A stretch of 64,000 nucleotides of DNA, from contig JAEPPZ010000009.1 of NCBI GenBank assembly GCA_017640785.1, positions 62,001-126,000 on the forward strand. The letters are read 5' to 3'. The stretch is from Balneola sp. Its GTDB lineage: Bacteria > Bacteroidota > Rhodothermia > Balneolales > Balneolaceae. The translations under genes and the position numbers were made by a program. Every line of letters begins with the position of its first letter. Within the stretch, counting starts at the first letter, position 1. Under the pieces are notes generated by a model. That model saw only the letters and a list, made by a program, of their open reading frames with translations. It made no database searches and was not told the origin of the DNA. Positions 1 through 64,000 of this stretch are shown one piece after another.

Positions 1-1986
1 AAACTAACGACGTTACTTTTAGCTCTTCTGTTAACCACAGGCTTTTCTATAGCTCAAACCACAACCCCGCTAAAAGTCGGGGACGAAATTGATGATGCCT
101 TAAAAACAGGTGAAACCGATGTGTTCACACTTACCATTGACGCTGATCAGTTTGTATTTGGCTATGCCGATCAAAAAACGGTGGACGTGGTGATTACCGT
201 AAAAGGGCCGGATGGAACGCCCGTTGCTTCTTTTGACAGTCCTGCACGGGGCCACGAAAATTTTCAGTTTAATACAGAAGACGCAGGACAGTACACTTTT
301 GAAATAACCCCTTTTGAAGAGGAAGAGGGAGATTACAGTTTGCTGGTTTCGCATGTTGAGCCGGTAGCAAAAGAGCCAGCCGGCAGAGTGGATCAGCTGA
401 TGATGCAATACTCCGGAAATGACGTGCCCGGCGCAGCAGCCTTGGTGATGAAAGACGGAGAAGTTATTTTCCAAAAATCGTATGGCATGGCTAACCTTAC
501 TCATAATGAGCCTATGCAGGAAAATACACTTCATAACATTGGGTCAACTTCCAAGCAGTTTCTGACTTTTGGGCTGTTGCTTTTAGAAGAAGAGGGTAAG
601 CTGGACCTGGATGATGACGTTCGTACATATATACCTGAATTGCCTGAGTTTGATCAGGTTGTAACACTCAGGAATCTTGTAAACCACACCAGCGGATATC
701 GTGAGTTTCTAAACTTGTTGGCTATGACGGGCCGCAATCCGAGTTCAAGTTTAAGTCAGGAACAGGTGATTGAAATTGTTCAGCGCCAGCCGGAATTACA
801 GAACGTGCCCGGAGCCGAGTGGAATTACAATAATACCGGTTATGTGATTATGACGGAAGTCATAGAGCGAATTAGCGATATGAGTTTCCCTCAATGGATG
901 AAAGAAAATGTGTTTGAGCCTATCGGTATGAATCACACAGTTTCCCGCAGCGACCCGGGAGAGGTCATTGAAAACCGTTCCCAGGGGTATCAACCTTCCG
1001 AAGATGGTAGCGTTGCCGAAGTGAGTGATTTGGGCGGTGGTATGGGGCCCGGCGCCATTTATACTACCCTCGGTGATCTTTCAAAATGGATTAACAATCT
1101 TCAGGATCCAAAGGTGGGAACCGAAGCTATGGTTGAGGAAATGACCACCTCTTTTGAGTTAAATGAGGGCAATAAAACCGGCTACGGCCTGGGTTTTTTT
1201 GTAGCTAAATACAAAGGGCTGGATTACTTCCATCATGGAGGAGCCGATCTGGCGCACCGCTCCATGCTTATGGTGTTCCCGGGAATTGATGCAGCCGTGG
1301 TGACTCAGAGCAACCATGCTTCTTTTAATGGAAGTATTCCCAATCAAATAGCAGAGGCCTTTTTTGATGAATATATGGAAGCAGATTCAGCAGAAGCCGA
1401 TGAAGAAATGGCTGCTGAAAAGAAAGAGGAATTTGAATACGACCCGGCCGACTTTGATCCGCTAACCGGTCGCTATGAACTGGAAGTTATGCCCGGTTTT
1501 ATCCTCAGTTTTTCCAGAGATGACGATAGGATTTACACACAGGCTACCGGTCAGCCGGAAGTTGATATTACAGCCACATCCGACTCTACCTTTAGTTTGG
1601 TTGGAGTGAATGCCTCAGTCACCTTTCACAGAAATGAAGATTATACTGCTGATTCGCTTACCCTGCACCAAAACGGAAATCATATCGCGAAGAAAATAAA
1701 ATTTGAGGTGACGGTGGATGAAATGGAGGAGTTTACCGGTCGATACTTCAGTGAAGAAATAGAAACGGTATATGATATTGCCATTGAAGACAGCAGCCTG
1801 ATGCTTAAAAATTATCAGTTGGCGGATGATATTAAATTGTCGCCGGGAAGCGTCGACACATTTAGTGCAGGATACCCAATTGCCGAGGTAGATTTTGTGC
1901 GTAACGAGGCGGGAGAAATCACCGGTTTCAATGCTTCGAACGGAAGAACCAGGAATGTTTATTTTAAAAAATGGAGTGACAAATAA
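1..1986 (+). CDS. Exported beta-lactamase-family serine hydrolase (5' end outside window)
   Basis: The frame is open from base 1 and starts with a hydrophobic signal peptide ending near SIAQ, so the initiator codon lies just left of the window; the GTG at 121 is internal. Residues about 35-110 form a beta-rich region resembling a pre-peptidase C-terminal domain. A class C beta-lactamase/penicillin-binding-protein fold follows, with SxxK (GSTSK near base 546), a Y-N-N motif (WNYNN near 820) and HHGG near 1233. The C-terminal 200 residues match the beta domain often found after this fold (PLTGRYELEV). The family hydrolyses peptide, ester or amide bonds in the periplasm; the substrate cannot be told from sequence. 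It ends with TAA just before the distal end of the integron array. Confidence 0.9.
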   Translation, partial: KLTTLLLALLLTTGFSIAQTTTPLKVGDEIDDALKTGETDVFTLTIDADQFVFGYADQKTVDVVITVKGPDGTPVASFDSPARGHENFQFNTEDAGQYTFEITPFEEEEGDYSLLVSHVEPVAKEPAGRVDQLMMQYSGNDVPGAAALVMKDGEVIFQKSYGMANLTHNEPMQENTLHNIGSTSKQFLTFGLLLLEEEGKLDLDDDVRTYIPELPEFDQVVTLRNLVNHTSGYREFLNLLAMTGRNPSSSLSQEQVIEIVQRQPELQNVPGAEWNYNNTGYVIMTEVIERISDMSFPQWMKENVFEPIGMNHTVSRSDPGEVIENRSQGYQPSEDGSVAEVSDLGGGMGPGAIYTTLGDLSKWINNLQDPKVGTEAMVEEMTTSFELNEGNKTGYGLGFFVAKYKGLDYFHHGGADLAHRSMLMVFPGIDAAVVTQSNHASFNGSIPNQIAEAFFDEYMEADSAEADEEMAAEKKEEFEYDPADFDPLTGRYELEVMPGFILSFSRDDDRIYTQATGQPEVDITATSDSTFSLVGVNASVTFHRNEDYTADSLTLHQNGNHIAKKIKFEVTVDEMEEFTGRYFSEEIETVYDIAIEDSSLMLKNYQLADDIKLSPGSVDTFSAGYPIAEVDFVRNEAGEITGFNASNGRTRNVYFKKWSDK

Positions 1987-2150
1987 TAGAGCTAAATAAA
2001 GCCGGGGCATACATGTCGCTGGCTACACGCTCTTCTCCAATCTGTACGATCACATCGCTCGGCATGATTCCGCATTCGTAAGCAGGCCCACTTTTTTTGA
2101 CTTCGGTGACAAATAATCCCAATAAAGGGAATGCTGGGATATTCCATGAT
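1964..2150 (-). pseudogene. PDZ-domain gene fragment at the distal edge of the integron
   Basis: On the minus strand, in one frame, bases about 2150 to 1964 encode a piece of a PDZ domain (GLFVTEVKKSGPAYECG, then MPSDVIVQIGEERV), which then runs out of frame-appropriate sequence into the antisense of the serine hydrolase and stops. There is no start codon: the sequence upstream is the last attC (2160-2249) and the frame meets TGA there. It is probably the remnant of a chromosomal gene cut by growth or deletion of the cassette array. Function is lost. Confidence 0.6.
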
Positions 2151-2159
2151 CAGCTGGCA

Positions 2160-2249
2160 GCCTAACGACCCTGCGTTTAAGCGGCGAGTCTGGAGTTTAG
2201 AATTAAAGACCCGAAACCCGTTCGAGTCCGTTTGAAACGCTTGTTATAC
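2160..2249 (-). repeat. attC site 1 (distal end of array)
   Basis: R boxes GCCTAAC (2160) and GTTATAC (2243) enclose arms GCGTTTAAGCGG and CCGTTTGAAACGC, which pair with one unpaired base, as in integron attC sites. It is the last attC; beyond it lies a broken PDZ gene. Its left R box differs from the others because it abuts chromosomal sequence rather than another cassette. Confidence 0.88.
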
Positions 2250-2549
2250 CACGCTTTGCTTTGAATTTGGAGATAATTTCTGAATGCCATATTTGATGGT
2301 TGTAGAAATAACAGAAAGTAAACCTGAGCCCAAAACCAACCAAAGCCACCAGCCATAGAAAATAAGGTCGACTAGATACTTTACAGATTCCCAAATTAGT
2401 TGCAGGCTTGAGGAAAAGCTTTTGAATCCAATTTCTTGAAAGATCATTTGCATCTGATCATCTCCCCATGAAATTAAATAAAGCAGAACGATAAATAGCC
2501 CCAAAAAGGAGGAAAAGCTTTTAAGAAAATATCTAAGGACGGTTTTCAA
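2244..2549 (-). CDS. Cassette-borne small membrane protein
   Basis: 101 residues with two predicted membrane segments (SFLGLFIVLLYLISW near residues 13-28 and YGWWLWLVLGSGLLSVIS near 66-83). It has a short basic N-terminus and a polar C-terminal tail. It belongs to cassette 10, the farthest from attI; its stop codon overlaps the R box of attC 1. No family is recognised. Being distant from the array promoter it may be poorly expressed unless it has its own promoter. Hypothetical inner-membrane protein. Confidence 0.7.
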   Translation of the reverse strand: MKTVLRYFLKSFSSFLGLFIVLLYLISWGDDQMQMIFQEIGFKSFSSSLQLIWESVKYLVDLIFYGWWLWLVLGSGLLSVISTTIKYGIQKLSPNSKQSVV

Positions 2550-2570
2550 AGCTAAATTATTGATTAAGTG

Positions 2571-2693
2571 GTATAACGACCCGGCGTTTAATGGGCGCAG
2601 AGATCTAGTTTTTATTAAAGTAACTGATTTATTTTATTACACACAAGTGATTGATCGCACTCCGTCTGCGTCCCCTTGAAACGCTTGTTATGT
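2571..2693 (-). repeat. attC site 2
   Basis: R boxes GTATAAC (2571) and GTTATGT (2687), with paired arms around GCGTTTAATGGGCGCAGAG and CTCCGTCTGCGTCCCC. GTATAAC is the complement of the GTTATAC that starts the cassette at 2243, so the two ends belong to the same cassette. 123 bp. Confidence 0.9.
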
Positions 2694-3026
2694 ACCGAAA
2701 ACACCATGTTTTGCAACGCCAATTTTGTTGAATGTGATAAAACGTTTGAATTCCTTGTCACAAATTGTTGGCTCTGAAAACTCGAGTATTGCATTCTGAA
2801 TTTCTTGAACAGCATTAGCTTTGGGAATTTCTTTTGAGCGATGTCTGTCAGTAACTAAGTAAATCGAAGCCTCAGGAAAGAATTTATTTATTTTAGTTTC
2901 AAAAAGATCAGTTTTAAACTCTTCACCTTCACCCAAATAATACCATTCGCTATCAACGGATACTTTATCCCAAACTGCTTTTTGTAACATCGCAGAGCAA
3001 GCAATAAAGATGTTTTTAGAATCCAT
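2688..3026 (-). CDS. Cassette-borne hypothetical cytosolic protein
   Basis: 112 residues, no signal peptide or membrane segment. It starts MDSKNIFIACSAML and contains ASIYLVTDRHRSKEIPKANA, an alternating hydrophobic/charged pattern typical of a compact alpha/beta protein. It is the only gene of cassette 9, between attC 2 and attC 3, with the stop inside the attC 2 R box. No family is recognised; the length and isolation are typical of orphan integron cassettes. Confidence 0.65.
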   Translation of the reverse strand: MDSKNIFIACSAMLQKAVWDKVSVDSEWYYLGEGEEFKTDLFETKINKFFPEASIYLVTDRHRSKEIPKANAVQEIQNAILEFSEPTICDKEFKRFITFNKIGVAKHGVFGT

Positions 3027-3038
3027 ACTTTGATAGGT

Positions 3039-3162
3039 ACATAACGACCCAGCGTTTAAACGGCGCGGGGATTATGATTTCTTTTGAAGTAGCGAAATTA
3101 ATTCCTGGCAGTCAAGTTCCACCGAACCCCGTCCGCGTCCGATTTGAAACGCCTTGTTATAC
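3039..3162 (-). repeat. attC site 3
   Basis: R boxes ACATAAC (3039) and GTTATAC (3156). Arms contain GCGTTTAAACGGCGCGGGG and CCCCGTCCGCGTCC, which pair. ACATAAC complements GTTATGT at 2687. 124 bp. Confidence 0.9.
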
Positions 3163-3167
3163 TACAT

Positions 3168-3674
3168 TTAGTTTTGGTTTGGTTTGAAAAATAGTTCTTT
3201 ACTTATCAATGCTCGAACAAGTTTACCATCTTTCTTAGCAGGTTCCCATTTTGGTATTAAAGGTAAAATACCCAATAATTTTTCATACATCGATTTAGCT
3301 TCTTCTAAAGTAATTCCATAACCAGAAATAGAAGCTCTTTCGGGTGTTACGGTTCCATCTTTTTCTATTATGATCGAAAAATGAATAGAATGGTTTTCAA
3401 TTCGTGAAGAAGCTAATTCAAACCACATTTTTGTCGATATAAATAGAGATAAAGAATCTATACCAGGAGGATATTTTGGCTTTTCGTCAACAAAATAGGC
3501 AAGGTAAACTGGGTTTGGGTCATTCTTTGTACTTTGGATCTCTTCATTCGTTATCTCAACAACTGTGTCTGAAGGAGGATAGCGAACCTTGTTATTTTCT
3601 CGGTCCAAATCTTGTCCAAGGCATGAAATCGATACTGTACAAAAGAAAAAGAAAAGTAAAAATCGCTTAGACAT
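3168..3674 (-). CDS. Cassette-borne exported protein with TonB-C-like domain
   Basis: 168 residues. The N-terminus (MSKRFLLFFFFCTVSISCLG) is a signal peptide with a Cys suggesting a lipobox-like end. The C-terminal 75 residues (SIIIEKDGTVTPERASISGYG... PKWEPAKKDGKLVRALIS) have the pattern of the TonB C-terminal domain in Bacteroidota envelope proteins: conserved GTV, a W-x-P-A-x-x-x-G-K turn and a closing beta strand. It lacks the N-terminal membrane anchor plus proline spacer of true TonB, so it probably is not an energy transducer. Sole gene of cassette 8. Confidence 0.7.
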   Translation of the reverse strand: MSKRFLLFFFFCTVSISCLGQDLDRENNKVRYPPSDTVVEITNEEIQSTKNDPNPVYLAYFVDEKPKYPPGIDSLSLFISTKMWFELASSRIENHSIHFSIIIEKDGTVTPERASISGYGITLEEAKSMYEKLLGILPLIPKWEPAKKDGKLVRALISKELFFKPNQN

Positions 3675-3696
3675 TTAGTTGAAGATTTGAAATGTA

Positions 3697-3820
3697 GTAT
3701 AACGACCCAGCGCATAACGGGCGCGGAGATTATGAGTGAATAAACGGCTAAAATTTTTACAACAAGCAACTCTGGAAGCCAACGGCACGTCCGCGTCCCT
3801 AGTTAATGCGCTTGTTAGTG
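3697..3820 (-). repeat. attC site 4
   Basis: R boxes GTATAAC (3697) and GTTAGTG (3814). The arms pair around GCGCATAACGGGCGCGGAG and GTCCGCGTCCCTAGTTAATGCGC. The 14 bases AAATGTAGTATAAC are the reverse complement of the start of the neighbouring cassette at 3156. Confidence 0.88.
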
Positions 3821-3829
3821 GGCTGATTA

Positions 3830-4345
3830 TTAAATACTTATCGAAAATATTATTAGGCCAATAGTAGAAATTAAAAGTACTACACATCCCGAGTTTTGGC
3901 TTAAACTATTTGCGGACTGATTTCTATATATATGCTTATTCAGGGCATTAAAGAACTTCTTATGAGGCCCATCAAAAAAATATAAAATTGCCCTTCGTAT
4001 GGAGTCGAGACCTCTATCTTTATCAGAAAGGGTATTTTCATTTTTTTCATCATATCGAAAAATGATTGTTGCCAATTCAATATCTAAGATAGAAGTAAGG
4101 ATTTCATCAGTTCCATCTGTAGTCTCCATAACTTGAGGAGTTAAACTGTTTTTTAATTCTGTCAACATTTCGTCAATAAAGTCATTATCAATATCCCCAT
4201 AGACTTCATTCGAATACTCATTTAATTTATTTTCATAGATGGGCATTAATTCTTTTGAGGTAAATAACCGATCGCCATTTGGTTTTACTTCACGAATAAA
4301 TGATTCTATTCTTTCATTAAGTTTTTTTCTTAACTCTTGATCCAT
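3830..4345 (-). CDS. Tail-anchored hypothetical protein, four-gene cassette
   Basis: 171 residues, soluble and acidic for the first 145, ending in one hydrophobic segment (GCVVLLISTIGLIIFSISI), which looks like a C-terminal membrane anchor. No family recognised. Last gene (3' end) of a four-gene cassette between attC 4 and attC 5; the other three products are all small multi-pass membrane proteins, so this one may supply the cytosolic part of a membrane complex (inference). Confidence 0.68.
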   Translation of the reverse strand: MDQELRKKLNERIESFIREVKPNGDRLFTSKELMPIYENKLNEYSNEVYGDIDNDFIDEMLTELKNSLTPQVMETTDGTDEILTSILDIELATIIFRYDEKNENTLSDKDRGLDSIRRAILYFFDGPHKKFFNALNKHIYRNQSANSLSQNSGCVVLLISTIGLIIFSISI

Positions 4346-4356
4346 AGTCGAAAAGA

Positions 4357-4674
4357 TTATTCAATAAAATCTGAAACATGTCCTTTTACCTGACAGGCAA
4401 AACCTATGATTGATACAAGTATAGCGGTGCCAATCCAAATTACTCCTCTTGTTGCAAAAATTATGTAATTATATGCATCTCCATTCACAATACTGTTATC
4501 ATAAGTTGATTCACGAAATCCAACAATAAAACCGATTACGACAAAAATTACTGCTATTCCGTACAGCCATAATGAAGCTATTAAATAAGAATTCAAGTCT
4601 TTTTGAGTTTCAGTCTTATTCTCTGCTTTGGAAGTTTCTTCTAGCCCCAAACTTTTATTGACATCTTTACTCAT
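4357..4674 (-). CDS. Small two-pass membrane protein, four-gene cassette
   Basis: 105 residues. A charged N-terminal 28 residues rich in K/E/T precede two membrane spans (SLWLYGIAVIFVVIGFIVGF and FATRGVIWIGTAILVSIIGF) separated by a polar loop. Overlaps the upstream gene at 4667-4876 by 8 bases, indicating translational coupling, and lies 11 bases before the tail-anchored gene. Family not recognised. Confidence 0.68.
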   Translation of the reverse strand: MSKDVNKSLGLEETSKAENKTETQKDLNSYLIASLWLYGIAVIFVVIGFIVGFRESTYDNSIVNGDAYNYIIFATRGVIWIGTAILVSIIGFACQVKGHVSDFIE

Positions 4675-4876
4675 TGCTATCCTCTTTTTGATTGATGTTT
4701 AAATAAATGAAGAAAGTGGCTAAACTGATTAAGAAAAATAAATAGATTCCCTGACTCAAATATGAAAGACCTTCAATTTCCCACCATTCTTCAATTATAA
4801 AATTGAAAGTTACGTACCGGATTATCTCTAAAACTATTGCGGCTGAAACTAAGGTTGTTATCGTTTTAAGATTCAT
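4667..4876 (-). CDS. Very small two-pass membrane protein, four-gene cassette
   Basis: 69 residues with two hydrophobic segments (TLVSAAIVLEIIRYVTFNF and YLFFLISLATFFIYL) and a charged C-terminal tail NINQKEDSNE. It overlaps the following gene by 8 bases, supporting co-translation. No family recognised. Confidence 0.62.
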   Translation of the reverse strand: MNLKTITTLVSAAIVLEIIRYVTFNFIIEEWWEIEGLSYLSQGIYLFFLISLATFFIYLNINQKEDSNE

Positions 4877-4917
4877 AGATTATTTTCCTCAATGATTTTT
4901 TAATAGGCGATATTTGT

Positions 4918-5331
4918 TTAACAGTATGCGAGAATAATCATTTCTGTTAAGTGCCACAAAACATAGCAAACCATCCCCGAGTAAAATGTATAGCGCTGTG
5001 TTTTTACTAATCCTGTTGTCTTTTTAGAAACGTCATTTAATCCTTCCTGAATTTTTTCAGCTATTGGTGACTGGGCTCGTTTTGCATTTATTAAATCGAC
5101 ATTGGGTACAAGCGAACCAATGAAATGTTGCAAAGAAGTAAGCCCACAATAAATACTTATACCCCAAAGAACTACTGACAATCCTAAAGGTAGTTGCGAC
5201 CATTTTATTGGTTCACCTAAAGTGTTATGTACTGAAAAAGCAATAGCAGCCACAGAAAGGGCAACCAAATAGTAAATGTATTTTTCTTGTTGTTGGCGAA
5301 ATTGATTTACTATTTCCTGTTGTATATTCAT
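4918..5331 (-). CDS. Two-pass membrane protein, first gene of four-gene cassette
   Basis: 137 residues. Soluble N-terminal helix (MNIQQEIVNQFRQQQEKYIY), membrane segments at about 19-36 and 49-68, a cytosolic loop and a final hydrophobic stretch near 115-136. It is the promoter-proximal gene of cassette 7. General layout (short helix, two spans, Lys-rich loop) resembles small SLATT/holin-like effectors, but no definite family motif is visible. Confidence 0.66.
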   Translation of the reverse strand: MNIQQEIVNQFRQQQEKYIYYLVALSVAAIAFSVHNTLGEPIKWSQLPLGLSVVLWGISIYCGLTSLQHFIGSLVPNVDLINAKRAQSPIAEKIQEGLNDVSKKTTGLVKTQRYTFYSGMVCYVLWHLTEMIILAYC

Positions 5332-5354
5332 TTTTCAAAAATTGACCGAAAGCC

Positions 5355-5486
5355 CACTAACGACCTGCGGTTTAACCGGCTTGGCCTTATTGGCAGTTAA
5401 TGTAATTAAAACTGGAAATATCTTTTAGTCCCCTAATTTTGAACCGGCAAACAGCGGCCAAGTCCGCGTTGAAACCGTTGTTATAG
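5355..5486 (-). repeat. attC site 5 (attC of the mercury cassette)
   Basis: R boxes CACTAAC (5355) and GTTATAG (5480). Arms GCGGTTTAACCGGCTTGGCC and GGCCAAGTCCGCGTTGAAACC pair. Same orientation as the other attC sites even though the cassette's genes read the opposite way. 132 bp, the longest of the array. Confidence 0.88.
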
Positions 5487-5509
5487 AACCGTCTGTGTGA
5501 TTATATTTA

Positions 5510-5560
5510 ATCATTTGCTTAAATGATACATTGACTATATATTTAAGCAATCACTTAAAT
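5510..5560 (+). promoter_or_regulatory. Promoter and two palindromic operators of the mer operon
   Basis: TTGACT (5531-5536) lies 18 bases before TTAAAT (5555-5560), giving a recognisable -35/-10 pair. Two inverted repeats flank or overlap it: ATCATTTGCTTAAATGAT at 5510-5527 and ATTTAAGCAATCACTTAAAT at 5541-5560, the second covering the -10 box. Such A/T-rich dyads are typical ArsR/SmtB operators, so the regulator just downstream probably represses its own operon and is released by metal (family knowledge plus inference). Confidence 0.7.
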
Positions 5561-5569
5561 AAAATTCCT

Positions 5570-5950
5570 ATGAGTAAACAATCCTGTATTCGTGATGTAG
5601 CCGATCTGAACCAGATCAACCGCTGTATTGACTCCATCCATGCGGTAGAGTCATCCATCTTAAAACTCTCGGACATACTGAAACTGGCCGGAAATGATGT
5701 GCGCCTGAAAATTCTGTTCTTGTTGAGCACTGAGGAAGATTTATGCCCATGCGATTTGAGCGATATTTTAGATATGACCGTACCGGCGGTATCGCAACAC
5801 CTGCGAAAATTGAAAGACGCTGGACTTTTAGATTCAAGAAGAGAGGGAAAACTCATCTTCTATTCTCTGCAAGAACCTTATGACGAGCTTTTGAAACCAC
5901 TTTTCAACCAAATTGAAAACAATACCATTATGGAGGTATTAGCCGCATGA
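5570..5950 (+). CDS. ArsR/SmtB-family metal-sensing repressor of the mer cassette
   Basis: About 126 residues from ATG at 5570; an in-frame TTG at 5531 is rejected because it overlaps the -35 box. Winged helix with recognition helix TVPAVSQHLRKLKDAGLL and wing SRREGKLIFYSL. Metal-ligand candidates are Cys5 and the CPC of the EDLCPCDLSDIL segment. Its TGA stop overlaps the ATG of the next gene (ATGA at 5947). In Gram-negative model mer operons the regulator is MerR; an ArsR-type regulator is the alternative seen in some other phyla. It probably senses Hg(II). Confidence 0.88.
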   Translation: MSKQSCIRDVADLNQINRCIDSIHAVESSILKLSDILKLAGNDVRLKILFLLSTEEDLCPCDLSDILDMTVPAVSQHLRKLKDAGLLDSRREGKLIFYSLQEPYDELLKPLFNQIENNTIMEVLAA

Positions 5951-6573
5951 ACAAGCAGCAAAACAATAAAACTGACAATAGATGGCTGGGTGCGGGACTC
6001 GGAGTTGCATTTATCGCCTCCCTTTGTTGCATCACACCGGTACTGGCTATTCTGGCAGGTACAAGTGGTGTGGCCTCTACGTTTTCATTCATGGACCCAT
6101 TTCGACCTTATTTAATTGGGCTAACTGTTCTTTTACTTGGGTTCGCATGGTATCAAAAACTGAAGCCCTCAAAAGAAATCGACTGCGAATGTGATCCTGA
6201 AGAAGCCCGTTTTACCCAGTCAAAATCGTTTCTTGGCATCGTAACTGTTGTGGCGGTGCTGTTGCTGGCTTTTCCAAACTACTCTCATTGGTTTTTCACT
6301 GACGCTCAACCCGCTCAAATACAATATGTTTCCGAGGCAGATGTAGAACGTGTCACCTTTACTGTGAAGGGCATGACCTGCGCTGGGTGCGAAGCAAGTG
6401 TAAAAAATGAGTTAGGTAAACTGGATGGAATTTTGGAATCCGAGGTATCCTACGACAGTGGAACGGCTACTATTTCGTATCTGAGAACGAAGCTTACTGA
6501 AAAAAAACTTCAGGATGCGATCAATAAGACCGGATTTACTGCTAATGTTCAACAAGAGGAAGTAAACGAATAA
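5947..6573 (+). CDS. merT: MerT-MerP fusion mercuric ion transporter
   Basis: 208 residues. The N-terminal half is a MerT-type membrane domain with three spans and the metal-relay pair in ASLCCITPVLAILAG; a second Cys pair (DCECDPE) lies in the cytosolic loop. The C-terminal about 70 residues are a heavy-metal-associated domain (VKGMTCAGCEASVKNEL), equivalent to periplasmic MerP but fused. Imports Hg(II) for reduction. Translationally coupled to the regulator, 4 bases before merA. Confidence 0.9.
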   Translation: MNKQQNNKTDNRWLGAGLGVAFIASLCCITPVLAILAGTSGVASTFSFMDPFRPYLIGLTVLLLGFAWYQKLKPSKEIDCECDPEEARFTQSKSFLGIVTVVAVLLLAFPNYSHWFFTDAQPAQIQYVSEADVERVTFTVKGMTCAGCEASVKNELGKLDGILESEVSYDSGTATISYLRTKLTEKKLQDAINKTGFTANVQQEEVNE

Positions 6574-6577
6574 TAGG

Positions 6578-8215
6578 ATGAAAGAACTGGAACTGGACAT
6601 AGCTGGCATGACATGCGATCATTGCGCCGAGTCTATTGAAAAAAATCTATCCAAACTAAACGGAATACAGAAGGCGGTTGTAAGCTACCCCAAAGGAAAG
6701 GCAATGGTAGCATTCGATGATTCCACCCTTGATAAAGCATCGGTGATTGAAGCCGTAAATCAGACAGGAAAGTATCAGGTAGTGGGCGAATCAGGAAAAG
6801 AGCAATCTAGTGAAAACCATTACTCGTTGATTATTATCGGGGGCGGTTCGGCCGCTTTTGCTGCCGCTATCCGAACCAGTGAACTGGGGGGAACCACGCT
6901 GATTATCAATAAAGGTCTGCCAACAGGTGGAACGTGCGTAAATGTTGGGTGCGTGCCATCCAAAACGCTGATCCGAACAGCAGAAGACTTCCATAACGCA
7001 TCTCGTCCACGGTTTGAAGGGATAGAAACCACTGCAACCATCAGTGATTTTAAAAAAGTGATTGAGCAAAAACGGGAAATGGTTCGAGACCTGCGCCAGG
7101 AGAAGTATGTGAATGTGATAAAGGATGATCCAAATATTACCCTTATTGAGGGGTACGGAAAGTTAACCCAGGCAAATCAGGTCGAAGTTAATAACTCAAC
7201 CTATACCTCCGAAAACATTTTGATTGCCACAGGAGCTTCCCCGTTTATTCCGGAAATACCCGGACTCAAAGAGGCGGGATACCTGACTAATGAATCGGCC
7301 TATGAACTTGAGGAACTCCCAGAAGAGCTCGTCATTTTGGGTGGCGGATATATTGCTCTGGAAAATGCTCAGCTCTTTAGTCGGCTTGGAAGTAAGGTAA
7401 CGGTATTGCAGCGATCTGAACACGTGTTAAGTGATCAACCCAAAGAACTTGCAACGGCCTTGTCGGGATTTTTGGAAGAAGAAGGACTAACTATTTTAAC
7501 GAACACAGAGATTCTGGAGGTTATAAAATCAGACAAAAAAAGAAGCATCCGGTTTACGGTAAACGGAGAAGAAAGAGAACTTGAAGCTGATCAGATATTA
7601 GTTGCTACCGGCAGGCAGGGAAATACAGAGAACCTGAATCTTAAATCTACTGGAATTGACACCAAAGGACGAAATTACATTCCCGTTGATGAAACCATGC
7701 GAACCAAGACGTCCAACATCTTTGCCGCTGGCGATGTACTGGGCGAACGGCAGTTCGTTTATACGGCGGCCTATGAAGGTAAAATTGCGGCTGAAAATGC
7801 AATGAGAGAGAGTCATGAAAAAGCCGATTTTTCGGTCTTACCGTGGGTTATTTTCACTGATCCACAGGTGGCCGGAGTGGGCATGGATGAACAGCAAGCG
7901 GAAGAAGCGGGAGTCAACTACCAAGCAACGAAACTTACGCTGGACAATGTACCCCGATCCATTGCTGCAAGAGATACACGTGGTTTTATCAAGTTGATCA
8001 GAAACAAAGATAATGACCACTTGATTGGAGCTCGCATTTTGGCACCGGAGGGCTCGGAACTATTGATGGAACTGGCTATGGCTATTCGCCACGGGGTAAC
8101 CATTCAGTCACTTAAGTCGGAATTTCATCCCTACCTGACTCTTTCCGAAGGGATTAAGCTTGCTGCTCTCACTTTTGACAAAGACGTGAAGAAGTTGAGC
8201 TGCTGTGCAGTTTAG
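6578..8215 (+). CDS. merA: Mercuric reductase
   Basis: 545 residues; reduces Hg(II) to volatile Hg(0) with NADPH and FAD in the cytosol. Visible parts: N-terminal HMA domain (AGMTCDHCAES, Cys13/Cys16), FAD-binding IIIGGGSAA (about 86-93), redox-active GGTCVNVGCVPSK with Cys120/Cys125, NAD-binding LGGGYIALENA, FAD motif IFAAGDVLG, and the C-terminal vicinal cysteines (KKLSCCAV) that hand mercury to the active site and distinguish MerA from lipoamide dehydrogenase. Last gene of the operon. Confidence 0.97.
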   Translation: MKELELDIAGMTCDHCAESIEKNLSKLNGIQKAVVSYPKGKAMVAFDDSTLDKASVIEAVNQTGKYQVVGESGKEQSSENHYSLIIIGGGSAAFAAAIRTSELGGTTLIINKGLPTGGTCVNVGCVPSKTLIRTAEDFHNASRPRFEGIETTATISDFKKVIEQKREMVRDLRQEKYVNVIKDDPNITLIEGYGKLTQANQVEVNNSTYTSENILIATGASPFIPEIPGLKEAGYLTNESAYELEELPEELVILGGGYIALENAQLFSRLGSKVTVLQRSEHVLSDQPKELATALSGFLEEEGLTILTNTEILEVIKSDKKRSIRFTVNGEERELEADQILVATGRQGNTENLNLKSTGIDTKGRNYIPVDETMRTKTSNIFAAGDVLGERQFVYTAAYEGKIAAENAMRESHEKADFSVLPWVIFTDPQVAGVGMDEQQAEEAGVNYQATKLTLDNVPRSIAARDTRGFIKLIRNKDNDHLIGARILAPEGSELLMELAMAIRHGVTIQSLKSEFHPYLTLSEGIKLAALTFDKDVKKLSCCAV

Positions 8216-8256
8216 ATGTTTCCGGCTACTTCACGAATTGATGATTTTTGAAGGTT

Positions 8257-8376
8257 CTATAACGACCCTGCGTTTAAGCGGCGAAGGGTTTTCGGTTTTT
8301 CTGAAAGTAACAGAGTTACCTGAAAATTAAAAATGCGTAGCCACTTCCCGAGTCCGACTTGAAACGCTTGTTATAC
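8257..8376 (-). repeat. attC site 6
   Basis: R boxes CTATAAC (8257) and GTTATAC (8370). CTATAAC is the complement of GTTATAG at 5480, so the region 5480-8263 (all three mer genes) is bounded as one cassette. Arms GCGTTTAAGCGGCGAAGGG and CCCGAGTCCGACTTGAAACGC. Confidence 0.9.
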
Positions 8377-8384
8377 CCACGGAT

Positions 8385-8675
8385 TTAGATTCGAGATTCC
8401 CAGTACCTCGGTTTACGCCTTAAATTCATGACGGCAAATATAGTAATAAGCTGGTCTTCCACAGAGTAGATAATTCCATACGGAAAGCGTGAAACTAAAA
8501 ATCTTCGTTCTGTTTTAGTGATTTTAGTTCCGGATGAAGGTTGTTGTTCAATGACATCTAAAACTTTTTCTACTTCATCAATAAAATCATCACCAAGACC
8601 AACAACCTGTTCTTCGTAGTATTCCGAAGTTTCAAAGAATTCTCTTCTGGCTTCTGAATGAAATTTAATAGTCAC
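8385..8675 (-). CDS. ParE/RelE-family toxin (type II TA)
   Basis: 96 residues. Pattern TIKFHSEARREFFETSEYYEE at the start, QPSSGTKI in the middle, and the typical ending RRFLVSRFPYGIIYSVED followed by FAVMNLRRKPRYWESR, all hallmarks of the RelE/ParE toxin fold. The upstream antitoxin overlaps by 4 bases. TA pairs are frequent in chromosomal integrons, where they help keep the array. Target (gyrase or ribosome) cannot be told here. Confidence 0.92.
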   Translation of the reverse strand: MTIKFHSEARREFFETSEYYEEQVVGLGDDFIDEVEKVLDVIEQQPSSGTKITKTERRFLVSRFPYGIIYSVEDQLITIFAVMNLRRKPRYWESRI

Positions 8676-8905
8676 TTTTGAATACGTTTTCTCGCTTCTT
8701 TTAAAACATCAGTAGCCGAATGAAGGGAGGTTTCACCAGATTTAAGCGATTCTTTTCTTTTTTGAACTTCATCAATCCAAGCCTGTTCTATTTCAGGATC
8801 AATTTTGCCATGGATACTTTGTAATAATTTATCAGCCAGACGGGCTTTATTCTTCCGGTCAAGATTTAAGGCAGAATTTTCTATCTCTTTGAAATCGGTA
8901 ATCAT
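8672..8905 (-). CDS. Antitoxin of the cassette TA module
   Basis: 77 residues, first gene of the TA cassette. It has the layout of the addiction-module component family paired with ParE/RelE toxins: NLDRKNKARLADKLLQSI, then PEIEQAWIDEVQKRKESLKS with a Glu-rich helix that binds the toxin, and a basic C-terminus. It overlaps the toxin start (TGA/ATG region 8672-8675). Confidence 0.9.
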   Translation of the reverse strand: MITDFKEIENSALNLDRKNKARLADKLLQSIHGKIDPEIEQAWIDEVQKRKESLKSGETSLHSATDVLKEARKRIQK

Positions 8906-8978
8906 AATAAATGAGTTAGTTTACCTGAATGTAATTATTACTGAAGAGAACTGGAAGCGAGATACATTATTGTAGTGG

Positions 8979-9068
8979 GTATAACGACCCGGCGTTTAAG
9001 CGGCGAGTCTGGTTTTAATTATTAAAGGTTCGAACCCTAACCGAGTCCGCTTGAAACGCTTGTTATAC
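8979..9068 (-). repeat. attC site 7
   Basis: R boxes GTATAAC (8979) and GTTATAC (9062). Short 90-bp version closely like attC 1 (GCGTTTAAGCGGCGAGTCTG and CCGAGTCCGCTTGAAACGC). GTATAAC complements GTTATAC at 8370. Confidence 0.9.
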
Positions 9069-9069
9069 G

Positions 9070-9333
9070 TTAATTACAACTGAATTTACCATTACAAGCT
9101 AGTTCTAACAACATGAAGAATAGCACAACAAAAACAGGCCCAGATGAGCTTAGAATTGTGTAAGTCACAAGTTTTTTAATGTCTGCTTTCTTCTTGTTTA
9201 CCCAGAATAAAACATTTCCTAAAATAATTGGAACAGGATATAAGAAAAATGATGTAGCTAAAGCAATTGTAAATACATTCATTGATCCTGGTGCATCAAA
9301 CATAAATGCACCATAAAAAATGAAATTGGCCAT
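9070..9333 (-). CDS. Cassette-borne small membrane protein
   Basis: 87 residues with three hydrophobic stretches (N-terminal FIFYGAFMF, central ALATSFFLYPVPIILGNVLF, C-terminal SSGPVFVVLFFMLLEL) and a Lys-rich loop WVNKKKADIKK. Ends CNGKFSCN with two cysteines. Single gene of cassette 4. No family recognised. Confidence 0.62.
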   Translation of the reverse strand: MANFIFYGAFMFDAPGSMNVFTIALATSFFLYPVPIILGNVLFWVNKKKADIKKLVTYTILSSSGPVFVVLFFMLLELACNGKFSCN

Positions 9334-9399
9334 GCCAAAATCAAAATCAGCATTAAAACCTGAATGCTCGATAATATGATTACTGATGATTTCATTAAC

Positions 9400-9523
9400 G
9401 TATAACGACCCTGCGTTTAAGCGGCGCAGGTTTTCGGTTTTTGTTGAAGTAACGGATTAATTTTATTGTCCACAAGCTTTCCATCGCACTCTACCTGCGT
9501 CCGACTTGAAACGCTTGTTATGT
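9400..9523 (-). repeat. attC site 8
   Basis: R boxes GTATAAC (9400) and GTTATGT (9517), arms GCGTTTAAGCGGCGCAGG and CCTGCGTCCGACTTGAAACGC. 124 bp. Confidence 0.9.
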
Positions 9524-9527
9524 TGCA

Positions 9528-10031
9528 TTACGGTAGTTGATTAAACCCCGCTTCTCTGATTGCAGGCATTATTGGTAGTTCATTGAAGTAATCTACTCGG
9601 CCACAAGTAATATCAGAGTACTTTTCAGTGAATGAGCTTCGTGAACTCTGCCATATAATTTCTGTATTTGTTACTGCACTACAACTGCCTGATTCGATTT
9701 TAAATTTTCTGTGATAATAAATTAAACTGTCGATAGGATGAACAAACTTGCTACCAATAACAGCAGAATTTAATATAGAATCAGCGGGGTTTTCTAAATA
9801 GGGGTCGAGCTTGTAAATAGTGAAAGTACTATCACTTTCTTTTTTGAACTTATAAGCGGCTCCAAGATTTGATCTCTCGCCAACAGGGAAAGGAATATGT
9901 CCTGAGTAATCTAAATATGTCAGAGATTCACCAACTTTCATGTTAGCAATGCTTGGGAGAGTAAACTCTGTCTCTTTCTTATTACAGCTTGCAAACAAAA
10001 AAAGAAGTGATATGGTCAGGACAAGTCTCAT
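9528..10031 (-). CDS. Cassette-borne lipoprotein
   Basis: 167 residues. A lipoprotein signal (LTISLLFLFASCNKK, lipobox FASC) is followed by a soluble beta-rich domain with no recognised family. Cys113-type cysteines in SGSCSAV and DITCGRVD could form a disulfide. Only gene of cassette 3. Likely outer-membrane or periplasmic surface; function unknown. Confidence 0.72.
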   Translation of the reverse strand: MRLVLTISLLFLFASCNKKETEFTLPSIANMKVGESLTYLDYSGHIPFPVGERSNLGAAYKFKKESDSTFTIYKLDPYLENPADSILNSAVIGSKFVHPIDSLIYYHRKFKIESGSCSAVTNTEIIWQSSRSSFTEKYSDITCGRVDYFNELPIMPAIREAGFNQLP

Positions 10032-10041
10032 GAAGTATGCA

Positions 10042-10169
10042 ACATAACGACCCCGCGTTTAAGCGGCGAGGGTTTTCGGTCGAACTGAAAGTAACAGAAA
10101 TAATCAGTTACCTGAAAATTAAATTATGCGGAGCCAGTACCCGAGTCCGACTTGAAACGCTTGTTATGC
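10042..10169 (-). repeat. attC site 9
   Basis: R boxes ACATAAC (10042) and GTTATGC (10163). The 12 bases ATGCAACATAAC at 10037 are the reverse complement of the cassette start at 9517. 128 bp. Confidence 0.9.
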
Positions 10170-10615
10170 TACTCTCTAATTTGAATAGCTGATATTTCTG
10201 AAATTTCAATATCAAGATCCTCATAAAGAGTTGCCCGAATCTTTAGAATTTGGTCACCAGATAAAGTATCGGAATTACTAAATGAAAAATATAAAGTATC
10301 CCTTAATGAGAAAACTCGAGTATCACTGGAATCCATTCTTTCTGTTATCCATTGCTTTTCTTTTCCTTGATAATTTCCAACCAAAAAATAGACGGTATTA
10401 TCTTTGTAATACCCTATTTCATAAAGTGATCTTGAATTAGAGGTGTCGTACAACTCTCCTTGAAGTGTAAATACTCTCTGGTCAACATTATATTCTAAGG
10501 ACATATCTCTAATCTCAAGAGTTGGTTTATCTATATCCGAACTATACTTGTAGCTTTCGTTCGTATGGCTACAACTAAGTAACAAAAGAGGTAGAAATAT
10601 GAATATTTTTTTCAT
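10169..10615 (-). CDS. Cassette-borne lipoprotein
   Basis: 148 residues with lipobox signal IFLPLLLLSCSHTNE. The mature part is beta-rich (FTLQGELYDTSNSRSLYEIG, VFSLRDTLYFSFSNSDTLSG) and looks like a small immunoglobulin-like or lipocalin-sized domain, but no family is identified. Stop codon is at the R box of attC 9. Second cassette from attI, so likely expressed from the array promoter. Confidence 0.72.
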   Translation of the reverse strand: MKKIFIFLPLLLLSCSHTNESYKYSSDIDKPTLEIRDMSLEYNVDQRVFTLQGELYDTSNSRSLYEIGYYKDNTVYFLVGNYQGKEKQWITERMDSSDTRVFSLRDTLYFSFSNSDTLSGDQILKIRATLYEDLDIEISEISAIQIRE

Positions 10616-10631
10616 TACGGTTTCTAAAGTA

Positions 10632-10754
10632 GCATAACGACCCTGCGTTTAATGGGCGCAGAGATTAAGTTTTTGTTGAAGTAACTGATTTATTTTATTG
10701 CTCACAAGTTATTGATCGCACTCCGTCTGCGTCCCATTGAAACGCTTGTTATAG
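10632..10754 (-). repeat. attC site 10 (closest to attI)
   Basis: R boxes GCATAAC (10632) and GTTATAG (10748). AGTAGCATAAC is the reverse complement of GTTATGCTACT at 10163. Nearly identical to attC 2 (GCGTTTAATGGGCGCAGAG core). 123 bp. Confidence 0.9.
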
Positions 10755-10763
10755 TGCAGAAAA

Positions 10764-11180
10764 TTAGAGGTTTAAAACATTGTTCTTGTGTTTTGCAACA
10801 ACCTGTCCCATTTCCTCAATCATTATTTCTCCAATTTCTTGTTGCTCAAAAAGGCTTAGATTTCTTACATCGTAAAATGTCCTTTCGTGGATTACTTCTT
10901 TTTGAAAGTATTTATACTTCCAAGTGATAGTTAGATTTCCAGTACTGTAAATAAAATTAATTATTTGATTTTCTTTTTCTCTGTACAAATTGAATTCTCT
11001 TTTATCGCGTTGTGTAACGATTCCTTGTCCATTGAAAGCAACTGTATTTATCATGTTGACGATTACCTTAAATTTTTCATTCAAGGCTTGTCCTCTTAAA
11101 TCGTAATTATCTTTATTGTAATCATTTAAGAATCGGAAAAGAATGAATAAAATTGCACCAATTACTACTACCCAAATCAT
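10764..11180 (-). CDS. Membrane-anchored protein, three-gene cassette
   Basis: 138 residues with an N-terminal membrane segment (MIWVVVIGAILFILFRFL) and a cytosolic domain (YNKDNYDLRGQALNEKF onward). It overlaps the preceding gene by 4 bases. Last gene of the attI-proximal cassette. No recognised family. Confidence 0.68.
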   Translation of the reverse strand: MIWVVVIGAILFILFRFLNDYNKDNYDLRGQALNEKFKVIVNMINTVAFNGQGIVTQRDKREFNLYREKENQIINFIYSTGNLTITWKYKYFQKEVIHERTFYDVRNLSLFEQQEIGEIMIEEMGQVVAKHKNNVLNL

Positions 11181-11917
11181 AGTTCGATAAATTTGTTCAA
11201 GACATTTGAGGTGGCTTCATCTATAATTTTATTTATTTCTTCTTCTGTTAATCCGAGGCGATCTTTGTTAGCTACAAATTCCTTCTTATAGTTGCTAGAA
11301 TAAGTAGTTACTGCTTCCATAATTGCCAAACCTTCAAAGGGGCTATCGGATAGAGGATTATTTTCATGTTGTTCTATTACAACTTTAGTTAGCCTCTGCT
11401 CAATTTGCTCTTTTATTTTATTCTTAGTGGCTTGATTCATTTTTCTGTTTTCTACTGAAGATTTAGTAGTGTAAGTCTGCTGCTGTTCCCTGTCCGATAG
11501 AACCATTTTAAAACCTTTAGGAGCTTTTTCAGAAGTTTTCCAATGATATGGGGATAGAAATAAATTCGCGATAGTATCACCCTCAATACTAAAAATTTCG
11601 TATTGGTCAACTGGTTTTACAATATTATTTACCTTGACGCTTTGTTTCCTTCTCCATATAAGTCTTTCACCAAATTTGTTTCTTAGACTTTTCAAATACA
11701 ATTCATTTGATGGAAGACCATAGGTTGGGATCGGGTTAGTTCTTTCATGACCAAATACTCCAATTCCTTGGGGAATTTCATCAAAATTACAGGCTTGTGG
11801 ATTACTTTTTATTTCTTGCAGTATCTGATCGGCAATCTCTGGAGGGAGAGAAGAAACCCAATCATTTTCTTTTCTTGGTTTATCACTGCTGCTTTTAAAA
11901 AAATCGAATAGTCCCAT
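11177..11917 (-). CDS. Hypothetical protein with MGLFDFFK start, three-gene cassette
   Basis: 246 residues, soluble. It begins MGLFDFFKSSSDKP, the same first eight residues as the neighbouring upstream gene. A central conserved-looking segment includes FDEIPQGIGVFGHERTNPIP. A C-terminal helical region contains NKIIDEATSNVLNKF. No family recognised. It lies 15 bases after the upstream gene and overlaps the downstream membrane gene, so the three are probably one operon. Confidence 0.72.
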   Translation of the reverse strand: MGLFDFFKSSSDKPRKENDWVSSLPPEIADQILQEIKSNPQACNFDEIPQGIGVFGHERTNPIPTYGLPSNELYLKSLRNKFGERLIWRRKQSVKVNNIVKPVDQYEIFSIEGDTIANLFLSPYHWKTSEKAPKGFKMVLSDREQQQTYTTKSSVENRKMNQATKNKIKEQIEQRLTKVVIEQHENNPLSDSPFEGLAIMEAVTTYSSNYKKEFVANKDRLGLTEEEINKIIDEATSNVLNKFIEL

Positions 11918-11932
11918 TTACTTAAATTTCTA

Positions 11933-12310
11933 TTACCAAATATATGAGTCCCCCTCTCTTCTTACTTCAGAAGGGGTTCTTTGCTGTAGCAACATAGCTG
12001 CATTGAGTGCTACCAGATAACTATGAAATTGTTTGATTTTCTTTTGATCAAAATATTGAATGCAATATCCTGATAAATGATCTTTTAGCCTTTGGTCGTC
12101 AAAGTTTTCAGAGATTCTACTTATTGCTACAGACTTTATAAAAATATTTCTGGCTTCTTCCTCTAGAATAGATGTATCCAAAATGCGCATTAATTCTTGG
12201 GTACCGGCGTTAATGTCTTTTTTTCCTTTTGGGAAAAACTTATTAATTAGTTGTGAAAGCTCGTTATTCAAGTCATTCTTTTCTGGTTTAAAGAAATCAA
12301 ATAGTCCCAT
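11933..12310 (-). CDS. Hypothetical protein with MGLFDFFK start, first cassette gene
   Basis: 125 residues, helical, starting MGLFDFFKPEKNDLNNEL. No signal peptide; the hydrophobic, Phe-rich first eight residues may form an amphipathic membrane-binding or partner-binding helix. First gene after attI and therefore the one best placed for expression from the array promoter. Unknown function; the shared N-terminus with the next gene suggests common origin or a common partner. Confidence 0.7.
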   Translation of the reverse strand: MGLFDFFKPEKNDLNNELSQLINKFFPKGKKDINAGTQELMRILDTSILEEEARNIFIKSVAISRISENFDDQRLKDHLSGYCIQYFDQKKIKQFHSYLVALNAAMLLQQRTPSEVRREGDSYIW

Positions 12311-12357
12311 AATTGCTTATTTGTAGTTCTGAATTGTGAATTTGCTTTGGTGCTGCA

Positions 12358-12567
12358 CTATAACATAATATTATCCGTACAGCTTATTTGTGTGGAATTC
12401 CTGAATAAATCAAAAATACACACCTGAGAGCTCCAAAAGCAGTTTTATAGATTTATTCAGAACTAATTTTAAAATATAATTCCCAAATAAATCAAAAAAT
12501 TCTGTAAGGAATACTCCGCGGAACGGTCTTACTAAGATAATAAAACAAAGAACTAAACCAAGCACTA
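12358..12567. promoter_or_regulatory. attI-like recombination site and intI/cassette promoter region
   Basis: The cassette array ends at CTATAAC (12358-12364), which complements GTTATAG of attC 10 and marks the attI crossover. Beyond it are two imperfect direct repeats (AATTCCTGAATAAATCAAAA at 12396 and AATTCCCAAATAAATCAAAA at 12478) plus an inverted copy GATTTATTCAG at 12450. These could be IntI accessory binding sites, as the direct repeats of attI1 are, or repressor sites. The region must also hold the divergent promoters for intI (+) and the cassettes (-). Exact promoters are not assigned. Confidence 0.65.
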
Positions 12568-13533
12568 ATGGCTAAGTCTAAATTGTTGGAAGCGGTAAGG
12601 CGGGAAATAAGACGGCGTAACTACAGCTACAGAACAGAACAAAGTTATATCTCATGGATCGTAAGATTTATTCGGTTTAACGGAACCCGACATCCGTTAG
12701 ATTTAACAGATACAGAAGTAGAGCGTTACTTGAATTTTCTGGCAAACGAAAAGAACGTAACTTCATCAACTCAAAATCAGGCACTTTCGGCATTGGTATT
12801 TTTATATAAGCAGGTATTAAAACAACCGACACTTAAATTGGATAGCCTGAAAAGAGCAAAACCCAGCGAAACACTCCCCGTTGTACTATCTCCCGAAGAA
12901 GTAAAACAGATCTTGTCTCATATTTCAGGGATAAGCCATTTGATATGTACACTTTTGTATGGCTCAGGTTTGCGTATTTCAGAATGCTTGAGATTAAGGG
13001 TTCAGGATGTGGATCTGGAATATCAACAACTTTGGGTACGTTCTGGAAAAGGCAACAGAGATCGAGTAACCTTACTTCCAAAAAAAAGTGTAGGCGATTT
13101 AAAACGCCAGATTAAAAAAGCGAAATTGATTCATGATCAAGACATTAACAACGGACTTGGGAAAGCGCTGCTTCCAAAAGCATTAAGCAAAAAATATCCG
13201 GAAGAAAACATTCAGTTTCGATGGCAATATGTGTTTCCATCAAAAAGCCTGGCTAAAGATCCACGATCAGGCATACTGCACAGATACCACATCTCTTCCT
13301 CTTTGGTCAATAGAAAAATAAAGAGAGCGACAAAAAAAGCGGGAATTCAAAAGAAAGTATCTGCACATACTCTCCGGCATAGTTTTGCAACACATTTATT
13401 ACAGAATGGCTACGATATCAGAACGGTTCAGGAGTTATTGGGACATAAAAACCTCAAAACTACAATGATCTATACTCATGTCATAAATAAAGGCGGTAAT
13501 TACATCAAAAGCCCAGTAGATCTGCTAAATTAA
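12568..13533 (+). CDS. intI: Integron integrase
   Basis: 321-residue tyrosine recombinase. Arm-binding N-terminal SAM-like domain (YSYRTEQSYISWIVRFIRF). Catalytic residues: Arg in GSGLRISECLRLR, H-x-L-R in SAHTLRHSFATHLL, LGHKN, and Tyr in TTMIYTHVI. Between the catalytic boxes lies the extra segment found in IntI but not XerC/D (ALSKKYPEENIQFRWQYVFP), which contacts the extrahelical bases of folded attC. Its divergent position beside attI supports the call. Recombines attC with attI. Its last codons are duplicated about 960 bases downstream. Confidence 0.96.
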   Translation: MAKSKLLEAVRREIRRRNYSYRTEQSYISWIVRFIRFNGTRHPLDLTDTEVERYLNFLANEKNVTSSTQNQALSALVFLYKQVLKQPTLKLDSLKRAKPSETLPVVLSPEEVKQILSHISGISHLICTLLYGSGLRISECLRLRVQDVDLEYQQLWVRSGKGNRDRVTLLPKKSVGDLKRQIKKAKLIHDQDINNGLGKALLPKALSKKYPEENIQFRWQYVFPSKSLAKDPRSGILHRYHISSSLVNRKIKRATKKAGIQKKVSAHTLRHSFATHLLQNGYDIRTVQELLGHKNLKTTMIYTHVINKGGNYIKSPVDLLN

Positions 13534-13558
13534 CCGTTTGGACAATCCGGGGGATGTC
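13509..13558 (+). repeat. Direct repeat copy 1 (intI 3' end)
   Basis: AAGCCCAGTAGATCTGCTAA and the following bases through TTTGGACAATCCGGGGGATGTC recur at 14470-14563 with one or two mismatches, the second copy being split by an insertion. The copies bracket the RAYT gene and its palindromes. Confidence 0.85.
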
Positions 13559-13640
13559 GATGGTATCCCAAGACGCGAGCAATGAACAGGAAAAAAAATG
13601 AGCCCGGATTTGTATACACATTCGGTTGTTGTCATTGCAC

Positions 13641-13675
13641 ATTCCATGTAGGGGCGAATCGCCCCTACATGGAAT
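13641..13675. repeat. REP-type palindrome 1
   Basis: 35-base near-perfect palindrome centred on 13658 with core GTAGGGGCGAATCGCCCCTA. The same GTAGGGGCG core recurs at 14047, 14423 and 45591. Lies just upstream of the RAYT gene. Confidence 0.88.
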
Positions 13676-13768
13676 TGAACCCAATAAATCATCCGCAAAA
13701 CACATCTGAAAACATCTCGTGGATAATTTTTGTAAGGAATCCTGCCTCAACCTGTCTAACTGTATGTC

Positions 13769-14338
13769 ATGAAGCAGAAAAAATTGCCAAACCGTCAATC
13801 CATGCGTTTGCAGGGATACGATTATTCCAGTCCGGGATATTATTTCATCACCATATGTACGCAAAATATGCAACGTATTTTTGGCGATGTAATTGATGGC
13901 AAAATGCACATGAATGAATGCGCGGTGGTTGCGCATAATGAATGGTTTAATACAGAAACCATTCGTGACAATGTAAATTTGGATGCGTTTATGATTATGC
14001 CGAATCATATTCATGGGATTATCGAAATTATTGATAAAAACCCAATCGTAGGGGCGAATCGCGATTCGCCCCTACGGAACCGCAAATTGATAAATGACAC
14101 TATTTATCGCACAAAATTCGAATCCCCATCAAATAATTTGGGAGCCATTATCCGGGGATATAAATCAGCGGTGACTAAACAAATCAATCAAATCCGCAAA
14201 ACACCGGGCGCGAAAATATGGCAGCGGGGTTATTATGATCACATCATCCGAAATGAAGAGTCATTATTTCACATTCGGGAATACATCAAATGCAATCCAA
14301 TGAATTGGAATAAGGATCGATTTTACCAAAACAGGTAA
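13769..14338 (+). CDS. REP-associated tyrosine transposase (RAYT, Y1 family)
   Basis: 189 residues. Features of the RAYT branch of Y1/IS200-like HUH enzymes: the N-terminal SPGYYFITICTQNMQRIFG, the HUH-type pair in MPNHIHGIIEI, and a C-terminal IWQRGYYDHIIRNEESLFHI containing the candidate catalytic Tyr, then IREYIKCNPMNW. Such proteins bind and nick REP palindromes. Palindromes sit on both sides and one lies within the coding frame at residues 93-103 (IVGANRDSPLR), suggesting a copy inserted into the gene without breaking the frame. Confidence 0.88.
   Translation: MKQKKLPNRQSMRLQGYDYSSPGYYFITICTQNMQRIFGDVIDGKMHMNECAVVAHNEWFNTETIRDNVNLDAFMIMPNHIHGIIEIIDKNPIVGANRDSPLRNRKLINDTIYRTKFESPSNNLGAIIRGYKSAVTKQINQIRKTPGAKIWQRGYYDHIIRNEESLFHIREYIKCNPMNWNKDRFYQNR
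14047..14076. repeat. REP-type palindrome 2, inside the RAYT gene
   Basis: Perfect 30-base palindrome with arms CGTAGGGGCGAATCG and CGATTCGCCCCTACG, in frame within the RAYT coding sequence. Confidence 0.9.
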
Positions 14339-14422
14339 TTTGATAATCCGGTTCGCGGTCGGAAATGAATATGAATTCGGAAACGTGAACAATGGTGAAA
14401 CACGTATGAATTTGTTAACACA

Positions 14423-14468
14423 CGTCCCTTTGTAGGGGCGAGTCGCGATTCGCCCCTACAAAGGGACG
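14423..14468. repeat. REP-type palindrome 3
   Basis: 46-base palindrome; outer arms CGTCCCTTTGTAGGGGCGA and TCGCCCCTACAAAGGGACG with a small central mismatch. It directly abuts the second copy of the intI 3'-end repeat. Confidence 0.9.
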
Positions 14469-14469
14469 G

Positions 14470-14563
14470 AAGCCCGGTAGATCTGCTAAATTAACCGGTA
14501 CAAATTCTCCCTTCGAAGGGAGACGATTGTCCAAACGGTTCTTTGGACAATCCGAGGGATGTC
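14470..14563 (+). repeat. Direct repeat copy 2 with inserted hairpin
   Basis: Copy of the intI end (AAGCCCGGTAGATCTGCTAA at 14470; TTTGGACAATCCGAGGGATG from 14542). The copy is interrupted by about 44 bases containing two dyads, CTCCCTTCGAAGGGAG (14506-14521) and a hairpin of 11-bp arms GATTGTCCAAA/TTTGGACAATC (14526-14553), the latter a possible terminator. Confidence 0.8.
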
Positions 14564-14589
14564 ATTGATAACCCAATCCTGTATGGAAA

Positions 14590-15714
14590 TCACCCCAACT
14601 TATCTACAAAATCCAGTTTCTCCCACGGGAATTCTTCTCTTCCAAAATGTCCGTAAGCTGCGGTTGGTTTATAGATCGGTCGTTTCAGATCAAAGCGAGA
14701 GATAATTCCTTTCGGAGTACAATCAAAAGTCTGTGCAACCAGATTAGCCAATTCAGGATCACTCATCTTTCCCGTTCCGTAACTGTTCACATTAATGGAA
14801 ACAGGCTCAGCAACACCGATGGCATAAGCCAATTGAACAAGGCACTCATCAGCTAAACCTGCAGCTACCAAGTTCTTGGCAATATGCCGGGCAGCGTAGG
14901 CGGCACTTCTGTCTACTTTAGAAGGGTCCTTTCCGGAAAAGGCTCCACCACCATGTGCTCCGAATCCTCCGTAAGTGTCTACAATAATTTTGCGACCGGT
15001 TAATCCGGTGTCGCCATGCGGTCCGCCTATTACAAATTTGCCCGTTGGATTTACATGGTAAATGGTTTCATCATCAATAAGTTCTGAAGGAATTACATTC
15101 TTGATAAGAATATTCTTTACATCTTCATGAATTTGGGACTGTTCAACGCCTTCATCATGCTGTGTGGAAAGAACGATGGTATGGATTCTTTTTGGCTTTC
15201 CGGCGTCATCATATTCAGTGGTAACCTGACTTTTATTATCCGGTCCCAAATAAGGCATTAGATCCGTTTTTTTACGAATTCGAGCCAACTCTCTCAAAAG
15301 ATCATGAGAAAACTGAAGCGGCATCGGCATGTACTCCGGAGTTTCTTTATTGGCATAGCCAAACATCATTCCCTGATCACCTGCGCCTTCGCGATCTACT
15401 CCCTGGGCAATATCAGGACTTTGCGTATGGATGGTGGATAGCACACCGCAACTTTCAGAGTCAAAACGATAGGATGCTTTCGTATACCCGATCTCTTTTA
15501 TGACTTCTCTTACTATTTCCTGAACATCAACATAGGCATCAGTAGTAACTTCTCCTGAAACTACAGCTAAACCGGTGGTTACAAGGGTTTCAACAGCTAC
15601 TCTTGATTCCGGATCCTGAGTTAACATGGCGTCCAGAATGGCATCTGAAATCTGATCGGCAACTTTATCCGGGTGCCCTTCTGATACGGACTCTGAGGTA
15701 AATAAATTCTTCAT
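14590..15714 (-). CDS. metK: S-adenosylmethionine synthetase
   Basis: 374 residues. Makes S-adenosylmethionine from methionine and ATP in the cytosol. Signature segments: [15 protein letters not shown] at the N-terminus, [12 protein letters not shown] (about 113-124) and [19 protein letters not shown] (about 255-273), which are the methionine/ATP-binding boxes. The length is normal for the family. No SAM riboswitch is visible in the 76-base gap upstream. Marks the return to core chromosome after the integron/RAYT block. Confidence 0.98.
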
Positions 15715-15790
15715 TCTTGTATTTTATTGAGTAAGGTTCTTTCGGTTACGAAGCGCAGAAAAGGTAAGAAGATTTATTATTTAATAAAGC

Positions 15791-16807
15791 TTAAGAATCG
15801 AATAAATCCTTATCATTGGCCTTTCTGTCAATTCCCAAATACTGATAGGCTTTTGCGGTAGCGACTCTGCCTTTCGGGGTTCGTTGTAAAAACCCTTCCT
15901 GAATTAAAAAAGGTTCGTAAACTTCTTCAATGGTTCCCTTGTCTTCTCCAACGGCAACTCCAAGCGTGCCCAAACCTACAGGACCACCGCTGTAATTTTC
16001 AATAATGGCGCGAAGCATCCTTATGTCCATATCATCCAGGCCGTTTGCATCCACATCAAGTGCGTTAAGTGCTTTATCTGCGATCTTTTTGTCGATCTCT
16101 TTGAGATTCTCAACCTGAGCGAAATCACGGGTACGGCGTAAAAGCTTATTCACGATCCGTGGAGTTCCCCGACTTCTGCGGGCAATTTCGTAAGCACCCT
16201 CATCCGTAATCCCGAAATTTAGAATACGGGCAGTGCGAAGCGCTATGTTATGTAACAGCTCTACTTCGTAATAATCCAATCGCATATCAATTCCGAAACG
16301 AGCTCGCAATGGAGCAGTAAGCATTCCTTTTCTGGTAGTTGCCCCAACCAATGTGAACCGACTCAATTCTATTTGAATGCTTCGGGCATTGGGACCGGAA
16401 TCAATTACGATATCCAGTTTAAAATCCTCCATCGCAGAATAGAGATATTCTTCAATAACCGGATTTAGCCGATGGATCTCATCAATAAATAGTACATCTC
16501 CATCTTCTAAATTTGTAAGCATTCCGGCCAGGTCGCCCGGCTTTTCGAGAACAGGCCCCGTTGTTGGGCGGATATTCACATTCATTTCCTGTGCGATGAT
16601 ATGCGATAATGTAGTTTTACCTAATCCCGGAGGCCCCGAAAGAATTACATGATCCAGAGCGTCGCCGCGCTGTTTGGCAGCTTTTATAAATACCTCAAGG
16701 TTGGATATTATTTTCTGCTGGCCGATAAACTCATCCAAACTGGACGGGCGTACAGAGTTTTCGAAAACGTCTTCTTTTTGCTCAGGATTTAGCAGAGGAT
16801 TATGCAC
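15791..16807 (-). CDS. ruvB: Holliday junction branch migration helicase RuvB
   Basis: 338 residues. AAA+ motor that drives RuvA-bound Holliday junctions. Begins [18 protein letters not shown], Walker [18 protein letters not shown], Walker [18 protein letters not shown], sensor [19 protein letters not shown] with the arginine finger region, and the C-terminal winged helix [20 protein letters not shown]. Full length. Same strand as metK, 76 bases apart. Confidence 0.99.
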
Positions 16808-16893
16808 AGAATTTCGGTAAATATGTTTACACTAACTTAATAGAATTATACTTAGTTTATAATCGAAATGCGCATTGAATTTTGGAAGAAGCT

Positions 16894-19134
16894 ATGAAAT
16901 ACAATTCTTTCTCCCCGGATAAGCTCGATTTTGATCCAATTGAGAATCAAAAAAAGAAGCGTGGTAAGAAATTGGCAAATTTAAAGAAGAATGAAATTCT
17001 GAAGGAGAAAGGATTGCACAAAGATCTGAGTTCAAGCAGTTTGAAAATTTATGGCTCGGAGTATTTCTTCAATTACGAGTTAAGTTGGTTGAAATTCAAT
17101 GAAAGAGTATTAGCAGAGGCTCTTAATCCTAAAAATAAACTACTCGAAAGAATAAAATTCATTGGTATAGTCTGTTCTAATCTGGATGAGTTTTTTCAGA
17201 AAAGAGTTGGAGGACTAAAACGTCAACAGCTTGCGGGTGTTAAAACGCTTTCTGTAGATGGGATGTCGGCATCTGATCAGCTGAAAGAGATTCGCCAAGA
17301 AGTGCTGAAAATAATCGATGCTTACAGAGGGTGCTTTTTTAATGAGCTGGTTCCGGCAATGGCTGAAAAAGGAATTAAAATTAAGGCATATTCTGAGCTT
17401 ACCAATTACCAAAAGAAAGTAAGCGACCGGTTTTTCCAAAAACAGATTTATCCTATAGTAACGCCTTTGGCAGTGGATGAATCACACCCATTCCCATTTA
17501 TCTCAAATCAGAGTCTATCATTTGCTATAGAACTTGAAAACCCAAGGAATAAAGAAAAGCATTTTGCACGTATTAAAATTCCGGCAAATCGTCCGAGGTT
17601 AATACAGGTTCATCGCAGAGGCAATAAAGTAATTCTGGTTCCTATCGAAGATCTGATAAGAACAAAGATAGATCAGTTTTTCCCGGGGATGAATGTTATT
17701 TCTGCTCATATGTTCAGGGTTACAAGAAATGCATCTGTTGAACGAGAGGAAGAAGAAGCGGACGACTTGCTGGAAACTATTGAAGATGAACTGAGGGAAA
17801 GGAAATTTTCAGAGATAGTTAGGATGGAGCTGGAAGCAGATATGCCCAAGCATATCAAAAAGTACTTGCTCAAAAACTTGAATATAAACTGGAATGATGT
17901 CTATGAAATGAAAGGCACTATTGGGTTAGTGGATGCGATGCAGATATCTATGCTTTCCGGATATCCAAGATTAAAAAGTCGTTCATGGACACCGGTTTTA
18001 CATCCTGCCTTAAAGCACGAATTGGATGAAGAAGCCCCCAGCTTTTTTAAGATCATTCGGGATGGGGATTTTATGGTTCACCATCCTTACCACAGTTTTG
18101 CACTTACTACACAAAGGTTTATAGAAGAAGCCGCAAAAGACCCGAAGGTTCTGGCAATAAAACAGACGCTATACAGAACCTCTAAAGATTCACCGCTTAT
18201 GCATTCGCTAATGAATGCTGCCGAAGAAGGGAAACAGGTTGCGGTTTTAGTTGAGATCAAAGCGCGGTTTGATGAAGAAAGAAATATTACGTGGGCTCAA
18301 AAACTTGAGAATTATGGAGTTCATGTTGCTTATGGAATTCCCGGATTAAAAATACATACCAAGGTTACTATGGTAGTGCGGGAAGAAGCCGATGGATTAA
18401 GAACCTATTGTCACCTTGGAACGGGAAACTATCATCCCGATACAGCTCAGCTTTATGAGGATCTTGGGTTATTTACTTGCGATGAAGTTATAGCTTCTGA
18501 TGTAACGGATATCTTTAATTTATTGACGGGGTATGCTCCTGATCAAACATTCGAAAAATTGATGGTAGCTCCTAAGCATCTGAGAAAGCAAGTAACAGAA
18601 CTTATTGAATTTGAAACTAATGAAGCAAAAGAAGGTCGCCCGGCCAGGATCATCGCAAAGATGAACAGCATGGAGGATCCGATGATCATACAGAAGCTTT
18701 ATGAAGCATCTGAAGCCGGCGTACAGATCGATCTTTTAGTACGGGGAGTGTGCAGGCTAATCCCGGGTAAACCCGGATTAAGTGAAAATATTAAGGTTCA
18801 TTCTGTAATTGGAAGATTCCTGGAGCATTCCAGAATATTTTACTTCAGTCATGCAGAGAAGCATTTATACTATATTGGCTCAGCAGACTGGATGCACAGA
18901 AACCTAGATGCACGGGTAGAAGCTTTAACGCCTATTGAAGCTCCCAAACTCAAGAAATATCTTCAATTCATTATCAGCGTATATTTGAGAGACAATATGC
19001 AACGCTGGACGTTAAACGAAGACGGAACATACGATAAGGTTCCAAGACCAAAGGGCACGCGGAAAGTCTCAACGCATAAAGTACTGATGAATCATACGCA
19101 GGATTCAGAAAGCCCAATACCAATGGTTGGTTAG
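16894..19134 (+). CDS. ppk: Polyphosphate kinase 1
   Basis: 746 residues from ATG at 16894 (an in-frame TTG at 16882 is possible). Reversibly polymerises the gamma-phosphate of ATP into polyphosphate. A charged N-terminal extension of about 60 residues precedes the N-domain (YEFNYELSWLKFNERVLAEA-type, here FNYELSWLKFNERVLAEA). Phospholipase-D-like C1/C2 domains carry the catalytic histidines in GIPGLKIHTKVTMV and FLEHSRIFYFSH, plus LGTGNYHPDTAQLYEDLGLF. Divergent from ruvB. Confidence 0.96.
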   Translation: MKYNSFSPDKLDFDPIENQKKKRGKKLANLKKNEILKEKGLHKDLSSSSLKIYGSEYFFNYELSWLKFNERVLAEALNPKNKLLERIKFIGIVCSNLDEFFQKRVGGLKRQQLAGVKTLSVDGMSASDQLKEIRQEVLKIIDAYRGCFFNELVPAMAEKGIKIKAYSELTNYQKKVSDRFFQKQIYPIVTPLAVDESHPFPFISNQSLSFAIELENPRNKEKHFARIKIPANRPRLIQVHRRGNKVILVPIEDLIRTKIDQFFPGMNVISAHMFRVTRNASVEREEEEADDLLETIEDELRERKFSEIVRMELEADMPKHIKKYLLKNLNINWNDVYEMKGTIGLVDAMQISMLSGYPRLKSRSWTPVLHPALKHELDEEAPSFFKIIRDGDFMVHHPYHSFALTTQRFIEEAAKDPKVLAIKQTLYRTSKDSPLMHSLMNAAEEGKQVAVLVEIKARFDEERNITWAQKLENYGVHVAYGIPGLKIHTKVTMVVREEADGLRTYCHLGTGNYHPDTAQLYEDLGLFTCDEVIASDVTDIFNLLTGYAPDQTFEKLMVAPKHLRKQVTELIEFETNEAKEGRPARIIAKMNSMEDPMIIQKLYEASEAGVQIDLLVRGVCRLIPGKPGLSENIKVHSVIGRFLEHSRIFYFSHAEKHLYYIGSADWMHRNLDARVEALTPIEAPKLKKYLQFIISVYLRDNMQRWTLNEDGTYDKVPRPKGTRKVSTHKVLMNHTQDSESPIPMVG

Positions 19135-19138
19135 CAGC

Positions 19139-19936
19139 TTAATTAGAAGATGTTCCCTCATCATCTTCTAAATCAACTTTACCCAGATCGTAACTAAGTT
19201 TGCGGTAGAGAACAAAAGCAGATTTTCTGAATATGCCATCACGATTATATGCTTCACCTACGGCCGTTAATGCTTTTTCAAACTCTCCAACATTTACATA
19301 CGCATTGCCAAGATACCAAAATGCTTTTTCAGCGATCATTCTGTTATCAGCAGCACGGGAAGCGGCTTCTTCAAAGTTTTCTATGGAAGCCTGATAATCT
19401 CCATCGTTATAATAGATAATTCCACGATTTAAGAAAGCTTTTGAAGCATAAGGCTCTTCATCATAAGAGGAAATAACCTCACTAAAAAGCTCTAATGCCT
19501 TTTCTTCATCTCCGGAAGAAATTGCAGCAAAACCTAAATTAAGAAGTGAGTCAGCGCTACTTATACCGAATTCCTGAGAGCGAAGTCCATCAGCAACTTC
19601 AATCTGGTCGGCCGGGATGTTAGTGACAATAAATTCATTCAACTCGGTAGGTGTTTCAATTCTGAAAAGCTGAACCATTGCTACAATTAGAATAGTCGCT
19701 GCTGCTGAAGCATGCCAAATCCACCTTGGAAGAGGCTTAGGTGTAACGGGCTTCTTTTTTGTTTTAATCTTTTCAGCTAAAATTTTTTTTAACGAAACTT
19801 CTAACTCTAAACGATCTAATAATTCAGGGTCTTTGGCAAACTCTACCCACAATGTATCAATTTCGTTATTGCTTAATGTGCCTTTTACATAAGCATCTAT
19901 CTTTTTATAAATATCCTGATCTCTTGAACTTTCCAT
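19139..19936 (-). CDS. Anti-sigma-like membrane protein with TPR repeats
   Basis: 265 residues. The N-terminal cytosolic helix bundle (IYKKIDAYVKGTLSNNEIDTLW) resembles the zinc-free anti-sigma domain of FecR-like proteins. One membrane span (WIWHASAAATILIVAMVQLF, about 67-86) follows, then periplasmic TPR repeats (SLLNLGFAAISSGDEEKALE, KAFLNRGIIYYNDGDYQASI, KAFWYLGNAYVNVGEFEKAL). It lies downstream of a sigma factor gene on the same strand, so it probably controls it (inference). Confidence 0.8.
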   Translation of the reverse strand: MESSRDQDIYKKIDAYVKGTLSNNEIDTLWVEFAKDPELLDRLELEVSLKKILAEKIKTKKKPVTPKPLPRWIWHASAAATILIVAMVQLFRIETPTELNEFIVTNIPADQIEVADGLRSQEFGISSADSLLNLGFAAISSGDEEKALELFSEVISSYDEEPYASKAFLNRGIIYYNDGDYQASIENFEEAASRAADNRMIAEKAFWYLGNAYVNVGEFEKALTAVGEAYNRDGIFRKSAFVLYRKLSYDLGKVDLEDDEGTSSN

Positions 19937-20020
19937 AATGAACCTAAATTATTAACCAATGTATTTCTAATACATTGGACCTTCTGACTAGTAAGACAGT
20001 TTCAGAGGGCATTCCTTACA

Positions 20021-20566
20021 TTATTTGTTAATATTTTTTTTAAAACACTCGTTAAGCACCTGAATGATACGATGTTTTTTTGTCCAGGCATTGTTAATAC
20101 TTATGCCAAAATGATCAGCAACAACAGAAGCTTCGCTGTCAGGGTTGTCAAACCAGTATGATATAAATGACTTTTGTTTAGCTTGCAATTCCGTAAAGCA
20201 GCGTTCCAATATACTCTGACGTTCTTCGGTTAAAAGGTTTTCCAACTGATCCGGCTCCTCTGAATGAGAGTCGGGAACTTGATCATAATTAATTTCTTTC
20301 TGTTTGTTTTGATGCTTCAAGTAGTCATGCTTGGCTGTTGCAAAAAGATAATTGATGATGCGATCCGGATGGTTCAACTCATCGTTCTTTATTTTTTCAA
20401 CTGCAAACATAATAGCATTTTGAGCAGAATCCTTTGCATCTTCTGGCCCTGCATCCATTCGTACCAATAAGAATTTGCACAAAACTTTTGTGAGAACTTC
20501 ATAGTGCTCCTTCAATGATTTTTGGTCATCATTTTGGACAGCAGTTACAAAGTTTGAATAATTCAT
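20021..20566 (-). CDS. ECF-type RNA polymerase sigma factor
   Basis: 181 residues. Region 2 is seen in DAKDSAQNAIMFAVEKIKN and RIINYLFATAKHDYLKHQNK; region 4 in SVVADHFGISINNAWTKKHR with a helix-turn-helix. Between them is an acidic linker. Together with the membrane TPR protein downstream it forms a likely sigma/anti-sigma pair for an envelope signal. Regulon unknown. Confidence 0.87.
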   Translation of the reverse strand: MNYSNFVTAVQNDDQKSLKEHYEVLTKVLCKFLLVRMDAGPEDAKDSAQNAIMFAVEKIKNDELNHPDRIINYLFATAKHDYLKHQNKQKEINYDQVPDSHSEEPDQLENLLTEERQSILERCFTELQAKQKSFISYWFDNPDSEASVVADHFGISINNAWTKKHRIIQVLNECFKKNINK

Positions 20567-20655
20567 GAGTTAATATCAAATTGTTGCTATAAAATAAGCG
20601 AGATTTGGAAAAAGAAAATGGAGAATTTTAAATTATAACCACTTAGTTTCCAACT

Positions 20656-21396
20656 GTGTATAGAGTACAACTAAATAACTTTGAAGGGCCACTAGATCTG
20701 TTGCTCTTTTTTATCAAGAGAGATGAGCTGGATATTTATGATATCCCGATCTCATACATCACTCAACAGTACCTTGAGTACGTTAATCTGATGGAAGAAT
20801 TAGATCTTGATGTAGCGAGTGAATTCATTCTTATGGCAAGCATGTTAATGTCTATAAAGGCAAAAATGATGCTACCGAGAGAAGAGGATGAAAACGACGA
20901 AATAGATGAGACAGATCCCAGATACGAATTAGTTCAGAAGCTCTTGGAATATAAGCGCTACAAAGAGATGGCGGTTAAAATGGCCGACATTGACGAAGAA
21001 ACCAGAAAGCGGTACAAAAGAGGTTATCCTGAAGTTGATGATGTAGATCAGCAAGCATCCGGTGAAGCGCTAAAAGATGTTACTTTATTTGATCTTATTT
21101 CGGCATTCAGAAAGGTTTTAACAGATTTAGAGCGCCAAAGGATCGTTCATAAAGTAAATAAGGTTGAAACAACGATTGAAGAACAGTCAGAGTTTGTATT
21201 AAATAGTCTTGCAAAGTCAGGAAGACAATCGTTTGCAACTCTTTGCAAAGAGTTAACAAATAGGGTGGTAATAGTTGTTACCTTTCTTGCAATATTAGAG
21301 ATGATAAAAGAGCAACAAATAAATTTATTTCTCGAAGAAGACCCCACCGACTTTTACTTAGACTTGAAGCCGGTTGATGAAATAATTAGTGCATAA
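20656..21396 (+). CDS. scpA: Segregation and condensation protein A
   Basis: 246 residues from a GTG start (20656). Kleisin subunit of the SMC condensin complex. N-terminal YRVQLNNFEGPLDLLLFFIK, then the typical DIYDIPISYITQQYLEYV, an acidic linker, and the C-terminal winged helix ending VVTFLAILEMIKEQQINLFL. No scpB is adjacent. Confidence 0.97.
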   Translation: MYRVQLNNFEGPLDLLLFFIKRDELDIYDIPISYITQQYLEYVNLMEELDLDVASEFILMASMLMSIKAKMMLPREEDENDEIDETDPRYELVQKLLEYKRYKEMAVKMADIDEETRKRYKRGYPEVDDVDQQASGEALKDVTLFDLISAFRKVLTDLERQRIVHKVNKVETTIEEQSEFVLNSLAKSGRQSFATLCKELTNRVVIVVTFLAILEMIKEQQINLFLEEDPTDFYLDLKPVDEIISA

Positions 21397-21411
21397 CAAC
21401 AAATAATAAAG

Positions 21412-23031
21412 ATGAAGAAAATAATATACATTGTATTGGTCGTTGCCGTAGCCGGGTGCAGCGGATCAAAAGAAACAACAACCCTTCCCTCGGCCAGCAT
21501 ACATGATTTTGATAAAACCATAACTGTAGATGGTTTAAAGTCAGATCTCACAATAATTGCCAGCGATGAATTTGAAGGTCGCGAGACGGGTGAGGAAGGT
21601 ATTAAAAAAGCCACAAACTATATTACTGAAAGATATAAAGAACTGGGCCTTAAGCCTGTTGGAGATAACGGAACCTTTGAACAGAATTACGATTTAAGCG
21701 CTCCCGTTATTGATAGTTACAACTACACTGTAACAGATAATGAAGGAAGCTTAATTAGCGAGACCGCTGTAACTAAAGAAGCTACAGGTGATTTTGTTAC
21801 CGTTTTTGGCGGTTCTGATGATGTAAGTGGAGAAATAATTTTTGCCGGCTTTGGTATCAGTAATGAAACAACAAACCAGCTTCCTGAAGTTGTAGCGGAT
21901 AAGTGGGTGATGGTATTTTTTGATCGACAACTTACCAATCAAAGAGCTCTGCAAACATTATCCGGTAGTGGAGCAGCAGGTGTGATCCTGATCATGGATC
22001 ATAACGATCCGCAAGGATTTATAGAGAATGCTGAACAAGCTCAATCCAGAATAGGCTCGGCCGGACGATTATCATTGGCGTACTTACAAAACAACAATTC
22101 AAGATCTGCTGCATGGAACAGAATAAATCCTGAATTAGCAGCTAAAATGCTGGGTAAAGAAAGTGTAAGTGAATTAGTGGACATGAGTGAAGAGATCAAA
22201 GCTAACGCTTCTGATTTTAAACCAATGGAACTGGAGTACACGTTATCACATGACGTCTCAATAAGTGAGAATACTGTTGTTGCATCAAATATCGCCGCGT
22301 TTCTAGAAGGAAGCGATCCATTATTGAAAGACGAAGTGGTTGTATTGAGTGCGCATCATGATCACGTAGGAATCGGAAGACCGGATTCAACCGGGGACAC
22401 TATTTACAACGGCGCTGATGACGACGGAAGTGGAACTGTTGGACTATTAAGCACAGCTCAGGCAATGGTTGCTGCTAAAAAAGCCGGAGCCGGCCCAAAA
22501 AGAAGTGTTCTGTTTTTACACGTTTCCGGAGAAGAAAAAGGATTACTTGGTTCACGATACTATTCAGATCACCCTATCTATCCGATAGAAAACACCGTTG
22601 CCAATATTAATGTGGATATGATCGGTCGTGTGGATAAAGAGCATGAAGAAAATAAAGATTACATTTATGTTATTGGCGGAGAGATAATTTCCTCAGGTTT
22701 AGATAGCCTACTCAGAAGCGCAAATGAAGCCACCGTAAATCTTGATCTGAGCAATAGATACAATGATCTTGAAGACCCGAATCAGTTTTACAGAAGAAGC
22801 GATCACTGGAATTTTGGAAGATTAGGAGTTCCGTTCATCTTCTTTTTTAACGGAGTACACGCTGACTATCACCGACCATCAGATTCGATTGAAAAAATAG
22901 AATGGGAAGCCCTGACAAAAAGAACACAACTTCTTTATACAACTACGGCGATGATCGCAAATGCGCCAAACAGACCTGAAGTTGATAATCAGGCCTTTAT
23001 TGAAAAGACACAAGCCCAGGCACGCAACTAA
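21412..23031 (+). CDS. Lipoprotein M28-family zinc aminopeptidase with PA domain
   Basis: 539 residues. Lipoprotein signal IYIVLVVAVAGCSGSK. A PA-domain insertion (about 130-215) precedes the M28 catalytic domain with zinc ligands in LSAHHDHVG, NGADDDGSGTVGLL, HVSGEEKGLLGSRYY, INVDMIGR and NGVHADYHRPSDS. Digests peptides at the cell surface or in the periplasm. It follows scpA by 15 bases and may be co-transcribed, although the roles are unrelated. Confidence 0.94.
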   Translation: MKKIIYIVLVVAVAGCSGSKETTTLPSASIHDFDKTITVDGLKSDLTIIASDEFEGRETGEEGIKKATNYITERYKELGLKPVGDNGTFEQNYDLSAPVIDSYNYTVTDNEGSLISETAVTKEATGDFVTVFGGSDDVSGEIIFAGFGISNETTNQLPEVVADKWVMVFFDRQLTNQRALQTLSGSGAAGVILIMDHNDPQGFIENAEQAQSRIGSAGRLSLAYLQNNNSRSAAWNRINPELAAKMLGKESVSELVDMSEEIKANASDFKPMELEYTLSHDVSISENTVVASNIAAFLEGSDPLLKDEVVVLSAHHDHVGIGRPDSTGDTIYNGADDDGSGTVGLLSTAQAMVAAKKAGAGPKRSVLFLHVSGEEKGLLGSRYYSDHPIYPIENTVANINVDMIGRVDKEHEENKDYIYVIGGEIISSGLDSLLRSANEATVNLDLSNRYNDLEDPNQFYRRSDHWNFGRLGVPFIFFFNGVHADYHRPSDSIEKIEWEALTKRTQLLYTTTAMIANAPNRPEVDNQAFIEKTQAQARN

Positions 23032-23044
23032 ACAACACGTTTCT

Positions 23045-23078
23045 AAGCCCTCAAAGAAATATCTTTTGAGGGCTTTTT
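23045..23078 (+). terminator. Rho-independent terminator
   Basis: Stem AAGCCCTCAAA / TTTTGAGGGCTT with an AGAAATATC loop followed by TTTTT, directly after the M28 peptidase stop; separates it from the convergent CHAT gene. Confidence 0.85.
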
Positions 23079-26010
23079 ATTTGCCGATCATTACAAAAGG
23101 AGCCCAATATACCGGATGGTTATAATAGGGATGTTGTATTAGTTCTTTTTTAGCCAGATGAAGAGCTTTTTCTTTATAGCCAAACATAGGGGGAGTATAA
23201 AGATCAAAGTACATTTTAAACTTGGTCCATAAACCCACTTCCTCTTCCTCAAGGGTTCTTAAATTTTTATAGAAAGACCCCATAAAAGAAGCAGTACTTT
23301 TATCATAAACACTCCAAAGGCTTACAACAACAGAAGAAGCTCCCGCTTTAAGAAAAGAACGTTGTAATCCCTGAAGTCCCTCTCCGCTGATAATTTTCCC
23401 AACAGCAGTATTACAAGCACTAAGAACCACCAGATCTGCATTGAAAGTTAACGTAGAAATTTCCTTACTGTTCAGATAGCCATCCTCTTGAAAAGCCCCT
23501 TCAGATTCAACTAATTCAGAAATTATTAATCCGCTTTGCTGGGGATTTAACTCATTAACATTTCCGTGCGTTGCAAAGTGCAGATAACGGAATTCATTTA
23601 AAGAAGTGGTCTTAATTTTTGATTCGCTTACCTCCTGATGCTTTAATGAAAGAACATCAGTGAACTCTTTTGAAATGGCATCCACCTCCAGAATTGTTGA
23701 AGGCAGAGAAGAGTAATTTTTAGTTTGAGATGTTGAGCCATTTAGCCCGGAACCGGCTACTGCAAAGAGCTCTCGAGAAGTTGTTCTGTGAGGGGGTTCG
23801 ATGTATTTATAGATGGTTGAAGAAGGAAGGTATTTGATGCTAAATTTTTCAATTAAAAAAGAATTGTTGATATATAAAGCATCAAACGGCAATAGAGAAA
23901 GTGATTTTGAAGGTACGATCAGAAGGTTATTAATTCCATCCAGCTTATCTGATACGGGCTTTAGTAGAAGTTCGAACAGAGGTTTCGATCTTTTACCGAT
24001 AAGGTCTAAAGCTGCCTTTTCCTGAATGGCAGTTCTAAAATCAGAAACCAATACGGAGAGATGTTTTTTGGGGGACACGGAATCTATTTCAACTGAAGTG
24101 TAATCTGCATCATCTTTCGTAATCCTGAAAATTATTAATCGATGATCAGTAAACATGTACTCAATCAAAGCGTCTTCGGCAGATAGTGAATTTTGAATTT
24201 CTGAAATTTTGATAGTTTCAAGTTCTTTAAAGGAGCGAAGCTTCGGATATTTTAAATGAAGCTCGTTTGTGAAAGACTGATACTGAAATTCCAACTCACT
24301 AAGTTCACTTTTCAGCTTTGAAATTGATTGTTCATCTTTCGAATTTTCAATTTGCCGATAGAGTTTGTCTATATTTTTTTCTTTCTGTCTTAATGCAATC
24401 AGGGTAGTGTCTTCAACTACATTTTGGAGATCTGACTCAGAAAAAGAAAGTCGCTCCAGTAGTACGCGCGCCCTGCCCCGCTCAGTTATTTCAAAAGCTT
24501 TGTAGACGTCATTCTTTTGTTCTAAATACCAATAAGCAACCTCGTTATAAAAGTCAGCATAATTACTAAAAACACCTGATTCAAGATTTTCTCCATAAAC
24601 GGAACTTTGTTCCCTTTCTATTTCGGCAAAAGCTAAATCAGCATAATAAAAAGCGCTGTCACTTTGGGCTTGATAAAACGCTTTTGCTAACAAACCGGTA
24701 TAAGAGGCCAATCTGTATCCTTTAAATACAGAAGCAATTTGATAAGCTCTTTTAGAATAATTCAAAGCAAGAGCGGTATTATTTAATGCAAGATGAGCTT
24801 TAGAAAGTGAAGCGTAAGACTTCGCCTTTAATTGCTTTGACTCTGTTCCTTGTGAAAGATCAGAAGCTTTTTCTGCATAGGAAAGAGCTTCAGTATAATT
24901 TCCTGTTTCATGCTCAAGCTCGGCAAACCTTAGATAAATTTCTATAGCATCAAAAGTATTGTCATTCTTGATTTGCTCTGATAAAATCTTGTTGTAAAGG
25001 GATCTCGCTAGACCAAGCTCCTGTAGCTTTTGATAGCAAAACGCGATGTTTAATCTGGTTTTGACTGAAATACCAATATTATTCAGATCAGCCAGTCTTA
25101 CGCTCTCGTTGTAATATTCCAGTGCATTTTCAAACTCGCCAAGCGATTGATAAACAGAAGCAACAAATGTATATGCAGGAGTAATAAAAGGCACATCGCC
25201 AACCTCTTTTACGTAGGAAAGGTATTTCGAATAATTAGCTAAGGCTTTGTTATAGTTACCGGTTCTATGGTAGAATGAACCCAAATGGTAATGGGATGTT
25301 GAGATAAAGTCATTATTTTGGATCTCTTGCTTAGTAGCAAAGGATTTCAACAAATATTTTTCTGCCAGATCTGTAAAGCCCAGAACTTCATATGCCCGGG
25401 ATAAATTGTCATATGAAATAGACAAAAGGAACAGATCATTTATTGATTCGAAACTCTCAACAGCGATCCGCCCATATTTAATGGCTTCGTTATAATTACC
25501 TAAATCGTATGTGAGATATGAGAGGGAGTTGCTCACCTGAGCTATTCTGTATTGATCGCCGGACTCTTTAGCAAGGTCAAGAGCGGCTTTATAATTCAAA
25601 CTGGATTTCTCAAAGTTTCTTAGGCGTTTATACGCCCAGCCAACATTACTTTTAACATAAGCTTTAAGCTCAAACGGGATTTTGTTGTTTAATACGGAAT
25701 CCGCTTTAAAAATCCACTCCGATCCTTTCTTATTATTCCCCTGATCAAGTAAGGAGGCCCCATAACCAACCGCAGCAATAACCCACTCTTTACTGTCCTT
25801 GTTATTTTGATATTTATCTAATGCCTTTCTGTAAATGTCTTCTGCTTCGGGGTAATTTCCCTTTCTGTATACTTCATTTCCTAAAATCAACAGCGAGTCA
25901 TTCTCAACATTTGCGTATTGCGAAACAGCAACAGAAGGGAAAAAAAGCACCGTTATAAGAGCAATAAAGGAGCACTTCTTTTTTAAGATATTTACAAGGG
26001 GTTGTAGCAT
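23077..26010 (-). CDS. TPR-CHAT caspase-like protein
   Basis: About 977 residues from ATG at 26010, chosen because it opens a clean signal peptide (ILKKKCSFIALITVLFFPSV). A longer frame to 26187 would antisense a small gene. About 12 TPR repeats (YNEAIKYGRIAVESF, YNKALANYSKYLSYV and others) are followed by a coiled coil and a C-terminal CHAT domain with the His-Cys dyad in RYLHFATHGNVNEL and LVVLSACNTAVGKIISGEG. The protein ends with WAPFVMIG, standard for CHAT. Exported cysteine-protease-like enzyme; the substrate is unknown and the TPR array probably binds partners. Confidence 0.9.
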   Translation of the reverse strand: MLQPLVNILKKKCSFIALITVLFFPSVAVSQYANVENDSLLILGNEVYRKGNYPEAEDIYRKALDKYQNNKDSKEWVIAAVGYGASLLDQGNNKKGSEWIFKADSVLNNKIPFELKAYVKSNVGWAYKRLRNFEKSSLNYKAALDLAKESGDQYRIAQVSNSLSYLTYDLGNYNEAIKYGRIAVESFESINDLFLLSISYDNLSRAYEVLGFTDLAEKYLLKSFATKQEIQNNDFISTSHYHLGSFYHRTGNYNKALANYSKYLSYVKEVGDVPFITPAYTFVASVYQSLGEFENALEYYNESVRLADLNNIGISVKTRLNIAFCYQKLQELGLARSLYNKILSEQIKNDNTFDAIEIYLRFAELEHETGNYTEALSYAEKASDLSQGTESKQLKAKSYASLSKAHLALNNTALALNYSKRAYQIASVFKGYRLASYTGLLAKAFYQAQSDSAFYYADLAFAEIEREQSSVYGENLESGVFSNYADFYNEVAYWYLEQKNDVYKAFEITERGRARVLLERLSFSESDLQNVVEDTTLIALRQKEKNIDKLYRQIENSKDEQSISKLKSELSELEFQYQSFTNELHLKYPKLRSFKELETIKISEIQNSLSAEDALIEYMFTDHRLIIFRITKDDADYTSVEIDSVSPKKHLSVLVSDFRTAIQEKAALDLIGKRSKPLFELLLKPVSDKLDGINNLLIVPSKSLSLLPFDALYINNSFLIEKFSIKYLPSSTIYKYIEPPHRTTSRELFAVAGSGLNGSTSQTKNYSSLPSTILEVDAISKEFTDVLSLKHQEVSESKIKTTSLNEFRYLHFATHGNVNELNPQQSGLIISELVESEGAFQEDGYLNSKEISTLTFNADLVVLSACNTAVGKIISGEGLQGLQRSFLKAGASSVVVSLWSVYDKSTASFMGSFYKNLRTLEEEEVGLWTKFKMYFDLYTPPMFGYKEKALHLAKKELIQHPYYNHPVYWAPFVMIGK

Positions 26011-26062
26011 ACAACGAATATATTTTGTTGTTTCCATACAACCAAAAATTAAAAGGAGTGCA

Positions 26063-26173
26063 ATGAAATATAATATATCATATACAGACAGGCTTAATAT
26101 GCCAGATGGAGATCCTAAACCGGAAGGGCCATCTAATCCGGACAGTGGAGAAACGGGAACTACTGGCGGGTAA
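26063..26173 (+). CDS. 36-residue peptide divergent from the CHAT gene
   Basis: ATG at 26063 is preceded by a good ribosome binding site (AAAAGGAGTG, 4 bases upstream) and the frame ends at TAA 26171, followed at once by a strong terminator. The peptide (KYNISYTDRLNMPDGDPKPE, then a Pro/Gly/Asp-rich tail) ends in Gly-Gly. The RBS plus terminator favour a real gene. No homologue is recognised; it may be a partner or substrate of the neighbouring CHAT protein (speculative). Confidence 0.6.
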   Translation: MKYNISYTDRLNMPDGDPKPEGPSNPDSGETGTTGG

Positions 26174-26180
26174 TACTTTA

Positions 26181-26220
26181 AAGCCAAACCTGCTGATTTT
26201 ATAACAGGTTTGGCTTTTTA
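26181..26220 (+). terminator. Terminator after the small peptide gene
   Basis: Stem AAAGCCAAACCTG / CAGGTTTGGCTTTTT with loop CTGATTTTATAA, followed by a T run. It directly ends the 36-codon gene. Confidence 0.85.
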
Positions 26221-26257
26221 AAAAAAGAGCTAATAAGAAGAGTTCTCACTCCTTAAA

Positions 26258-27211
26258 CTATTCACCAAATAATGCATTGACGAAATCAGCCCGGTCAAAA
26301 ACCTGAAGATCTTCAATTTTTTCGCCAAGGCCGATGTACTTAACAGGTACACTCAATTCATTGGAAATACCGATTACAATTCCACCCTTTGCAGTTCCGT
26401 CAAGCTTTGTTAAAGCCAGACCCGTTATATCCACAGCTTCAGTAAAAGCTTTGGCTTGTTGCATAGCATTTTGACCTGTGGAAGCATCCAGTACAAGAAT
26501 TACTTCATGAGGAGCTCCTTCAACAACTTTGCCCATAACTCTTTTAATTTTGCTGAGCTCATCCATTAGCGCCTTTTTGTTGTGAAGACGACCGGCGGTG
26601 TCTACTAAAACAATATCAGAACCACGAGATTTGCCGGAAGAGACAGTATCGAAAGCGACGGAAGCCGGATCTGCATCCTGCCCCTGTTGAACTATGGGAA
26701 CATCTGCTCGTTCACTCCAAATAATGAGTTGGTCTACAGCTGCGGCGCGGAAAGTATCAGCTGCGCCAAGGAGTACGCTTTTACCGGCTTTTTTATACAG
26801 ATTTGCAAGCTTTCCAATAGTGGTTGTTTTACCAACACCGTTTACTCCAACTACTAAAACAACATGCGGTTTTACCGGGAAGCTTGCATCGAATTCTGCA
26901 GGCTTGTCCGAATCATTGTCTTTAAGAAGGTTTACGATTTCTTCACGTAGCAAAGCCTGAAGCTCTGCTTGAGTAACAAACTTGTCTTTTGCAACGCGAG
27001 CCTCAATTCTTTTAATGATCTCCAGAGTAGTATGAACTCCCACATCAGAAGTGATCAGAATTTCTTCAAGCTCGTCAAGCGTTTCGTCATCAACTTGGTC
27101 TTTCCCAACAAAAGCACGTCCAAGTTTATTAAGAATACCCTCCCTGCTTTTTTCAACACCTTTGTCTAAAGTTTCTTTTTTCTTTAAACCAAGTTTATCA
27201 AGTAATCCCAT
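26258..27211 (-). CDS. ftsY: Signal recognition particle receptor FtsY
   Basis: 317 residues. SRP GTPase guiding nascent membrane proteins to SecYEG. NG domain only, with a short basic N-terminus instead of the long acidic A domain. Motifs: VVGVNGVGKTTTIGKLA (G1), DTFRAAAVDQL, DIVLVDTAGRLHNKKALMDE (G3), LTKLDGTAKGG (G4) and PVKYIGLGEKIEDLQVFD at the end. Next to the phosphatidyltransferase gene (3-base gap), both in membrane biogenesis. Confidence 0.98.
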   Translation of the reverse strand: MGLLDKLGLKKKETLDKGVEKSREGILNKLGRAFVGKDQVDDETLDELEEILITSDVGVHTTLEIIKRIEARVAKDKFVTQAELQALLREEIVNLLKDNDSDKPAEFDASFPVKPHVVLVVGVNGVGKTTTIGKLANLYKKAGKSVLLGAADTFRAAAVDQLIIWSERADVPIVQQGQDADPASVAFDTVSSGKSRGSDIVLVDTAGRLHNKKALMDELSKIKRVMGKVVEGAPHEVILVLDASTGQNAMQQAKAFTEAVDITGLALTKLDGTAKGGIVIGISNELSVPVKYIGLGEKIEDLQVFDRADFVNALFGE

Positions 27212-27214
27212 AGA

Positions 27215-27805
27215 TCAGTTAAATTTTGCTCCCCGCATTATTTTGCGATAGCGATTAAAATAGTCAAAAAATGAATATATCATGATGAATGTACAGATAT
27301 AAAGTAGCCAATTATGAACCTGCTCTGCATCTCTGAAAAAGAAAACGGCAAGCCAGTAAAGGGCAAGAACATTAACGGCAATTTTACCGGATAAAATGGA
27401 CATGGCAACTTTTCCATACTTTATCTTTATAAAAGAAGAGCCGATCATAATAAAAGAATCTCTGAACACATTCAGAATAAGAAACCAAGGCGGAACCCAT
27501 CCTAACCAAACAGTATAAATAAACAGAGCAGCGGCGCATAATTTATCCGAAATAGGATCGATCATTTTGCCAACTTCAGAAACGGTATTCGTTTTACGGG
27601 CTACAAGTCCGTCTAAGTAATCAGAAATACCGGCATAAAAAATTAAAACAATGATGGTAGTATCATACTGGTAATCATTTTGGATGTGTAGATATATAAT
27701 CGGAATCGCCACCAAAAAGCGAGAAAAAGAAATCAGGTTCGAAAGCGTGAACACTCTTCCGGAAACCTGAACCGTTTTACCATCTATGTTTTTTTGTTCA
27801 ACCAA
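27215..27805 (-). CDS. pgsA: CDP-alcohol phosphatidyltransferase (PgsA-like)
   Basis: 196 residues with about six membrane helices. The CDP-alcohol signature D-G-x2-A-R-x8-G-x3-D-x3-D is present as SDYLDGLVARKTN then SEVGKMIDPISDKLC. Probably makes phosphatidylglycerol phosphate from CDP-diacylglycerol and glycerol-3-phosphate; another head group cannot be excluded. Upstream of ftsY with a 3-base gap. Confidence 0.85.
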   Translation of the reverse strand: MVEQKNIDGKTVQVSGRVFTLSNLISFSRFLVAIPIIYLHIQNDYQYDTTIIVLIFYAGISDYLDGLVARKTNTVSEVGKMIDPISDKLCAAALFIYTVWLGWVPPWFLILNVFRDSFIMIGSSFIKIKYGKVAMSILSGKIAVNVLALYWLAVFFFRDAEQVHNWLLYICTFIMIYSFFDYFNRYRKIMRGAKFN

Positions 27806-27907
27806 GTAGTACGTATTATCTGTTAATATCGAAAGGTACGCTCATTAACCACACAAAGCCAACACAAATAAATACAAACGAAACAGGAATTCTGTTAAAA
27901 AGTAAAG

Positions 27908-28294
27908 TCAGGGTTGTTTTTTTAACCAATCAAGGGCTTCATTCTCAGATTTAAATATTCTGCAATTAACTCCCAGGTTTCTTGCCAATGTTTCACCAAA
28001 TTTGTTGTTTTTGTAATGCTCGTCAACCAGATCAACAAAGGCTATTGATTTTCCTCCAAAGCCTAATTGGAAAGAAGCTTGTACGATCTGATACATTTCA
28101 AAAACGGTACTTGTATTCATTTTAATATTTTCTACAACCAAAAGTTTTTTCAGGTCATATTCTTTCATCTTAACGGCAATTTCAGCCCAGATTTTGTTTG
28201 ATAACGCGATGCTGTCCCGCTCAGCCATATAATAGGCGTATAAGTAATCGCCTCTTTGTTCTACTTCAAGTTTATAATCCTTCATAAACAGCAC
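27908..28294 (-). CDS. STAS-like small protein (SpoIIAA-like fold)
   Basis: 128 residues (or 125 from the ATG at 28285). Cytosolic alpha/beta protein: DYKLEVEQRGDYLYAYYM, a central LKKLLVVENIKMNTSTVFEM, FGGKSIAFVDLVDEH and a final CRIFKSENEALDWLKKQP. The last segment is the typical ending of the SpoIIAA/STAS-like family, which often binds nucleotides or lipids. Exact role unknown; stands alone between pgsA and a Nudix gene. Confidence 0.7.
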   Translation of the reverse strand: MLFMKDYKLEVEQRGDYLYAYYMAERDSIALSNKIWAEIAVKMKEYDLKKLLVVENIKMNTSTVFEMYQIVQASFQLGFGGKSIAFVDLVDEHYKNNKFGETLARNLGVNCRIFKSENEALDWLKKQP

Positions 28295-28347
28295 TTTAAT
28301 TTCTCATAACCCATTATATTATAAACAACTTTAAAGACCTAATACTA

Positions 28348-28908
28348 ATGACAGATTCAAAAGAACTAGTTGAAAAGCAAAATTTTTCCAAACAAGTTTT
28401 TAACGGCAAGCTTTTGCATGTTTATTACGATGAAGTGACGCTTCCAGACAATACAACTTCTTCCAGAGAATGGATTAAACACCCGGGAGCTTCTGCTGTA
28501 GTTCCGGTTTTTGATAATGGGGATGTAATGCTGATCAATCAATACAGGTATCCGGCTAAACAAATATTTCTGGAGGTTCCGGCCGGCAAAATTGATACAG
28601 GAGAAAACCCTCATCAAACCGCAGTAAGGGAGTTAAGAGAAGAAACAGGTATTGAAGCAAAAGAGCTTCACTATGTCGGACATTTCTTTCCCGCCATTGG
28701 ATATGCGGATGAGGTGATCCATATCTATATTGCTATGGACCTGAAATTCGATAAAGACGCAACTGATGACGATGAGTTTGTTCAGAAAGAACGGATGCCG
28801 TTTAAAGAGGCTGTACAAATGATTCACTCAGGCGAAATCAATGACGGAAAAACGATCTGCTGCTTATTAAGAGCAGAAGAGTATTTAAAAAAGTTGGGTA
28901 GAATCTAG
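28348..28908 (+). CDS. Nudix hydrolase (ADP-ribose pyrophosphatase type)
   Basis: 186 residues. The Nudix box G-x5-E-x7-R-E-x2-E-E-x-G is visible as GKIDTGENPHQTAVRELREE. Upstream, VVPVFDNGDVMLINQYRYP is typical of ADP-sugar pyrophosphatases, and FFPAIGYADEVIHIYIA follows the box. Removes toxic ADP-ribose or related NDP-sugars. Confidence 0.9.
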   Translation: MTDSKELVEKQNFSKQVFNGKLLHVYYDEVTLPDNTTSSREWIKHPGASAVVPVFDNGDVMLINQYRYPAKQIFLEVPAGKIDTGENPHQTAVRELREETGIEAKELHYVGHFFPAIGYADEVIHIYIAMDLKFDKDATDDDEFVQKERMPFKEAVQMIHSGEINDGKTICCLLRAEEYLKKLGRI

Positions 28909-29189
28909 AGCAAGCCTTCTTGTTTAGCAAGCTCATATAAACTCTGATGTAGTTTTTTGGGGTTCAATTCTCCCCTTCTTGCCAATTCCTCGATCTCAAT
29001 TTCGTTAAGCATAATAATACACCCTGCTGAAGTTAGTGCTGCATCGAAGTTTCTTGGGTCTGCGAGTCTGAGCTTATCAAGATCTATACCGTTAGGTGAA
29101 ACCTGTTTGTTTACTAAAATGTGAAAGATGTCTTCTTTGGAGTCTCCGAAACTTAATTCTTCAATACCTGTTTGTTCAATTGGAATCAT
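28905..29189 (-). CDS. Hypothetical protein paired with a DNA-binding protein
   Basis: 94 residues, acidic, soluble: IPIEQTGIEELSFGDSKEDI at the start, NFDAALTSAGCIIMLNEIEI in the middle, and a helical C-terminus. It overlaps the upstream HTH gene by 14 bases, so translation is coupled. No family recognised. The pair layout recalls TA modules but no toxin signature is seen. Confidence 0.6.
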   Translation of the reverse strand: MIPIEQTGIEELSFGDSKEDIFHILVNKQVSPNGIDLDKLRLADPRNFDAALTSAGCIIMLNEIEIEELARRGELNPKKLHQSLYELAKQEGLL

Positions 29190-29586
29190 GTTTGTCTAAA
29201 AAATCTCTGGCTTTAATAATTTCTATAATTTCTTCTGTCTCATTATCAATTTTCTGTACCTGAAATAAACTGATAATAGCTTGTTCCTTTAATGTCTGAA
29301 TAACATCTTGAATAGTTTCACAATACTCTGTTTCACTAACCAGATCATTCACACCCTGAACAATATACCGAAAAGAGCGTTTCTTTTTTGGCGAAGCCAC
29401 GCTCTTGTCTGTTTCTTCAAAATACTCTCTGATGGCATTCTCTGTAACAAACCAACTTACACCTAGCTTGCGACCTTTCAGCCGGCCTTCTCTTAAGTAA
29501 GCCCGAAGCGTCATTTTTGATATTCCAAGCATTTCATGCAGATCATCAATGGAATAAAGAGTCAAAGAACCAATTTTACGGGGCAT
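29176..29586 (-). CDS. Excisionase/MerR-type HTH DNA-binding protein
   Basis: 136 residues. N-terminal helix-turn-helix of the excisionase family: LYSIDDLHEMLGISKMTLRA, then YLREGRLKGRKLGVSWFVTE, the classic wing with G-x-K-x-G-x-x-W. C-terminal part helical and unassigned. Probably an autoregulating repressor of the two-gene unit. Confidence 0.82.
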   Translation of the reverse strand: MPRKIGSLTLYSIDDLHEMLGISKMTLRAYLREGRLKGRKLGVSWFVTENAIREYFEETDKSVASPKKKRSFRYIVQGVNDLVSETEYCETIQDVIQTLKEQAIISLFQVQKIDNETEEIIEIIKARDFLDKHDSN

Positions 29587-29829
29587 GGACTAAAAAAATA
29601 TTTATATATTAATCTATAATTAGATGCATAATATAAAAGATTAAATAACTATTAACTAACATTACTTATATATTACAAAAAAGATTTGGTCAGCGGGGTG
29701 TTCCCGTCGTATATTGGTGACAGTTGATTGAAAAACAAAGCAACCCAGCTGAGAGGCAGGGTTTTTTTATGCCCATCTGTTAAACCTTTTCCTCTGCATT
29801 CACATTCAACTTATTTCTATCTTCAGAGT

Positions 29830-32800
29830 ATGAAAAGAGCATATACTATTTCAATTCTTACTTTAGCGCTATTATCCTGTACCAGTTCCAAACTATATTA
29901 TTCTTCTGATGCAGAAGACTGGAAGACAAATTCGTTAGACCAAGAAGAGCTTATCTATGAAGTTTACTTAATTGGTGATGCGGGTTCTGCAACTCTGGAT
30001 GTACAGGAGCCAAATTTAAAATTGCTTCAAAACAAACTCGAAGAAAGCTCAGAAAGAAGTGCAGTCGTTTTTCTTGGAGACAATATTTATACCAAAGGTC
30101 TGCCGGATTCTACCCATCCGGAAAGAGATTTCTATGAGGCCAGGATCATTGAGCAAATGAAGACGGTAAAGAATTTCAAAGGGCGTGTTTTTATAATTCC
30201 GGGAAATCATGATTGGGATGATGGCGGCAAAGACGGACTAAAAGCAGTTAAGAGACAAGAAGAGTTTGTTGAGGCATATTTAAACAGAGGGAACACATTT
30301 TTACCGGACGATGGATTTCCCGGACCGGTAGATATAGAACTAATGGATGATGATGCTCATCCATTACTTAGAGACGATATCAGGTTGATCATTCTGGATA
30401 CCCAGTGGTGGTTGCACAAATATGATAAATCCTATGGAGACACAGGAGAGTACGAACTTGTTGACGGAGGAGACTTCCTTAATGAGTTTGAAGATATTCT
30501 TATAAAACGCCAAAAGGACTTTCTGCTGGTTGCCGCTCACCATCCATTGATAACCAAGGGTCCGCATGGTGGTTACCTTCCTCCTTCCACGCATATACGA
30601 CCTCCTGTTTTCGGAACATTTTATGCTTTATACAGACGGGTATTTGGTCTTGAGCAAGATGTAAACCACTATAAGTATAACAGAATGGCAAATAATTTAA
30701 GAAGCTTATTTGCCGGCAATGATCATCTTATTTACGCTTCAGGACATTCTCATAGTCTGCAGTATTTCAGAGAAAAAGGAAAAAGAGAAACCAGACATTT
30801 TGTAGTAACCGGAGCCGGAACCAAAGACAATTATGCAGCAAGCGGCAGAGGTTCAGAATTTAGTTATCAGGGGAAGGGGTTTACCAAAGTAAAGTATATG
30901 GGAGATGGCTCGGTTTGGCTGGAAGCCTGGGCTCCGATTGGAGATGGAGCTGAAGGTGAGCTTATGTATAAAACACAAATGAAAGGCCCATATAGTGATC
31001 CGGTTGAGAAAGACCCTGAAGAATTACCAAATATCGATTATACAGACAGTACAATAGTGATGGCCGCTAATCCATCCTACGATAATAAGAGCTGGCTTTT
31101 TGAGGCAATTGCGGGATCACACAACAGAAAGTATTGGTCAGTAAAATCTGAATTCCCCTATTTCGATGTTTCGGAGATAAGAGGAGGTTTAACGCCGGTT
31201 AGAATGGGTGGAAAAGGTCAAACTAATACCTTACATCTTGAAGATGCTGATGGAAATGAGTTTGTTCTCAGATCGTTGGACAAACAAGCCGGAAAAATTT
31301 GGGACGAAAATCTAAAAAAAACCATCGCTCTTGATGTTGCTCAGGATCAATTCTCGTATATAAATCCATATAGTGCAGTTGTTGCCACAAAATTATCTGA
31401 TGCTGCCGGGGTTTATCATACCAACCCAAAGATTTATTACGTACCAAAAGATCCATTACTTGGAAATTATGCAGATCAAATTGGTGGTGAGTTAGCTCTT
31501 TTTGAAGAAAAGTATGATAATGATATGAGCCATTCAGAAAACGTTGGGCGCTCTGAAGAAGTTGTAGCATATCGGGATATGATACGGGAAGTAAATGGTG
31601 ATATTGATCACCGTGTAGATCAGGAAATGATGTTGAGGGCGCGTTTGCTGGATATGTTTTTGGGAGATTGGGACCGGCACAGTGATCAGTGGCGATGGGC
31701 GACTTTTGAGCCGGAAGATTATCAAGGAAAAATCTATCGTCCGATTCCCCGGGATAGAGATGTTGCACTTATGGTAATGAATGGCCTGATTCCTACTCTG
31801 GCAAAGTTCGGACCTTATTATCAGTACCAAAATTTTGGAGATAATTACGGAAACCTGATTGGGCTTAACGACAATTCTTTAGACCTGACAAGACGTTTTA
31901 CCAACCAACTCACAAGAGAGCAATGGATGGAAATTACCAAAAATGTTCAGAATTCATTTACTGATAGTGTAATAGTTGCGGCGGTAAAAGAATATCCTGA
32001 CGAAGTGTTTAAGAAGTACGGCAGTGAAACTATTGGACATCTGAAGGCAAGAAGAGACAAATTAATGGAGGTTTCTGAAACTTATTTTGACATGCTGAAC
32101 AGAGTAGTTTCTGTACCAGGAAGTGATAAAAGAGAGCGCTATGAAATCGATTTTATTGATGATGAAAGAACGAGGGTTAGGGTATACAAACTATCAGGAA
32201 AAGGAAAATTGAGAGATAAATACTTTGACCGGGTATTTAGCGAAAAAGAAACAGACGAAATTCGCTTATTCGCAATGGGCGATAGTGATGAACTGCATTT
32301 CCGGGGCAAGGGATCGGGTTCAATTCTCATTACAGTTTCTGGCGGTTCAGGCAACGACGTTTATACCTTTGAAGACCTGACCAAAAAGACGGCCAAAAAC
32401 ATCGAGGTTTATGATACAGAAACGCAAAACGAGTACAATAATATTCCCACAAAAACACATCGCCATTTAACAAATGATTTTACTGTAAACGATTACAATT
32501 ACGAAAAAGACTTCAGTTTTAACCGATCATTTCCGGGATATTTTTTCGCATATAATAGCTTCGATGGTGTTTTCATAGGTGGCGGCCCAAGAATAATTCG
32601 TAACGGATTCAGAAGAGAGCCCAAAGTGAGTCATGATCTAAGGATAAACTATGCGCCCAAAACGGGAGCTTCTAATCTCAAATACGAAGGAATTTGGTAC
32701 AGAAGAGCAGGAGAGTGGGACATTCGTTCAAATACAGAGTTCTTATTTCCTAAAAGTTACCAGAACTTTTTTGGACTGGGAAACGAAACAGTGGAGCTTG

Positions 32801-33564
32801 ACCTGGGTAATAAATACTATCGCGCCAGATTATCCAGATACACATTCAGAGGTAGTTTATACAGGAAGATAAATCAAATATTTTCACTGGAATTCGGAAA
32901 CAGTTTAAGTATTACAGAAGTAGAAGGCGACGATGACGACGGCCCTAATGTTATAACACAACCCGGAATTGGTGTAAGCGAAAGTACATTTGAAGATCAA
33001 TGGTTTAATACTATTTTCACAGAAATCTCACTCAACGACGTGGATGATATGATAAATCCTAAACAAGGATATAAATTTTCATATTCTTCAGATTTGAATA
33101 TAGGACTTGTAAACACTTCACAAACGTTTTCGACGCTCAAAACACAGCTGAGTATATTCTATCCACTTCGATTCAGTCCTCAAATTGTTGTAGCAAACCG
33201 TGTGGGAGGGGCTCATAACATCGGCCCCTTTCCTTTTTATGAATCTAATTCTATTGGTGGAACAACAAATCTGAGAGGATTTAAAGGAAACAGATTCGCA
33301 GGGAGAAGTACTTTTTATAACAATACAGAAGTAAGAATAGAACTTTTAGATTTCTATAAATATCTGCTCGGCGGAAAACTTGGAGTAACAGGTTTCTTTG
33401 ACATAGGAAGAGTGTGGACAGACGGTGAAAGCTCCTCACTTTTACATAAAGGATATGGCGGCGGAGTTTGGTTCAATGCTTTTGATTCCGTCTTACTTAA
33501 TTCCACAATCGGTATGTCGGATGAGGGAACATTGATAGAAATAAAAGCAGGATTTTTCTTCTAG
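29830..33564 (+). CDS. Lipoprotein metallophosphoesterase fused to a BamA-type barrel
   Basis: 1244 residues from ATG at 29830; the longer frame to 29728 is rejected because this ATG opens a lipobox signal (ISILTLALLSCTSSK). N-terminal calcineurin-like phosphoesterase: IGDAGSATLD, FLGDNIY, IPGNHDWDDG, AHHPLITKG and ASGHSHSLQ. A middle domain of about 450 residues follows, with LGDWDRHSDQWRWA and RPIPRDRDVALM, reminiscent of kinase-like/HipA-type folds. The C-terminal 400 residues are a beta barrel of the bacterial surface antigen family (SNSIGGTTNLRGFKGNRFAG). Probably an outer-membrane enzyme; the substrate is unknown. Confidence 0.88.
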   Translation: MKRAYTISILTLALLSCTSSKLYYSSDAEDWKTNSLDQEELIYEVYLIGDAGSATLDVQEPNLKLLQNKLEESSERSAVVFLGDNIYTKGLPDSTHPERDFYEARIIEQMKTVKNFKGRVFIIPGNHDWDDGGKDGLKAVKRQEEFVEAYLNRGNTFLPDDGFPGPVDIELMDDDAHPLLRDDIRLIILDTQWWLHKYDKSYGDTGEYELVDGGDFLNEFEDILIKRQKDFLLVAAHHPLITKGPHGGYLPPSTHIRPPVFGTFYALYRRVFGLEQDVNHYKYNRMANNLRSLFAGNDHLIYASGHSHSLQYFREKGKRETRHFVVTGAGTKDNYAASGRGSEFSYQGKGFTKVKYMGDGSVWLEAWAPIGDGAEGELMYKTQMKGPYSDPVEKDPEELPNIDYTDSTIVMAANPSYDNKSWLFEAIAGSHNRKYWSVKSEFPYFDVSEIRGGLTPVRMGGKGQTNTLHLEDADGNEFVLRSLDKQAGKIWDENLKKTIALDVAQDQFSYINPYSAVVATKLSDAAGVYHTNPKIYYVPKDPLLGNYADQIGGELALFEEKYDNDMSHSENVGRSEEVVAYRDMIREVNGDIDHRVDQEMMLRARLLDMFLGDWDRHSDQWRWATFEPEDYQGKIYRPIPRDRDVALMVMNGLIPTLAKFGPYYQYQNFGDNYGNLIGLNDNSLDLTRRFTNQLTREQWMEITKNVQNSFTDSVIVAAVKEYPDEVFKKYGSETIGHLKARRDKLMEVSETYFDMLNRVVSVPGSDKRERYEIDFIDDERTRVRVYKLSGKGKLRDKYFDRVFSEKETDEIRLFAMGDSDELHFRGKGSGSILITVSGGSGNDVYTFEDLTKKTAKNIEVYDTETQNEYNNIPTKTHRHLTNDFTVNDYNYEKDFSFNRSFPGYFFAYNSFDGVFIGGGPRIIRNGFRREPKVSHDLRINYAPKTGASNLKYEGIWYRRAGEWDIRSNTEFLFPKSYQNFFGLGNETVELDLGNKYYRARLSRYTFRGSLYRKINQIFSLEFGNSLSITEVEGDDDDGPNVITQPGIGVSESTFEDQWFNTIFTEISLNDVDDMINPKQGYKFSYSSDLNIGLVNTSQTFSTLKTQLSIFYPLRFSPQIVVANRVGGAHNIGPFPFYESNSIGGTTNLRGFKGNRFAGRSTFYNNTEVRIELLDFYKYLLGGKLGVTGFFDIGRVWTDGESSSLLHKGYGGGVWFNAFDSVLLNSTIGMSDEGTLIEIKAGFFF

Positions 33565-33632
33565 CAATTCAACCGTGGCTCGATTATTGATATATTGTAC
33601 ATAAATGCATCAAAAAGTAATAATTAGCCAGA

Positions 33633-35573
33633 ATGCCAGAACCAAGTAATTATAGATCTCTAGCAGCAATTATGTTTGCTGATATGGTAGGGTATACCAG
33701 GTTGATGCAAGAAGATGAATCAAGAGCAAAGCTTTTAAGAGATCGCCAAAGAAATGTAGTAGATAAGGTCATTACCACTAATAACGGCAAGGTAATGCAA
33801 TATTACGGTGACGGTACATTAAGCATGTTCTCGAGTGCTATTAATGCAGTTGAGGCGGCTCAGGAAATTCAAGAGCAATTACGACAAGATCCCCCTGTTC
33901 CTCTCCGGATTGGAATTCATGTTGGAGATGTAGTCCATGATTCTGAAGGTGTTTTTGGTGATGCTGTAAATGTAGCAGCAAGAGTTCAATCACTGTCAGT
34001 TCCCGGGGGTGTAATGATGTCAGGAAAAGTCTTTGATGAGATCAAGAATCACCCGGGTATAAAAGTAGAAGCATTTGGGGAGCATGAACTCAAAAATGTG
34101 TTCAACCCGATCAGCATATTTGCCTTGGCTAACAAAGGACTTGTTGTTCCTGAGCAATCTTATATACAGGAAATTACCGGAAGTCATAAAAACAGTGTAG
34201 CAGTTTTACCGTTCGCGAATTTCAGTCCCAATCCGGAAAACGAATATTTTAGTGATGGAATTACGGAAGAGATCATCAATGCCCTTGTAAAATTAGACGG
34301 GCTTCAGGTTCCATCCAGAACGTCAGTTTTTGCTTATAAAAACACAAAAAAAGATATCCGTGAGATCGGTAAAGAGTTAAACGTTGCCACAGTTTTAGAG
34401 GGGAGTGTCAGGCAGGCGGGGAATAAAATTCGTGTAACCGCCCAGTTGATAAATACCGATGATGGTTTTCATGTATGGTCAGAAAACTATGATGGTGAGC
34501 TGAAGGATATATTTAAAGTACAAGATGAGATTTCTCAAAAGATAGCAGAGAAGCTGCAAGAGAATTTTGAATTTAGTCCCGCCAGTAACCTTTATGAAGC
34601 TTCCACAGACAGTGTTGTGGCATATAATCACTATTTACAAGGTTTATATTATTGGAATAAACGAACACCGGAAGCTGTCCAAAAAGCAATTAAGTGCTAT
34701 GAAAAGGCGATAAAGAAATGTGCTACTTATACCAAAGCATATTCCTGGCTGGCAAATTGCTATAGTTTTTTAGGGGTAATCGGGCACTTGAAAGGAAAGC
34801 AAGCTTTTACGAAAGCAGAAAGCTATGCATTAAAGGCGCTGGAGCTAAACGACTTCCGGGGAGGTTCTTTTGTAGCTTTGGGTTATGTGAATCTTTTCTA
34901 TAGATGGGATTTCGGTAATGCTGAAGCCAATTTCAGAAAAGCAATTACTATGGAGCCAAACAATGAAGAAGCAAGATTGGCTCTAGCGATGTATTACCGG
35001 ATTATTGGGGACATAGATCGCATGTTTCATCATACAAAAGCAGCAAGTAAAATAGCTCCGGTTTCATTACCGGTATTACTTCAACATGGTTTCTCATTTT
35101 GCCTGTTGGGTAACCATGAAAAAGCAATTGAAATCTTTAAAAAGATATTGGAATTAGATCCTCTATTCAGGTCGGCATTGGAAGGAATGGCTCTTGTGTA
35201 TGTTACTGAAGGAAAATATGATAAGGCGATAAAAACGGTCAGGAAATATTTAGACCTTGTTGATGCTGAGTTCAAGGGAGGAACGCAGTTAGGCTATATT
35301 GCAGCTTTAAAAGGGAATAAAAAGTTAGCGCAAGAGAACTTAGAAATAATCAAGAAAAGAGAGGAAGCCAATCCCAATCTTAACCTGAGTTTAGATTATG
35401 CAGTCATTTATGCAGCACTCGGAGAAAGCGATAAGGCATTCTACTATCTGAATAAGGCGGTGGACGAAAAATTAGGCGCTATTCTGCTTATCAAAACAAT
35501 GTTTCCGCTAAACAAATTAAAGACAGATATCAGGTACTCTGAGTTACTTGAAAAAATTGGATTAACACCATAA
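33633..35573 (+). CDS. Class III nucleotide cyclase with TolB-like and TPR domains
   Basis: 646 residues. Catalytic cyclase domain at about 8-165: metal-binding Asp17 (IMFADMVGYTRL) and Asp60 (QYYGDGTLSMF), Asn113 and Arg117 (FGDAVNVAARV). The position usually held by the adenine-selecting Lys is Gln56, and Tyr57 sits where Thr/Met is common. Residues 185-310 match the TolB-N-like domain of these proteins (SVAVLPFANFSPNPENEYFS), and 330-640 are TPRs. Followed 61 bases later by a DUF5706/PycTM-type gene, suggesting cyclic-nucleotide signalling to that effector. Product nucleotide unknown. Confidence 0.88.
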   Translation: MPEPSNYRSLAAIMFADMVGYTRLMQEDESRAKLLRDRQRNVVDKVITTNNGKVMQYYGDGTLSMFSSAINAVEAAQEIQEQLRQDPPVPLRIGIHVGDVVHDSEGVFGDAVNVAARVQSLSVPGGVMMSGKVFDEIKNHPGIKVEAFGEHELKNVFNPISIFALANKGLVVPEQSYIQEITGSHKNSVAVLPFANFSPNPENEYFSDGITEEIINALVKLDGLQVPSRTSVFAYKNTKKDIREIGKELNVATVLEGSVRQAGNKIRVTAQLINTDDGFHVWSENYDGELKDIFKVQDEISQKIAEKLQENFEFSPASNLYEASTDSVVAYNHYLQGLYYWNKRTPEAVQKAIKCYEKAIKKCATYTKAYSWLANCYSFLGVIGHLKGKQAFTKAESYALKALELNDFRGGSFVALGYVNLFYRWDFGNAEANFRKAITMEPNNEEARLALAMYYRIIGDIDRMFHHTKAASKIAPVSLPVLLQHGFSFCLLGNHEKAIEIFKKILELDPLFRSALEGMALVYVTEGKYDKAIKTVRKYLDLVDAEFKGGTQLGYIAALKGNKKLAQENLEIIKKREEANPNLNLSLDYAVIYAALGESDKAFYYLNKAVDEKLGAILLIKTMFPLNKLKTDIRYSELLEKIGLTP

Positions 35574-35634
35574 GCTATAACGTATCGAGTTTAGCTGTTA
35601 ATTTTCTATATTCGGGCAACTTAAAAGATTGAAA

Positions 35635-36207
35635 ATGTCATCAGATTCAGACTCAGATTCAAAAAAGAAATTAGGATCCAGAAAACGCGGGGTGTCCGAT
35701 ATGTTTCGGACTTCGTACCGAACACACATCGAACTAAGTGCGATCGCGGATAACAAATCCAACATCATGATCAGTATAAATGGAATTATTATTTCTATAA
35801 TAATCGCTTCCATTTCTCCAAAGATTGATTCCAATCCTTGGCTTTTACTTCCTACTTCAATTCTTTTAGTTACTTGTTTGGTTGCGTTGATTTATGCAGT
35901 GCTTTCTGCCCGCCCAAGAGTCAGCAAAGAAAAAGTAACGCTAGAAGATGTGCGTGAAAACAGAGCCAATATTTTATTCTTTGGAAACTTCTATACACTA
36001 CCGAGAGCTGATTATGTAGAAGGTCTGGAAGAGTTGATGCAGGATAGCGAGCGATTGTATGATACTATGGCAAGAGATCTTCACGGATTGGGGCTGGTAC
36101 TGGCACAAAAGTACAAGCTGCTACGAATTGCTTATAACATCTTTATGGCCGGACTTGCGCTTTCAGTGATCAGTTTTATATTTGTTTTCTTTCAAATATC
36201 AGGATAA
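35635..36207 (+). CDS. DUF5706/PycTM-type two-pass membrane effector
   Basis: 190 residues from ATG at 35635 (an upstream in-frame TTG is unlikely). Recognisable family pattern: THIELSAIADNKSNIMISIN (the conserved AD-x-K-x-x-x-M motif), first membrane pair IIISIIIASI... PTSILLVTCLVALIYAVLSA, Pro-Arg at the cytosolic side, NILFFGNFYTLPRADYVEGL, then the RDLHGLGLVLAQKYKLLRIA helix and a final membrane segment. The Pycsar effector PycTM belongs to this family: it binds a cyclic pyrimidine and disrupts the membrane. Sits directly after a nucleotide cyclase on the same strand. Confidence 0.85.
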   Translation: MSSDSDSDSKKKLGSRKRGVSDMFRTSYRTHIELSAIADNKSNIMISINGIIISIIIASISPKIDSNPWLLLPTSILLVTCLVALIYAVLSARPRVSKEKVTLEDVRENRANILFFGNFYTLPRADYVEGLEELMQDSERLYDTMARDLHGLGLVLAQKYKLLRIAYNIFMAGLALSVISFIFVFFQISG

Positions 36208-36411
36208 TCAGTCGCTCTCAGATTCACCCGAAAACGCTCTTGTGATACGCTGGTTCATAAGGCGGCGATAATTTTCATACTCATACTTACTAACCGTAAA
36301 GTCGGATTTATACTCGCCATCAAAACACTCAACAAGTAACTTATTTTCTTTTTCCGTTTCTGAGATGGTAACCTGGACTTTTCCTAGTTTGTAAGATTCT
36401 ATTTCTTTCAT
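36208..36411 (-). CDS. Small hypothetical protein
   Basis: 67 residues, charged, soluble; KEIESYKLGKVQVTISETEK then a beta-hairpin-like middle and a SGESESD tail. Convergent with the DUF5706 gene, abutting its stop codon. Family not recognised. Confidence 0.55.
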   Translation of the reverse strand: MKEIESYKLGKVQVTISETEKENKLLVECFDGEYKSDFTVSKYEYENYRRLMNQRITRAFSGESESD

Positions 36412-36462
36412 AAATGTATTTCGTTTTGCTAAAGATAGGCAGATCGAAATTAAATGGTGAAC

Positions 36463-37521
36463 CTATTCTTTGCAGCCCCAGCCGGAATGTTTCTTTTGAT
36501 TAGCTTTTTTGCCAAACTCAGGAGCTTTATAAAAAACCGTCATTCCATAAAAGTGAAGGGGTTCAGAATATATATTTAGATCCTTGCAATCTGCATTATC
36601 AGTAAAAAGTGGTTTTTTAGAAGTCTTTTGGAGGTGTTCTGAATAGCTGTTTGACAATTCTTCTAAGTTATCATCAAATGCAGTTAACCAGTACACAGAA
36701 ATAGTTACCATCGTAGAAAGGTTTGAACTAAGTTTATCAAACGCGTGCTGAGCAAAAAAGTCAGCGAAAACTCCATTGGGGATAGAGTCGTTTTTCTCTA
36801 AAAGGTCAAACTTTTCCATCGACATATAAGACAGGTGTAAATTTTGAGGAGAAGCTACAGCAACATCTGTTACCGCTCTTAATTTCTCCATCATGTATGG
36901 GTTACCGTTATTACAAGTTGAAAGAATAGTTACATCAAAATGTGAAGAGAATTTCTTTAAGTCGTTCGTGAATATCTCAGTATCAAAATTCATGTCAGAC
37001 ATGGATCGGTGATAGTTTCGATCTTTGAAAGTGGGAATCTCATGACCAAAGTAGATCAAATATTCCTTAGTATCTTTTTTTGAGGAATAGGATTGATAGA
37101 TCTGAGCTTCTGTTGTAAACCCGCCATCTATGGGGGAGTAGTTACCTTTATTTAGCAGTTTTCCGTTTCTGTAATGATAGAAAACCCGATCTTTTTTGGG
37201 GAAGAAAAGGAATGCTTTCCGTTCAGGTTTCTGGTGAAATATAAAAACCTCTCCTTTTTTAGCGTTCCGGGCAGTTTCAATAGACTCCTTAAGAGCTTCT
37301 TCGTTTGCCTTTTTAGCTTCTCCCTGATCATGGTATAGGTAATTGGCATCTGCATGAATCAAAGATATGATACGATAATGAACCTCGCCGGGATGTTGTT
37401 TTTGGGAAATTGTTTTGGAGCCGGAGCATCCGATAGTGAGAAAAACCGCAACAAGTAAAAAGACCACATTATAAGAATGCGGCCTTTTTTTAAGTATAGT
37501 TTGTACTGGTTTATTTATCAA
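36463..37521 (-). CDS. Clostripain/caspase-fold lipoprotein
   Basis: 352 residues. Lipoprotein signal VVFLLVAVFLTIGCSGSK. The domain has the clostripain (C11) arrangement: EYLIYFGHEIPTF, where a His follows a hydrophobic strand, and VTILSTCNNGNPYMMEKL, where a Cys follows the next strand, the two residues of the catalytic dyad. It overlaps the upstream gene by 4 bases (ATGA). Probably a surface cysteine peptidase; activity is not proven because the usual D/A-C context is altered (STC). A hairpin with T-runs at 37460-37487 lies inside the 5' end. Confidence 0.72.
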   Translation of the reverse strand: MINKPVQTILKKRPHSYNVVFLLVAVFLTIGCSGSKTISQKQHPGEVHYRIISLIHADANYLYHDQGEAKKANEEALKESIETARNAKKGEVFIFHQKPERKAFLFFPKKDRVFYHYRNGKLLNKGNYSPIDGGFTTEAQIYQSYSSKKDTKEYLIYFGHEIPTFKDRNYHRSMSDMNFDTEIFTNDLKKFSSHFDVTILSTCNNGNPYMMEKLRAVTDVAVASPQNLHLSYMSMEKFDLLEKNDSIPNGVFADFFAQHAFDKLSSNLSTMVTISVYWLTAFDDNLEELSNSYSEHLQKTSKKPLFTDNADCKDLNIYSEPLHFYGMTVFYKAPEFGKKANQKKHSGWGCKE

Positions 37522-37958
37522 AGCAGAAGCAAAATGATAATGATCAGTAACAGTGTGGTTACTCCAATAGTAACTGTGTCAGCCTGCTCCAGATCTTGTT
37601 GCACAAAATTAGCAAAGTTATTCAGGTTGTTGTTAGGAACTTTATTAAAACCATTTGTTCCATTTAACTCACTCTTTTTATCCTGAATATCACTTTTGAA
37701 TACTGCCAACCCTTCTTTTTCAGAAGCGGGGACTACGCTCATAGACTCAACTCTCTCAATGGAAGTAATCAAATCGTCAAACGAGTCATTTAAAATATCT
37801 CTTTTTGTCTCCGGAGTCTCCGCTTTTTCTACACTTTCAACCATTTTGTTGATGTGTTTTTTGAACATTGTTTCTGCATCAGCACTTGATTGCGCATTGA
37901 TGGGAGACACAAGTCCAACAAAAGCTAAAGTTAATACCGAGAATATGAATTTTTTCAT
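37518..37958 (-). CDS. Exported hypothetical protein with C-terminal anchor
   Basis: 146 residues. Signal peptide KKFIFSVLTLAFVGLVSPIN, a helical region rich in E/K/D (about 25-115), and a C-terminal hydrophobic anchor VTTLLLIIIILLLL. First gene of a two-gene unit with the clostripain-like lipoprotein. No family recognised. Confidence 0.68.
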   Translation of the reverse strand: MKKFIFSVLTLAFVGLVSPINAQSSADAETMFKKHINKMVESVEKAETPETKRDILNDSFDDLITSIERVESMSVVPASEKEGLAVFKSDIQDKKSELNGTNGFNKVPNNNLNNFANFVQQDLEQADTVTIGVTTLLLIIIILLLL

Positions 37959-38056
37959 TTTTTAATCCGTTTGTTAGTATTGATATTACTTTAATGGAAT
38001 AAAACCGCTTTCAGTTCCGTATTTTAAAAAACTAAATGAAACAGACTTTCAGATAA

Positions 38057-38524
38057 GTGAACAAAAGACTAACAATTTTAATAGCTGTAGGAATTTTTTT
38101 AGGGGCATTCCTTTACTCATCCTTAAAAAGCGTTGAACCTCAAAAGATCGAAAATGCTCCAAACTGGATCTCGCTGGAAGCCGCTCAAAAAGAAGCCATA
38201 GAAAATGATAAACTCATTATGGTTGATGTTTACGAGGTGGGTTGTAAATATTGCAGAGCCATGGAAAGAGAGGTTTATCCCGACACTACAGTTCGGATAG
38301 TAATAGATCAAGGCTATATACCGGTTAAGCTTGACGGGAACTCTGAAGAGCTAATCCGATTTAACGGAGAAGAAATTGCTGCCAGAGATTTTGCACAAAG
38401 TAAAGGTGCATATGCTTTTCCTACTGTTTTGGTATTAACGGCTGATGGAAAAGTTGTTAAGAAGAGAACAGGCTTTATGAATGTTGATGAATTAAGACAG
38501 TTTCTTTATAACCCGGGCTCCTGA
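38057..38524 (+). CDS. Thioredoxin-fold exported protein
   Basis: 155 residues from GTG. N-terminal membrane anchor or signal (LTILIAVGIFLGAFLYSS), then a thioredoxin fold with the redox motif C-K-Y-C in VDVYEVGCKYCRAMEREVY and a cis-Pro at AYAFPTVLVLTADG. Similar to thioredoxin-related proteins of the DUF255/SoxW type. Likely a periplasmic disulfide reductase. TGA stop. Confidence 0.88.
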   Translation: MNKRLTILIAVGIFLGAFLYSSLKSVEPQKIENAPNWISLEAAQKEAIENDKLIMVDVYEVGCKYCRAMEREVYPDTTVRIVIDQGYIPVKLDGNSEELIRFNGEEIAARDFAQSKGAYAFPTVLVLTADGKVVKKRTGFMNVDELRQFLYNPGS

Positions 38525-38551
38525 TCAAAAGAGCTCAAAATGGATATAATT

Positions 38552-39697
38552 ATGAATAAAAAACTACAATCAGTATTAAGTATTTTAACAATAGCTTTGT
38601 TGATCATTGCTTGTGCAGAAAAACCAAATACAAACGGAACCGATGGCGGAGAAAATACTGCCAAGGAATTAAAAGTTTCTCCCGAGCTGTATTTTAGTGG
38701 AGTATCTATTCCGTGGGGAATGGCCTGGCTCCCGGATGGAGATATGTTGATCACAGACCGTTCAGGAAAACTGCTTAGAGTAAAAGACGGAAATTTAGTA
38801 GCAGAAATTTCAGGCGTACCTGAAGTGTTAGCCCGAAGTCAAGGCGGTTTGTTGGATATAGAAATGCATCCAGATTATGAGTCTAACGGCTGGATCTACA
38901 TAACCTATTCTTCAACTGAAGGCGAAGGAGAAGGAGCAAATACAGCTATAATGAGAGCAAAGCTTGAAAATAATGCTCTTGTTGAATCGGAAGTGCTGTA
39001 CAAAGCAACGCCGAACACAACCAGAGGTCAGCATTATGGAAGTCGTATCGCTTTTGATGGTGATGGATATCTTTACTTTTCGGTTGGTGATCGTGGTAAC
39101 AGAGATGTTCTTCCTCAGGATCTATCTAAAGATGGCGGGAAAATTTACAGGCTGAATGACGATGGATCAGTTCCTTCTGATAATCCATTTGTAACTGAAG
39201 ACGGCGCCATTGACGCTGTGTTTTCATATGGCCACAGAAACCCACAGGGAATGACAACACATCCCGAAACCGGTAAAATCTGGGCGCATGAGCACGGACC
39301 GCGTGGAGGTGACGAATTGAACTATATTGAAGCCGGAAAAAATTACGGATGGCCGGTAATCAGTTATGGTATAAATTATAACGGTACGTCGTTTACAGAC
39401 ATGACTGAAAAAGAAGGAATGGAGCAACCTAAAACATATTGGGATCCATCTATTGCGCCTTCCGGGCTAGATTTTGTAACCAGTGATCTATATCCGGGAT
39501 GGCAGGGAAAAGCCATTGTTGGCTCTTTGAAATTCAATTATCTGGTTATAGTTGAGTTGGATGGTACAGAAGTGAAAAATAGAACGATCGTTTTAGAAGA
39601 CATTGGGAGAGTTAGAAACGTAAAACAAGGTCCGGACGGTTATATTTATGTAGCTGTGGATGGAGAGGGGGTTTATAAGATCCTTCCTGAGAACTAA
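38552..39697 (+). CDS. PQQ-dependent sugar dehydrogenase-like lipoprotein
   Basis: 381 residues from ATG at 38552; the ATG at 38540 is 4 codons earlier and less likely. Lipoprotein signal SILTIALLIIACAEKP. Six-bladed soluble-glucose-dehydrogenase-type propeller: IPWGMAWLPDGDMLITDRSG, GGLLDIEMHPDYESNGWIYI, FSYGHRNPQGMTTHPETGKI, WAHEHGPRGGDELNYIEAG and YPGWQGKAIVGSL. The His and Arg residues of these motifs bind PQQ in the family. Probably oxidises sugars in the periplasm. Confidence 0.92.
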   Translation: MNKKLQSVLSILTIALLIIACAEKPNTNGTDGGENTAKELKVSPELYFSGVSIPWGMAWLPDGDMLITDRSGKLLRVKDGNLVAEISGVPEVLARSQGGLLDIEMHPDYESNGWIYITYSSTEGEGEGANTAIMRAKLENNALVESEVLYKATPNTTRGQHYGSRIAFDGDGYLYFSVGDRGNRDVLPQDLSKDGGKIYRLNDDGSVPSDNPFVTEDGAIDAVFSYGHRNPQGMTTHPETGKIWAHEHGPRGGDELNYIEAGKNYGWPVISYGINYNGTSFTDMTEKEGMEQPKTYWDPSIAPSGLDFVTSDLYPGWQGKAIVGSLKFNYLVIVELDGTEVKNRTIVLEDIGRVRNVKQGPDGYIYVAVDGEGVYKILPEN

Positions 39698-39718
39698 ACC
39701 CGAAGAGGTTCGAATATT

Positions 39719-39758
39719 AAAAAAGTGTCTGCTTTAATTAGTTAGACACTTTTTTTGT
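39719..39758. terminator. Bidirectional terminator
   Basis: Stem AAAAGTGTCT / AGACACTTTT with T-runs on both strands, between the sugar dehydrogenase and the convergent membrane-protein gene whose stop codon lies in the loop. Confidence 0.8.
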
Positions 39759-40553
39759 GTCTTTTATTTCTATTTCATCAAAACCTTCATATTCATTCTC
39801 CGGAATAGAAATAGATTCAGATGAAGAAGCAGTACTAACTTTTTGGCGACGCTCCAGAATTTGTTGAAGGCGATCCACCAGGTCAACCAGGCGGCCCTTT
39901 TTTAATCGTTTTCTTTTATTCATAAAGCGGGCATACAGAAAAGATAAAAGTCCGAAAATTCCGAACATGATTATTCCAACTCCTTGGTCGTTACCCATCG
40001 CGCCAAAGACGGCACCGGCAAACATCATGATCGAAGCAAATATTCCCGCCACTACAGGCAGATAAAGTTTGTTGAAGGTTTTCATGCTCTGCTTTACTGA
40101 GATCTTTAAAGCGCCTCTGGATTCTTCGAACAGAACCTGAGTAGAATTTTGAGAAGACAGGAATCTTGAAAGTCCTTTGGGCCGTGCTTTCCAAAGCGTT
40201 TTATTCTTGCGATGCTTTAGTTCGCCAACGGTATTGAAATGATATTCAATTTGTCCCTTGAGTTCTTTAAGCGTTTCAGGGTTCAAACTTGAAGAAGAAA
40301 AACCTATCACTTCTGCATTAGAAAAGCCGGCATCTAAAATCATGGGTTCATCAACCGGAATTCCCTGATGCTCCAGTAAAGCCTCACAAACGAAAGCACG
40401 GTTCAATTTAAGAGAGTCAGTAATTTCGAAAAGAGCCGGGTACTCTTCTTCCAGATCAGCTAAAGGAACTTGAGAAGACGAGCCATAGAATTTTTGGAAC
40501 ATCGTAGCCCGGTTTACAATCCGTCTTATCTCATCGTCCTTTAGATCAGCCAT
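39738..40553 (-). CDS. Hypothetical membrane protein
   Basis: 271 residues. A soluble N-terminal region (residues 1-165, with a helix-rich ADLKDDEIRRIVNRATMFQK) resembles those used with SHOCT/DUF1707-type sensors, two membrane spans (LYLPVVAGIFASIMMFAGAV and GVGIIMFGIFGLLSFLYARF) follow, then a Lys/Arg-rich tail. It lies 18 bases downstream of hslO and may be co-expressed. Family not firmly identified. Confidence 0.7.
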   Translation of the reverse strand: MADLKDDEIRRIVNRATMFQKFYGSSSQVPLADLEEEYPALFEITDSLKLNRAFVCEALLEHQGIPVDEPMILDAGFSNAEVIGFSSSSLNPETLKELKGQIEYHFNTVGELKHRKNKTLWKARPKGLSRFLSSQNSTQVLFEESRGALKISVKQSMKTFNKLYLPVVAGIFASIMMFAGAVFGAMGNDQGVGIIMFGIFGLLSFLYARFMNKRKRLKKGRLVDLVDRLQQILERRQKVSTASSSESISIPENEYEGFDEIEIKDTKKVSN

Positions 40554-40571
40554 AATCTATTTGTTAGTTAG

Positions 40572-41474
40572 CTAGTTCATTTTTGCTTTCGCAGAAGTTA
40601 TTAATTCAGCGATCTCCTCTTTCGAGATTTCCTCTCTATTGTTGCAATACTGGCATACAATTTCCTGAGACTCTCCCTTCATTTCTTTCAGGTCATCATA
40701 ATTCAGCATTGACAATGCATTCAGAAAGCGGTCTTTACTGCAGCGGCAGAAGAAATCAACAAGCTGGCGCGAAAGTTCTTTTACCTTGATCGGCGACATT
40801 ACTTTGTGCATCACGTCGTCGATGTATTGACCATCTTCGAAGAATTTATGAACCGCAGGAAAGGAACTAAGTCGTTCCTGAAGCATATCAATTTGCCCGT
40901 CAGGTGCGTCGGGTAGTTTTTGGATCAACAGCCCTCCCGCTTCGGTTACTTCACCGTTTTTATCCATCCCTACATCTAAAATAAGTGCGGAATCAACCTG
41001 TTCAGATTGAGTAAGATAGTGAGCGATGTCGGATGTAACGTCACCATTTATCAATTGAATGGTACTCGTTCTTGGCTCCGCTTCATTGTACAGTGTTTTG
41101 GAAAATGTAAGTACACCAAGTCCAAGTCCCTGCCCGAATGTTGTGGATGAATCAGTATAATCCAGTTCTGCAGAAGGGTTAGCAACGTAACCGCGTACTT
41201 CACCAAGACTATTCGCCTCGGCAACTAAAAAACCGATCGGACCATTGCCTTCCATACGGAGTCGAATACGCTCCTCTCCTTTAAGCTCGGAAGCCATTAA
41301 CATTGTGGCTGTAAGTGCTCTTCCCAGAATAACAGTATTCAAAAGCGAAAGATCATGTCTTTCCCTTGCTTCTTTTACAAGCTCAGTTGTTTTTACTACA
41401 GAGATTTTAAAATGGCCGTCTTTAGAGATTCCCTTTATAAGGCGATCTTTAAACTCGAATTCCTTCTTGTTCAT
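40572..41474 (-). CDS. hslO: Redox-regulated holdase chaperone Hsp33
   Basis: 300 residues. Protects unfolding proteins under oxidative stress in the cytosol. The zinc-binding switch is present as C-x-C (DFFCRCSKDRF) and, about 27 residues later, C-x-x-C (IVCQYCNNREE). The N-domain carries AEANSLGEVRGYVANP and TSTIQLINGDVTSDIAHYLT. Length typical. Confidence 0.97.
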   Translation of the reverse strand: MNKKEFEFKDRLIKGISKDGHFKISVVKTTELVKEARERHDLSLLNTVILGRALTATMLMASELKGEERIRLRMEGNGPIGFLVAEANSLGEVRGYVANPSAELDYTDSSTTFGQGLGLGVLTFSKTLYNEAEPRTSTIQLINGDVTSDIAHYLTQSEQVDSALILDVGMDKNGEVTEAGGLLIQKLPDAPDGQIDMLQERLSSFPAVHKFFEDGQYIDDVMHKVMSPIKVKELSRQLVDFFCRCSKDRFLNALSMLNYDDLKEMKGESQEIVCQYCNNREEISKEEIAELITSAKAKMN

Positions 41475-41766
41475 GAATGTAACTTCTTAATGAATAGGAT
41501 TTATTGAATCCGTAAAGATAAGGATATTTGAGCGAGAATAAACGAATGGCCACAGAGAGAGTTTCTATCAGAGGGATAGAGAATCGCTTCTGGGTAGCTG
41601 TTAACTATCAGCCGTTAGCTTTTGTGTTTCCAGGGTCACTAAAGCTAACGGCTAACGATTTCAAAAAGTCAAAAACAGGATTGCTCTTGAGGGTGGGATT
41701 TGATTACTAATAAACGCTCAAGTCTCAACACTATTAACTCATCACTGCCAACTAATCACTACTAAC

Positions 41767-42942
41767 TCACTTCCGGTCATTCAAATACATTTCGCCCATT
41801 CTTCCGGAAAAGTGACCTTTGGAAGAGTAGATCTTATGAGTTTTGCCAACCTGAGCAATTCTTCTTTCAGCAAGTTTGTTGGAAGCAACATAAGTTGGAA
41901 TTTCATTCTCTTCAGAGAAATTCAGAATATCTAAAATAGTGTCGTAGATCTTTCCTGCTTTTTGCAAGCATCGTTCTTCGTTATAGCCTTCCAGTTCTCC
42001 TGCAACATTGATCAGCCCACCTGCATTAATCACATAATCAGGAGCATAAATGATACCTTTATTCATTAATTCCATGCCGTGAAGGTCTTCGTTATCGAGC
42101 ACGTTATTTGCGCCACCTGCAATAATATCACATTTGAACTGTCCCATGGTATCATCGTTGATCACTCCACCCAAAGCACATGGAGTAAAAATATCTACAT
42201 CAAGGCCGTAGATCTCGTCTGGACTAACCAAAGTACCATTTACTTCTTCAGCAAGAGCTTTTGCTTTTTCTTCATAGATATCAGAGATAAAAAGCTTAGC
42301 GCCTTCTTTAGCAGCGTGGCGAGCAAAAGTTGAAGCTACATTTCCCGCGCCTTGAAGTGCAATCTTCTTTCCTTCTAAAGAGTCGCTTCCATACGCTTTT
42401 TTAGCACACGCTTTAACGCCCATATACACTCCGTAAGCAGTAACAGGAGATGGATTACCGCTTCCGCCCATAGACTTAGGAATACCGGTCACAAACTTGG
42501 TTTCGGAATAAACCCATTCCATATTCTCTTCTTCCATTCCAACATCTTCTGCTGTTATGTAACGACCGCCAAGTCCATCCACAAAACGTCCAAAAGCTCG
42601 AAACAACATTTCTGTTTTATCTTTATGCGGGTCACCGATGATGACGGCTTTACCACCACCCAGATTTAAACCTGAAATAGCTGCTTTATAAGTCATGCCA
42701 CGAGACAATCTAAGAACATCTTTAAGAGCGGCAGCCTCGTTTTCGTAATTCCACATTCGGGTTCCGCCAAGAGCAGGGCCAAGAGTTGTATCATGAATCG
42801 CAATAATGGCACGTAATCCGGATTCAGGATCTGAACACATTACAATTTGTTCATGCCCTTTTGTTTGAAGAGCGTTAAATATTGGAAAATTCGGATCAAG
42901 TTCTTTTTTATTCATGGTGTTTTGGATCGTTGCTTCAGTCAT
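41767..42942 (-). CDS. Glu/Leu/Phe/Val dehydrogenase (branched-chain type)
   Basis: About 391 residues from ATG at 42942; upstream in-frame ATG codons at 43026 (28 residues earlier) give an unlikely leader, and ATG 42915 is also possible. Oxidatively deaminates an amino acid with NAD. Signature LNLGGGKAVIIGDPHKDKTE with the catalytic Lys pair (MTYKAAISGLNLGGGKAV), GGRYITAEDVGMEEENMEWV, Rossmann GAGNVASTFARHAAKEGA and DYVINAGGLINVAGEL. Substrate preference for Leu/Val over Glu or Phe is likely from the short length, not proven. Confidence 0.9.
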   Translation of the reverse strand: MTEATIQNTMNKKELDPNFPIFNALQTKGHEQIVMCSDPESGLRAIIAIHDTTLGPALGGTRMWNYENEAAALKDVLRLSRGMTYKAAISGLNLGGGKAVIIGDPHKDKTEMLFRAFGRFVDGLGGRYITAEDVGMEEENMEWVYSETKFVTGIPKSMGGSGNPSPVTAYGVYMGVKACAKKAYGSDSLEGKKIALQGAGNVASTFARHAAKEGAKLFISDIYEEKAKALAEEVNGTLVSPDEIYGLDVDIFTPCALGGVINDDTMGQFKCDIIAGGANNVLDNEDLHGMELMNKGIIYAPDYVINAGGLINVAGELEGYNEERCLQKAGKIYDTILDILNFSEENEIPTYVASNKLAERRIAQVGKTHKIYSSKGHFSGRMGEMYLNDRK

Positions 42943-43306
42943 TCTAAAAATTCTCTTACTAAGTTCTAAATTCGATTTTATGGAAACGCTTCCATGGGCT
43001 CTGCAAATCTTTGTACTCTTTTGCATTTACTACGGATCTGCCAAATTCAATTAAGCCTTCAAATATAAGAAAACATCAACTATATATGGGGTTTTAAAGG
43101 CATAATTTTATAAACGACGGCGCTGAAATGGAGATCAGGGAATTTAAGCACACATTAAAGGGGTTTAAAAAAATATTTAATCTTGTAACAGATTAAGTTT
43201 TTTAGCTACGATATTGTATTTTAAAAGAAATAAGCATAGATGCTTTGGCGCTTAGGTTTGACCACCTCGCAGCCTTTTATGAATAAAAAAATAAATAAGG
43301 TAAACC
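42943..43306. other. Non-coding stretch between the dehydrogenase and recJ
   Basis: The short in-frame ATGs upstream of the dehydrogenase are judged not to be the start. The rest holds only a small dyad TTAATCTTGTAACAGATTAA (43178-43197) and A/T-rich sequence near 43200, where promoters for the divergent dehydrogenase and recJ are expected. No gene or RNA is recognised. Confidence 0.5.
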
Positions 43307-45007
43307 ATGTCATTCCGCTGGGTATTCGCGCAGCAGGGCGAGGACACCCGTACGTCTGCACTAAAGCAGAAGCTCGGAGTCCCGGCCAAAATAGCCGAAT
43401 TATTGGCTATCCGCGGTATAGAAACATATGATGATGCAAAACTCTTTTTCAGACCAACAATAGACAGAATTTATGATCCATTCCTGATGAAGGACATGGA
43501 TCAGGCAGCCAACCGGCTAGCACTGGCTATTCGCGATGGCGAGAGGGTACTCGTTTATGGTGATTACGACGTAGACGGAACCACAGCTACGTCGTGTCTA
43601 TACATTTTTTTAAAGAAGTTTGGTGTGGATGTGGATTATTATATCCCACACCGGTTTAAAGAAGGCTACGGAATCAATCCTGATGGAATAAAGTACGCCG
43701 AAGATACAGGGTCTCACCTCATTGTGTCTGTTGATTGTGGCATTACTGCCATAAAAGAAGCGCTGGTTGCTAAAGAAAAAGGAATCGATCTTATTATATG
43801 TGATCATCATAATGTTGGCGATGAGATTCCGGATGCATTAGCTGTTTTAGATCCGAAAAGACCGGACTGTAATTACCCTTTTGATGGACTTTCAGGTGCA
43901 GGAGTTGGGTTCAAACTTATTCAGGGTACAATCTCAAGGCTTGGGCTGCCTAAAAAAGTGGCGTATCAGTTTTTAGATCTTGTGGCGATTTCCATTGCAT
44001 CAGATATAGTACCTATTGTGGATGAAAACCGCATTCTTATGAAGGAAGGACTCACCATGATCCGAAAGAAACCAAGAGTAGGAATTAAGGCTTTGTTGGA
44101 TCTTATCAAGATGCCAAGAGAGGATATTAACACTACGAAGATCGTTTTTTCTATAGGCCCAAGGATCAATGCTGCAGGGCGTATGGGTGATGCAACAACA
44201 GCAGTTCAATTGATGATTGCTGAAAGCGAAGCAAAAGGGAAAGCGTTTGCCCATGAGTTGGAATCGGTGAATATGCGTCGGCGCGACAAAGACAGCAAAA
44301 CCATGGAGGAAGCGTTGGCAATGATCGATGATGTAATGGATCTTGACGAAACCTCTATTATGGTTCTGTACAAAGAGGATTGGCATTTGGGTGTGATCGG
44401 GATAGTGGCTTCACGATTGGTGGATCTGTATCACCGGCCTGCGATCATGTTAAGCAGTGTTGAAGGAGTAATAAAAGGTTCGGGCAGAAGCATAAAAGGC
44501 TTTAACATCTACAACGCCATGAAAAAATGTGAAGACTTGTTAGAGCAATTCGGAGGACATGAATTTGCAGCTGGTCTTACCATAAAAGATGGAAAACTTT
44601 CAGAGTTTAAAAGGCGCATGAATGAGATCGCTTATTTGGATCTTTCAGAAAACTCTTTTGAACCGGAGCTTCAAATTGACACAGAGTTGCCCCTGGAAGA
44701 TATTGACATGAAATTTTGGAAGTTATTGAATCAATTTGAGCCATTTGGTCCACATAACTTAAGGCCAATTTTTGCCAGTCGTAAAGTAGAGGCGGTTGGT
44801 GTGCCTACTATTGTAGGAAACGGGCATTTAAAGATGAAAGTTAAACAAGGCAATTCAGGAGTCTTTGATGCGATCGGATTTAATATGCATGAGTATTTAC
44901 CATTTGTTCGTAAAGAAACCTTTGATATGGCCTATGTAGTTGAAGAAAATCATTGGAATGGACGCAGAACACTTCAGATAAGAATTAAAGATATTCATCA
45001 GAATTAG
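43307..45007 (+). CDS. recJ: Single-strand-specific exonuclease RecJ
   Basis: 566 residues. 5'-3' ssDNA exonuclease of recombination and mismatch repair. DHH-family motifs: RVLVYGDYDVDGTTATS, HLIVSVDCGIT, LIICDHHNVGDEIPDALAVL, GLSGAGVGFKL and, in DHHA1, GHEFAAGLTIKDGK. An OB-like C-terminal domain follows (FGPHNLRPIFASRKVEAVG). Full length. Confidence 0.97.
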   Translation: MSFRWVFAQQGEDTRTSALKQKLGVPAKIAELLAIRGIETYDDAKLFFRPTIDRIYDPFLMKDMDQAANRLALAIRDGERVLVYGDYDVDGTTATSCLYIFLKKFGVDVDYYIPHRFKEGYGINPDGIKYAEDTGSHLIVSVDCGITAIKEALVAKEKGIDLIICDHHNVGDEIPDALAVLDPKRPDCNYPFDGLSGAGVGFKLIQGTISRLGLPKKVAYQFLDLVAISIASDIVPIVDENRILMKEGLTMIRKKPRVGIKALLDLIKMPREDINTTKIVFSIGPRINAAGRMGDATTAVQLMIAESEAKGKAFAHELESVNMRRRDKDSKTMEEALAMIDDVMDLDETSIMVLYKEDWHLGVIGIVASRLVDLYHRPAIMLSSVEGVIKGSGRSIKGFNIYNAMKKCEDLLEQFGGHEFAAGLTIKDGKLSEFKRRMNEIAYLDLSENSFEPELQIDTELPLEDIDMKFWKLLNQFEPFGPHNLRPIFASRKVEAVGVPTIVGNGHLKMKVKQGNSGVFDAIGFNMHEYLPFVRKETFDMAYVVEENHWNGRRTLQIRIKDIHQN

Positions 45008-45922
45008 TGATGAAATAAATTCCAAAACTCATTTAGGGTGATCCCGAACTTGTTTCGGGATCTTTGTGAAGGCTGTTAGTTTAATCAGATTTCTCGGCTC
45101 TGTTTTCTAACCCACTCCCGTCCCCTCCCTAAGATTAAGGAGGGGAGCTCTTTAGGAGCAACAAGAGTCAGATGAGCTAGAAATGATTTTCAAAAGCAAA
45201 GTCATCCTGATTCCGAAGTTTCGGGACGAAGGATCTGCACGATTAAAGAATTAGTTCAGAATCAATATAGGTTTACCTTCCTTTGATCTGGTCATTCCTG
45301 CGGATGCAGGAATCTGGATCGTTATCACAGGTATGTGTCTCTAAACCAATCCAGATCTCGGGCATACGCCGCGAGATGACCTGAATTGGATTTGTACCAA
45401 GATCGGGTGCCACCAACACAGCCTGTAAATAACCGCCGGGCGTGAACGCCCTTCTGGCTTAAATTTAGGAGTATGATTTTAAACCAGCAGGTCCTTCAGG
45501 GCCGGCGCGTTGTGTTTATTTTATGTCAACCAATAAATCCGGGAATCAACATTCTGTGAAGTTGATTACGATAAAATTCCGAGTTTGCAATCCTTTGTAG
45601 GGGCGATTCATGAATCGCCCCTACAAAGGATTTTATATTAATAATTTGGATTATGGCATGAATATGATTCAACATTACTATGCCAGCACAAATTTATTCA
45701 TTTACATTTTAATCCGGTTCCGATGATGTGCGTCGGAACCAGACCTTACCGGCCACGAAACAGATTCTTGGGCTCTGAGTAGTTCGCCTCTCTTGTCACA
45801 GAAAGAGCAGAAGCTTTTCAAGACGAATAAAAACAGAACTACTTTCAATTTGGTATTGCTGTTAGATAATAATCCTGATATCTTTGTCGCCCTTCAAGCT
45901 ATCAGCTTAAAGGAAAATCTAC
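45008..45922. other. Repeat-rich non-coding stretch
   Basis: No convincing gene. It holds a chain of dyads: GATCCCGAA/TTCGGGATC (45040-45062, a likely recJ terminator), CCCCTCC...GGAGGGG (about 45121-45147), ATTCCTGCGGATGCAGGAAT (45290-45310), a hairpin around GGGCGTGAACGCCC (45437-45450), and the REP palindrome at 45591-45630. This looks like a landing zone for dispersed palindromic repeats before the tRNA gene. Confidence 0.6.
45591..45630. repeat. REP-type palindrome 4
   Basis: Perfect 40-base palindrome, arms TCCTTTGTAGGGGCGATTCA and TGAATCGCCCCTACAAAGGA, with the same core as the palindromes around the RAYT gene 31 kb away. Shows the family is dispersed in the genome. Confidence 0.9.
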
Positions 45923-45995
<73 letters not shown>

Positions 45996-46003
45996 CAAGA
46001 TTA

Positions 46004-46048
46004 TAAAGCCCTGTAAGACATAGAGATATGAGCTTTCAGGGCTTTTTT
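46004..46048 (+). terminator. Terminator downstream of tRNA-Phe
   Basis: AAAGCCCTG pairs with CAGGGCTTTTTT across an internal loop, with a T run at 46042. Confidence 0.8.
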
Positions 46049-46779
46049 ATTTCGTTTAACTATTTGGTATCAATAAACCTGAGGGTACCTCAAGGGTAAC
46101 AGATTTTATTAATGCTCAGGGGTAATACTTATCCAATTGTCTGTAATAAATTTATAAACGTATCAAATGAATCTGAAATAGAAAGTGGTTTATTATATAA
46201 TTTGAGTCGTCCTGTAATAGAGATGTTATTACATTATTGGCTACTAAATTATATATGAAGTGTTTTTCTCTGACTATAAGCAACAATTTGACAATCATTG
46301 GACGAATAAGCCTGATAAAAGAAAAATAGAAATTTTACTTTTCAGGAACCTTAAAATCGAATTCGAATAATATTCGAGTGCCGGTTCGAGTCCGGCCTGC
46401 GGTACTTTAAAGCCTTGTAGCTCATTATCTTATAGAGTTACAGGGCTTTTTTTTTCACTAACTTATAAATGCTTACCATTCTGGGGACAACATAGGGACA
46501 CAAAATTTAGAATCTTTTCTGCTCAATTGTTGAGATAATTCTATAATTTTTTATAGCTATACGGCGTACTATTCTGCTATTGCTTAGTAATACTTGTTTT
46601 TTTGCATTGTATCTGCAATTTATGATCTAAATGAATATTTATAGTATAAAAGCAGCTCTAACCATAAAGACCATTTTTGGTATTAAATAATTAGCAGATA
46701 AGCAGATGAATGATTTTTTTACTTTAATCTTTGAATTCTTTAGTATTTGAAAAATCCAACCTTATACTGATGAAGAATA
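46049..46779. other. Non-coding stretch with a 3' half of a type II tRNA
   Basis: Most of the stretch is A/T-rich with no gene. At about 46350-46404 is the 3' half of a long-variable-arm tRNA (Leu/Ser class): loop-like CTTAAAA, variable arm TCGAATAATATTCGA, T-arm GCCGGTTCGAGTCCGGC, and CTGCGGTA as the acceptor 3' strand. It is followed by its own terminator. The matching 5' half (starting near ACCGCAG) is absent upstream. Such half-genes are commonly left where a tyrosine integrase inserted DNA in an anticodon loop. The left edge of the mobile element is probably near here. Confidence 0.6.
46409..46456 (+). terminator. Terminator downstream of the tRNA remnant
   Basis: AAAGCCTTGTAGCTC / GAGTTACAGGGCTTTT with a run of nine T, similar in design to the terminator after tRNA-Phe. 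Confidence 0.75.
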
Positions 46780-47862
46780 TTGAATCTACTGGAATATGAA
46801 ATAGACTGGGACACTAAATCCAAATTTGAAAAATCTTTTTCTTTAGATAATTATTTATTTCTACTTACTGCTTTCATTCATATTAAACAGAAGACCTTTT
46901 CAAAAATTGAAAATGGTAGAAAATATTTTAATGTAAGCGATGAACTCAGTTATGAGTACGGCCCAATCAATAATGAAGATTTTAAAGAAGACACTTTTAA
47001 TAGAATATATAGCCTATCATTAGCATATTTAGAAAGATACTGCTCGTATGAGGATATTTTAATGGATATCAGATGGTCTTATGATGGGTTAACTTATAAC
47101 GATTATCTAAAAAGTCGCCCTAAATTTTTAAAAGAAAGACTAGTATCGGTGATGATGTCTTCTGTTAGGAGTTTATACGGACCAAAATTAATTGAAATAG
47201 AAGAGTTTGAAAAGTATAAGTCTAATCTTAGACCTGAACATCAAGACATATATTCTGATATAGACAATTATTCTGAGAAAATTTTTAAAATTATACGGGA
47301 GCAACAATCTGATCCATATACACATCTAATTATGGCTGTTAAAGTAAACCGAAAAGACGAAATAAATAAAATGAGAGCAACGCTTAGATTAGAACATAAT
47401 CAAAGTTTTTTCACTGATGAAGGCATAAAAATTAAAGATTTTCATACACCGACTAGACTTTTTTCACCTTATAATTTAAAAATAGCTCCGTCAGTTGAAT
47501 ATATTGAGGCCAATTTCCTAAAAACACCCCAAAAAATTGCGCTTTTTCAGTATAATAAATTTCACTCTCTTTTAGTAAAAATTGCTGATGCTACTATTAA
47601 ATTAGGGCTTCTTGACGAAATGAATAATCTATTTAGAACTGAACCAGTTTATAAACCTAATATTTATGTGGTAGATGGAGCTCAGAATGCAGTTGATAAA
47701 TATGGCTCTTTGTTTATTAAAAATTTTGAACTGTACCATCCTTCCTCGCTAAGTAAAAAAATAGAAACTTTGTGTTATAAGACTGATAGTAATCACACTT
47801 ATACCAAACTGAAAAAGGGTAGCATCATGAAGGCTATACACAGAAACAAACTTTTCGAATAA
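46780..47862 (+). CDS. Hypothetical protein of the mobile element
   Basis: About 360 residues; the frame begins with TTG at 46780 as no ATG is well placed, so the true start is unsure. Soluble, Tyr- and Lys-rich, low-GC. Segments such as YGPINNEDFKEDTFNRIYSL, DIRWSYDGLTYNDYLKSRPK and NIYVVDGAQNAVDKYGSLFI are distinctive but no family is recognised. First gene after the tRNA remnant, with base composition more A/T-rich than the core genes, consistent with acquired DNA. Confidence 0.7.
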   Translation: MNLLEYEIDWDTKSKFEKSFSLDNYLFLLTAFIHIKQKTFSKIENGRKYFNVSDELSYEYGPINNEDFKEDTFNRIYSLSLAYLERYCSYEDILMDIRWSYDGLTYNDYLKSRPKFLKERLVSVMMSSVRSLYGPKLIEIEEFEKYKSNLRPEHQDIYSDIDNYSEKIFKIIREQQSDPYTHLIMAVKVNRKDEINKMRATLRLEHNQSFFTDEGIKIKDFHTPTRLFSPYNLKIAPSVEYIEANFLKTPQKIALFQYNKFHSLLVKIADATIKLGLLDEMNNLFRTEPVYKPNIYVVDGAQNAVDKYGSLFIKNFELYHPSSLSKKIETLCYKTDSNHTYTKLKKGSIMKAIHRNKLFE

Positions 47863-48052
47863 AATTCTAATAATTGTAAAATTCAGACGACTTCTATTTG
47901 AGCTAGGACTACTCAATTATATCAATAGACATATATCATTATATCTAAGACAGGTCAATAAAAACCTACGACAGCAACTTTAAATAAACAGGGTAGTAAC
48001 GATTCTTTAACCTTCATAATTTTTGAGTCAATTTTAATTACACACAAAAATT

Positions 48053-48250
48053 ATGAAAGTGATTCGCCCAAAACAGTTAGCCAAAATTTTATCTATATCG
48101 ACAGTCACTCTTTGGCGTATGGAAAAACGCGGGGAGCTTCCGCCCCGCAAAAGAATATCAACTCGAGCAGTTGGTTGGCTTGAAAGTGATATTGAAGAGT
48201 GGCTTAATAGCCTGCAAACCTCAACTGTTGATAATTCTGAAGAGGTATAA
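48053..48250 (+). CDS. AlpA-like HTH regulator/excisionase
   Basis: 65 residues. KVIRPKQLAKILSISTVTLW RMEKRGELPPRKRISTRAVG WLESDIEEWL is the AlpA/Xis-type pattern: a helix-turn-helix whose second part is the R-x-G-x-(I/L)-P wing and a W-L-E-S-x-I tail. Such proteins activate or excise integrated elements. Three bases separate its TAA from the next gene, so it probably leads the operon. Confidence 0.9.
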   Translation: MKVIRPKQLAKILSISTVTLWRMEKRGELPPRKRISTRAVGWLESDIEEWLNSLQTSTVDNSEEV

Positions 48251-48253
48251 TAA

Positions 48254-50272
48254 ATGAGTTGCATCAAACTACGAGTAAAGCTAGATCAGACAATTGATTC
48301 CGTTGGAGTAAGTACTCCCACTTTGAATAACGCTGAAAACCCAATGTGGAGTTTCCTGCATACCTTTTGCTTCGAGTATCCACTTGGGCGGTGGCATGGA
48401 GCGATTCAGGAAATTAATACATCCAACGCCTCAAGTAATGAAATCATAATTCCCACCAAGTTAGCAACTAGTCTTGGGCTGAATGAGGATGATAAAGTTA
48501 ATCTATCCATTAGCCATTATGATGCAATTAATACAATGCAGGTTGAAGAACTATCTCCAAAAAAGAGCGATAAAATTCCCACCCTTTGCGAGGGATTAGA
48601 GCTTAACACTCAATGCACTTTTCACTGGGAAGGAAAAACCTTTAAGGTGTTATCCAATGACCCTATTCAAGGATACTTTACCTCAGATACAACGGTGGAG
48701 GATCTTACTGAATCAGAAGATGGAACTGCTAGCAAGGTTATAACTTTTCAGAAGAATCAAGTTCCTGAAAAAAATAGGGGTTTCAATAAACTTGTTGGGG
48801 TAGACTGCACGATTGAGGAAATCAAAAAGAAGATACTTTATCCAATAGAAAACCCAGAAATAGCCCAGAAGTATTTGGGTGCACCTTTAAAGGGTGCCAT
48901 ATTATATGGGCCTTACGGTAATGGTAAAACTTCATTAGCTCGTGCCATATCGGAGGAAGCTAATTTAAATTTCGTTCATCTCCCTGTATCCGACACTTCG
49001 AGTATGTTATTTGGTCCAAGTATTATTAAGCAAGTATATGATACTGCTTCCAAAAACGAAGAAGGAACCATTGTATTTATTGATGAGATTGATTCGGTGG
49101 CTCCAAGAGGAAGTGAGGGATCTACTCTTACATCAACTCTTCAAGAATGCATGGATGGCTTCTCAAATAATAATGTATTCACCTTAGCAGCGACAAACCA
49201 TCCCAACAATATTGCTGAAGGCTTAATGAGGAGTGGAAGATTTGATCTAATCATTCCCGTACCACTACCAGATGTTAGTTCCAGAGAGAAACTCTTACGA
49301 TTTTATCTATCTCCGGTCGAACATGAACCATTAATGAACCTGTCATCACTGGCATCAACAACCAGCTCATACACAAGTTCAGATATAGAAAGTGTCGTAA
49401 AAAGTGCAGGATTAGATGCGCTTGAACGGGCATCTATAAGCGACAGCACCACATTAATTACCCAGGAAGACCTTGAAAAGAATATTCAGGCATTTACTCC
49501 TACTGGAGCTCGAATTCTTAATGTTAGTAAACCTGACCTCTGTTTTAGAGACCTATATGGAATGGAACCGTTCATTACCTCACTTAAGAAAAATCTTGAT
49601 TTGATAAGTGGAAAAACCCCCTCCAGGTACAGCAAAATTAAAGGATCAAAAATGTTACTCTCTGGGCCTCCGGGAACCGGAAAAACCAGTATGGCAAAAG
49701 CTATTGCACACTATCTTGATGCAAGTTTTGTTGCAAGATCAGCTACATCGTTTAAAAGTAAATGGGTAGGTGAAACAGAGGCATCAATTCGTAAACTATT
49801 TACAACGGCAAGGATGTATAAGCCTATTGTACTATTCATCGATGAAATAGATGCTTTAGCTAAGGGTAGAACCTCAGATAATCCACATAGTGCTGACGCC
49901 CTAAATGAGCTATTGGTTCAGTTAGAAGGGTTTGCTGACAATACCGACATATATTTCATTGCGGCAACGAATCGAAGAAACCTGTTGGATAGTGCCTTTT
50001 TGAGTAGGATGAATTATGAGTTCGAAATGCCCCTCCCAAATACACTCCAGCGTAAGCAGATTTTGATTGGGCTCATGGATGGACTGCCCACCAAAGGTAG
50101 CCTGGATTATGAATCACTTGCTAAAGATACAGAGGGACTCTCACACCGTGATTTAAATGGATTAGTTGGGCTAATGCGTGTAAAACTTGATTTGGGTGAA
50201 ATTCATAAAGTAACCCAAAGATCTATATGTGCCCTACTAGATGGATCCCGCCAGACAAATGGAGGTCTATAA
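48254..50272 (+). CDS. Cdc48-like tandem AAA+ ATPase
   Basis: 672 residues. The N-terminal about 110 residues resemble the double-psi-barrel N-domain of Cdc48/p97 (NEIIIPTKLATSLGLNEDDK). AAA1: ILYGPYGNGKTSLARAI (note N in the P-loop), TIVFIDEIDSVAPRG, and SGRFDLIIPVPLP. AAA2: LLSGPPGTGKTSMAKAI, IVLFIDEIDALAKGR and AATNRRNLLDSAFLSRM. Cdc48 proteins extract or unfold proteins. A mobile element carrying one is unusual; it might remodel a replication or defence complex. Overlaps the next gene by 1 base. Confidence 0.9.
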   Translation: MSCIKLRVKLDQTIDSVGVSTPTLNNAENPMWSFLHTFCFEYPLGRWHGAIQEINTSNASSNEIIIPTKLATSLGLNEDDKVNLSISHYDAINTMQVEELSPKKSDKIPTLCEGLELNTQCTFHWEGKTFKVLSNDPIQGYFTSDTTVEDLTESEDGTASKVITFQKNQVPEKNRGFNKLVGVDCTIEEIKKKILYPIENPEIAQKYLGAPLKGAILYGPYGNGKTSLARAISEEANLNFVHLPVSDTSSMLFGPSIIKQVYDTASKNEEGTIVFIDEIDSVAPRGSEGSTLTSTLQECMDGFSNNNVFTLAATNHPNNIAEGLMRSGRFDLIIPVPLPDVSSREKLLRFYLSPVEHEPLMNLSSLASTTSSYTSSDIESVVKSAGLDALERASISDSTTLITQEDLEKNIQAFTPTGARILNVSKPDLCFRDLYGMEPFITSLKKNLDLISGKTPSRYSKIKGSKMLLSGPPGTGKTSMAKAIAHYLDASFVARSATSFKSKWVGETEASIRKLFTTARMYKPIVLFIDEIDALAKGRTSDNPHSADALNELLVQLEGFADNTDIYFIAATNRRNLLDSAFLSRMNYEFEMPLPNTLQRKQILIGLMDGLPTKGSLDYESLAKDTEGLSHRDLNGLVGLMRVKLDLGEIHKVTQRSICALLDGSRQTNGGL

Positions 50273-52506
50273 TGAGCCAGTCTAATTTTTTCTTTTACAG
50301 CCGATACATTACACGCTTAAGTGCGGAAGACAATCTAAATAGTAAATTTCCATTAGTTGGTGATTCACCTTTTGGGGATGGACTTATCGAAATCAAAGGT
50401 GATGGAAACTTCCGGTGCAAAATGACCAATATAAATGGAAATAAGGAAAACTTTCTTAGACACCTTTATCCTTTACTTACTCAGGAAGGCATTGAAAGGG
50501 CAATTCGTTTTGAGGCAAAAGACCTTGATGAATTAAGTTTAGAGCAGTATCAAAGCAAGAAAACTAAAGTAGATTCCGAGGAGTATAAAACTGAATTTAG
50601 CTATTTGACAGGATTAGCACCCCAGACTTTTGATGGGGTATGGTTGGACAGTATCACTGAGGAGTTTTACGCATATGAAGTAGGTGCTATTAACCATCCT
50701 ATTTGTAGGTATCAGTGGAAACATGGAGATCGAAAAGATACCATATTGGGGACTCCAAGGATTCAGAAAGTTGATAGTAAACGGCTCTGGTTTACTAAAA
50801 ACCATTTTGAAGCCAACGAACTAAAAAAGCTTATTGATGATCCAGTGTTCGTCAGACCAAATGCTGATGCGCTAGGCTGGAATGATTATCAGACACTGGT
50901 TAAGGGGAAAGAAGTGATCTGTTTAATCGGTGATGAGAAAGGGAGCTGGAGATATTCCTTCTATCCTTTTTTGAAACAGATAAAAACATCAGCTTCTAGC
51001 ATTGCAACAGTGTATCTCTCTCCACTACTGGGTGATGATGCTCTTGCAAAGCACTTGAATACTAAAAGCATCCGTCTTATCCAAGACACTGCCCAAAAGC
51101 TGCTTGGAGAATCCCTCTTGATAATTGCTGAACATATCTACAATGAGTTCACTAGCCAGCGCCAGCAAAACACATTGTATTTTCCTCAAGATCTAAATAG
51201 CAATCTATTTTGGTATGGGCTAGCTGACGGACACATGGTTCATTCTTCCCCAATAAATATTTTCTCAAAAGAAGAGCTTGAAAGCAAATATTCTATTACT
51301 ACTCATGTCTACCCTAGCTCTGATATCCGTTTGACTAAGAAAGAAGTCTTAAACATTATTTCATCAAGCAGTCAGCTTACCCCACTAAACACTTTTCACC
51401 AAATCAGAAAATTTTTTGTCAAGTATGTCTATTTTGAACATAAGCAGCACACTACATTATGTACACTGTGGGTGTTAGGGACGTATATCTACCAGTTATT
51501 TCCTGAATTCCCTTACCTCCATCTTATGGGACATAGAAATTCAGGTAAAACTACCCTGATGGAAATAATATCAGAATGTAGTTTTAATGGGCTACGTGAG
51601 TCGCAGACAAGTAAAGCAAACCTGATTAAAAATATCCATGAAATAGGATCAACGGTGTGTTTGGATGAGTTTGAGCCTAATTCTAAAGGCACGGAGGATC
51701 AGTATATCCAAATGCTCAAGTCTGGTTACCGAAAGGGGGGAAATTATTCTAGAATGACAGGTAAAAAACAGGAATCTACGTTAAATGTATATTCCCCTAA
51801 AATTTTAGCTGGAGAAAGTAATATTGCCAATGAGGCCCTTAAATCTAGAGTTATTCAGATTAAAACACAGACAAAACCGTTAGGTGCTTCTTTGAGACTA
51901 TGGGACATAGAGGCTTCTAAAAACATAAAAACTTCAAAAATAATACGCCGTGGAGGTTATGCTCTTGGGTTACATCATCACCAAAGTATTAAACGAAATT
52001 ACAATCGCATCCACCCTGAGATCCACCTTCCCAGTGGTACGATGATTGGCTCCAGAAAGCGTCAGTTGGTAGCACCTTTGTTGTCAATAGCCCGTTTATT
52101 AGATACAGGGCAGGGTTCTACAAATGTTGAAGATGAGCTCCTTACCGCTGTAGAAATTTCATGGAATGAGCAGTTCGCTATTCATAATAAGGCGGCAAAG
52201 CTTTTATACGAACTTTTAGAGAAATGGAATAAGGATTCATCTTTCAAAAGGTATAAGGTTGATTCTAAATATCTATGGATTAGCAATAAAGTCTGGTTCA
52301 ACACAGAGTTGGCAGAGTATTTGGGTTCTAAAGATGCGGTACTAAAATGGTTTGAGAACTTAAGTGGTATCAATAAGGGATCAACACACTTTAAGTATGG
52401 TGGGACTGACGGAACTGGTGATTCTGAGGGATACACAAAATTTCCTCTCAATCTAAAAATAAAAAATATTACTATCGGTGAGATCTTTAGACGTAAAACG
52501 CCCTAA
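50272..52506 (+). CDS. P-loop ATPase of the mobile element (replication-helicase-like)
   Basis: 744 residues from ATG at 50272, which shares an A with the upstream TAA and has GGAGG 6 bases before. N-terminal half without a known fold. ATPase core: LMGHRNSGKTTLMEIISE (Walker A), TVCLDEFEPNSKGTEDQ (Walker B) and an arginine-bearing ANEALKSRVIQIKT. The order matches SF3/D5-like or DUF927-type element helicases, but the exact family is not settled. Coupled to the Cdc48-like gene. Confidence 0.75.
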   Translation: MSQSNFFFYSRYITRLSAEDNLNSKFPLVGDSPFGDGLIEIKGDGNFRCKMTNINGNKENFLRHLYPLLTQEGIERAIRFEAKDLDELSLEQYQSKKTKVDSEEYKTEFSYLTGLAPQTFDGVWLDSITEEFYAYEVGAINHPICRYQWKHGDRKDTILGTPRIQKVDSKRLWFTKNHFEANELKKLIDDPVFVRPNADALGWNDYQTLVKGKEVICLIGDEKGSWRYSFYPFLKQIKTSASSIATVYLSPLLGDDALAKHLNTKSIRLIQDTAQKLLGESLLIIAEHIYNEFTSQRQQNTLYFPQDLNSNLFWYGLADGHMVHSSPINIFSKEELESKYSITTHVYPSSDIRLTKKEVLNIISSSSQLTPLNTFHQIRKFFVKYVYFEHKQHTTLCTLWVLGTYIYQLFPEFPYLHLMGHRNSGKTTLMEIISECSFNGLRESQTSKANLIKNIHEIGSTVCLDEFEPNSKGTEDQYIQMLKSGYRKGGNYSRMTGKKQESTLNVYSPKILAGESNIANEALKSRVIQIKTQTKPLGASLRLWDIEASKNIKTSKIIRRGGYALGLHHHQSIKRNYNRIHPEIHLPSGTMIGSRKRQLVAPLLSIARLLDTGQGSTNVEDELLTAVEISWNEQFAIHNKAAKLLYELLEKWNKDSSFKRYKVDSKYLWISNKVWFNTELAEYLGSKDAVLKWFENLSGINKGSTHFKYGGTDGTGDSEGYTKFPLNLKIKNITIGEIFRRKTP

Positions 52507-52829
52507 AAGTCCTTCAAGAGGCTGGTTCTAAAATTCTAAAGCATCTAAAACGGTTTGGGTAAAGTGTACTTTACAGTATGAAGTTAACACCTATCGCAGT
52601 TTGGAACCTGTTTATACGATACTGATTTAGAAGTTTTAGATTTTATTATCGTAGTAAAATTGGGCTCCACAGCGTCATATAAAGCTTTATAAAATAAATA
52701 TCCTATTACAGCTGTTTTTATTTGTTTTAGATTTGATTATTAACACGTCAAGGTGTAGAATTATAGAAAGGGATGTGCGAACACCCCGCTAAATTAAAAT
52801 TTAAACCCCTAATAAATAGGAATTATAAA
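52507..52829. other. Non-coding stretch before the TGA-containing genes
   Basis: No gene in either code. It contains two related segments TTTTAGATTTTATTAT (about 52634) and TTTTAGATTTGATTAT (about 52725) and A/T-rich sequence that could form promoters; AATAGGAATTATAAAATG provides a weak ribosome binding site for the gene at 52830. No suppressor tRNA is seen. Confidence 0.5.
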
Positions 52830-53408
52830 ATGAAAAATCATATCAGAATTAATCAGGTCCACAGTGGGCCAAGAGGCTGAACCAAAAAGCTCATGGAAGT
52901 CCATGGGGAACAGAAAGTACGCGAGTACTGGATAGAACATGGCAACCGGAAAACCGCGGAGCACTTTGGGGTTTCGCCATGAACAATCACTCACTGCAGA
53001 AAGAAATACCAATGGAAACGCCCCCTCGAAAAGGTACCCAATATTCTAAAAGCAGTAGCCAGAGGAAATGCAGATCCAAATAATTATCCTCATCTAGAAT
53101 TTAACGCCCCCATTTCCAGTGTTGGGGTTCCTCAAAAGGAGGACATCCAACGGCACGCCTACTACCTGATTAAAAAGCGCACCTTTATTGGATTTTGCAC
53201 TTTAAACCAAGGGTACACCTATTGTGATAATATCTATAGGTGATTCGAAGGTGACCCTAAGATGGACTGGGTAGAATCCTATGAGGATTTGATTAAGGCC
53301 ATGAAAGACGATAAATCAGGATACTTCGAGCCTAGACACTTCCAAAAAGTCGAAACCGTCTATAAGCACTACACGGAGCGAACATCAGGGTTTTATTTTG
53401 AAGACTAG
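52830..53408 (+). CDS. HTH protein with three in-frame TGA codons (UGA read as Trp?)
   Basis: With TGA read as Trp the frame runs 192 residues from ATG 52830 to TAG 53406. TGA occurs at 52878 (residue 17), 52980 (51) and 53241 (138); TGG is also used three times. Residues about 30-65 form a helix-turn-helix (REYWIEHGNRKTAEHFGVSP-[TGA]-TITHCRKKYQW), and a residue like Trp or Lys is normal at the interrupted spot. The rest (AYYLIKKRTFIGFCTLNQGY, KAMKDDKSGYFEPRHF) is unassigned. No frameshift and no other stop. If TAG were also read, the frame would extend to TAA 53448. As a standard-code gene it would be a fragment. Confidence 0.7.
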
Positions 53409-53454
53409 GGTGAGACCCAATTGATTCAAAAGAAATCAAGAACTATATAATGAG

Positions 53455-53478
53455 CCAATCCTTTTCAGGAAGGATTGG
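53455..53478 (+). terminator. Hairpin terminator after the HTH gene
   Basis: Perfect 9-bp stem CCAATCCTT / AAGGATTGG with a six-base loop, followed by a pyrimidine-rich tail (CCTTCATT). The T run is weak. Confidence 0.65.
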
Positions 53479-53578
53479 CCTTCATTACCATTAAAACACA
53501 ACATAAATTTTTGGACTCGGAAATAACTTGTTTGATGCTGTTCCAATTAATAAAATAAAAACAGAAGAAATAAAAATT

Positions 53579-56059
53579 ATGAAAATAGAATTTACAGCCG
53601 ATATGCGCACTTTTGACGCTAAGCCAAACCAACAGGAAGCAGCCCGAATTAGCGGAAGCCTAAAACCTGTGTATGTAGAAAGTGTCGAAGAATTCGTGGA
53701 AGATATGCAGCATGGTCGTACCTGAAGCCCATCCAACTTTAATGGTTCGCGATCGAATGCCAACTGAATAGGCCAAAGTATTCTAGCGCTTGATGTGGAT
53801 GGGGGGTTGACACCCGGAGAAGCTATCCAAAGAATGCGAGCCTATGAACTCACACCCAATGCTTGGTATCCTACCTTTAGTGACTCGCCAGCAAAACGTA
53901 AGTTTAGGCTCATATTCTTCCTGGATACCTTCATCACTGACATTGATGCCAGAAATTATCTAATGGATGGTCTATTCGCTCTATACCCGGAAGCCGATCG
54001 AGCTTGTAAAGATCCCGCTCATATTTTCTACGGGACCAATAAGAACGGTCAGGTGCTAAATTCCAAAGCGTTGCCGTTGGATCTTTTCTTAACCGTGCTG
54101 GAATCAGATAAGATTAAAAACGGTGCCAGACTACGAAACATAGACCCTCAGAAAGCAGGAGCAGCGTTTTTGAGAAAAATTGGAGAAACTGAAGTCTCCT
54201 ATAGTAATACTATAGGAGACTTACAAAAAGCCACACCTGAGCAAAAAAAAAATTACTATGAAAGTCTTAAAAAAAATAAACGCGGTAAAATTGTCGATTT
54301 TGATAAGCTACAATCCAGAGTTCGGCTATTTTTCGACTTCATGCATAGTGAGCAGCGACTATCGTATGCTCAACTCTTAGGGCTAGCGCAAAGCTTGGCA
54401 TGAATGAATGGTGGACAGAAAATCTATGAAGATCGCCTCCAAGAGTTTAATGCTACCCATACGGGGAAAAACCCCTACCCTAAAGACGGCCGTTTTGAGC
54501 TTATGCGTAGCCTCAACAAGTATAATAAGCGCATTGACACAGCTTATTTCCCTCAGCGACTGGAAAACTTTTCGCCCTACCCTTCTGACCACGCTTACCG
54601 CAATTTAATAACGGCCGAGCGAGACCTTATTGATGGAATAGAGCAAACCCAGCCCATCCAAAGAATGTCTCTTATACACGCTGAACAACTTCTCAATTAT
54701 AAGTTTAATGAAGCCATGGATTGCCTGCGCGACGATATATGGATTTTTAGGTTGCCTACAGGTATAGGGAAAACCCGGCGAATAAAAGAATTGGATGAAG
54801 TTACTTTAGCCTTTCCAACGAACAATCTGAAGCGAGAGGTATATTCCGAGCGGGAAGACGCTACCTCTGCGACTTTGACCCCTGAATTCCCTGTATTTAC
54901 CGACGAAGTCCTCAATGAAGGCATTCAAAGGCTCTTTAAAGCTGGGTTTGTAAAGCAAGTCCACAAGCTACTTTGGGATCTAACAAAAGGGCTTGGGTGT
55001 GGCACGAATGATCAACAGCTGGCTCAAGCGTACATTGACAAAAACCAAGCAGTGCAACACTCCGTTGGTAGCGTCTTTACCACACACTCTCGCGCAATCC
55101 ATACCCCATTTAGTCACGACACCATCATCTTTGATGAAGACCCTCTTTCGCTACTCTTAGATGTAGATACTTTGAAGATTGCTGACTTGAAGAAGATTAA
55201 AAAGAAAAGTAGATCGATATTATTCGGCCATTACCGGACTAGTCTCATTGGACTCCAGCGATATTTGGAAGGCGTTGAAGAGGGGGAAATCCTCACTCTA
55301 CCTGATGAGCATAAAGTTGATATCGCAAACGAGTGGCAGCATATCATGCAAACAGAGGGTATTACCAGCAATATTATGAAGTTTCTTGGCTGTACGTATT
55401 TCTACAAAGATGAGTCTGATCGTGATTTGATCCACTTTATACACAAGGAGAAGCTCCCCGATGATAAAAAGATCATTATCATGAGCGCTACCATTCCCGT
55501 TGAAATCTATAAAGAGCTTTATGGGGAGCGAGTGAATGTTATAGACATTACAGATGTAACGCACCGTGGAAGTATTACCCAACACACTAAGTATTCTTAC
55601 TCTAGAAATAGTTTAGCCCAACGATTAGAACAGGCCAATACCAAGCTTAATAAACGCCCTACCATTACCTTTAAAAGCTTCAATGAACAAATAGACAATG
55701 CTACCCCTGATATGTGGTTTGGAAACTGTTCTGGGTATAACAACTACACAGGGATTTCCATTAATGTGCTTGGAACTCCACACAAACACAATGCTCAGTA
55801 CCTGCTGATTGGTAAAGTGCTAGGCGTTCCTGTCGATACTTTTAATCGAGGCTTTAGAATGCAAATGGTCGAGTGAAACGGGTTTCGTTTCAACTTCAAT
55901 ACCTACGACAATAAGCGCCTGCAAAACATTCAGCTGAGCCTTATTGAAAGCGAATTGACACAAGCTGCTGGACGAGCCCGAGCCCTCAGAGAAGAAGTGG
56001 AAGTAGATATATACGCCAACTTGCCACTGCGAATTACTCAAACCTTTGTGGATGATTAG
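53579..56059 (+). CDS. Primase/SF2-helicase with four in-frame TGA codons (UGA as Trp?)
   Basis: 826 residues from ATG 53579 to TAG 56057 if TGA is Trp. TGA codons: 53723 (residue 49), 53765 (63), 54401 (275) and 55874 (766); five TGG are also present. The primase-like N-region reads RT-[TGA]-SPSNFNGSRSNAN-[TGA], then ILALDVDGGLTPGEAI, where the family has a Trp-Ser-Pro motif. Helicase: Walker A LPTGIGKTRR (about 392-401), DEDP box TIIFDEDPLSLL (about 519-522), motif III IIIMSATIP (about 636-640), and motif VI QAAGRARALRE (about 795-805), which lies after the fourth TGA. No frameshift or other stop over 2.5 kb. Likely the element's replication protein. Confidence 0.8.
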
Positions 56060-56134
56060 CTAAATGTACACCCCTAAGTCCTTGCAGAAATGTCGGGGCT
56101 TTTTTCTCGAGGTTATTTTGAATCTTGCGGGAAT

Positions 56135-56202
56135 CCTAGGGTCCCATACCCCCCGTCCATCTACCTAGGATCACATCCATCGAGTTAATTTCGACCCTAG
56201 GT
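56135..56202. repeat. Three CCTAGG-core motifs (possible operator or origin repeats)
   Basis: CCTAGGGTCCCAT (56135), CCTAGGATCACAT (56164) and the inverted GACCCTAGG (56194) lie within 70 bases just past the primase-helicase gene. Spacing of the direct pair is 29 bases. They may be binding sites for the element's replication or regulatory protein; no origin is proven. Confidence 0.45.
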
Positions 56203-56305
56203 ATAAAGCCTTTTTATGCTGGAAATCGAATGCTAGAAATTTTTTTTTAGATTTTTAATCGGCCATATCTAAGATGTGATGCTAAAAGAAAGCCGGAGCC
56301 TTCTT

Positions 56306-56749
56306 CTATATTAATCCTTGCTCTCTAAGCGACAAATATCCACCCTGCGTAAGGATAACATGGTCATCGACAGTTATACCCAATAGTTTACCCGCGTCCG
56401 TTAAACGCCGCGTGAGGGAAATATCTGCGGAACTTGCTCTTAAATTTCCAGACGGATGGTTGTGTGCGCAAATTATTGAATCTGCTTTGCCTAATAGTGC
56501 TAGTTGAAACACAGCAGAAGGTTCTACTATTGTGGCGGTGCTACCTCCTATGGAAATCCTACTCCACCCTAAGACTTTCTTGGCATTGTTTAGCAAAACT
56601 ACAATGAATTCTTCACGAAGCTCTAAAGTGTTTTCATCCCATATTGATCGTAAATATTCTGTTGCTTCTTGTGGGCTTGTAATGGATGGTAAGGTTTCGA
56701 CTGATTTGGTAGCTTTGTAAGCAAGCGAGACCTCTGAAATGGTTGGCAT
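56306..56749 (-). CDS. radC: RadC-type JAB-domain protein
   Basis: 147 residues. JAMM motif visible as E of the early region and HNHPSGNLRASSADISLTRR (H-x-H-x7-S-x2-D). Mobile-element RadC proteins like this are common on plasmids and integrative elements; despite the name, a role in DNA repair is not established. Its Trp codons are TGG. It reads towards the primase-helicase gene. Confidence 0.93.
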   Translation of the reverse strand: MPTISEVSLAYKATKSVETLPSITSPQEATEYLRSIWDENTLELREEFIVVLLNNAKKVLGWSRISIGGSTATIVEPSAVFQLALLGKADSIICAHNHPSGNLRASSADISLTRRLTDAGKLLGITVDDHVILTQGGYLSLREQGLI

Positions 56750-57106
56750 GTTGATAGGATTGGTTAAGATTAGTAAAGGCGGTAAAGGCTTTCACTGTTC
56801 TTATACCAGATTTTAAAAGGTATCTACGTTTATTCAGCCGGTTTTATGAACTTTATACTGAAGCTGATTGGTACTTACAAATTCTAAAAAAAACCAATCC
56901 ATTAAGATAGGCACATAAGATGCTTTTCACTATAAACTTTAAACGTAAACTGATGTTCATACTTGGTTATTAATTCTCTTTTATTCATCTTATCCTCAAT
57001 ATTTTGATAAAAAACCAATAAAACCTACAGATGTAATAGGGATAACATGAACTCAGTGCGTGCTATCCCGTTGTTATGCACAAGTGAATGAACTCATTTT
57101 AAAAAT
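56750..57106. other. Non-coding stretch with a degenerate attC-like end
   Basis: A/T-rich and without a gene. Near its right end AGGGATA (57039) and TATCCC (57064) pair around a 19-base loop, and the sequence ends with the R box GTTATGC (57073-57079). The left R box is not clear (TGTAATA instead of an RYYYAAC), so this is either a decayed attC or a secondary site used for cassette insertion. Confidence 0.55.
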
Positions 57107-57763
57107 ATGAAGACTTATCAAAATTTAGAAATACACTTAGACCCATCAGAAAATTCAATTTTTTTGGAGGATCTAAGTGATTTAATAAAAAGATCCGATT
57201 GGAAACAGAGACAAGATTTTGTCGATAATTATAAGAAGAACACCTTTGGTCAAGACAAAAACATTTTGTGTGTCGAAACACCAGAGTATTCTTTTAAAGA
57301 TAAAACCATTAAAGGAGCTGTTTGGATTTGGGACTACAATGCTTTCCTAGAAGTTTTCAACATTATACCACTAATCGGAAATAGCTTGACCTATGACCAA
57401 TATAATTTTCTCATAAATGAGTTTAACGATAAGTTTATAATAAACTTAGCTGCTAAATATAATGGCAATGTAAAAATAAGTGATCCAGAGAAGAAATTAA
57501 TTAACACTATTGGTGAAGACGCATACAAAGCTCTTGAATCCTTCTCCCATAGTGCGAACAAAACTACGGGAAATACCCATCCATTTGATTTTAAACGTTG
57601 GTGCGATTTCATTTTTATCATCTTCAGAAAAAAAATTGAATTAAACGTAGATGAGCTGATTGTATGGTTAGAGGAAAACGGTTGGGACAGTGATATGGCA
57701 AACCGATTAGGTTTAGAATTTGAATACTCATTAAATCTTTTAGAGAATTATGAGCGAGATTAG
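57107..57763 (+). CDS. Hypothetical protein paired with a PIN-like gene
   Basis: 218 residues, soluble, alpha-helical: MKTYQNLEIHLDPSEN at the start, IWDYNAFLEVFNIIPLIGNS in the middle, and ELIVWLEENGWDSDMANRLG near the end. No family recognised. It overlaps the following PIN-like gene by 14 bases, so the products are made together; an antitoxin or specificity role is possible. First gene of a cassette-like unit that starts with GTTATGC at 57073. Confidence 0.7.
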   Translation: MKTYQNLEIHLDPSENSIFLEDLSDLIKRSDWKQRQDFVDNYKKNTFGQDKNILCVETPEYSFKDKTIKGAVWIWDYNAFLEVFNIIPLIGNSLTYDQYNFLINEFNDKFIINLAAKYNGNVKISDPEKKLINTIGEDAYKALESFSHSANKTTGNTHPFDFKRWCDFIFIIFRKKIELNVDELIVWLEENGWDSDMANRLGLEFEYSLNLLENYERD

Positions 57764-58481
57764 AGGTAAAGATGCTATATCTATAGATGATTTTGTTTCG
57801 ACAGTATATTCCGAAAACAAAAGACCTTTTTTGTTTTGGGATACGTGTTCATTATTAGAAATCATTCGATTTCTATATCGTAAAGGTAATGTAGAAACTT
57901 ATCGTATTTTAAACACAATCAATGGGTTAATTCAATCAGACGAACTAATATCTGTGGCTTCATCATTAACTATAGTTGAATGGAACAATCATCAAAATGA
58001 TGTTATTAATGAAATCAAAACATCCCTATTAAAAACAGGAGAATATCATAAGAACTGCATTGAAACAATAAATCAAATCAATCCTCGAGCTTTAAGCTCT
58101 GAAACCATTCACGACAAGCAATTGGTTGAAGATTTGGAACGTTTGGCGGATGATATTATAACAAAAACCTATTTCATAGAAACAGAAGAAATTGCAGACA
58201 AAGCTCTTCAACGAGTTTCTTTAAAAAAGGCACCTGCGAGCAAGAAAAATGAATTTAAAGACTGTGCCGTTTGGGAAACAATGATCTTATTATCAGAAAG
58301 AATAAATTCAGTCAGCCTACCTGAAGATGAACATAACAAAATATTTTATTCAGTAAATACCGATGATTTTGTTGATAAATCTAGAGAGCCAAGATTATTT
58401 CATCGTTCATTACTAACAGAAGCTGCTGCAGTCGATTTTAGTTGCTGTTCAACTTTAAATGAAGTAAACTTAAAAATATAA
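57750..58481 (+). CDS. PIN-like domain protein (candidate RNase toxin)
   Basis: 243 residues. The PIN-like pattern of acidic residues is visible: FLFWDTCSLLEIIRF (first Asp), an intermediate VASSLTIVEWNN (Glu), FKDCAVWETMILLSE (Asp followed by an active-site-like Glu) and KIFYSVNTDDFVDKSR (C-terminal Asp pair). PIN domains are metal-dependent RNases. The 14-base overlap with the preceding gene suggests a two-protein defence or toxin unit. The cassette's attC follows 8 bases after the stop. Confidence 0.75.
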   Translation: MSEIRGKDAISIDDFVSTVYSENKRPFLFWDTCSLLEIIRFLYRKGNVETYRILNTINGLIQSDELISVASSLTIVEWNNHQNDVINEIKTSLLKTGEYHKNCIETINQINPRALSSETIHDKQLVEDLERLADDIITKTYFIETEEIADKALQRVSLKKAPASKKNEFKDCAVWETMILLSERINSVSLPEDEHNKIFYSVNTDDFVDKSREPRLFHRSLLTEAAAVDFSCCSTLNEVNLKI

Positions 58482-58488
58482 AACCTGT

Positions 58489-58621
58489 GCATAACAATGG
58501 GTATAAAACATAGGTTGGACGGTACTTTTCGCAAGTTTTCGGCACTTAACAAGCTCAGTTTCAAACGGACAGTTAAAAGCTTCGAAATGCCCTACGTTTC
58601 ATACCCGAGATCGTTGGGGGC
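58489..58621 (+). repeat. attC-like site closing the PIN cassette
   Basis: R boxes GCATAAC (58489) and GTTGGGG (58615) enclose strongly paired arms GGGTATAAAACATAGG and CCCTACGTTTCATACCC. TGTGCATAAC is the exact reverse complement of GTTATGCACA at 57073, the first bases of the same unit, as required for a recombined integron cassette. 133 bp. Confidence 0.85.
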
Positions 58622-58634
58622 AATTAAAAAATAA

Positions 58635-59318
58635 ATGAGCTCATACAGAGTCATAGACAGAATTCAGATTGAGCCACATATCTTGTTCCTCAGGATTGAG
58701 CCAACCGATATTAAGTTAACTCTTGGTGATATTTTCAAATCATTGTCCGATATTGCTTGGATAAGTGATTTCGACAAGAAGTATATAAGGGATGCGTTCA
58801 CAATACGTGCTACTGAAACAATTAATTATATAGCTGATAATATTATTGCTGAGACTGATGATGAAATAACTAAGGACTCAGGTGAAATTGTTGTTTCGGA
58901 ACTAGCACGATTAGCAATAGTAAACGAAAATAATTACTTAGATATACCATTAGCAGAGCTTTTTAAAAGCCAAGCATCAGGAAATGATGGCTTTGACTTT
59001 TACTCTAAAAATCTCACTAAAATCATACTATTTGGTGAGGCTAAATTTCTTTCTGATCGCAATGCTTATGGGAAAGCTTTTAATAAAATTGTTGAATTTG
59101 TAGGCTTAGAACAAGACTCATCTGATTTACAAGATATCGATAAATTTTACTGTGCGGAGTCTTTAGACAATCACTCCAATGGAAAGAAAGGATTTATGGC
59201 TGCCTTTTCCAGCAAAAACACAGACACTGATAGAATACTTAAAGGAATAAAAGCGAATACTGACTTTAATGCCCTTAAGGGGTTTGATGAGCTAATCTGT
59301 GTTGCAGTCAACGTATGA
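58635..59318 (+). CDS. hamA: Hachiman defence protein HamA (DUF1837)
   Basis: 227 residues. DUF1837-type nuclease: SELARLAIVNENNYLDIPLA (conserved Glu89), SGNDGFDFYSKN (Asp121) and IILFGEAKFLSD (Glu135/Lys137), the PD-(D/E)XK core seen in HamA. Known Hachiman: HamA is a nuclease held inactive by the HamB helicase and released when HamB senses phage DNA disturbance. It starts 14 bases after an attC. The TGA stop overlaps the hamB start (ATGA at 59315). Confidence 0.9.
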   Translation: MSSYRVIDRIQIEPHILFLRIEPTDIKLTLGDIFKSLSDIAWISDFDKKYIRDAFTIRATETINYIADNIIAETDDEITKDSGEIVVSELARLAIVNENNYLDIPLAELFKSQASGNDGFDFYSKNLTKIILFGEAKFLSDRNAYGKAFNKIVEFVGLEQDSSDLQDIDKFYCAESLDNHSNGKKGFMAAFSSKNTDTDRILKGIKANTDFNALKGFDELICVAVNV

Positions 59319-61636
59319 ACAATGCAATAAAAAATATCATTGGTGCCGAGAATATTGGCGATATAGTATCTTTTGTTTTAGACCGAATTTATAAGAATGG
59401 GCCAGTGTCCACAACTGATATGGAAATTCTTTCTTATTTAAAACTTTATAAACCCGAAGAATTCAATCTTCATCAGGAAAGGGTTTTGCACTACATGGGT
59501 CTTTTTTACAAAGATGTTAAGCCTCAGTCATTAAAAGAAGTTGTATTCAGGCAATACAGAAGGCATATTATTGAGAATTTTCAACACACATATACGCCCG
59601 TACAAGCAAGTATTATTAGTGAAATTGAATCAAATAAATGCTTTAGTTTTTCGGCACCTACTAGTACAGGCAAGTCTTATGTTTTCATGAATCTTATTCA
59701 AGAAAGCACGGATGATATTGTCATTATAGTTCCTTCAAGAGCACTTATTAACGAGTATTATCACAAGCTCAATAAATTAATTGATAACAAATCTGTAAAT
59801 ATTTTAACCTTTATAGACAAGATCAATACTAAACATGCAGAACGCAATGTATTCATAGTTACACCTGAAAGATGCAGGGAGTTATTTAAGTTTAAAGAGC
59901 AATACCAAGTAAATACATTTCTATTTGATGAGGCTCAACTGAGTAATGAAGACTCAAAACGAGGATTATATTTTGACAGTATTGTAAGAAGGGCGCAAAA
60001 AGCATTTCCTGACTCGACATTTGTTTTTGCCCATCCTTTTGTTGCCAATCCTGATTCCCAAATTAAAAAGAATCACTTTGAATCAGATTCATCAAAGTCA
60101 GTCCAGTTCAAGCAAAAAAATGTTGGACAATTATACCTCTGCTCAGATCGTGATTGGAATTTCTATCACTTCGGAATTGACAAATCTATAATGGGCAATA
60201 TAAAAGAGCCATGCGACTTTGACCCCATTAAAAGAACAATAAAAAACGATGGCTCTGTACTTTTCTATGTTTCAAAAAGCAAAATCTACAATAAGGGATT
60301 TCTAAATCAATTTGAAAGATACATCAACTTATGTTCTGAAATTGAAGGTGAGAAAATCGATTCCTACATAGAACAGTTAAAAGAATATACAGGTGGAGAT
60401 ACGATAGCAAATAAAAACTATTATTCTCAATTACTAGCTTTATTAAAAAGAGGTATAGTTATACACCATGGCTCTTTACCTCTTCAAACAAGGTTAATAC
60501 TTGAAAAATTTACACAAGATGGATTGTGCAGAATTTGTTTTGCAACATCTACGCTGGAGCAAGGGGTAAATATGCCCTTTGATGTAGTGTTTCTAGATAG
60601 GTTACAACGAAGCAAACCTTTATCGGTTAAAAATCTCATTGGACGTGCAGGAAGGTCTACTACTTCTAATGAATTTGATTTTGGCTACGTCATAATAAAT
60701 TCACCTACAAAAATGTCCGCATTTCGCCGTATAATTGTCCAAGATGAAATATTGGACGAAGAATCTTCACTTGAAAAATCAGAACAAAAGGATGATGATT
60801 ATAACGACTTTAAAGAGGCAATTTTAAAAGATACTTACTCTGATGAATTCAATCTAACTGAAAAAGACTTAGATAAACTTACTTCAGATTCCAGTGAGGA
60901 AGTAATTAAACTTTTATTGGATAGCATATTTGATGAAAATCAAAATATAATCCCACTTAGTACAATAAACTTAGATCTCAGAAATAGGTTAAGCCTATAC
61001 TCTTATTTTAGAAGTTTATATTCAATTTACTTAAATCGTCCGCTCGGAAGAGGCGAAACCAATGTTTTAGATACCGCCATAAAAATAGTTATATGGCAAG
61101 TTCACGGTAAAACCTTTAAGAATATTTGTTGGTTTCGCTATTCGCACGCAAGTAAAACAAATGAACGAGCGCGCTTAGAAAGGTTAGGAAGAAGAACTGA
61201 CGACATTGCGCCAAACTTTATTACAGGATACAGTCCTATCCCTGACAAAAGCATACCTGTTTATAGCATTTTTCAAGATGTAAAGAGAGCATCTGATGTC
61301 GATTATGATCTAATAATGACAGACACCTATGACTATATTGACAAGTTAATTAGCTTCAAATTAACGGATGTTTTTTATGCATCATTTATAAAATATTTTC
61401 AAAAGGAGAATGACCCTCGAGCTGAGAAACTTGCTAAGTTTATTAAATATAGTACTGATAACGAAAAACATATATGGATGCTTCGATACGGTATGTCATT
61501 TGAAGACATTGAAAAATTAGAGCCCCATATCCTTTCTATTAATGCTGAGGAAATAGTTTTTAAGGAATCGATTTTAGAAGTACCAAGGGAAGAAAGAGAA
61601 TCAATTGAAAGATTTATTAGAATACAAACAGAATAA
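59315..61636 (+). CDS. hamB: Hachiman defence helicase HamB
   Basis: 773 residues. Ski2/SF2-like helicase: Walker A SFSAPTSTGKSYVFMN (113-121), VTPERCRELF, DEAQ box TFLFDEAQLSNE (205-208), later HHGSLPLQTRLILEKF, FATSTLEQGVNMPFDVVFLD (motif V) and LIGRAGRSTTS (motif VI). Standard stop TAA. Together with HamA forms an anti-phage system. Both genes lie between attC-like sites. Confidence 0.92.
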   Translation: MNNAIKNIIGAENIGDIVSFVLDRIYKNGPVSTTDMEILSYLKLYKPEEFNLHQERVLHYMGLFYKDVKPQSLKEVVFRQYRRHIIENFQHTYTPVQASIISEIESNKCFSFSAPTSTGKSYVFMNLIQESTDDIVIIVPSRALINEYYHKLNKLIDNKSVNILTFIDKINTKHAERNVFIVTPERCRELFKFKEQYQVNTFLFDEAQLSNEDSKRGLYFDSIVRRAQKAFPDSTFVFAHPFVANPDSQIKKNHFESDSSKSVQFKQKNVGQLYLCSDRDWNFYHFGIDKSIMGNIKEPCDFDPIKRTIKNDGSVLFYVSKSKIYNKGFLNQFERYINLCSEIEGEKIDSYIEQLKEYTGGDTIANKNYYSQLLALLKRGIVIHHGSLPLQTRLILEKFTQDGLCRICFATSTLEQGVNMPFDVVFLDRLQRSKPLSVKNLIGRAGRSTTSNEFDFGYVIINSPTKMSAFRRIIVQDEILDEESSLEKSEQKDDDYNDFKEAILKDTYSDEFNLTEKDLDKLTSDSSEEVIKLLLDSIFDENQNIIPLSTINLDLRNRLSLYSYFRSLYSIYLNRPLGRGETNVLDTAIKIVIWQVHGKTFKNICWFRYSHASKTNERARLERLGRRTDDIAPNFITGYSPIPDKSIPVYSIFQDVKRASDVDYDLIMTDTYDYIDKLISFKLTDVFYASFIKYFQKENDPRAEKLAKFIKYSTDNEKHIWMLRYGMSFEDIEKLEPHILSINAEEIVFKESILEVPREERESIERFIRIQTE

Positions 61637-61643
61637 AAACTAC

Positions 61644-61703
61644 CCCCAACAAGGTGTATAGTGCATGCCCTGCGGGACACGCACCATAGCCCAACCGTTA
61701 AAA
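61644..61703 (+). repeat. attC-like site closing the Hachiman cassette
   Basis: R boxes CCCCAAC (61644) and GTTAAAA (61697), exactly 60 bp like classic 59-base elements. The inner hairpin GTGCATGCCC / GGGACACGCAC pairs. CCCCCAAC is the exact reverse complement of GTTGGGGG at 58615, the start of the Hachiman unit. Confidence 0.83.
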
Positions 61704-61826
61704 TAATTCCTAAACCTGTCCAAAGCCAGCGCATTTAGCGGACACGCCTCCTCAATTTAGATACTTCCCTCCTTTTTTTGGTATAAGAACAGTGTTAACA
61801 AAACACTAATTATTAATCCAATACAA

Positions 61827-62594
61827 ATGAACCTACAACTATTCTGCTTTCCGGTAACGGAAAGAGCTGTTGCCGTCGACAACGCAAAAGCCCCTCTTAT
61901 CGACATCGAAGACCAAGACTCCTTCTTACCAAATGGCTATAAAGCTATCGTGCGCGAAGATACCAATGAAGTCATTTCCATCGTGAAAGACACCTATAAG
62001 ATTGTGAAGAATTCGGATCTCATTGATCAGCTTCTTCGCCAGCTTGCAACGTGCGGGCAAAGCTTCAAAATTGATCCATCACATTCCTTTGTAAGTAACG
62101 AACGTATGCGACTTCAGATTACTTTCCCAGAGCTTCGTCTCCGTGATCGTGAATCGGATATTGCCTTATCAGCTTTTATTCATAATTCATATGACCAGAG
62201 TGAAGGGGTACGATTCTATTTTGGTGCCATAAGAGCCATATGTAGTAACGGCATGGTATTCGGGAAAATCCTTTCCAAGTATTATTCCCGTCATACGTCT
62301 GGCTTCTCTTTCGAGAATCTAGGTGAAAAGCTTGCTGAGGCTCGAGAGTACTTCCCAGAGATCCAAGAGCGCATCAATCGCTTAGAAATTCTCCGAGTGG
62401 ACGAGCAACTCATTGAAAACGTATCCACCAAGATTTCCAAGCGACTTGCCGAACAAGCAATAGCCGAGGAAGAGATTGGACGCATTTCTCAGTGGCAACT
62501 TCTGAATAGGCTAACCAACCATATCTCTCACCAGATGGAGCCACGCATGCAAGCCAAGTACCAAGATAACGTAAGCAAGGTGTTTGCCTTATGA
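61827..62594 (+). CDS. DUF932 protein of the mobile element
   Basis: 255 residues. DUF932 pattern: KAIVREDTNEVISIVKDTYK, SFVSNERMRLQITFPELRLR and IALSAFIHNSYDQSEGVRFY FGAIRAICSNGMVFGK. This family is common on phages and plasmids; function unknown, linked with recombination genes. The TGA stop (62592) overlaps the ATG of a small gene, which shows that TGA is used as a stop here. Confidence 0.92.
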   Translation: MNLQLFCFPVTERAVAVDNAKAPLIDIEDQDSFLPNGYKAIVREDTNEVISIVKDTYKIVKNSDLIDQLLRQLATCGQSFKIDPSHSFVSNERMRLQITFPELRLRDRESDIALSAFIHNSYDQSEGVRFYFGAIRAICSNGMVFGKILSKYYSRHTSGFSFENLGEKLAEAREYFPEIQERINRLEILRVDEQLIENVSTKISKRLAEQAIAEEEIGRISQWQLLNRLTNHISHQMEPRMQAKYQDNVSKVFAL

Positions 62595-62755
62595 AGACAT
62601 ACTACCTCATCTTAAAGCTTCTGCTCCATGAAATATTGCGAGACGTAATCAATGCCGTAGTCGATTTCGTTCGTCGCATCCTTCGGCTACTATTGCTTGG
62701 GGAGGATTTTATCCCTTACCAAGAAGAAGCCTTTCATTCAGAGCCTTTCGAGTAA
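62591..62755 (+). CDS. Small amphipathic/membrane peptide
   Basis: 54 residues starting at the ATGA overlap. TYYLILKLLLHEILRDVINA VVDFVRRILRLLLLGEDFIP is a long amphipathic-hydrophobic helix rich in Leu with periodic Arg. Ends with TAA inside a terminator stem. Real by coupling and terminator; role unknown. Confidence 0.65.
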   Translation: MKTYYLILKLLLHEILRDVINAVVDFVRRILRLLLLGEDFIPYQEEAFHSEPFE

Positions 62756-62772
62756 TCGAGAGGCTTTTTTAT
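62741..62772 (+). terminator. Rho-independent terminator
   Basis: Stem AGCCTTTCGAG / TCGAGAGGCT with loop TAA, then TTTTTT. Stem overlaps the end of the small peptide gene. Confidence 0.85.
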
Positions 62773-62797
62773 TTCTAACAACTAACACATACTTATT

Positions 62798-63733
62798 ATG
62801 AAATCATTAGACTCAGCGCTTCCCTCCGACGAGTGGGTAAAGGAGCGTTCAAATTATATAGGAGGAAGCGATGTAGGGACCATACTTGGTGAGAATCCAT
62901 ATTCTACCCCTCTGCAGTTATGGCTTCGAAAGAACGGAGCCTTGCCTCCCATCGAGGAAACACCCATCCTTCGATTTGGCCATTTCTTCGAGCAGATTCT
63001 TTCCATTCATTTTGAAGAAACGACCGGGCTTAAAACCCGACAGGTAAATAAAACCTATGAGCATTCTACTTATGCCTTCCTTAGGGCCAACATTGATAGA
63101 ATGGTGCTCGCTGATCCCGAAAAAGGATTGTCTACGACGGCCGTCTTAGAACTCAAAACCACAACCAGCCATAGGCTTAAAGCCTTAGGGGGTGAATATC
63201 CAAAGGAATGGATACTTCAAGTGCAGCACTATTTGGGAATCACGGGCTACTCCAAAGCCTACCTTCAGTGCTATGAAAGAGACACCTGCAAGTTCCATGA
63301 TCCAGTACTCATCGAACGAGATGATAATCTGATCGCAGAAAATATGGGCAAGCTCATAGCCTGGTGGGATACTCATATGGTAAATGGGAAAAGACCCGCA
63401 CCTATCAATGGAGAGGATAGGCTTATCTTGTATCCTAACTCCTATGATGGGAAGACGGTTGAAGCCACCCCTGCCGTGTACAGCCTGTACACAGAGCTGA
63501 AAACTATCAGAGAACGCAAAGCAGATCTGGAAAAGATGGAAGAGTACCTCAAAGTACGTATCCAAGATAAACTCCAATCTGGAGAACGACTTGTATGTGG
63601 AGGCAAAACTCTGGTTAGCTGGAAAAGCTCCTCACAAAATAGGTTGGACATGGCCTCCTTTAAGGAAGCTCATCCCAAGCTTTACCAGCAGTACTTAAAA
63701 GAAACCAAAACCCGACGGTTTACCGTCCATTAA
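62798..63733 (+). CDS. YqaJ-family viral recombinase/exonuclease
   Basis: 311 residues. YqaJ/lambda-exo type nuclease: NYIGGSDVGTILGENPYSTP at the start, FGHFFEQILSIHFEETTGLK, then ANIDRMVLADPEKGLSTTAV LELKTTTSHRLKALGG (D and E-x-K catalytic residues) and WILQVQHYLGITGYSKAYL. 5'-3' exonuclease that prepares ends for single-strand annealing; paired here with the next gene. TAA stop; Trp codons are TGG. Confidence 0.93.
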   Translation: MKSLDSALPSDEWVKERSNYIGGSDVGTILGENPYSTPLQLWLRKNGALPPIEETPILRFGHFFEQILSIHFEETTGLKTRQVNKTYEHSTYAFLRANIDRMVLADPEKGLSTTAVLELKTTTSHRLKALGGEYPKEWILQVQHYLGITGYSKAYLQCYERDTCKFHDPVLIERDDNLIAENMGKLIAWWDTHMVNGKRPAPINGEDRLILYPNSYDGKTVEATPAVYSLYTELKTIRERKADLEKMEEYLKVRIQDKLQSGERLVCGGKTLVSWKSSSQNRLDMASFKEAHPKLYQQYLKETKTRRFTVH

Positions 63734-63746
63734 ACAGGAGGCAATT

Positions 63747-64000
63747 ATGCCATTAATCGTAAAAGAAGACCCCAATGAATACCCACTTTGTCCCGACGGA
63801 TTACATTCTGCTGTTCTTGTAGACGCCGTTGATCTGGGAAAACAAGAAAGCCCTTGGGGAGCAAAACACAAGCTCTCCCTTGTATTTGAAACTCAACTTC
63901 AGGACGAGGAAGGTAACCAGTACATCCTTGCAAAAAGATATACATGGAGCCTTCATGAGAAATCAAATCTTAGGAAAGATCTAGAGCGCTTTCGAGGTCA
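63747..64000 (+). CDS. Phage-type ssDNA-module protein (partial at window end)
   Basis: Starts at ATG 63747 after a strong AGGAGG and stays open to the end of the window (84 codons). LIVKEDPNEYPLCPDGLHSA, then GKQESPWGAKHKLSLVFETQ and LAKRYTWSLHEKSNLRKDLE, typical of the short DNA-binding proteins that follow YqaJ-type exonucleases. The C-terminus is outside the window; a single-strand-annealing or SSB-like role is likely. Confidence 0.8.
   Translation, partial: MPLIVKEDPNEYPLCPDGLHSAVLVDAVDLGKQESPWGAKHKLSLVFETQLQDEEGNQYILAKRYTWSLHEKSNLRKDLERFRG

Follow-up and report, generated by a model that had tools for sequence, protein, structure and literature searches.

UGA is read by tRNA-Trp in the programmed readthrough that extends the Q-beta coat protein to the minor product A1, a case with a single UGA, and an early in-frame UGA near codon 25 of the RF2 gene, prfB, senses termination activity in a programmed frameshift. 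Stop codons are also recoded in mobile DNA. Phages of code 4 or 15 (Borges et al. 2022, cited in PMC10879173 and PMC11210395) read UGA or UAG as an amino acid in standard-code hosts; by these accounts the recoding concerns mainly structural and lysis genes, is proposed to delay expression of the chosen genes and is served by suppressor tRNAs of the phages' own. In certain bacteria the reassignment of UGA to tryptophan is genome-wide, and their tRNA-Trp(CCA) has a 4-bp anticodon stem while a UCA tRNA is absent (PMC13092985).

The locus considered here is part of an integrative element in Balneola sp. and was analysed in a window of 64,000 nucleotides (contig JAEPPZ010000009.1, positions 62,001 to 126,000). 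Like the recoded phages, as far as the accounts cited go, it has UGA as an amino acid codon in a mobile element of a standard-code host; unlike them, it and its relatives are integrative islands in which the replication module alone is affected, no suppressor tRNA was found and UGA is concentrated at the first tryptophan. With Q-beta it has in common that UGA stands for Trp in a bacterium of the standard code and is probably read by the normal tRNA-Trp, but there are 1 to 7 UGAs per gene rather than one, and an early UGA that goes unread would block any useful product. The early in-frame UGA recalls prfB, where the frame is shifted, whereas here the frame would be kept and Trp inserted. The likeness to the reassigned bacteria is in reading UGA as Trp without a UCA tRNA, and two hosts of the genus Fodinibius share the 4-bp stem; the difference is that the hosts here stop at UGA and the window's host has a 5-bp stem. 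As to the protein, known PrimPol-helicases (AEP PrimPol; VapE/D5; DinG/XPD) have the same domains, DxD, Walker motifs and motif VI, but it is the Balneolales copies that are written with UGA and the homologues elsewhere that are not. Within stop-codon recoding, what appears to be new is the restriction to island replication modules of standard-code hosts, the recurrence in three replicase types and the apparent lack of an own suppressor tRNA.

The PrimPol-helicase gene and its homologues

An earlier note on this DNA had described a single 826-codon frame at 53579-56059 interrupted by TGA alone, and so it is: there are four TGA, a closing TAG, zero internal TAA or TAG and no frameshift. The count of five TGG tryptophan codons (96, 388, 466, 586 and 713) is also correct, and the name primase-helicase agrees with an AlphaFold model (mean pLDDT 85) whose fold matches PrimPol and DinG, Foldseek giving E 8e-9 for DinG, of the DinG/XPD helicases, and E 2e-5 for the PrimPol of cyanophage S-2L. 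D72 and D74 (DxD), GK(T), DED and QxxGRxR are conserved, in keeping with an AEP fold, Walker A/B and motif VI. Trp 49 sits in the PrimPol part of the model, and since ordered strands and helices flank it on both sides, restart 3′ of the first UGA would be expected to cost part of the PrimPol domain. Features of the locus and of the element are collected in Table 1.

Table 1. Features of the module and the surrounding element, in window coordinates.
Feature	Position	Strand	Remarks
attL, 3′ part of tRNA-Phe	45949..45981	+	33-bp direct repeat
AlpA-like excisionase/regulator	48053..48250	+	Pfam Phage_AlpA E 8.5e-11; no in-frame TGA
Two-domain AAA ATPase	48254..50272	+	Pfam AAA E 1.4e-66; no in-frame TGA
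Weak primase/D5-like protein	50272..52506	+	phrog_1139 DNA primase E 1e-6; 13 TGG, no in-frame TGA
Promoter-like TTGATT - 17 nt - TAGAAT	52733..52761	+	same layout 5′ of most UGA modules
Short hairpin GGGATGT-gcga-ACACCCC	52770..52787	+	predicted transcript 5′ end; ViennaRNA fold; modest evidence
UGA gene 1, HTH-like DNA-binding protein (predicted)	52830..53408	+	192 codons; directly 5′ of PrimPol-helicase
In-frame TGA of UGA gene 1	52878, 52980, 53241	+	codons 17, 51, 138; Trp sites
UGA gene 2, PrimPol + SF2 (DinG/XPD-like) helicase	53579..56059	+	826 codons
In-frame TGA of PrimPol-helicase	53723, 53765, 54401, 55874	+	codons 49, 63, 275, 766
Trp 49 TGA	53723..53725	+	invariant early UGA, 8/8 Balneolales copies
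Palindrome AAGTCTCCTATAGTAATACTATAGGAGACTT	54192..54222	+	31 nt; within PrimPol-helicase coding frame, synonymous sites conserved
RadC-like JAB gene	56306..56749	-	after module; Pfam RadC E 2.4e-37; no in-frame TGA
DUF932 + YqaJ/RecE-like exonuclease genes	61827..63733	+	no in-frame TGA
Tyrosine integrase, Arm-DNA-bind_3	84983-86245	-	adjoins attR
attR	86406-86438		beyond window end; 33-bp repeat partner of attL

Homologues were sought in 92 genomes of the same family as the window's host. The frame is present in six other genomes of the family, with 5, 2, 2, 3, 7 and 1 in-frame TGA respectively (one further match there is a short fragment), and there is an eighth full-length copy in a different family of Balneolales; the majority of the named copies come from MAGs. 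These seven are 46-76% identical to the window's copy and keep the frame, which puts it well beyond chance, with 1-7 TGA each, nearly all at Trp columns, the copy of the cultured type strain Fodinibius roseus DSM 21986 having its sole in-frame TGA at Trp 49. When the eight copies are aligned by codon, TGA and TGG exchange at Trp 63, 96, 275, 466, 713 and 766. Every one of the eight has TGA for Trp 49 despite saturated synonymous sites. Homologues have Trp, as TGG or TGA, at all four residues that the earlier note had taken for tryptophan (49, 63, 275 and 766). Its statement that related primases have Trp at 53723 is borne out too: at column 49 Trp predominates, mainly coded by TGG, among distant homologues outside Balneolales (from Bacteroidota, cyanobacteria and viral contigs, 23-39% identical), which are without in-frame TGA. 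A selenoprotein was rejected as a candidate, as the residues that homologues have at the UGA sites are mostly Trp and rarely Cys. The G044 copy carries an additional TAG in frame, at a Lys codon, and one of its TGA falls outside the Trp columns; its contig is a fragmentary one from a MAG, and error or decay may be involved.

Between the Balneolales copies pS is 0.58-0.90, mostly saturated, and pN 0.08-0.40, and with pN well below pS the protein is under selection through the stops; pN is lower than pS also 5′ of the first TGA. This bears on gene decay, or G-to-A hypermutation of TGG codons, in which the internal stops would be damage. A single G-to-A change does turn TGG into TGA, and an internal TAG is present in the G044 copy, but the purifying selection through the stops is strong at saturated synonymous divergence, TAA, TAG and frameshifts are essentially absent from the eight homologues, and the same pattern repeats in three replicase types. 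The earlier note was right to dismiss a decayed gene, as a frame under such selection, whose stops are TGA with essentially no others, is no pseudogene.

A patch of conserved synonymous sites at codons 199-228, the strongest in the gene, corresponds to the palindrome AAGTCTCCTATAGTAATACTATAGGAGACTT, which is kept in four or five of the eight homologues. It is a candidate origin or binding site and is probably unrelated to UGA recoding. A cis recoding element at Trp 49 was considered and rejected, synonymous-site conservation there being 0.41 compared with 0.42 overall.

When the neighbourhood is read in table 4, the gene at 52830-53408 proves to have three in-frame TGA, which were absent from the earlier note. 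TGA occupies codon 17/18 in four of four close relatives, and every distant relative found has at least two; AlphaFold models the protein with low confidence (mean pLDDT 71). Upstream of 13 of 15 modules there is a promoter-like TTGA(C/T)N-17-TAGAAT or near variant (the 17-nt form in 10), compared with 5.9% of random host windows. Hairpins similar to that in Table 1 follow the promoter-like sequence in several other modules (L139-L148), with a GNRA-like loop in several copies.

Three replicase types with the same pattern

A profile of the small upstream protein led to ten more places in Balneolales, each with at least two TGA. Around them are a second replicase module with a PrimPol-VapE protein of 631-681 codons (an NrS-1 polymerase-like HBD plus a VapE domain) and 3-6 TGA, a third of split form, with a BT4734-like/PriCT_2 primase and a VapE helicase, and small partner genes. 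The collected set comprises 41 UGA genes at 18 loci in 14 genomes, with 123 TGA and 160 TGG in total, and each of the 41 has in-frame TGA, starting between codons 3 and 61. In the class, ten of ten matches to the A4 family have at least two TGA.

In the PrimPol-VapE family the residue opposite TGA is Trp 83 times, followed by Tyr at 17, and TGA and TGG exchange at the same Trp columns, as they do in the PrimPol-helicase. With all module families pooled, Trp makes up 50% of the residues opposite TGA and 57% of those opposite TGG, and from these near-equal shares TGA behaves like TGG. It is well supported by these comparisons that UGA encodes Trp in the replication modules, and the pattern is, on the sequences at hand, a property of the whole module that recurs in three replicase types. 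The earlier note had the frame and the Trp reading right; what it saw was one gene of a larger phenomenon.

Early UGA favored, later UGA partly avoided

In 36 of the 41 genes the first Trp is written TGA, against 87 of 242 among the other Trp codons (36%; Fisher 5e-10); permutation within genes gives 22.2 expected at the first Trp against the 36 observed (p 5e-5). The neutral share of A-ending codons is about 0.60 (58-63% of comparable NNA/NNG choices), and TGA is above this rate at the first Trp (p 1e-4) and below it at the remaining ones (p 4e-14). Kinship within families makes the effective sample smaller than the 41 genes, so that these p values overstate the evidence; counting one gene per family, first-Trp TGA is 7.3 observed against 4.0 expected of 8. 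The excess is clear in P1, P2, T290 and R; it lies with the PrimPol-helicase and its HTH partner, with T290 and with the VapE replicases. No first-Trp excess is seen in the small HTH and ORF3 genes, most of their Trp being TGA anyway.

With the first Trp above and the rest below neutral, there seems to be selection for early UGA and partial avoidance of later UGA. The earlier note had likened the mix of TGA and TGG to a transitional or suppressor-dependent code; a code in transition does not agree with the over-representation of TGA at the first Trp codon and its under-representation later. Nor does hypermutation find support here, as the third-position A share is an ordinary 0.60 and early TGA is enriched; together with the selection described above, decay or hypermutation is refuted as a general explanation and can be given next to no weight.

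The rest of the element and the host

The element, about 40.5 kb, is integrated in tRNA-Phe (45923-45996), as is a related island, that of G024, which is bounded by a 63-bp repeat. From its att repeats and integrase it looks intact. Just inside attL, at 46378-46410, is a fragment like the 3′ end of another tRNA gene, perhaps the scar of an earlier integration. The closest PADLOC model for the AAA ATPase is IetA. Judged by sequence alone, the element also seems to encode a type I restriction system. Possible defence cargo of the island is found at 58635-61636, where a helicase similar to HamB (Hachiman defence) is encoded beside an uncharacterised 227-aa gene and a PIN-domain gene. The DUF932 and YqaJ/RecE-like exonuclease genes are common to many related elements.

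The earlier note had ascribed the reading of UGA as Trp to the element; the Trp reading is supported, but not for the whole element, as UGA is confined to the replication module. The 25 other genes of the window's element contain 103 TGG without an internal TGA, and the corresponding count for the G024 element is 119 TGG in 28 other genes, with the proviso that these genes were counted as standard-code ORFs and so are without internal TGA by construction. Code-4 gene calls on the window's element yielded no further TGA-broken gene beyond end extensions and in-frame neighbours. A scan of 780 kb of the host, with 519 genes and 2613 TGG, turned up no comparable multi-TGA gene, its hits being mostly adjacent genes that share a frame or extensions of a start; it is not exhaustive, because the same criterion recovers 24 of the 41 module genes. 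The host stops at UGA, TGA ending 53 of the 519 sampled genes. A genome or phage of genetic code 4 was rejected as a candidate, UGA being still a stop in the host and the other genes of the element being without internal TGA. Elsewhere in the phylum, VapE relatives were found at 26 places, one of them with TGA. Phage and plasmid records gave weak N-terminal PrimPol matches alone, and alignment-based scans led from the PrimPol-helicase to distant TGA-free relatives alone and from the second replicase family to distant primases.

Which tRNA reads UGA

The earlier note had proposed a search for a tRNA-Trp with the anticodon UCA. None turned up: among the host's 34 tRNAs, CCA is the only anticodon for Trp, and ARAGORN, permissive Rfam models and a tRNA-Trp similarity scan found no UCA tRNA in the host or element stretches, in searches that a very divergent tRNA could escape. 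An anticodon-arm pattern scan of the host, whose 101 matches were for the most part judged by eye alone, also gave no UCA tRNA. The single tRNA-Trp(CCA) of the window's host is identical in a related genome that is without the element, and has a 5-bp anticodon stem, A9 and G24, none of which is a known suppressor feature. In the Fodinibius-genus hosts G010 and G012 (loci L103 and L102), tRNA-Trp(CCA) has a 4-bp anticodon stem with a G27-A43 mismatch, and such a 4-bp stem raises UGA readthrough in E. coli (PMC13092985).

The codons themselves have some bias in context, A following TGA in 64 of 123 cases (52%) and TGG in 55 of 160 (34%; p 0.0035), a difference that mutation context could also cause. 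In E. coli, UGA has been described as particularly liable to be misread by tRNA-Trp when the next base is A (Engelberg-Kulka 1981, as cited in PMC5289835). More generally UGA is the leakiest bacterial stop, with Trp inserted, and in E. coli, where readthrough inserts mainly Trp, cold and nutrient scarcity increase it, with one context at about 80% in the cold (PMC11126739). On the tRNA, +4 A and readthrough evidence the normal tRNA-Trp(CCA), conditional or constitutive, is ranked first as the reader and a suppressor brought by a phage second.

One form that reading by the normal tRNA could take is constitutive leakiness, in which a constant some-percent of UGA is read as Trp and the early UGAs just lower the dose of replication protein, as copy-number control with no switch. 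The +4 A bias, the leakiness of UGA (PMC11126739) and the 4-bp stem in G010 and G012 (PMC13092985) would all suit it, but with 5-7 UGAs per gene almost no product would be made unless readthrough were high, the hosts keep UGA as a stop, and the stem in the window's own host is the normal 5 bp. On balance constant leakiness seems unlikely. It overlaps with the regulatory gate proposed below in having the same proposed reader, and differs from it on the existence of a switch.

Alternatively, suppression could come in trans, from a helper phage or other element that supplies tRNA-Trp(UCA) and that the islands, as satellites, sense by their UGAs. Several UGAs per gene demand efficient suppression, recoded phages with UGA as Trp and suppressor tRNAs exist (PMC10879173; PMC11210395), and the gene content of the elements is satellite-like, with an AlpA-like regulator, a tRNA att site, an Arm-DNA-bind_3 integrase and VapE/PrimPol replicases. 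Against this, no helper is known, the host and element stretches are without a UCA tRNA as described, and single-protein searches of viral contigs returned no phage contig sharing the UGA genes. A narrow test for a prophage helper, with the single terminase model PF17289, gave a match in just one of 127 Balneolales genomes, and that match was without TGA. A suppressor in trans is accordingly judged improbable, though deserving of some weight.

If message or DNA were corrected before translation, by A-to-I editing that turns UGA into UGI, which is read as UGG, or by some other sequence change, many UGAs per gene could be accounted for with no need of suppression, and so could the restriction to one module. 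No editing factor was seen in the module, however, and the UGA contexts have just the mild +4 A bias and no strong shared motif. The known editing of bacterial mRNA by TadA has a different context, which also counts against this idea, and it must be considered very improbable.

A proposed gate on element replication

The best explanation from the patterns in these sequences, with a probability of about 0.6, is that UGA serves as a gate on element replication that opens when UGA is read as Trp, and the early UGA is likely a regulatory gate. In the ordinary state of the host RF2 would terminate at the early UGA, leaving no replicase and a silent element; in another state UGA would be read as Trp, the HTH-like protein and the PrimPol-helicase would be made, and the element could replicate. 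A stop near the start of the gene would save cost and prevent truncated enzymes. As output would scale as efficiency to the power k, k being the number of UGAs, several in series would make the response steep, so that a moderate change in suppression might bring a large change in replicase. That the first Trp is favored as UGA and later ones are partly avoided fits a gate that still has to pass enough product.

Least certain in the proposal is the reader, which may be the host's ordinary tRNA-Trp(CCA), as a near-cognate of UGA, instead of a dedicated suppressor tRNA. Cold, starvation, low pH and phage attack are proposed as triggers that would weaken RF2 or favor readthrough. Up to seven UGAs in a gene are difficult to reconcile with leaky reading by itself, unless its efficiency is high. 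A further, tentative idea, held at somewhat under even odds, is that unrelated Balneolales replicases have convergently kept an early UGA, and that this is a dedicated translational switch for which the genetic code itself would be the inducing signal, replication beginning only once the cell, or a phage entering it, reads UGA as Trp.

Because standard gene callers break UGA genes, island replicases of this sort have probably been entered in annotations as fragments or pseudogenes. With Fodinibius roseus DSM 21986 the system has a host in culture, in which the opening of the proposed gate is directly testable. If the proposal is true, the decoding of a stop codon would act as an on/off control of mobile DNA replication in bacteria that use the standard code.

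What the first reader, a model, noticed from the sequence alone, without database searches (positions are those of the whole stretch)
58489..61703. Hachiman defence system packaged as an integron-like cassette
Seen: hamA-hamB is bounded by GTTGGGGG at 58615 and CCCCCAAC at 61643, exact reverse complements, and each bounding site folds like an attC (58489-58621 and 61644-61703, the latter exactly 60 bp). These are the hallmarks of an excisable cassette. A 3-kb two-gene anti-phage system moved by an integron mechanism, and located inside another mobile element, links integrons with defence islands. Hachiman itself is known; this packaging is the notable part.
Basis: partly seen in the sequence, partly recalled or inferred. 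Interest (0 to 1): 0.78.

Follow-up and report, generated by a model that had tools for sequence, protein, structure and literature searches.

The report
Hachiman cassette of a non-IntI integron
The anti-phage gene pair sits in a real cassette, but the cassette belongs to a second integron-like capture system of Bacteroidota-type bacteria, run by a recombinase related to the integron integrase that lacks the domain by which integrons are normally recognised.

Summary
hamAB lies in a 3,084-bp cassette (58614-61697). Its start GTTGGGGG (58613-58620) is the exact reverse complement of CCCCCAAC (61643-61650) before its trailing site, as in a circle whose attC is rebuilt from both ends. A second cassette (57074-58613, PIN-domain pair) precedes it. 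The named integrase, IntI at 12568, is probably the wrong one. Upstream lie an attI-like hairpin (57039-57072) and a truncated, divergent tyrosine recombinase. Relatives carry this module intact: a ~280-aa recombinase (here 'R2'), sister to IntI, without the IntI-specific domain. A covariance model of R2-linked sites, built without the window, finds the hamAB attC at 67 bits and no IntI-array attC. In a sister genome the R2 locus is 98% identical up to attI|GTT, carries a different array, and matches again exactly at GTT. R2-type hairpins lack single-base bulges; IntI-array hairpins have them. Across 88 relatives these sites track R2 (p = 2e-6), not IntI (p = 0.55). R2 homologues occur in 116 of 392 genomes of the phylum. 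Other R2 cassettes carry restriction-modification, CBASS and further defence genes. Recombination itself is inferred. I found no description of this system in the papers I could search.

The parts
58614..61697 (+). hamAB cassette (3,084 bp), from the T after G^TT to the G before the next TT
   Evidence: Complementary ends GTTGGGGG (58613-58620) / CCCCCAAC (61643-61650). Homology with four other hamAB loci begins and ends at or within a few bases of these points, except L027, where it runs on into both flanking attC-like sites.
58635..59318 (+). hamA-like gene, 227 aa
   Evidence: Synteny with hamB in six loci, 41-78% identity, conserved GNDGFDF..FGEAK motif. No Pfam or PADLOC match. AlphaFold model unusable (pLDDT 44).
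59315..61636 (+). hamB, SF2 helicase, 773 aa
   Evidence: PADLOC HamB 1.9e-57; PDB HamB 8vx9 3.4e-11
61643..61703 (+). attC of the hamAB cassette (short R2 type)
   Evidence: CM R1 67.1 bits, E 5.6e-14; fold, A.C mismatches, bottom strand more stable
57074..58613 (+). preceding cassette (1,540 bp) with two overlapping genes, 57107-57763 and 57750-58481 (PIN_12)
   Evidence: Ends GTTATGCACA / TGTGCATAAC; PF16289 7e-12
58487..58619 (+). attC of the preceding cassette (long R2 type)
   Evidence: Stem6 - A.C - stem4 - A.C - stem with no mismatch in the paired boxes
57039..57072 (+). attI-like site (34-bp imperfect palindrome ending at GTT)
   Evidence: Same motif in 30 of 32 R2-type loci, invariant 34 nt to GTT in most of them
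56902..56988 (-). remnant of a divergent R2 recombinase gene (N-terminal 28 codons)
   Evidence: MNKRELITKYEHQFTFKVYSEKHLMCLS*, aligned with intact R2 N-termini in relatives
56793..56808 (.). left half of a 16-bp inverted repeat flanking the inserted module (right half 61779-61794)
   Evidence: Perfect inverted repeat; the two halves lie close together between radC and the DUF932 gene in relative L007
12568..13533 (+). canonical IntI of a separate integron (array 2.2-12.4 kb); probably not the integrase of the hamAB cassette
   Evidence: TIGR02249 433 bits, has the IntI-specific domain; its array attCs do not match model R1

Best explanation
hamAB is a gene cassette of a second integron-like system ('R2'). 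Its parts are: a ~280-aa tyrosine recombinase that groups with IntI but lacks the IntI-specific domain; a divergent or adjacent attI-like 34-bp palindrome ending at G^TT; and cassettes that end in attC-like hairpins. Shown by sequence: the anatomy, the end complementarity, the conserved hairpin, exact exchange of arrays at GTT between sister genomes, and coupling of site type to R2. [quoted passage not shown] The bottom strand should be preferred because two conserved A.C mismatches become G.T wobbles there; this would replace the extrahelical bases read by IntI's extra domain. The window copy is a stranded two-cassette cluster whose own R2 is broken. The same genome keeps one intact R2 with its own array (contig C4), which could act in trans.
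For: R2 lacks the IntI insert (TIGR02249 209 bits, cut-off 265; gap against IntI4) and keeps invariant catalytic residues. R2+IntI form one group against Xer, 100/99. The attI-like site is 34 nt to GTT. An exact 9-mer of the cassette start recurs as reverse complement in 16/32 loci against 3.7% with swapped starts. CM match for the hamAB attC only. Twelve pairs with compensatory changes, 92% of cells paired. Bottom strand more stable in 22/23 sites. No single-base bulges in six R2-type hairpins, 2-5 in four IntI-array hairpins. Own C4 locus and sister genome: 97.8% identical to |GTTG, different arrays, identical again at |GTTACTCC. Sites track R2, p = 2e-6, not IntI, p = 0.55. The R2 locus with cassettes exists in genomes without detected IntI (G005, G017). 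hamAB recurs as a cassette in L026 and L027.
Against: No recombination was observed. Half of the attI-anchored loci do not show the exact 9-mer, from decay, truncation or a wrong start call. Four genomes have such attCs without a detected R2, and five R2 genomes lack the short type. In two hamAB relatives (L028, L029) the trailing attC is missing or degenerate. Only 4-5 of 20 R2 loci sampled across the phylum had a recognisable site within about 7 kb. The hamAB attC has broken pairs in its L box. Outer IntI taxa were not in the tree, and the R2 group itself has weak support (80/53).
Confidence: 0.77

Rival explanations
1. The cassettes are ordinary integron cassettes captured by the resident IntI (12568) at a secondary (attG-like) site in the island.
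For: A canonical IntI is present in the same genome. IntI enzymes tolerate diverse attCs (general statement in PMC8618304).
Against: The insertion point carries an attI-like site and a recombinase remnant found at many other R2 loci. The site type is unlike the IntI array. Site presence does not track IntI. R2 loci with cassettes exist without detected IntI.
Confidence: 0.1
2. Fossil only: the two cassettes were once mobile but are now fixed cargo of the genomic island and move only with it. (This concerns present activity and is compatible with the R2 origin.)
For: R2 is truncated here. The hamAB attC has mismatches in its L box. The module sits in a cargo hotspot of an island.
Against: Cassette ends are still perfectly complementary. 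An intact R2 with a related site type exists in the genome.
Confidence: 0.35
3. The hairpins are terminators or repeats that flank the genes by chance, not recombination sites.
For: Hairpins after genes are common (general knowledge); no tool result here supports this reading.
Against: R'' changes with the cassette start kilobases away, attI|GTT and attC|GTT are breakpoints between sister genomes, and the CM and signature pick only these sites.
Confidence: 0.02

Closest known systems
Integrons (IntI, attI, attC cassettes; chromosomal integrons and CALIN)
   Same: Cassettes with their own trailing imperfect hairpin, R''/R' complementarity across the cassette ends, G^TT junction, insertion next to a recombinase gene, tandem arrays, bottom strand predicted to fold better.
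   Different: The recombinase lacks the IntI-specific domain that surveys use to define IntI (PMC9024848, PMC9668308). The attC has A.C/G.T pairs in place of single-base bulges, the R stem is about 9 bp, the attI-like site is a 34-bp palindrome, and cassettes reach 5.7 kb with multi-gene defence systems.
Xer recombinases (XerC/XerD/XerA)
   Same: R2 has Xer-like length and no insert; best NCBIfam hit is recomb_XerA_Arch.
   Different: Groups with IntI, not with the XerC/D-like proteins of the same genomes. Linked to cassette arrays.
Hachiman (hamA-hamB)
   Same: HamB profile match and adjacent nuclease-like HamA.
   Different: HamA is too divergent for Pfam or PADLOC, and HamB is short (773 aa).
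Integron cassettes carrying phage defence (Science 2025 reports on chromosomal and mobile integrons; from memory, not held in the library)
   Same: Defence genes as integron cassettes.
   Different: As I recall, those concern IntI integrons; here the platform is R2.

Membership tests
Integron gene cassette (attC-bounded) | Cassette start complementary to R'' of the trailing attC, junction at G^TT | tested here: met
   GTTGGGGG/CCCCCAAC and GTTATGCACA/TGTGCATAAC
Integron gene cassette (attC-bounded) | Trailing site forms a conserved R/L hairpin with compensatory changes | tested here: met
Integron gene cassette (attC-bounded) | Extrahelical single bases on the bottom strand, as in canonical attC | tested here: not met
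   None in six R2-type sites; 2-5 in four IntI-array sites of the same window
Integron (platform) | Recombinase with the IntI-specific domain next to the array | tested here: not met
   R2 lacks it and is below the TIGR02249 cut-off
Integron (platform) | attI next to the recombinase, array inserted there | tested here: met
   attI-like 34-mer; sister-genome breakpoints at attI|GTT and attC|GTT
Integron (platform) | Recombinase excises and inserts cassettes through single-stranded folded attC | not testable with these tools
   Only indirect: strand asymmetry of folding
CALIN (cluster of attC lacking integrase) | Two or more attC sites without an intact adjacent integrase | tested here: met
   Two sites, recombinase truncated. 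IntegronFinder's own attC model was not available.
Hachiman | HamB SF2 helicase | tested here: met
Hachiman | HamA nuclease (DUF1837 type) | tested here: inconclusive
   Conserved synteny and motif; no profile match, no PDB sequence match, model unusable
Hachiman | Protection against phage | not testable with these tools
   Needs a plaque assay

The most novel reading that the evidence does not exclude
R2 defines a second class of integron. A recombinase sister to IntI, never carrying (or having lost) the IntI-specific domain, captures cassettes through bulge-free attC hairpins. It is widespread in the phylum, stocks many multi-gene defence cassettes, and is overlooked because surveys require the IntI domain. 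It would also be the 'xerD/TnpF' beside tet(X).
Probability: 0.6. Interest if true: 0.87.

Novelty: new variant of a known kind. Interest (0 to 1): 0.78.

Why it matters
Integron surveys identify the integrase by its extra domain, described as necessary for activity (Messier and Roy 2001, cited in PMC9668308 and PMC3108266), and report integrons as rare in Bacteroidetes (PMC9024848). A domain-less IntI relative running cassettes in the phylum would explain that gap. It would give a natural test of what the domain is for: reading extrahelical bases, or folded single strands as such. It would also expose a large reservoir of mobile defence genes: type II and III restriction-modification, CBASS, Hachiman, DUF262. 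The question of how IntI evolved from Xer-like enzymes becomes directly testable with an apparent relative that lacks the insert.

Tried and rejected
Simple attC regex with adjacent R''/R' pairing failed, because R' of the next cassette, not the own one, follows the site. A lenient start/end test had a high background, 28/31 observed against 39% swapped, and was replaced by stricter ones. Alignment of stitched arms with MAFFT shifted rows and was not used for counting; counts were made on the ungapped short sites. HamA structure prediction gave pLDDT 44 and was not searched. No Rfam family for these sites; only a tRNA matched. Paper searches for cassette systems in Bacteroidetes without the IntI domain gave nothing relevant. 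Terminator/repeat and IntI-secondary-site explanations were considered and ranked low.

Full report
OBSERVATION. The two complementary strings are present at 58613-58620 (GTTGGGGG) and 61643-61650 (CCCCCAAC). In an integron cassette the first bases after G^TT and the R'' box of the trailing attC are the two halves of one attC in the free circle, so exact complementarity of just these two strings is the expected mark of an intact cassette. The unit is 58614-61697, 3,084 bp. The 1,540 bp before it form a second cassette with ends GTTATGCACA (57073) and TGTGCATAAC (58486) and two overlapping genes, the second with a PIN_12 domain.

GENES. hamB matches PADLOC HamB models (1.9e-57) and the solved HamB. 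The 227-aa partner has no profile match, but is kept next to hamB in six loci with an invariant GN.GFDF...FGEAK motif. I call it hamA-like.

WHICH SYSTEM. The window has a canonical integron: IntI at 12568 (TIGR02249, 433 bits; carries the IntI-specific segment) with an array on the minus strand. The hamAB attC is of another type. The 270 bp left of the first cassette are repeated many times in related genomes and consist of the start of a divergent gene plus a 34-bp imperfect palindrome ending at GTT. In relatives the gene is intact and encodes a ~280-aa tyrosine recombinase, R2. In the window only 28 codons remain (56902-56988). R2 has invariant catalytic residues, is about 43 residues shorter than IntI4 in the region where IntI carries its extra domain, and misses the IntI cut-off. 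In a tree R2 and IntI form one group against XerC/D-like enzymes of the same genomes (99/98; 100/99). Whether R2 is sister to IntI or its paraphyletic stem is open (80/53).

SITES. A covariance model from eight short R2-linked sites outside the window finds the hamAB site (61647-61700) at 67.1 bits, E 5.6e-14, and nothing else above about 14 bits in the window. It finds the same type at R2 loci L103 and L104 and in other R2-type loci (these were among the sites the model was built from, while L079 was not). Twenty-three sites share a plan: R stem of 9 bp, 3/5-nt spacers, L stem of 6, A.C, stem of 4, A.C, upper stem. On eight short sites rebuilt with their own cassette start, 92% of cells pair, 12 pairs show changes on both sides, and 0 of 500 shuffles reach the paired percentage or covariation score. 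The bottom strand is more stable in 22 of 23 (mean -20.5 against -17.1 kcal/mol), because A.C becomes G.T. Folded bottom strands of four IntI-array attCs carry 2-5 single-base bulges each; six R2-type ones carry none. This fits an enzyme without the domain thought to read extrahelical bases. That link is my inference from established knowledge of IntI-attC structures.

CONTROLS. Exact 9-mer complementarity of cassette start and a downstream end: 16/32 loci against 36/980 with swapped starts. A signature scan finds exactly the two bounding sites in the window (0.2 expected), 19 in family loci (0.4 expected), none at IntI loci and one at the Xer loci. Two window sites were among those from which the signature was read, so the independent test for the window is the covariance model.

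NATURAL EXPERIMENT. The window's own genome has one intact R2 at C4 with two cassettes of 1,067 and 2,402 bp. The sister genome G002 is 97.8% identical over 2.66 kb up to attI|GTTG, then carries an unrelated 3.8-kb array, and identity returns exactly at |GTTACTCCACC for 5.2 kb at 96%. Another pair (L104/L105, 98.1%) is also identical up to GTTG and then differs.

DISTRIBUTION. Among 88 relatives the short site occurs in 9 of 14 R2 genomes and 4 of 74 others (p = 2e-6), with no association with IntI (p = 0.55). These genomes are related by descent, so the p values are only a guide. G017 and G005 have R2 loci with cassettes and no detected IntI. A profile of R2 at E <= 1e-65 finds homologues in 116 of 392 genomes of the phylum, 79 of 178 genera. 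Of 20 such loci, 4 to 5 had a recognisable site within about 7 kb, so the link to cassettes is shown for only some of them. hamAB itself is a cassette in Sunxiuqinia and Maribacter aquimaris with co-varying ends. In M. luteus and Hanstruepera the left end is kept and the right site is lost or degenerate.

CARGO AND SETTING. Other cassettes at the attI-like site carry type III restriction-modification (L085, L104), type II (L105), CBASS with 4TM or STING-TIR effectors (L096, L100), ATPase-Toprim (L103), PDC-M38A with Mrr (L106) and DUF262/HEC-06-like genes (L109). The module in the window is inserted in a variable gap between radC and a DUF932 gene (empty in L007, other genes in L009-L011), splitting a 16-bp inverted repeat. 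Downstream lie UmuC, SRAP, a type I restriction system and KwaB. No relaxase was seen there.

MECHANISM. Most likely R2 cuts at G^TT in the R box of the folded attC bottom strand and joins it to the attI-like site, as IntI does. The window copy is a two-cassette cluster without its own enzyme; the C4 R2 may serve in trans, or the copy may now be fixed. Shown: anatomy, covariation, breakpoints, association. Inferred: strand use, trans activity, defence function.

LITERATURE. Integron surveys require the IntI-specific domain (PMC9024848, PMC9668308, PMC3108266), so R2 would be missed. None of the held papers that I found describes it. Subscription papers were not searchable, and NCBI already labels some such proteins 'site-specific tyrosine recombinase/integron integrase'.

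Noticed in passing
L191 (FJ012881) 5019-7040; L190 (NZ_CP044520) 4516-7415: The 'xerD/TnpF' gene beside tet(X3)/tet(X5) on Acinetobacter plasmids is an R2-family recombinase (52% identity over 227 aa). Between it and tet(X) lies a palindrome followed by GTTATGTGCC, and tet(X3) is followed by what may be a truncated R2-type attC arm, so tet(X) may be an R2 cassette.
   Followed up: partly
window 48254-52506: AAA ATPase (IetA-like) with a following large gene: possible IetAS defence pair in the same island.
   Followed up: no
L169 (G000:C18:126001-145900): Island continues with SRAP, UmuC, type I HsdRSM and KwaB: a defence-rich island beyond the window.
   Followed up: partly
L111 (G000:C11:148000-160000) 6900-7960: Second R2-type cluster in the same genome: attI-like site and two cassettes, no R2 gene seen at the site.
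   Followed up: partly
window 5500-8215: Genes on the + strand that read like a metal (mercury) resistance set lie between cassettes of the IntI array, against the array's direction; identity judged from the sequence only.
   Followed up: no
L193 (Persicobacter megaplasmid) 8001-16360: R2 followed by two R2-type attC sites at 12184 and 16236.
   Followed up: no
L170, L173, L176, L182: Contigs end close to the R2 gene in several drafts, as expected if the adjoining att sites are repeated in the genome.
   Followed up: no
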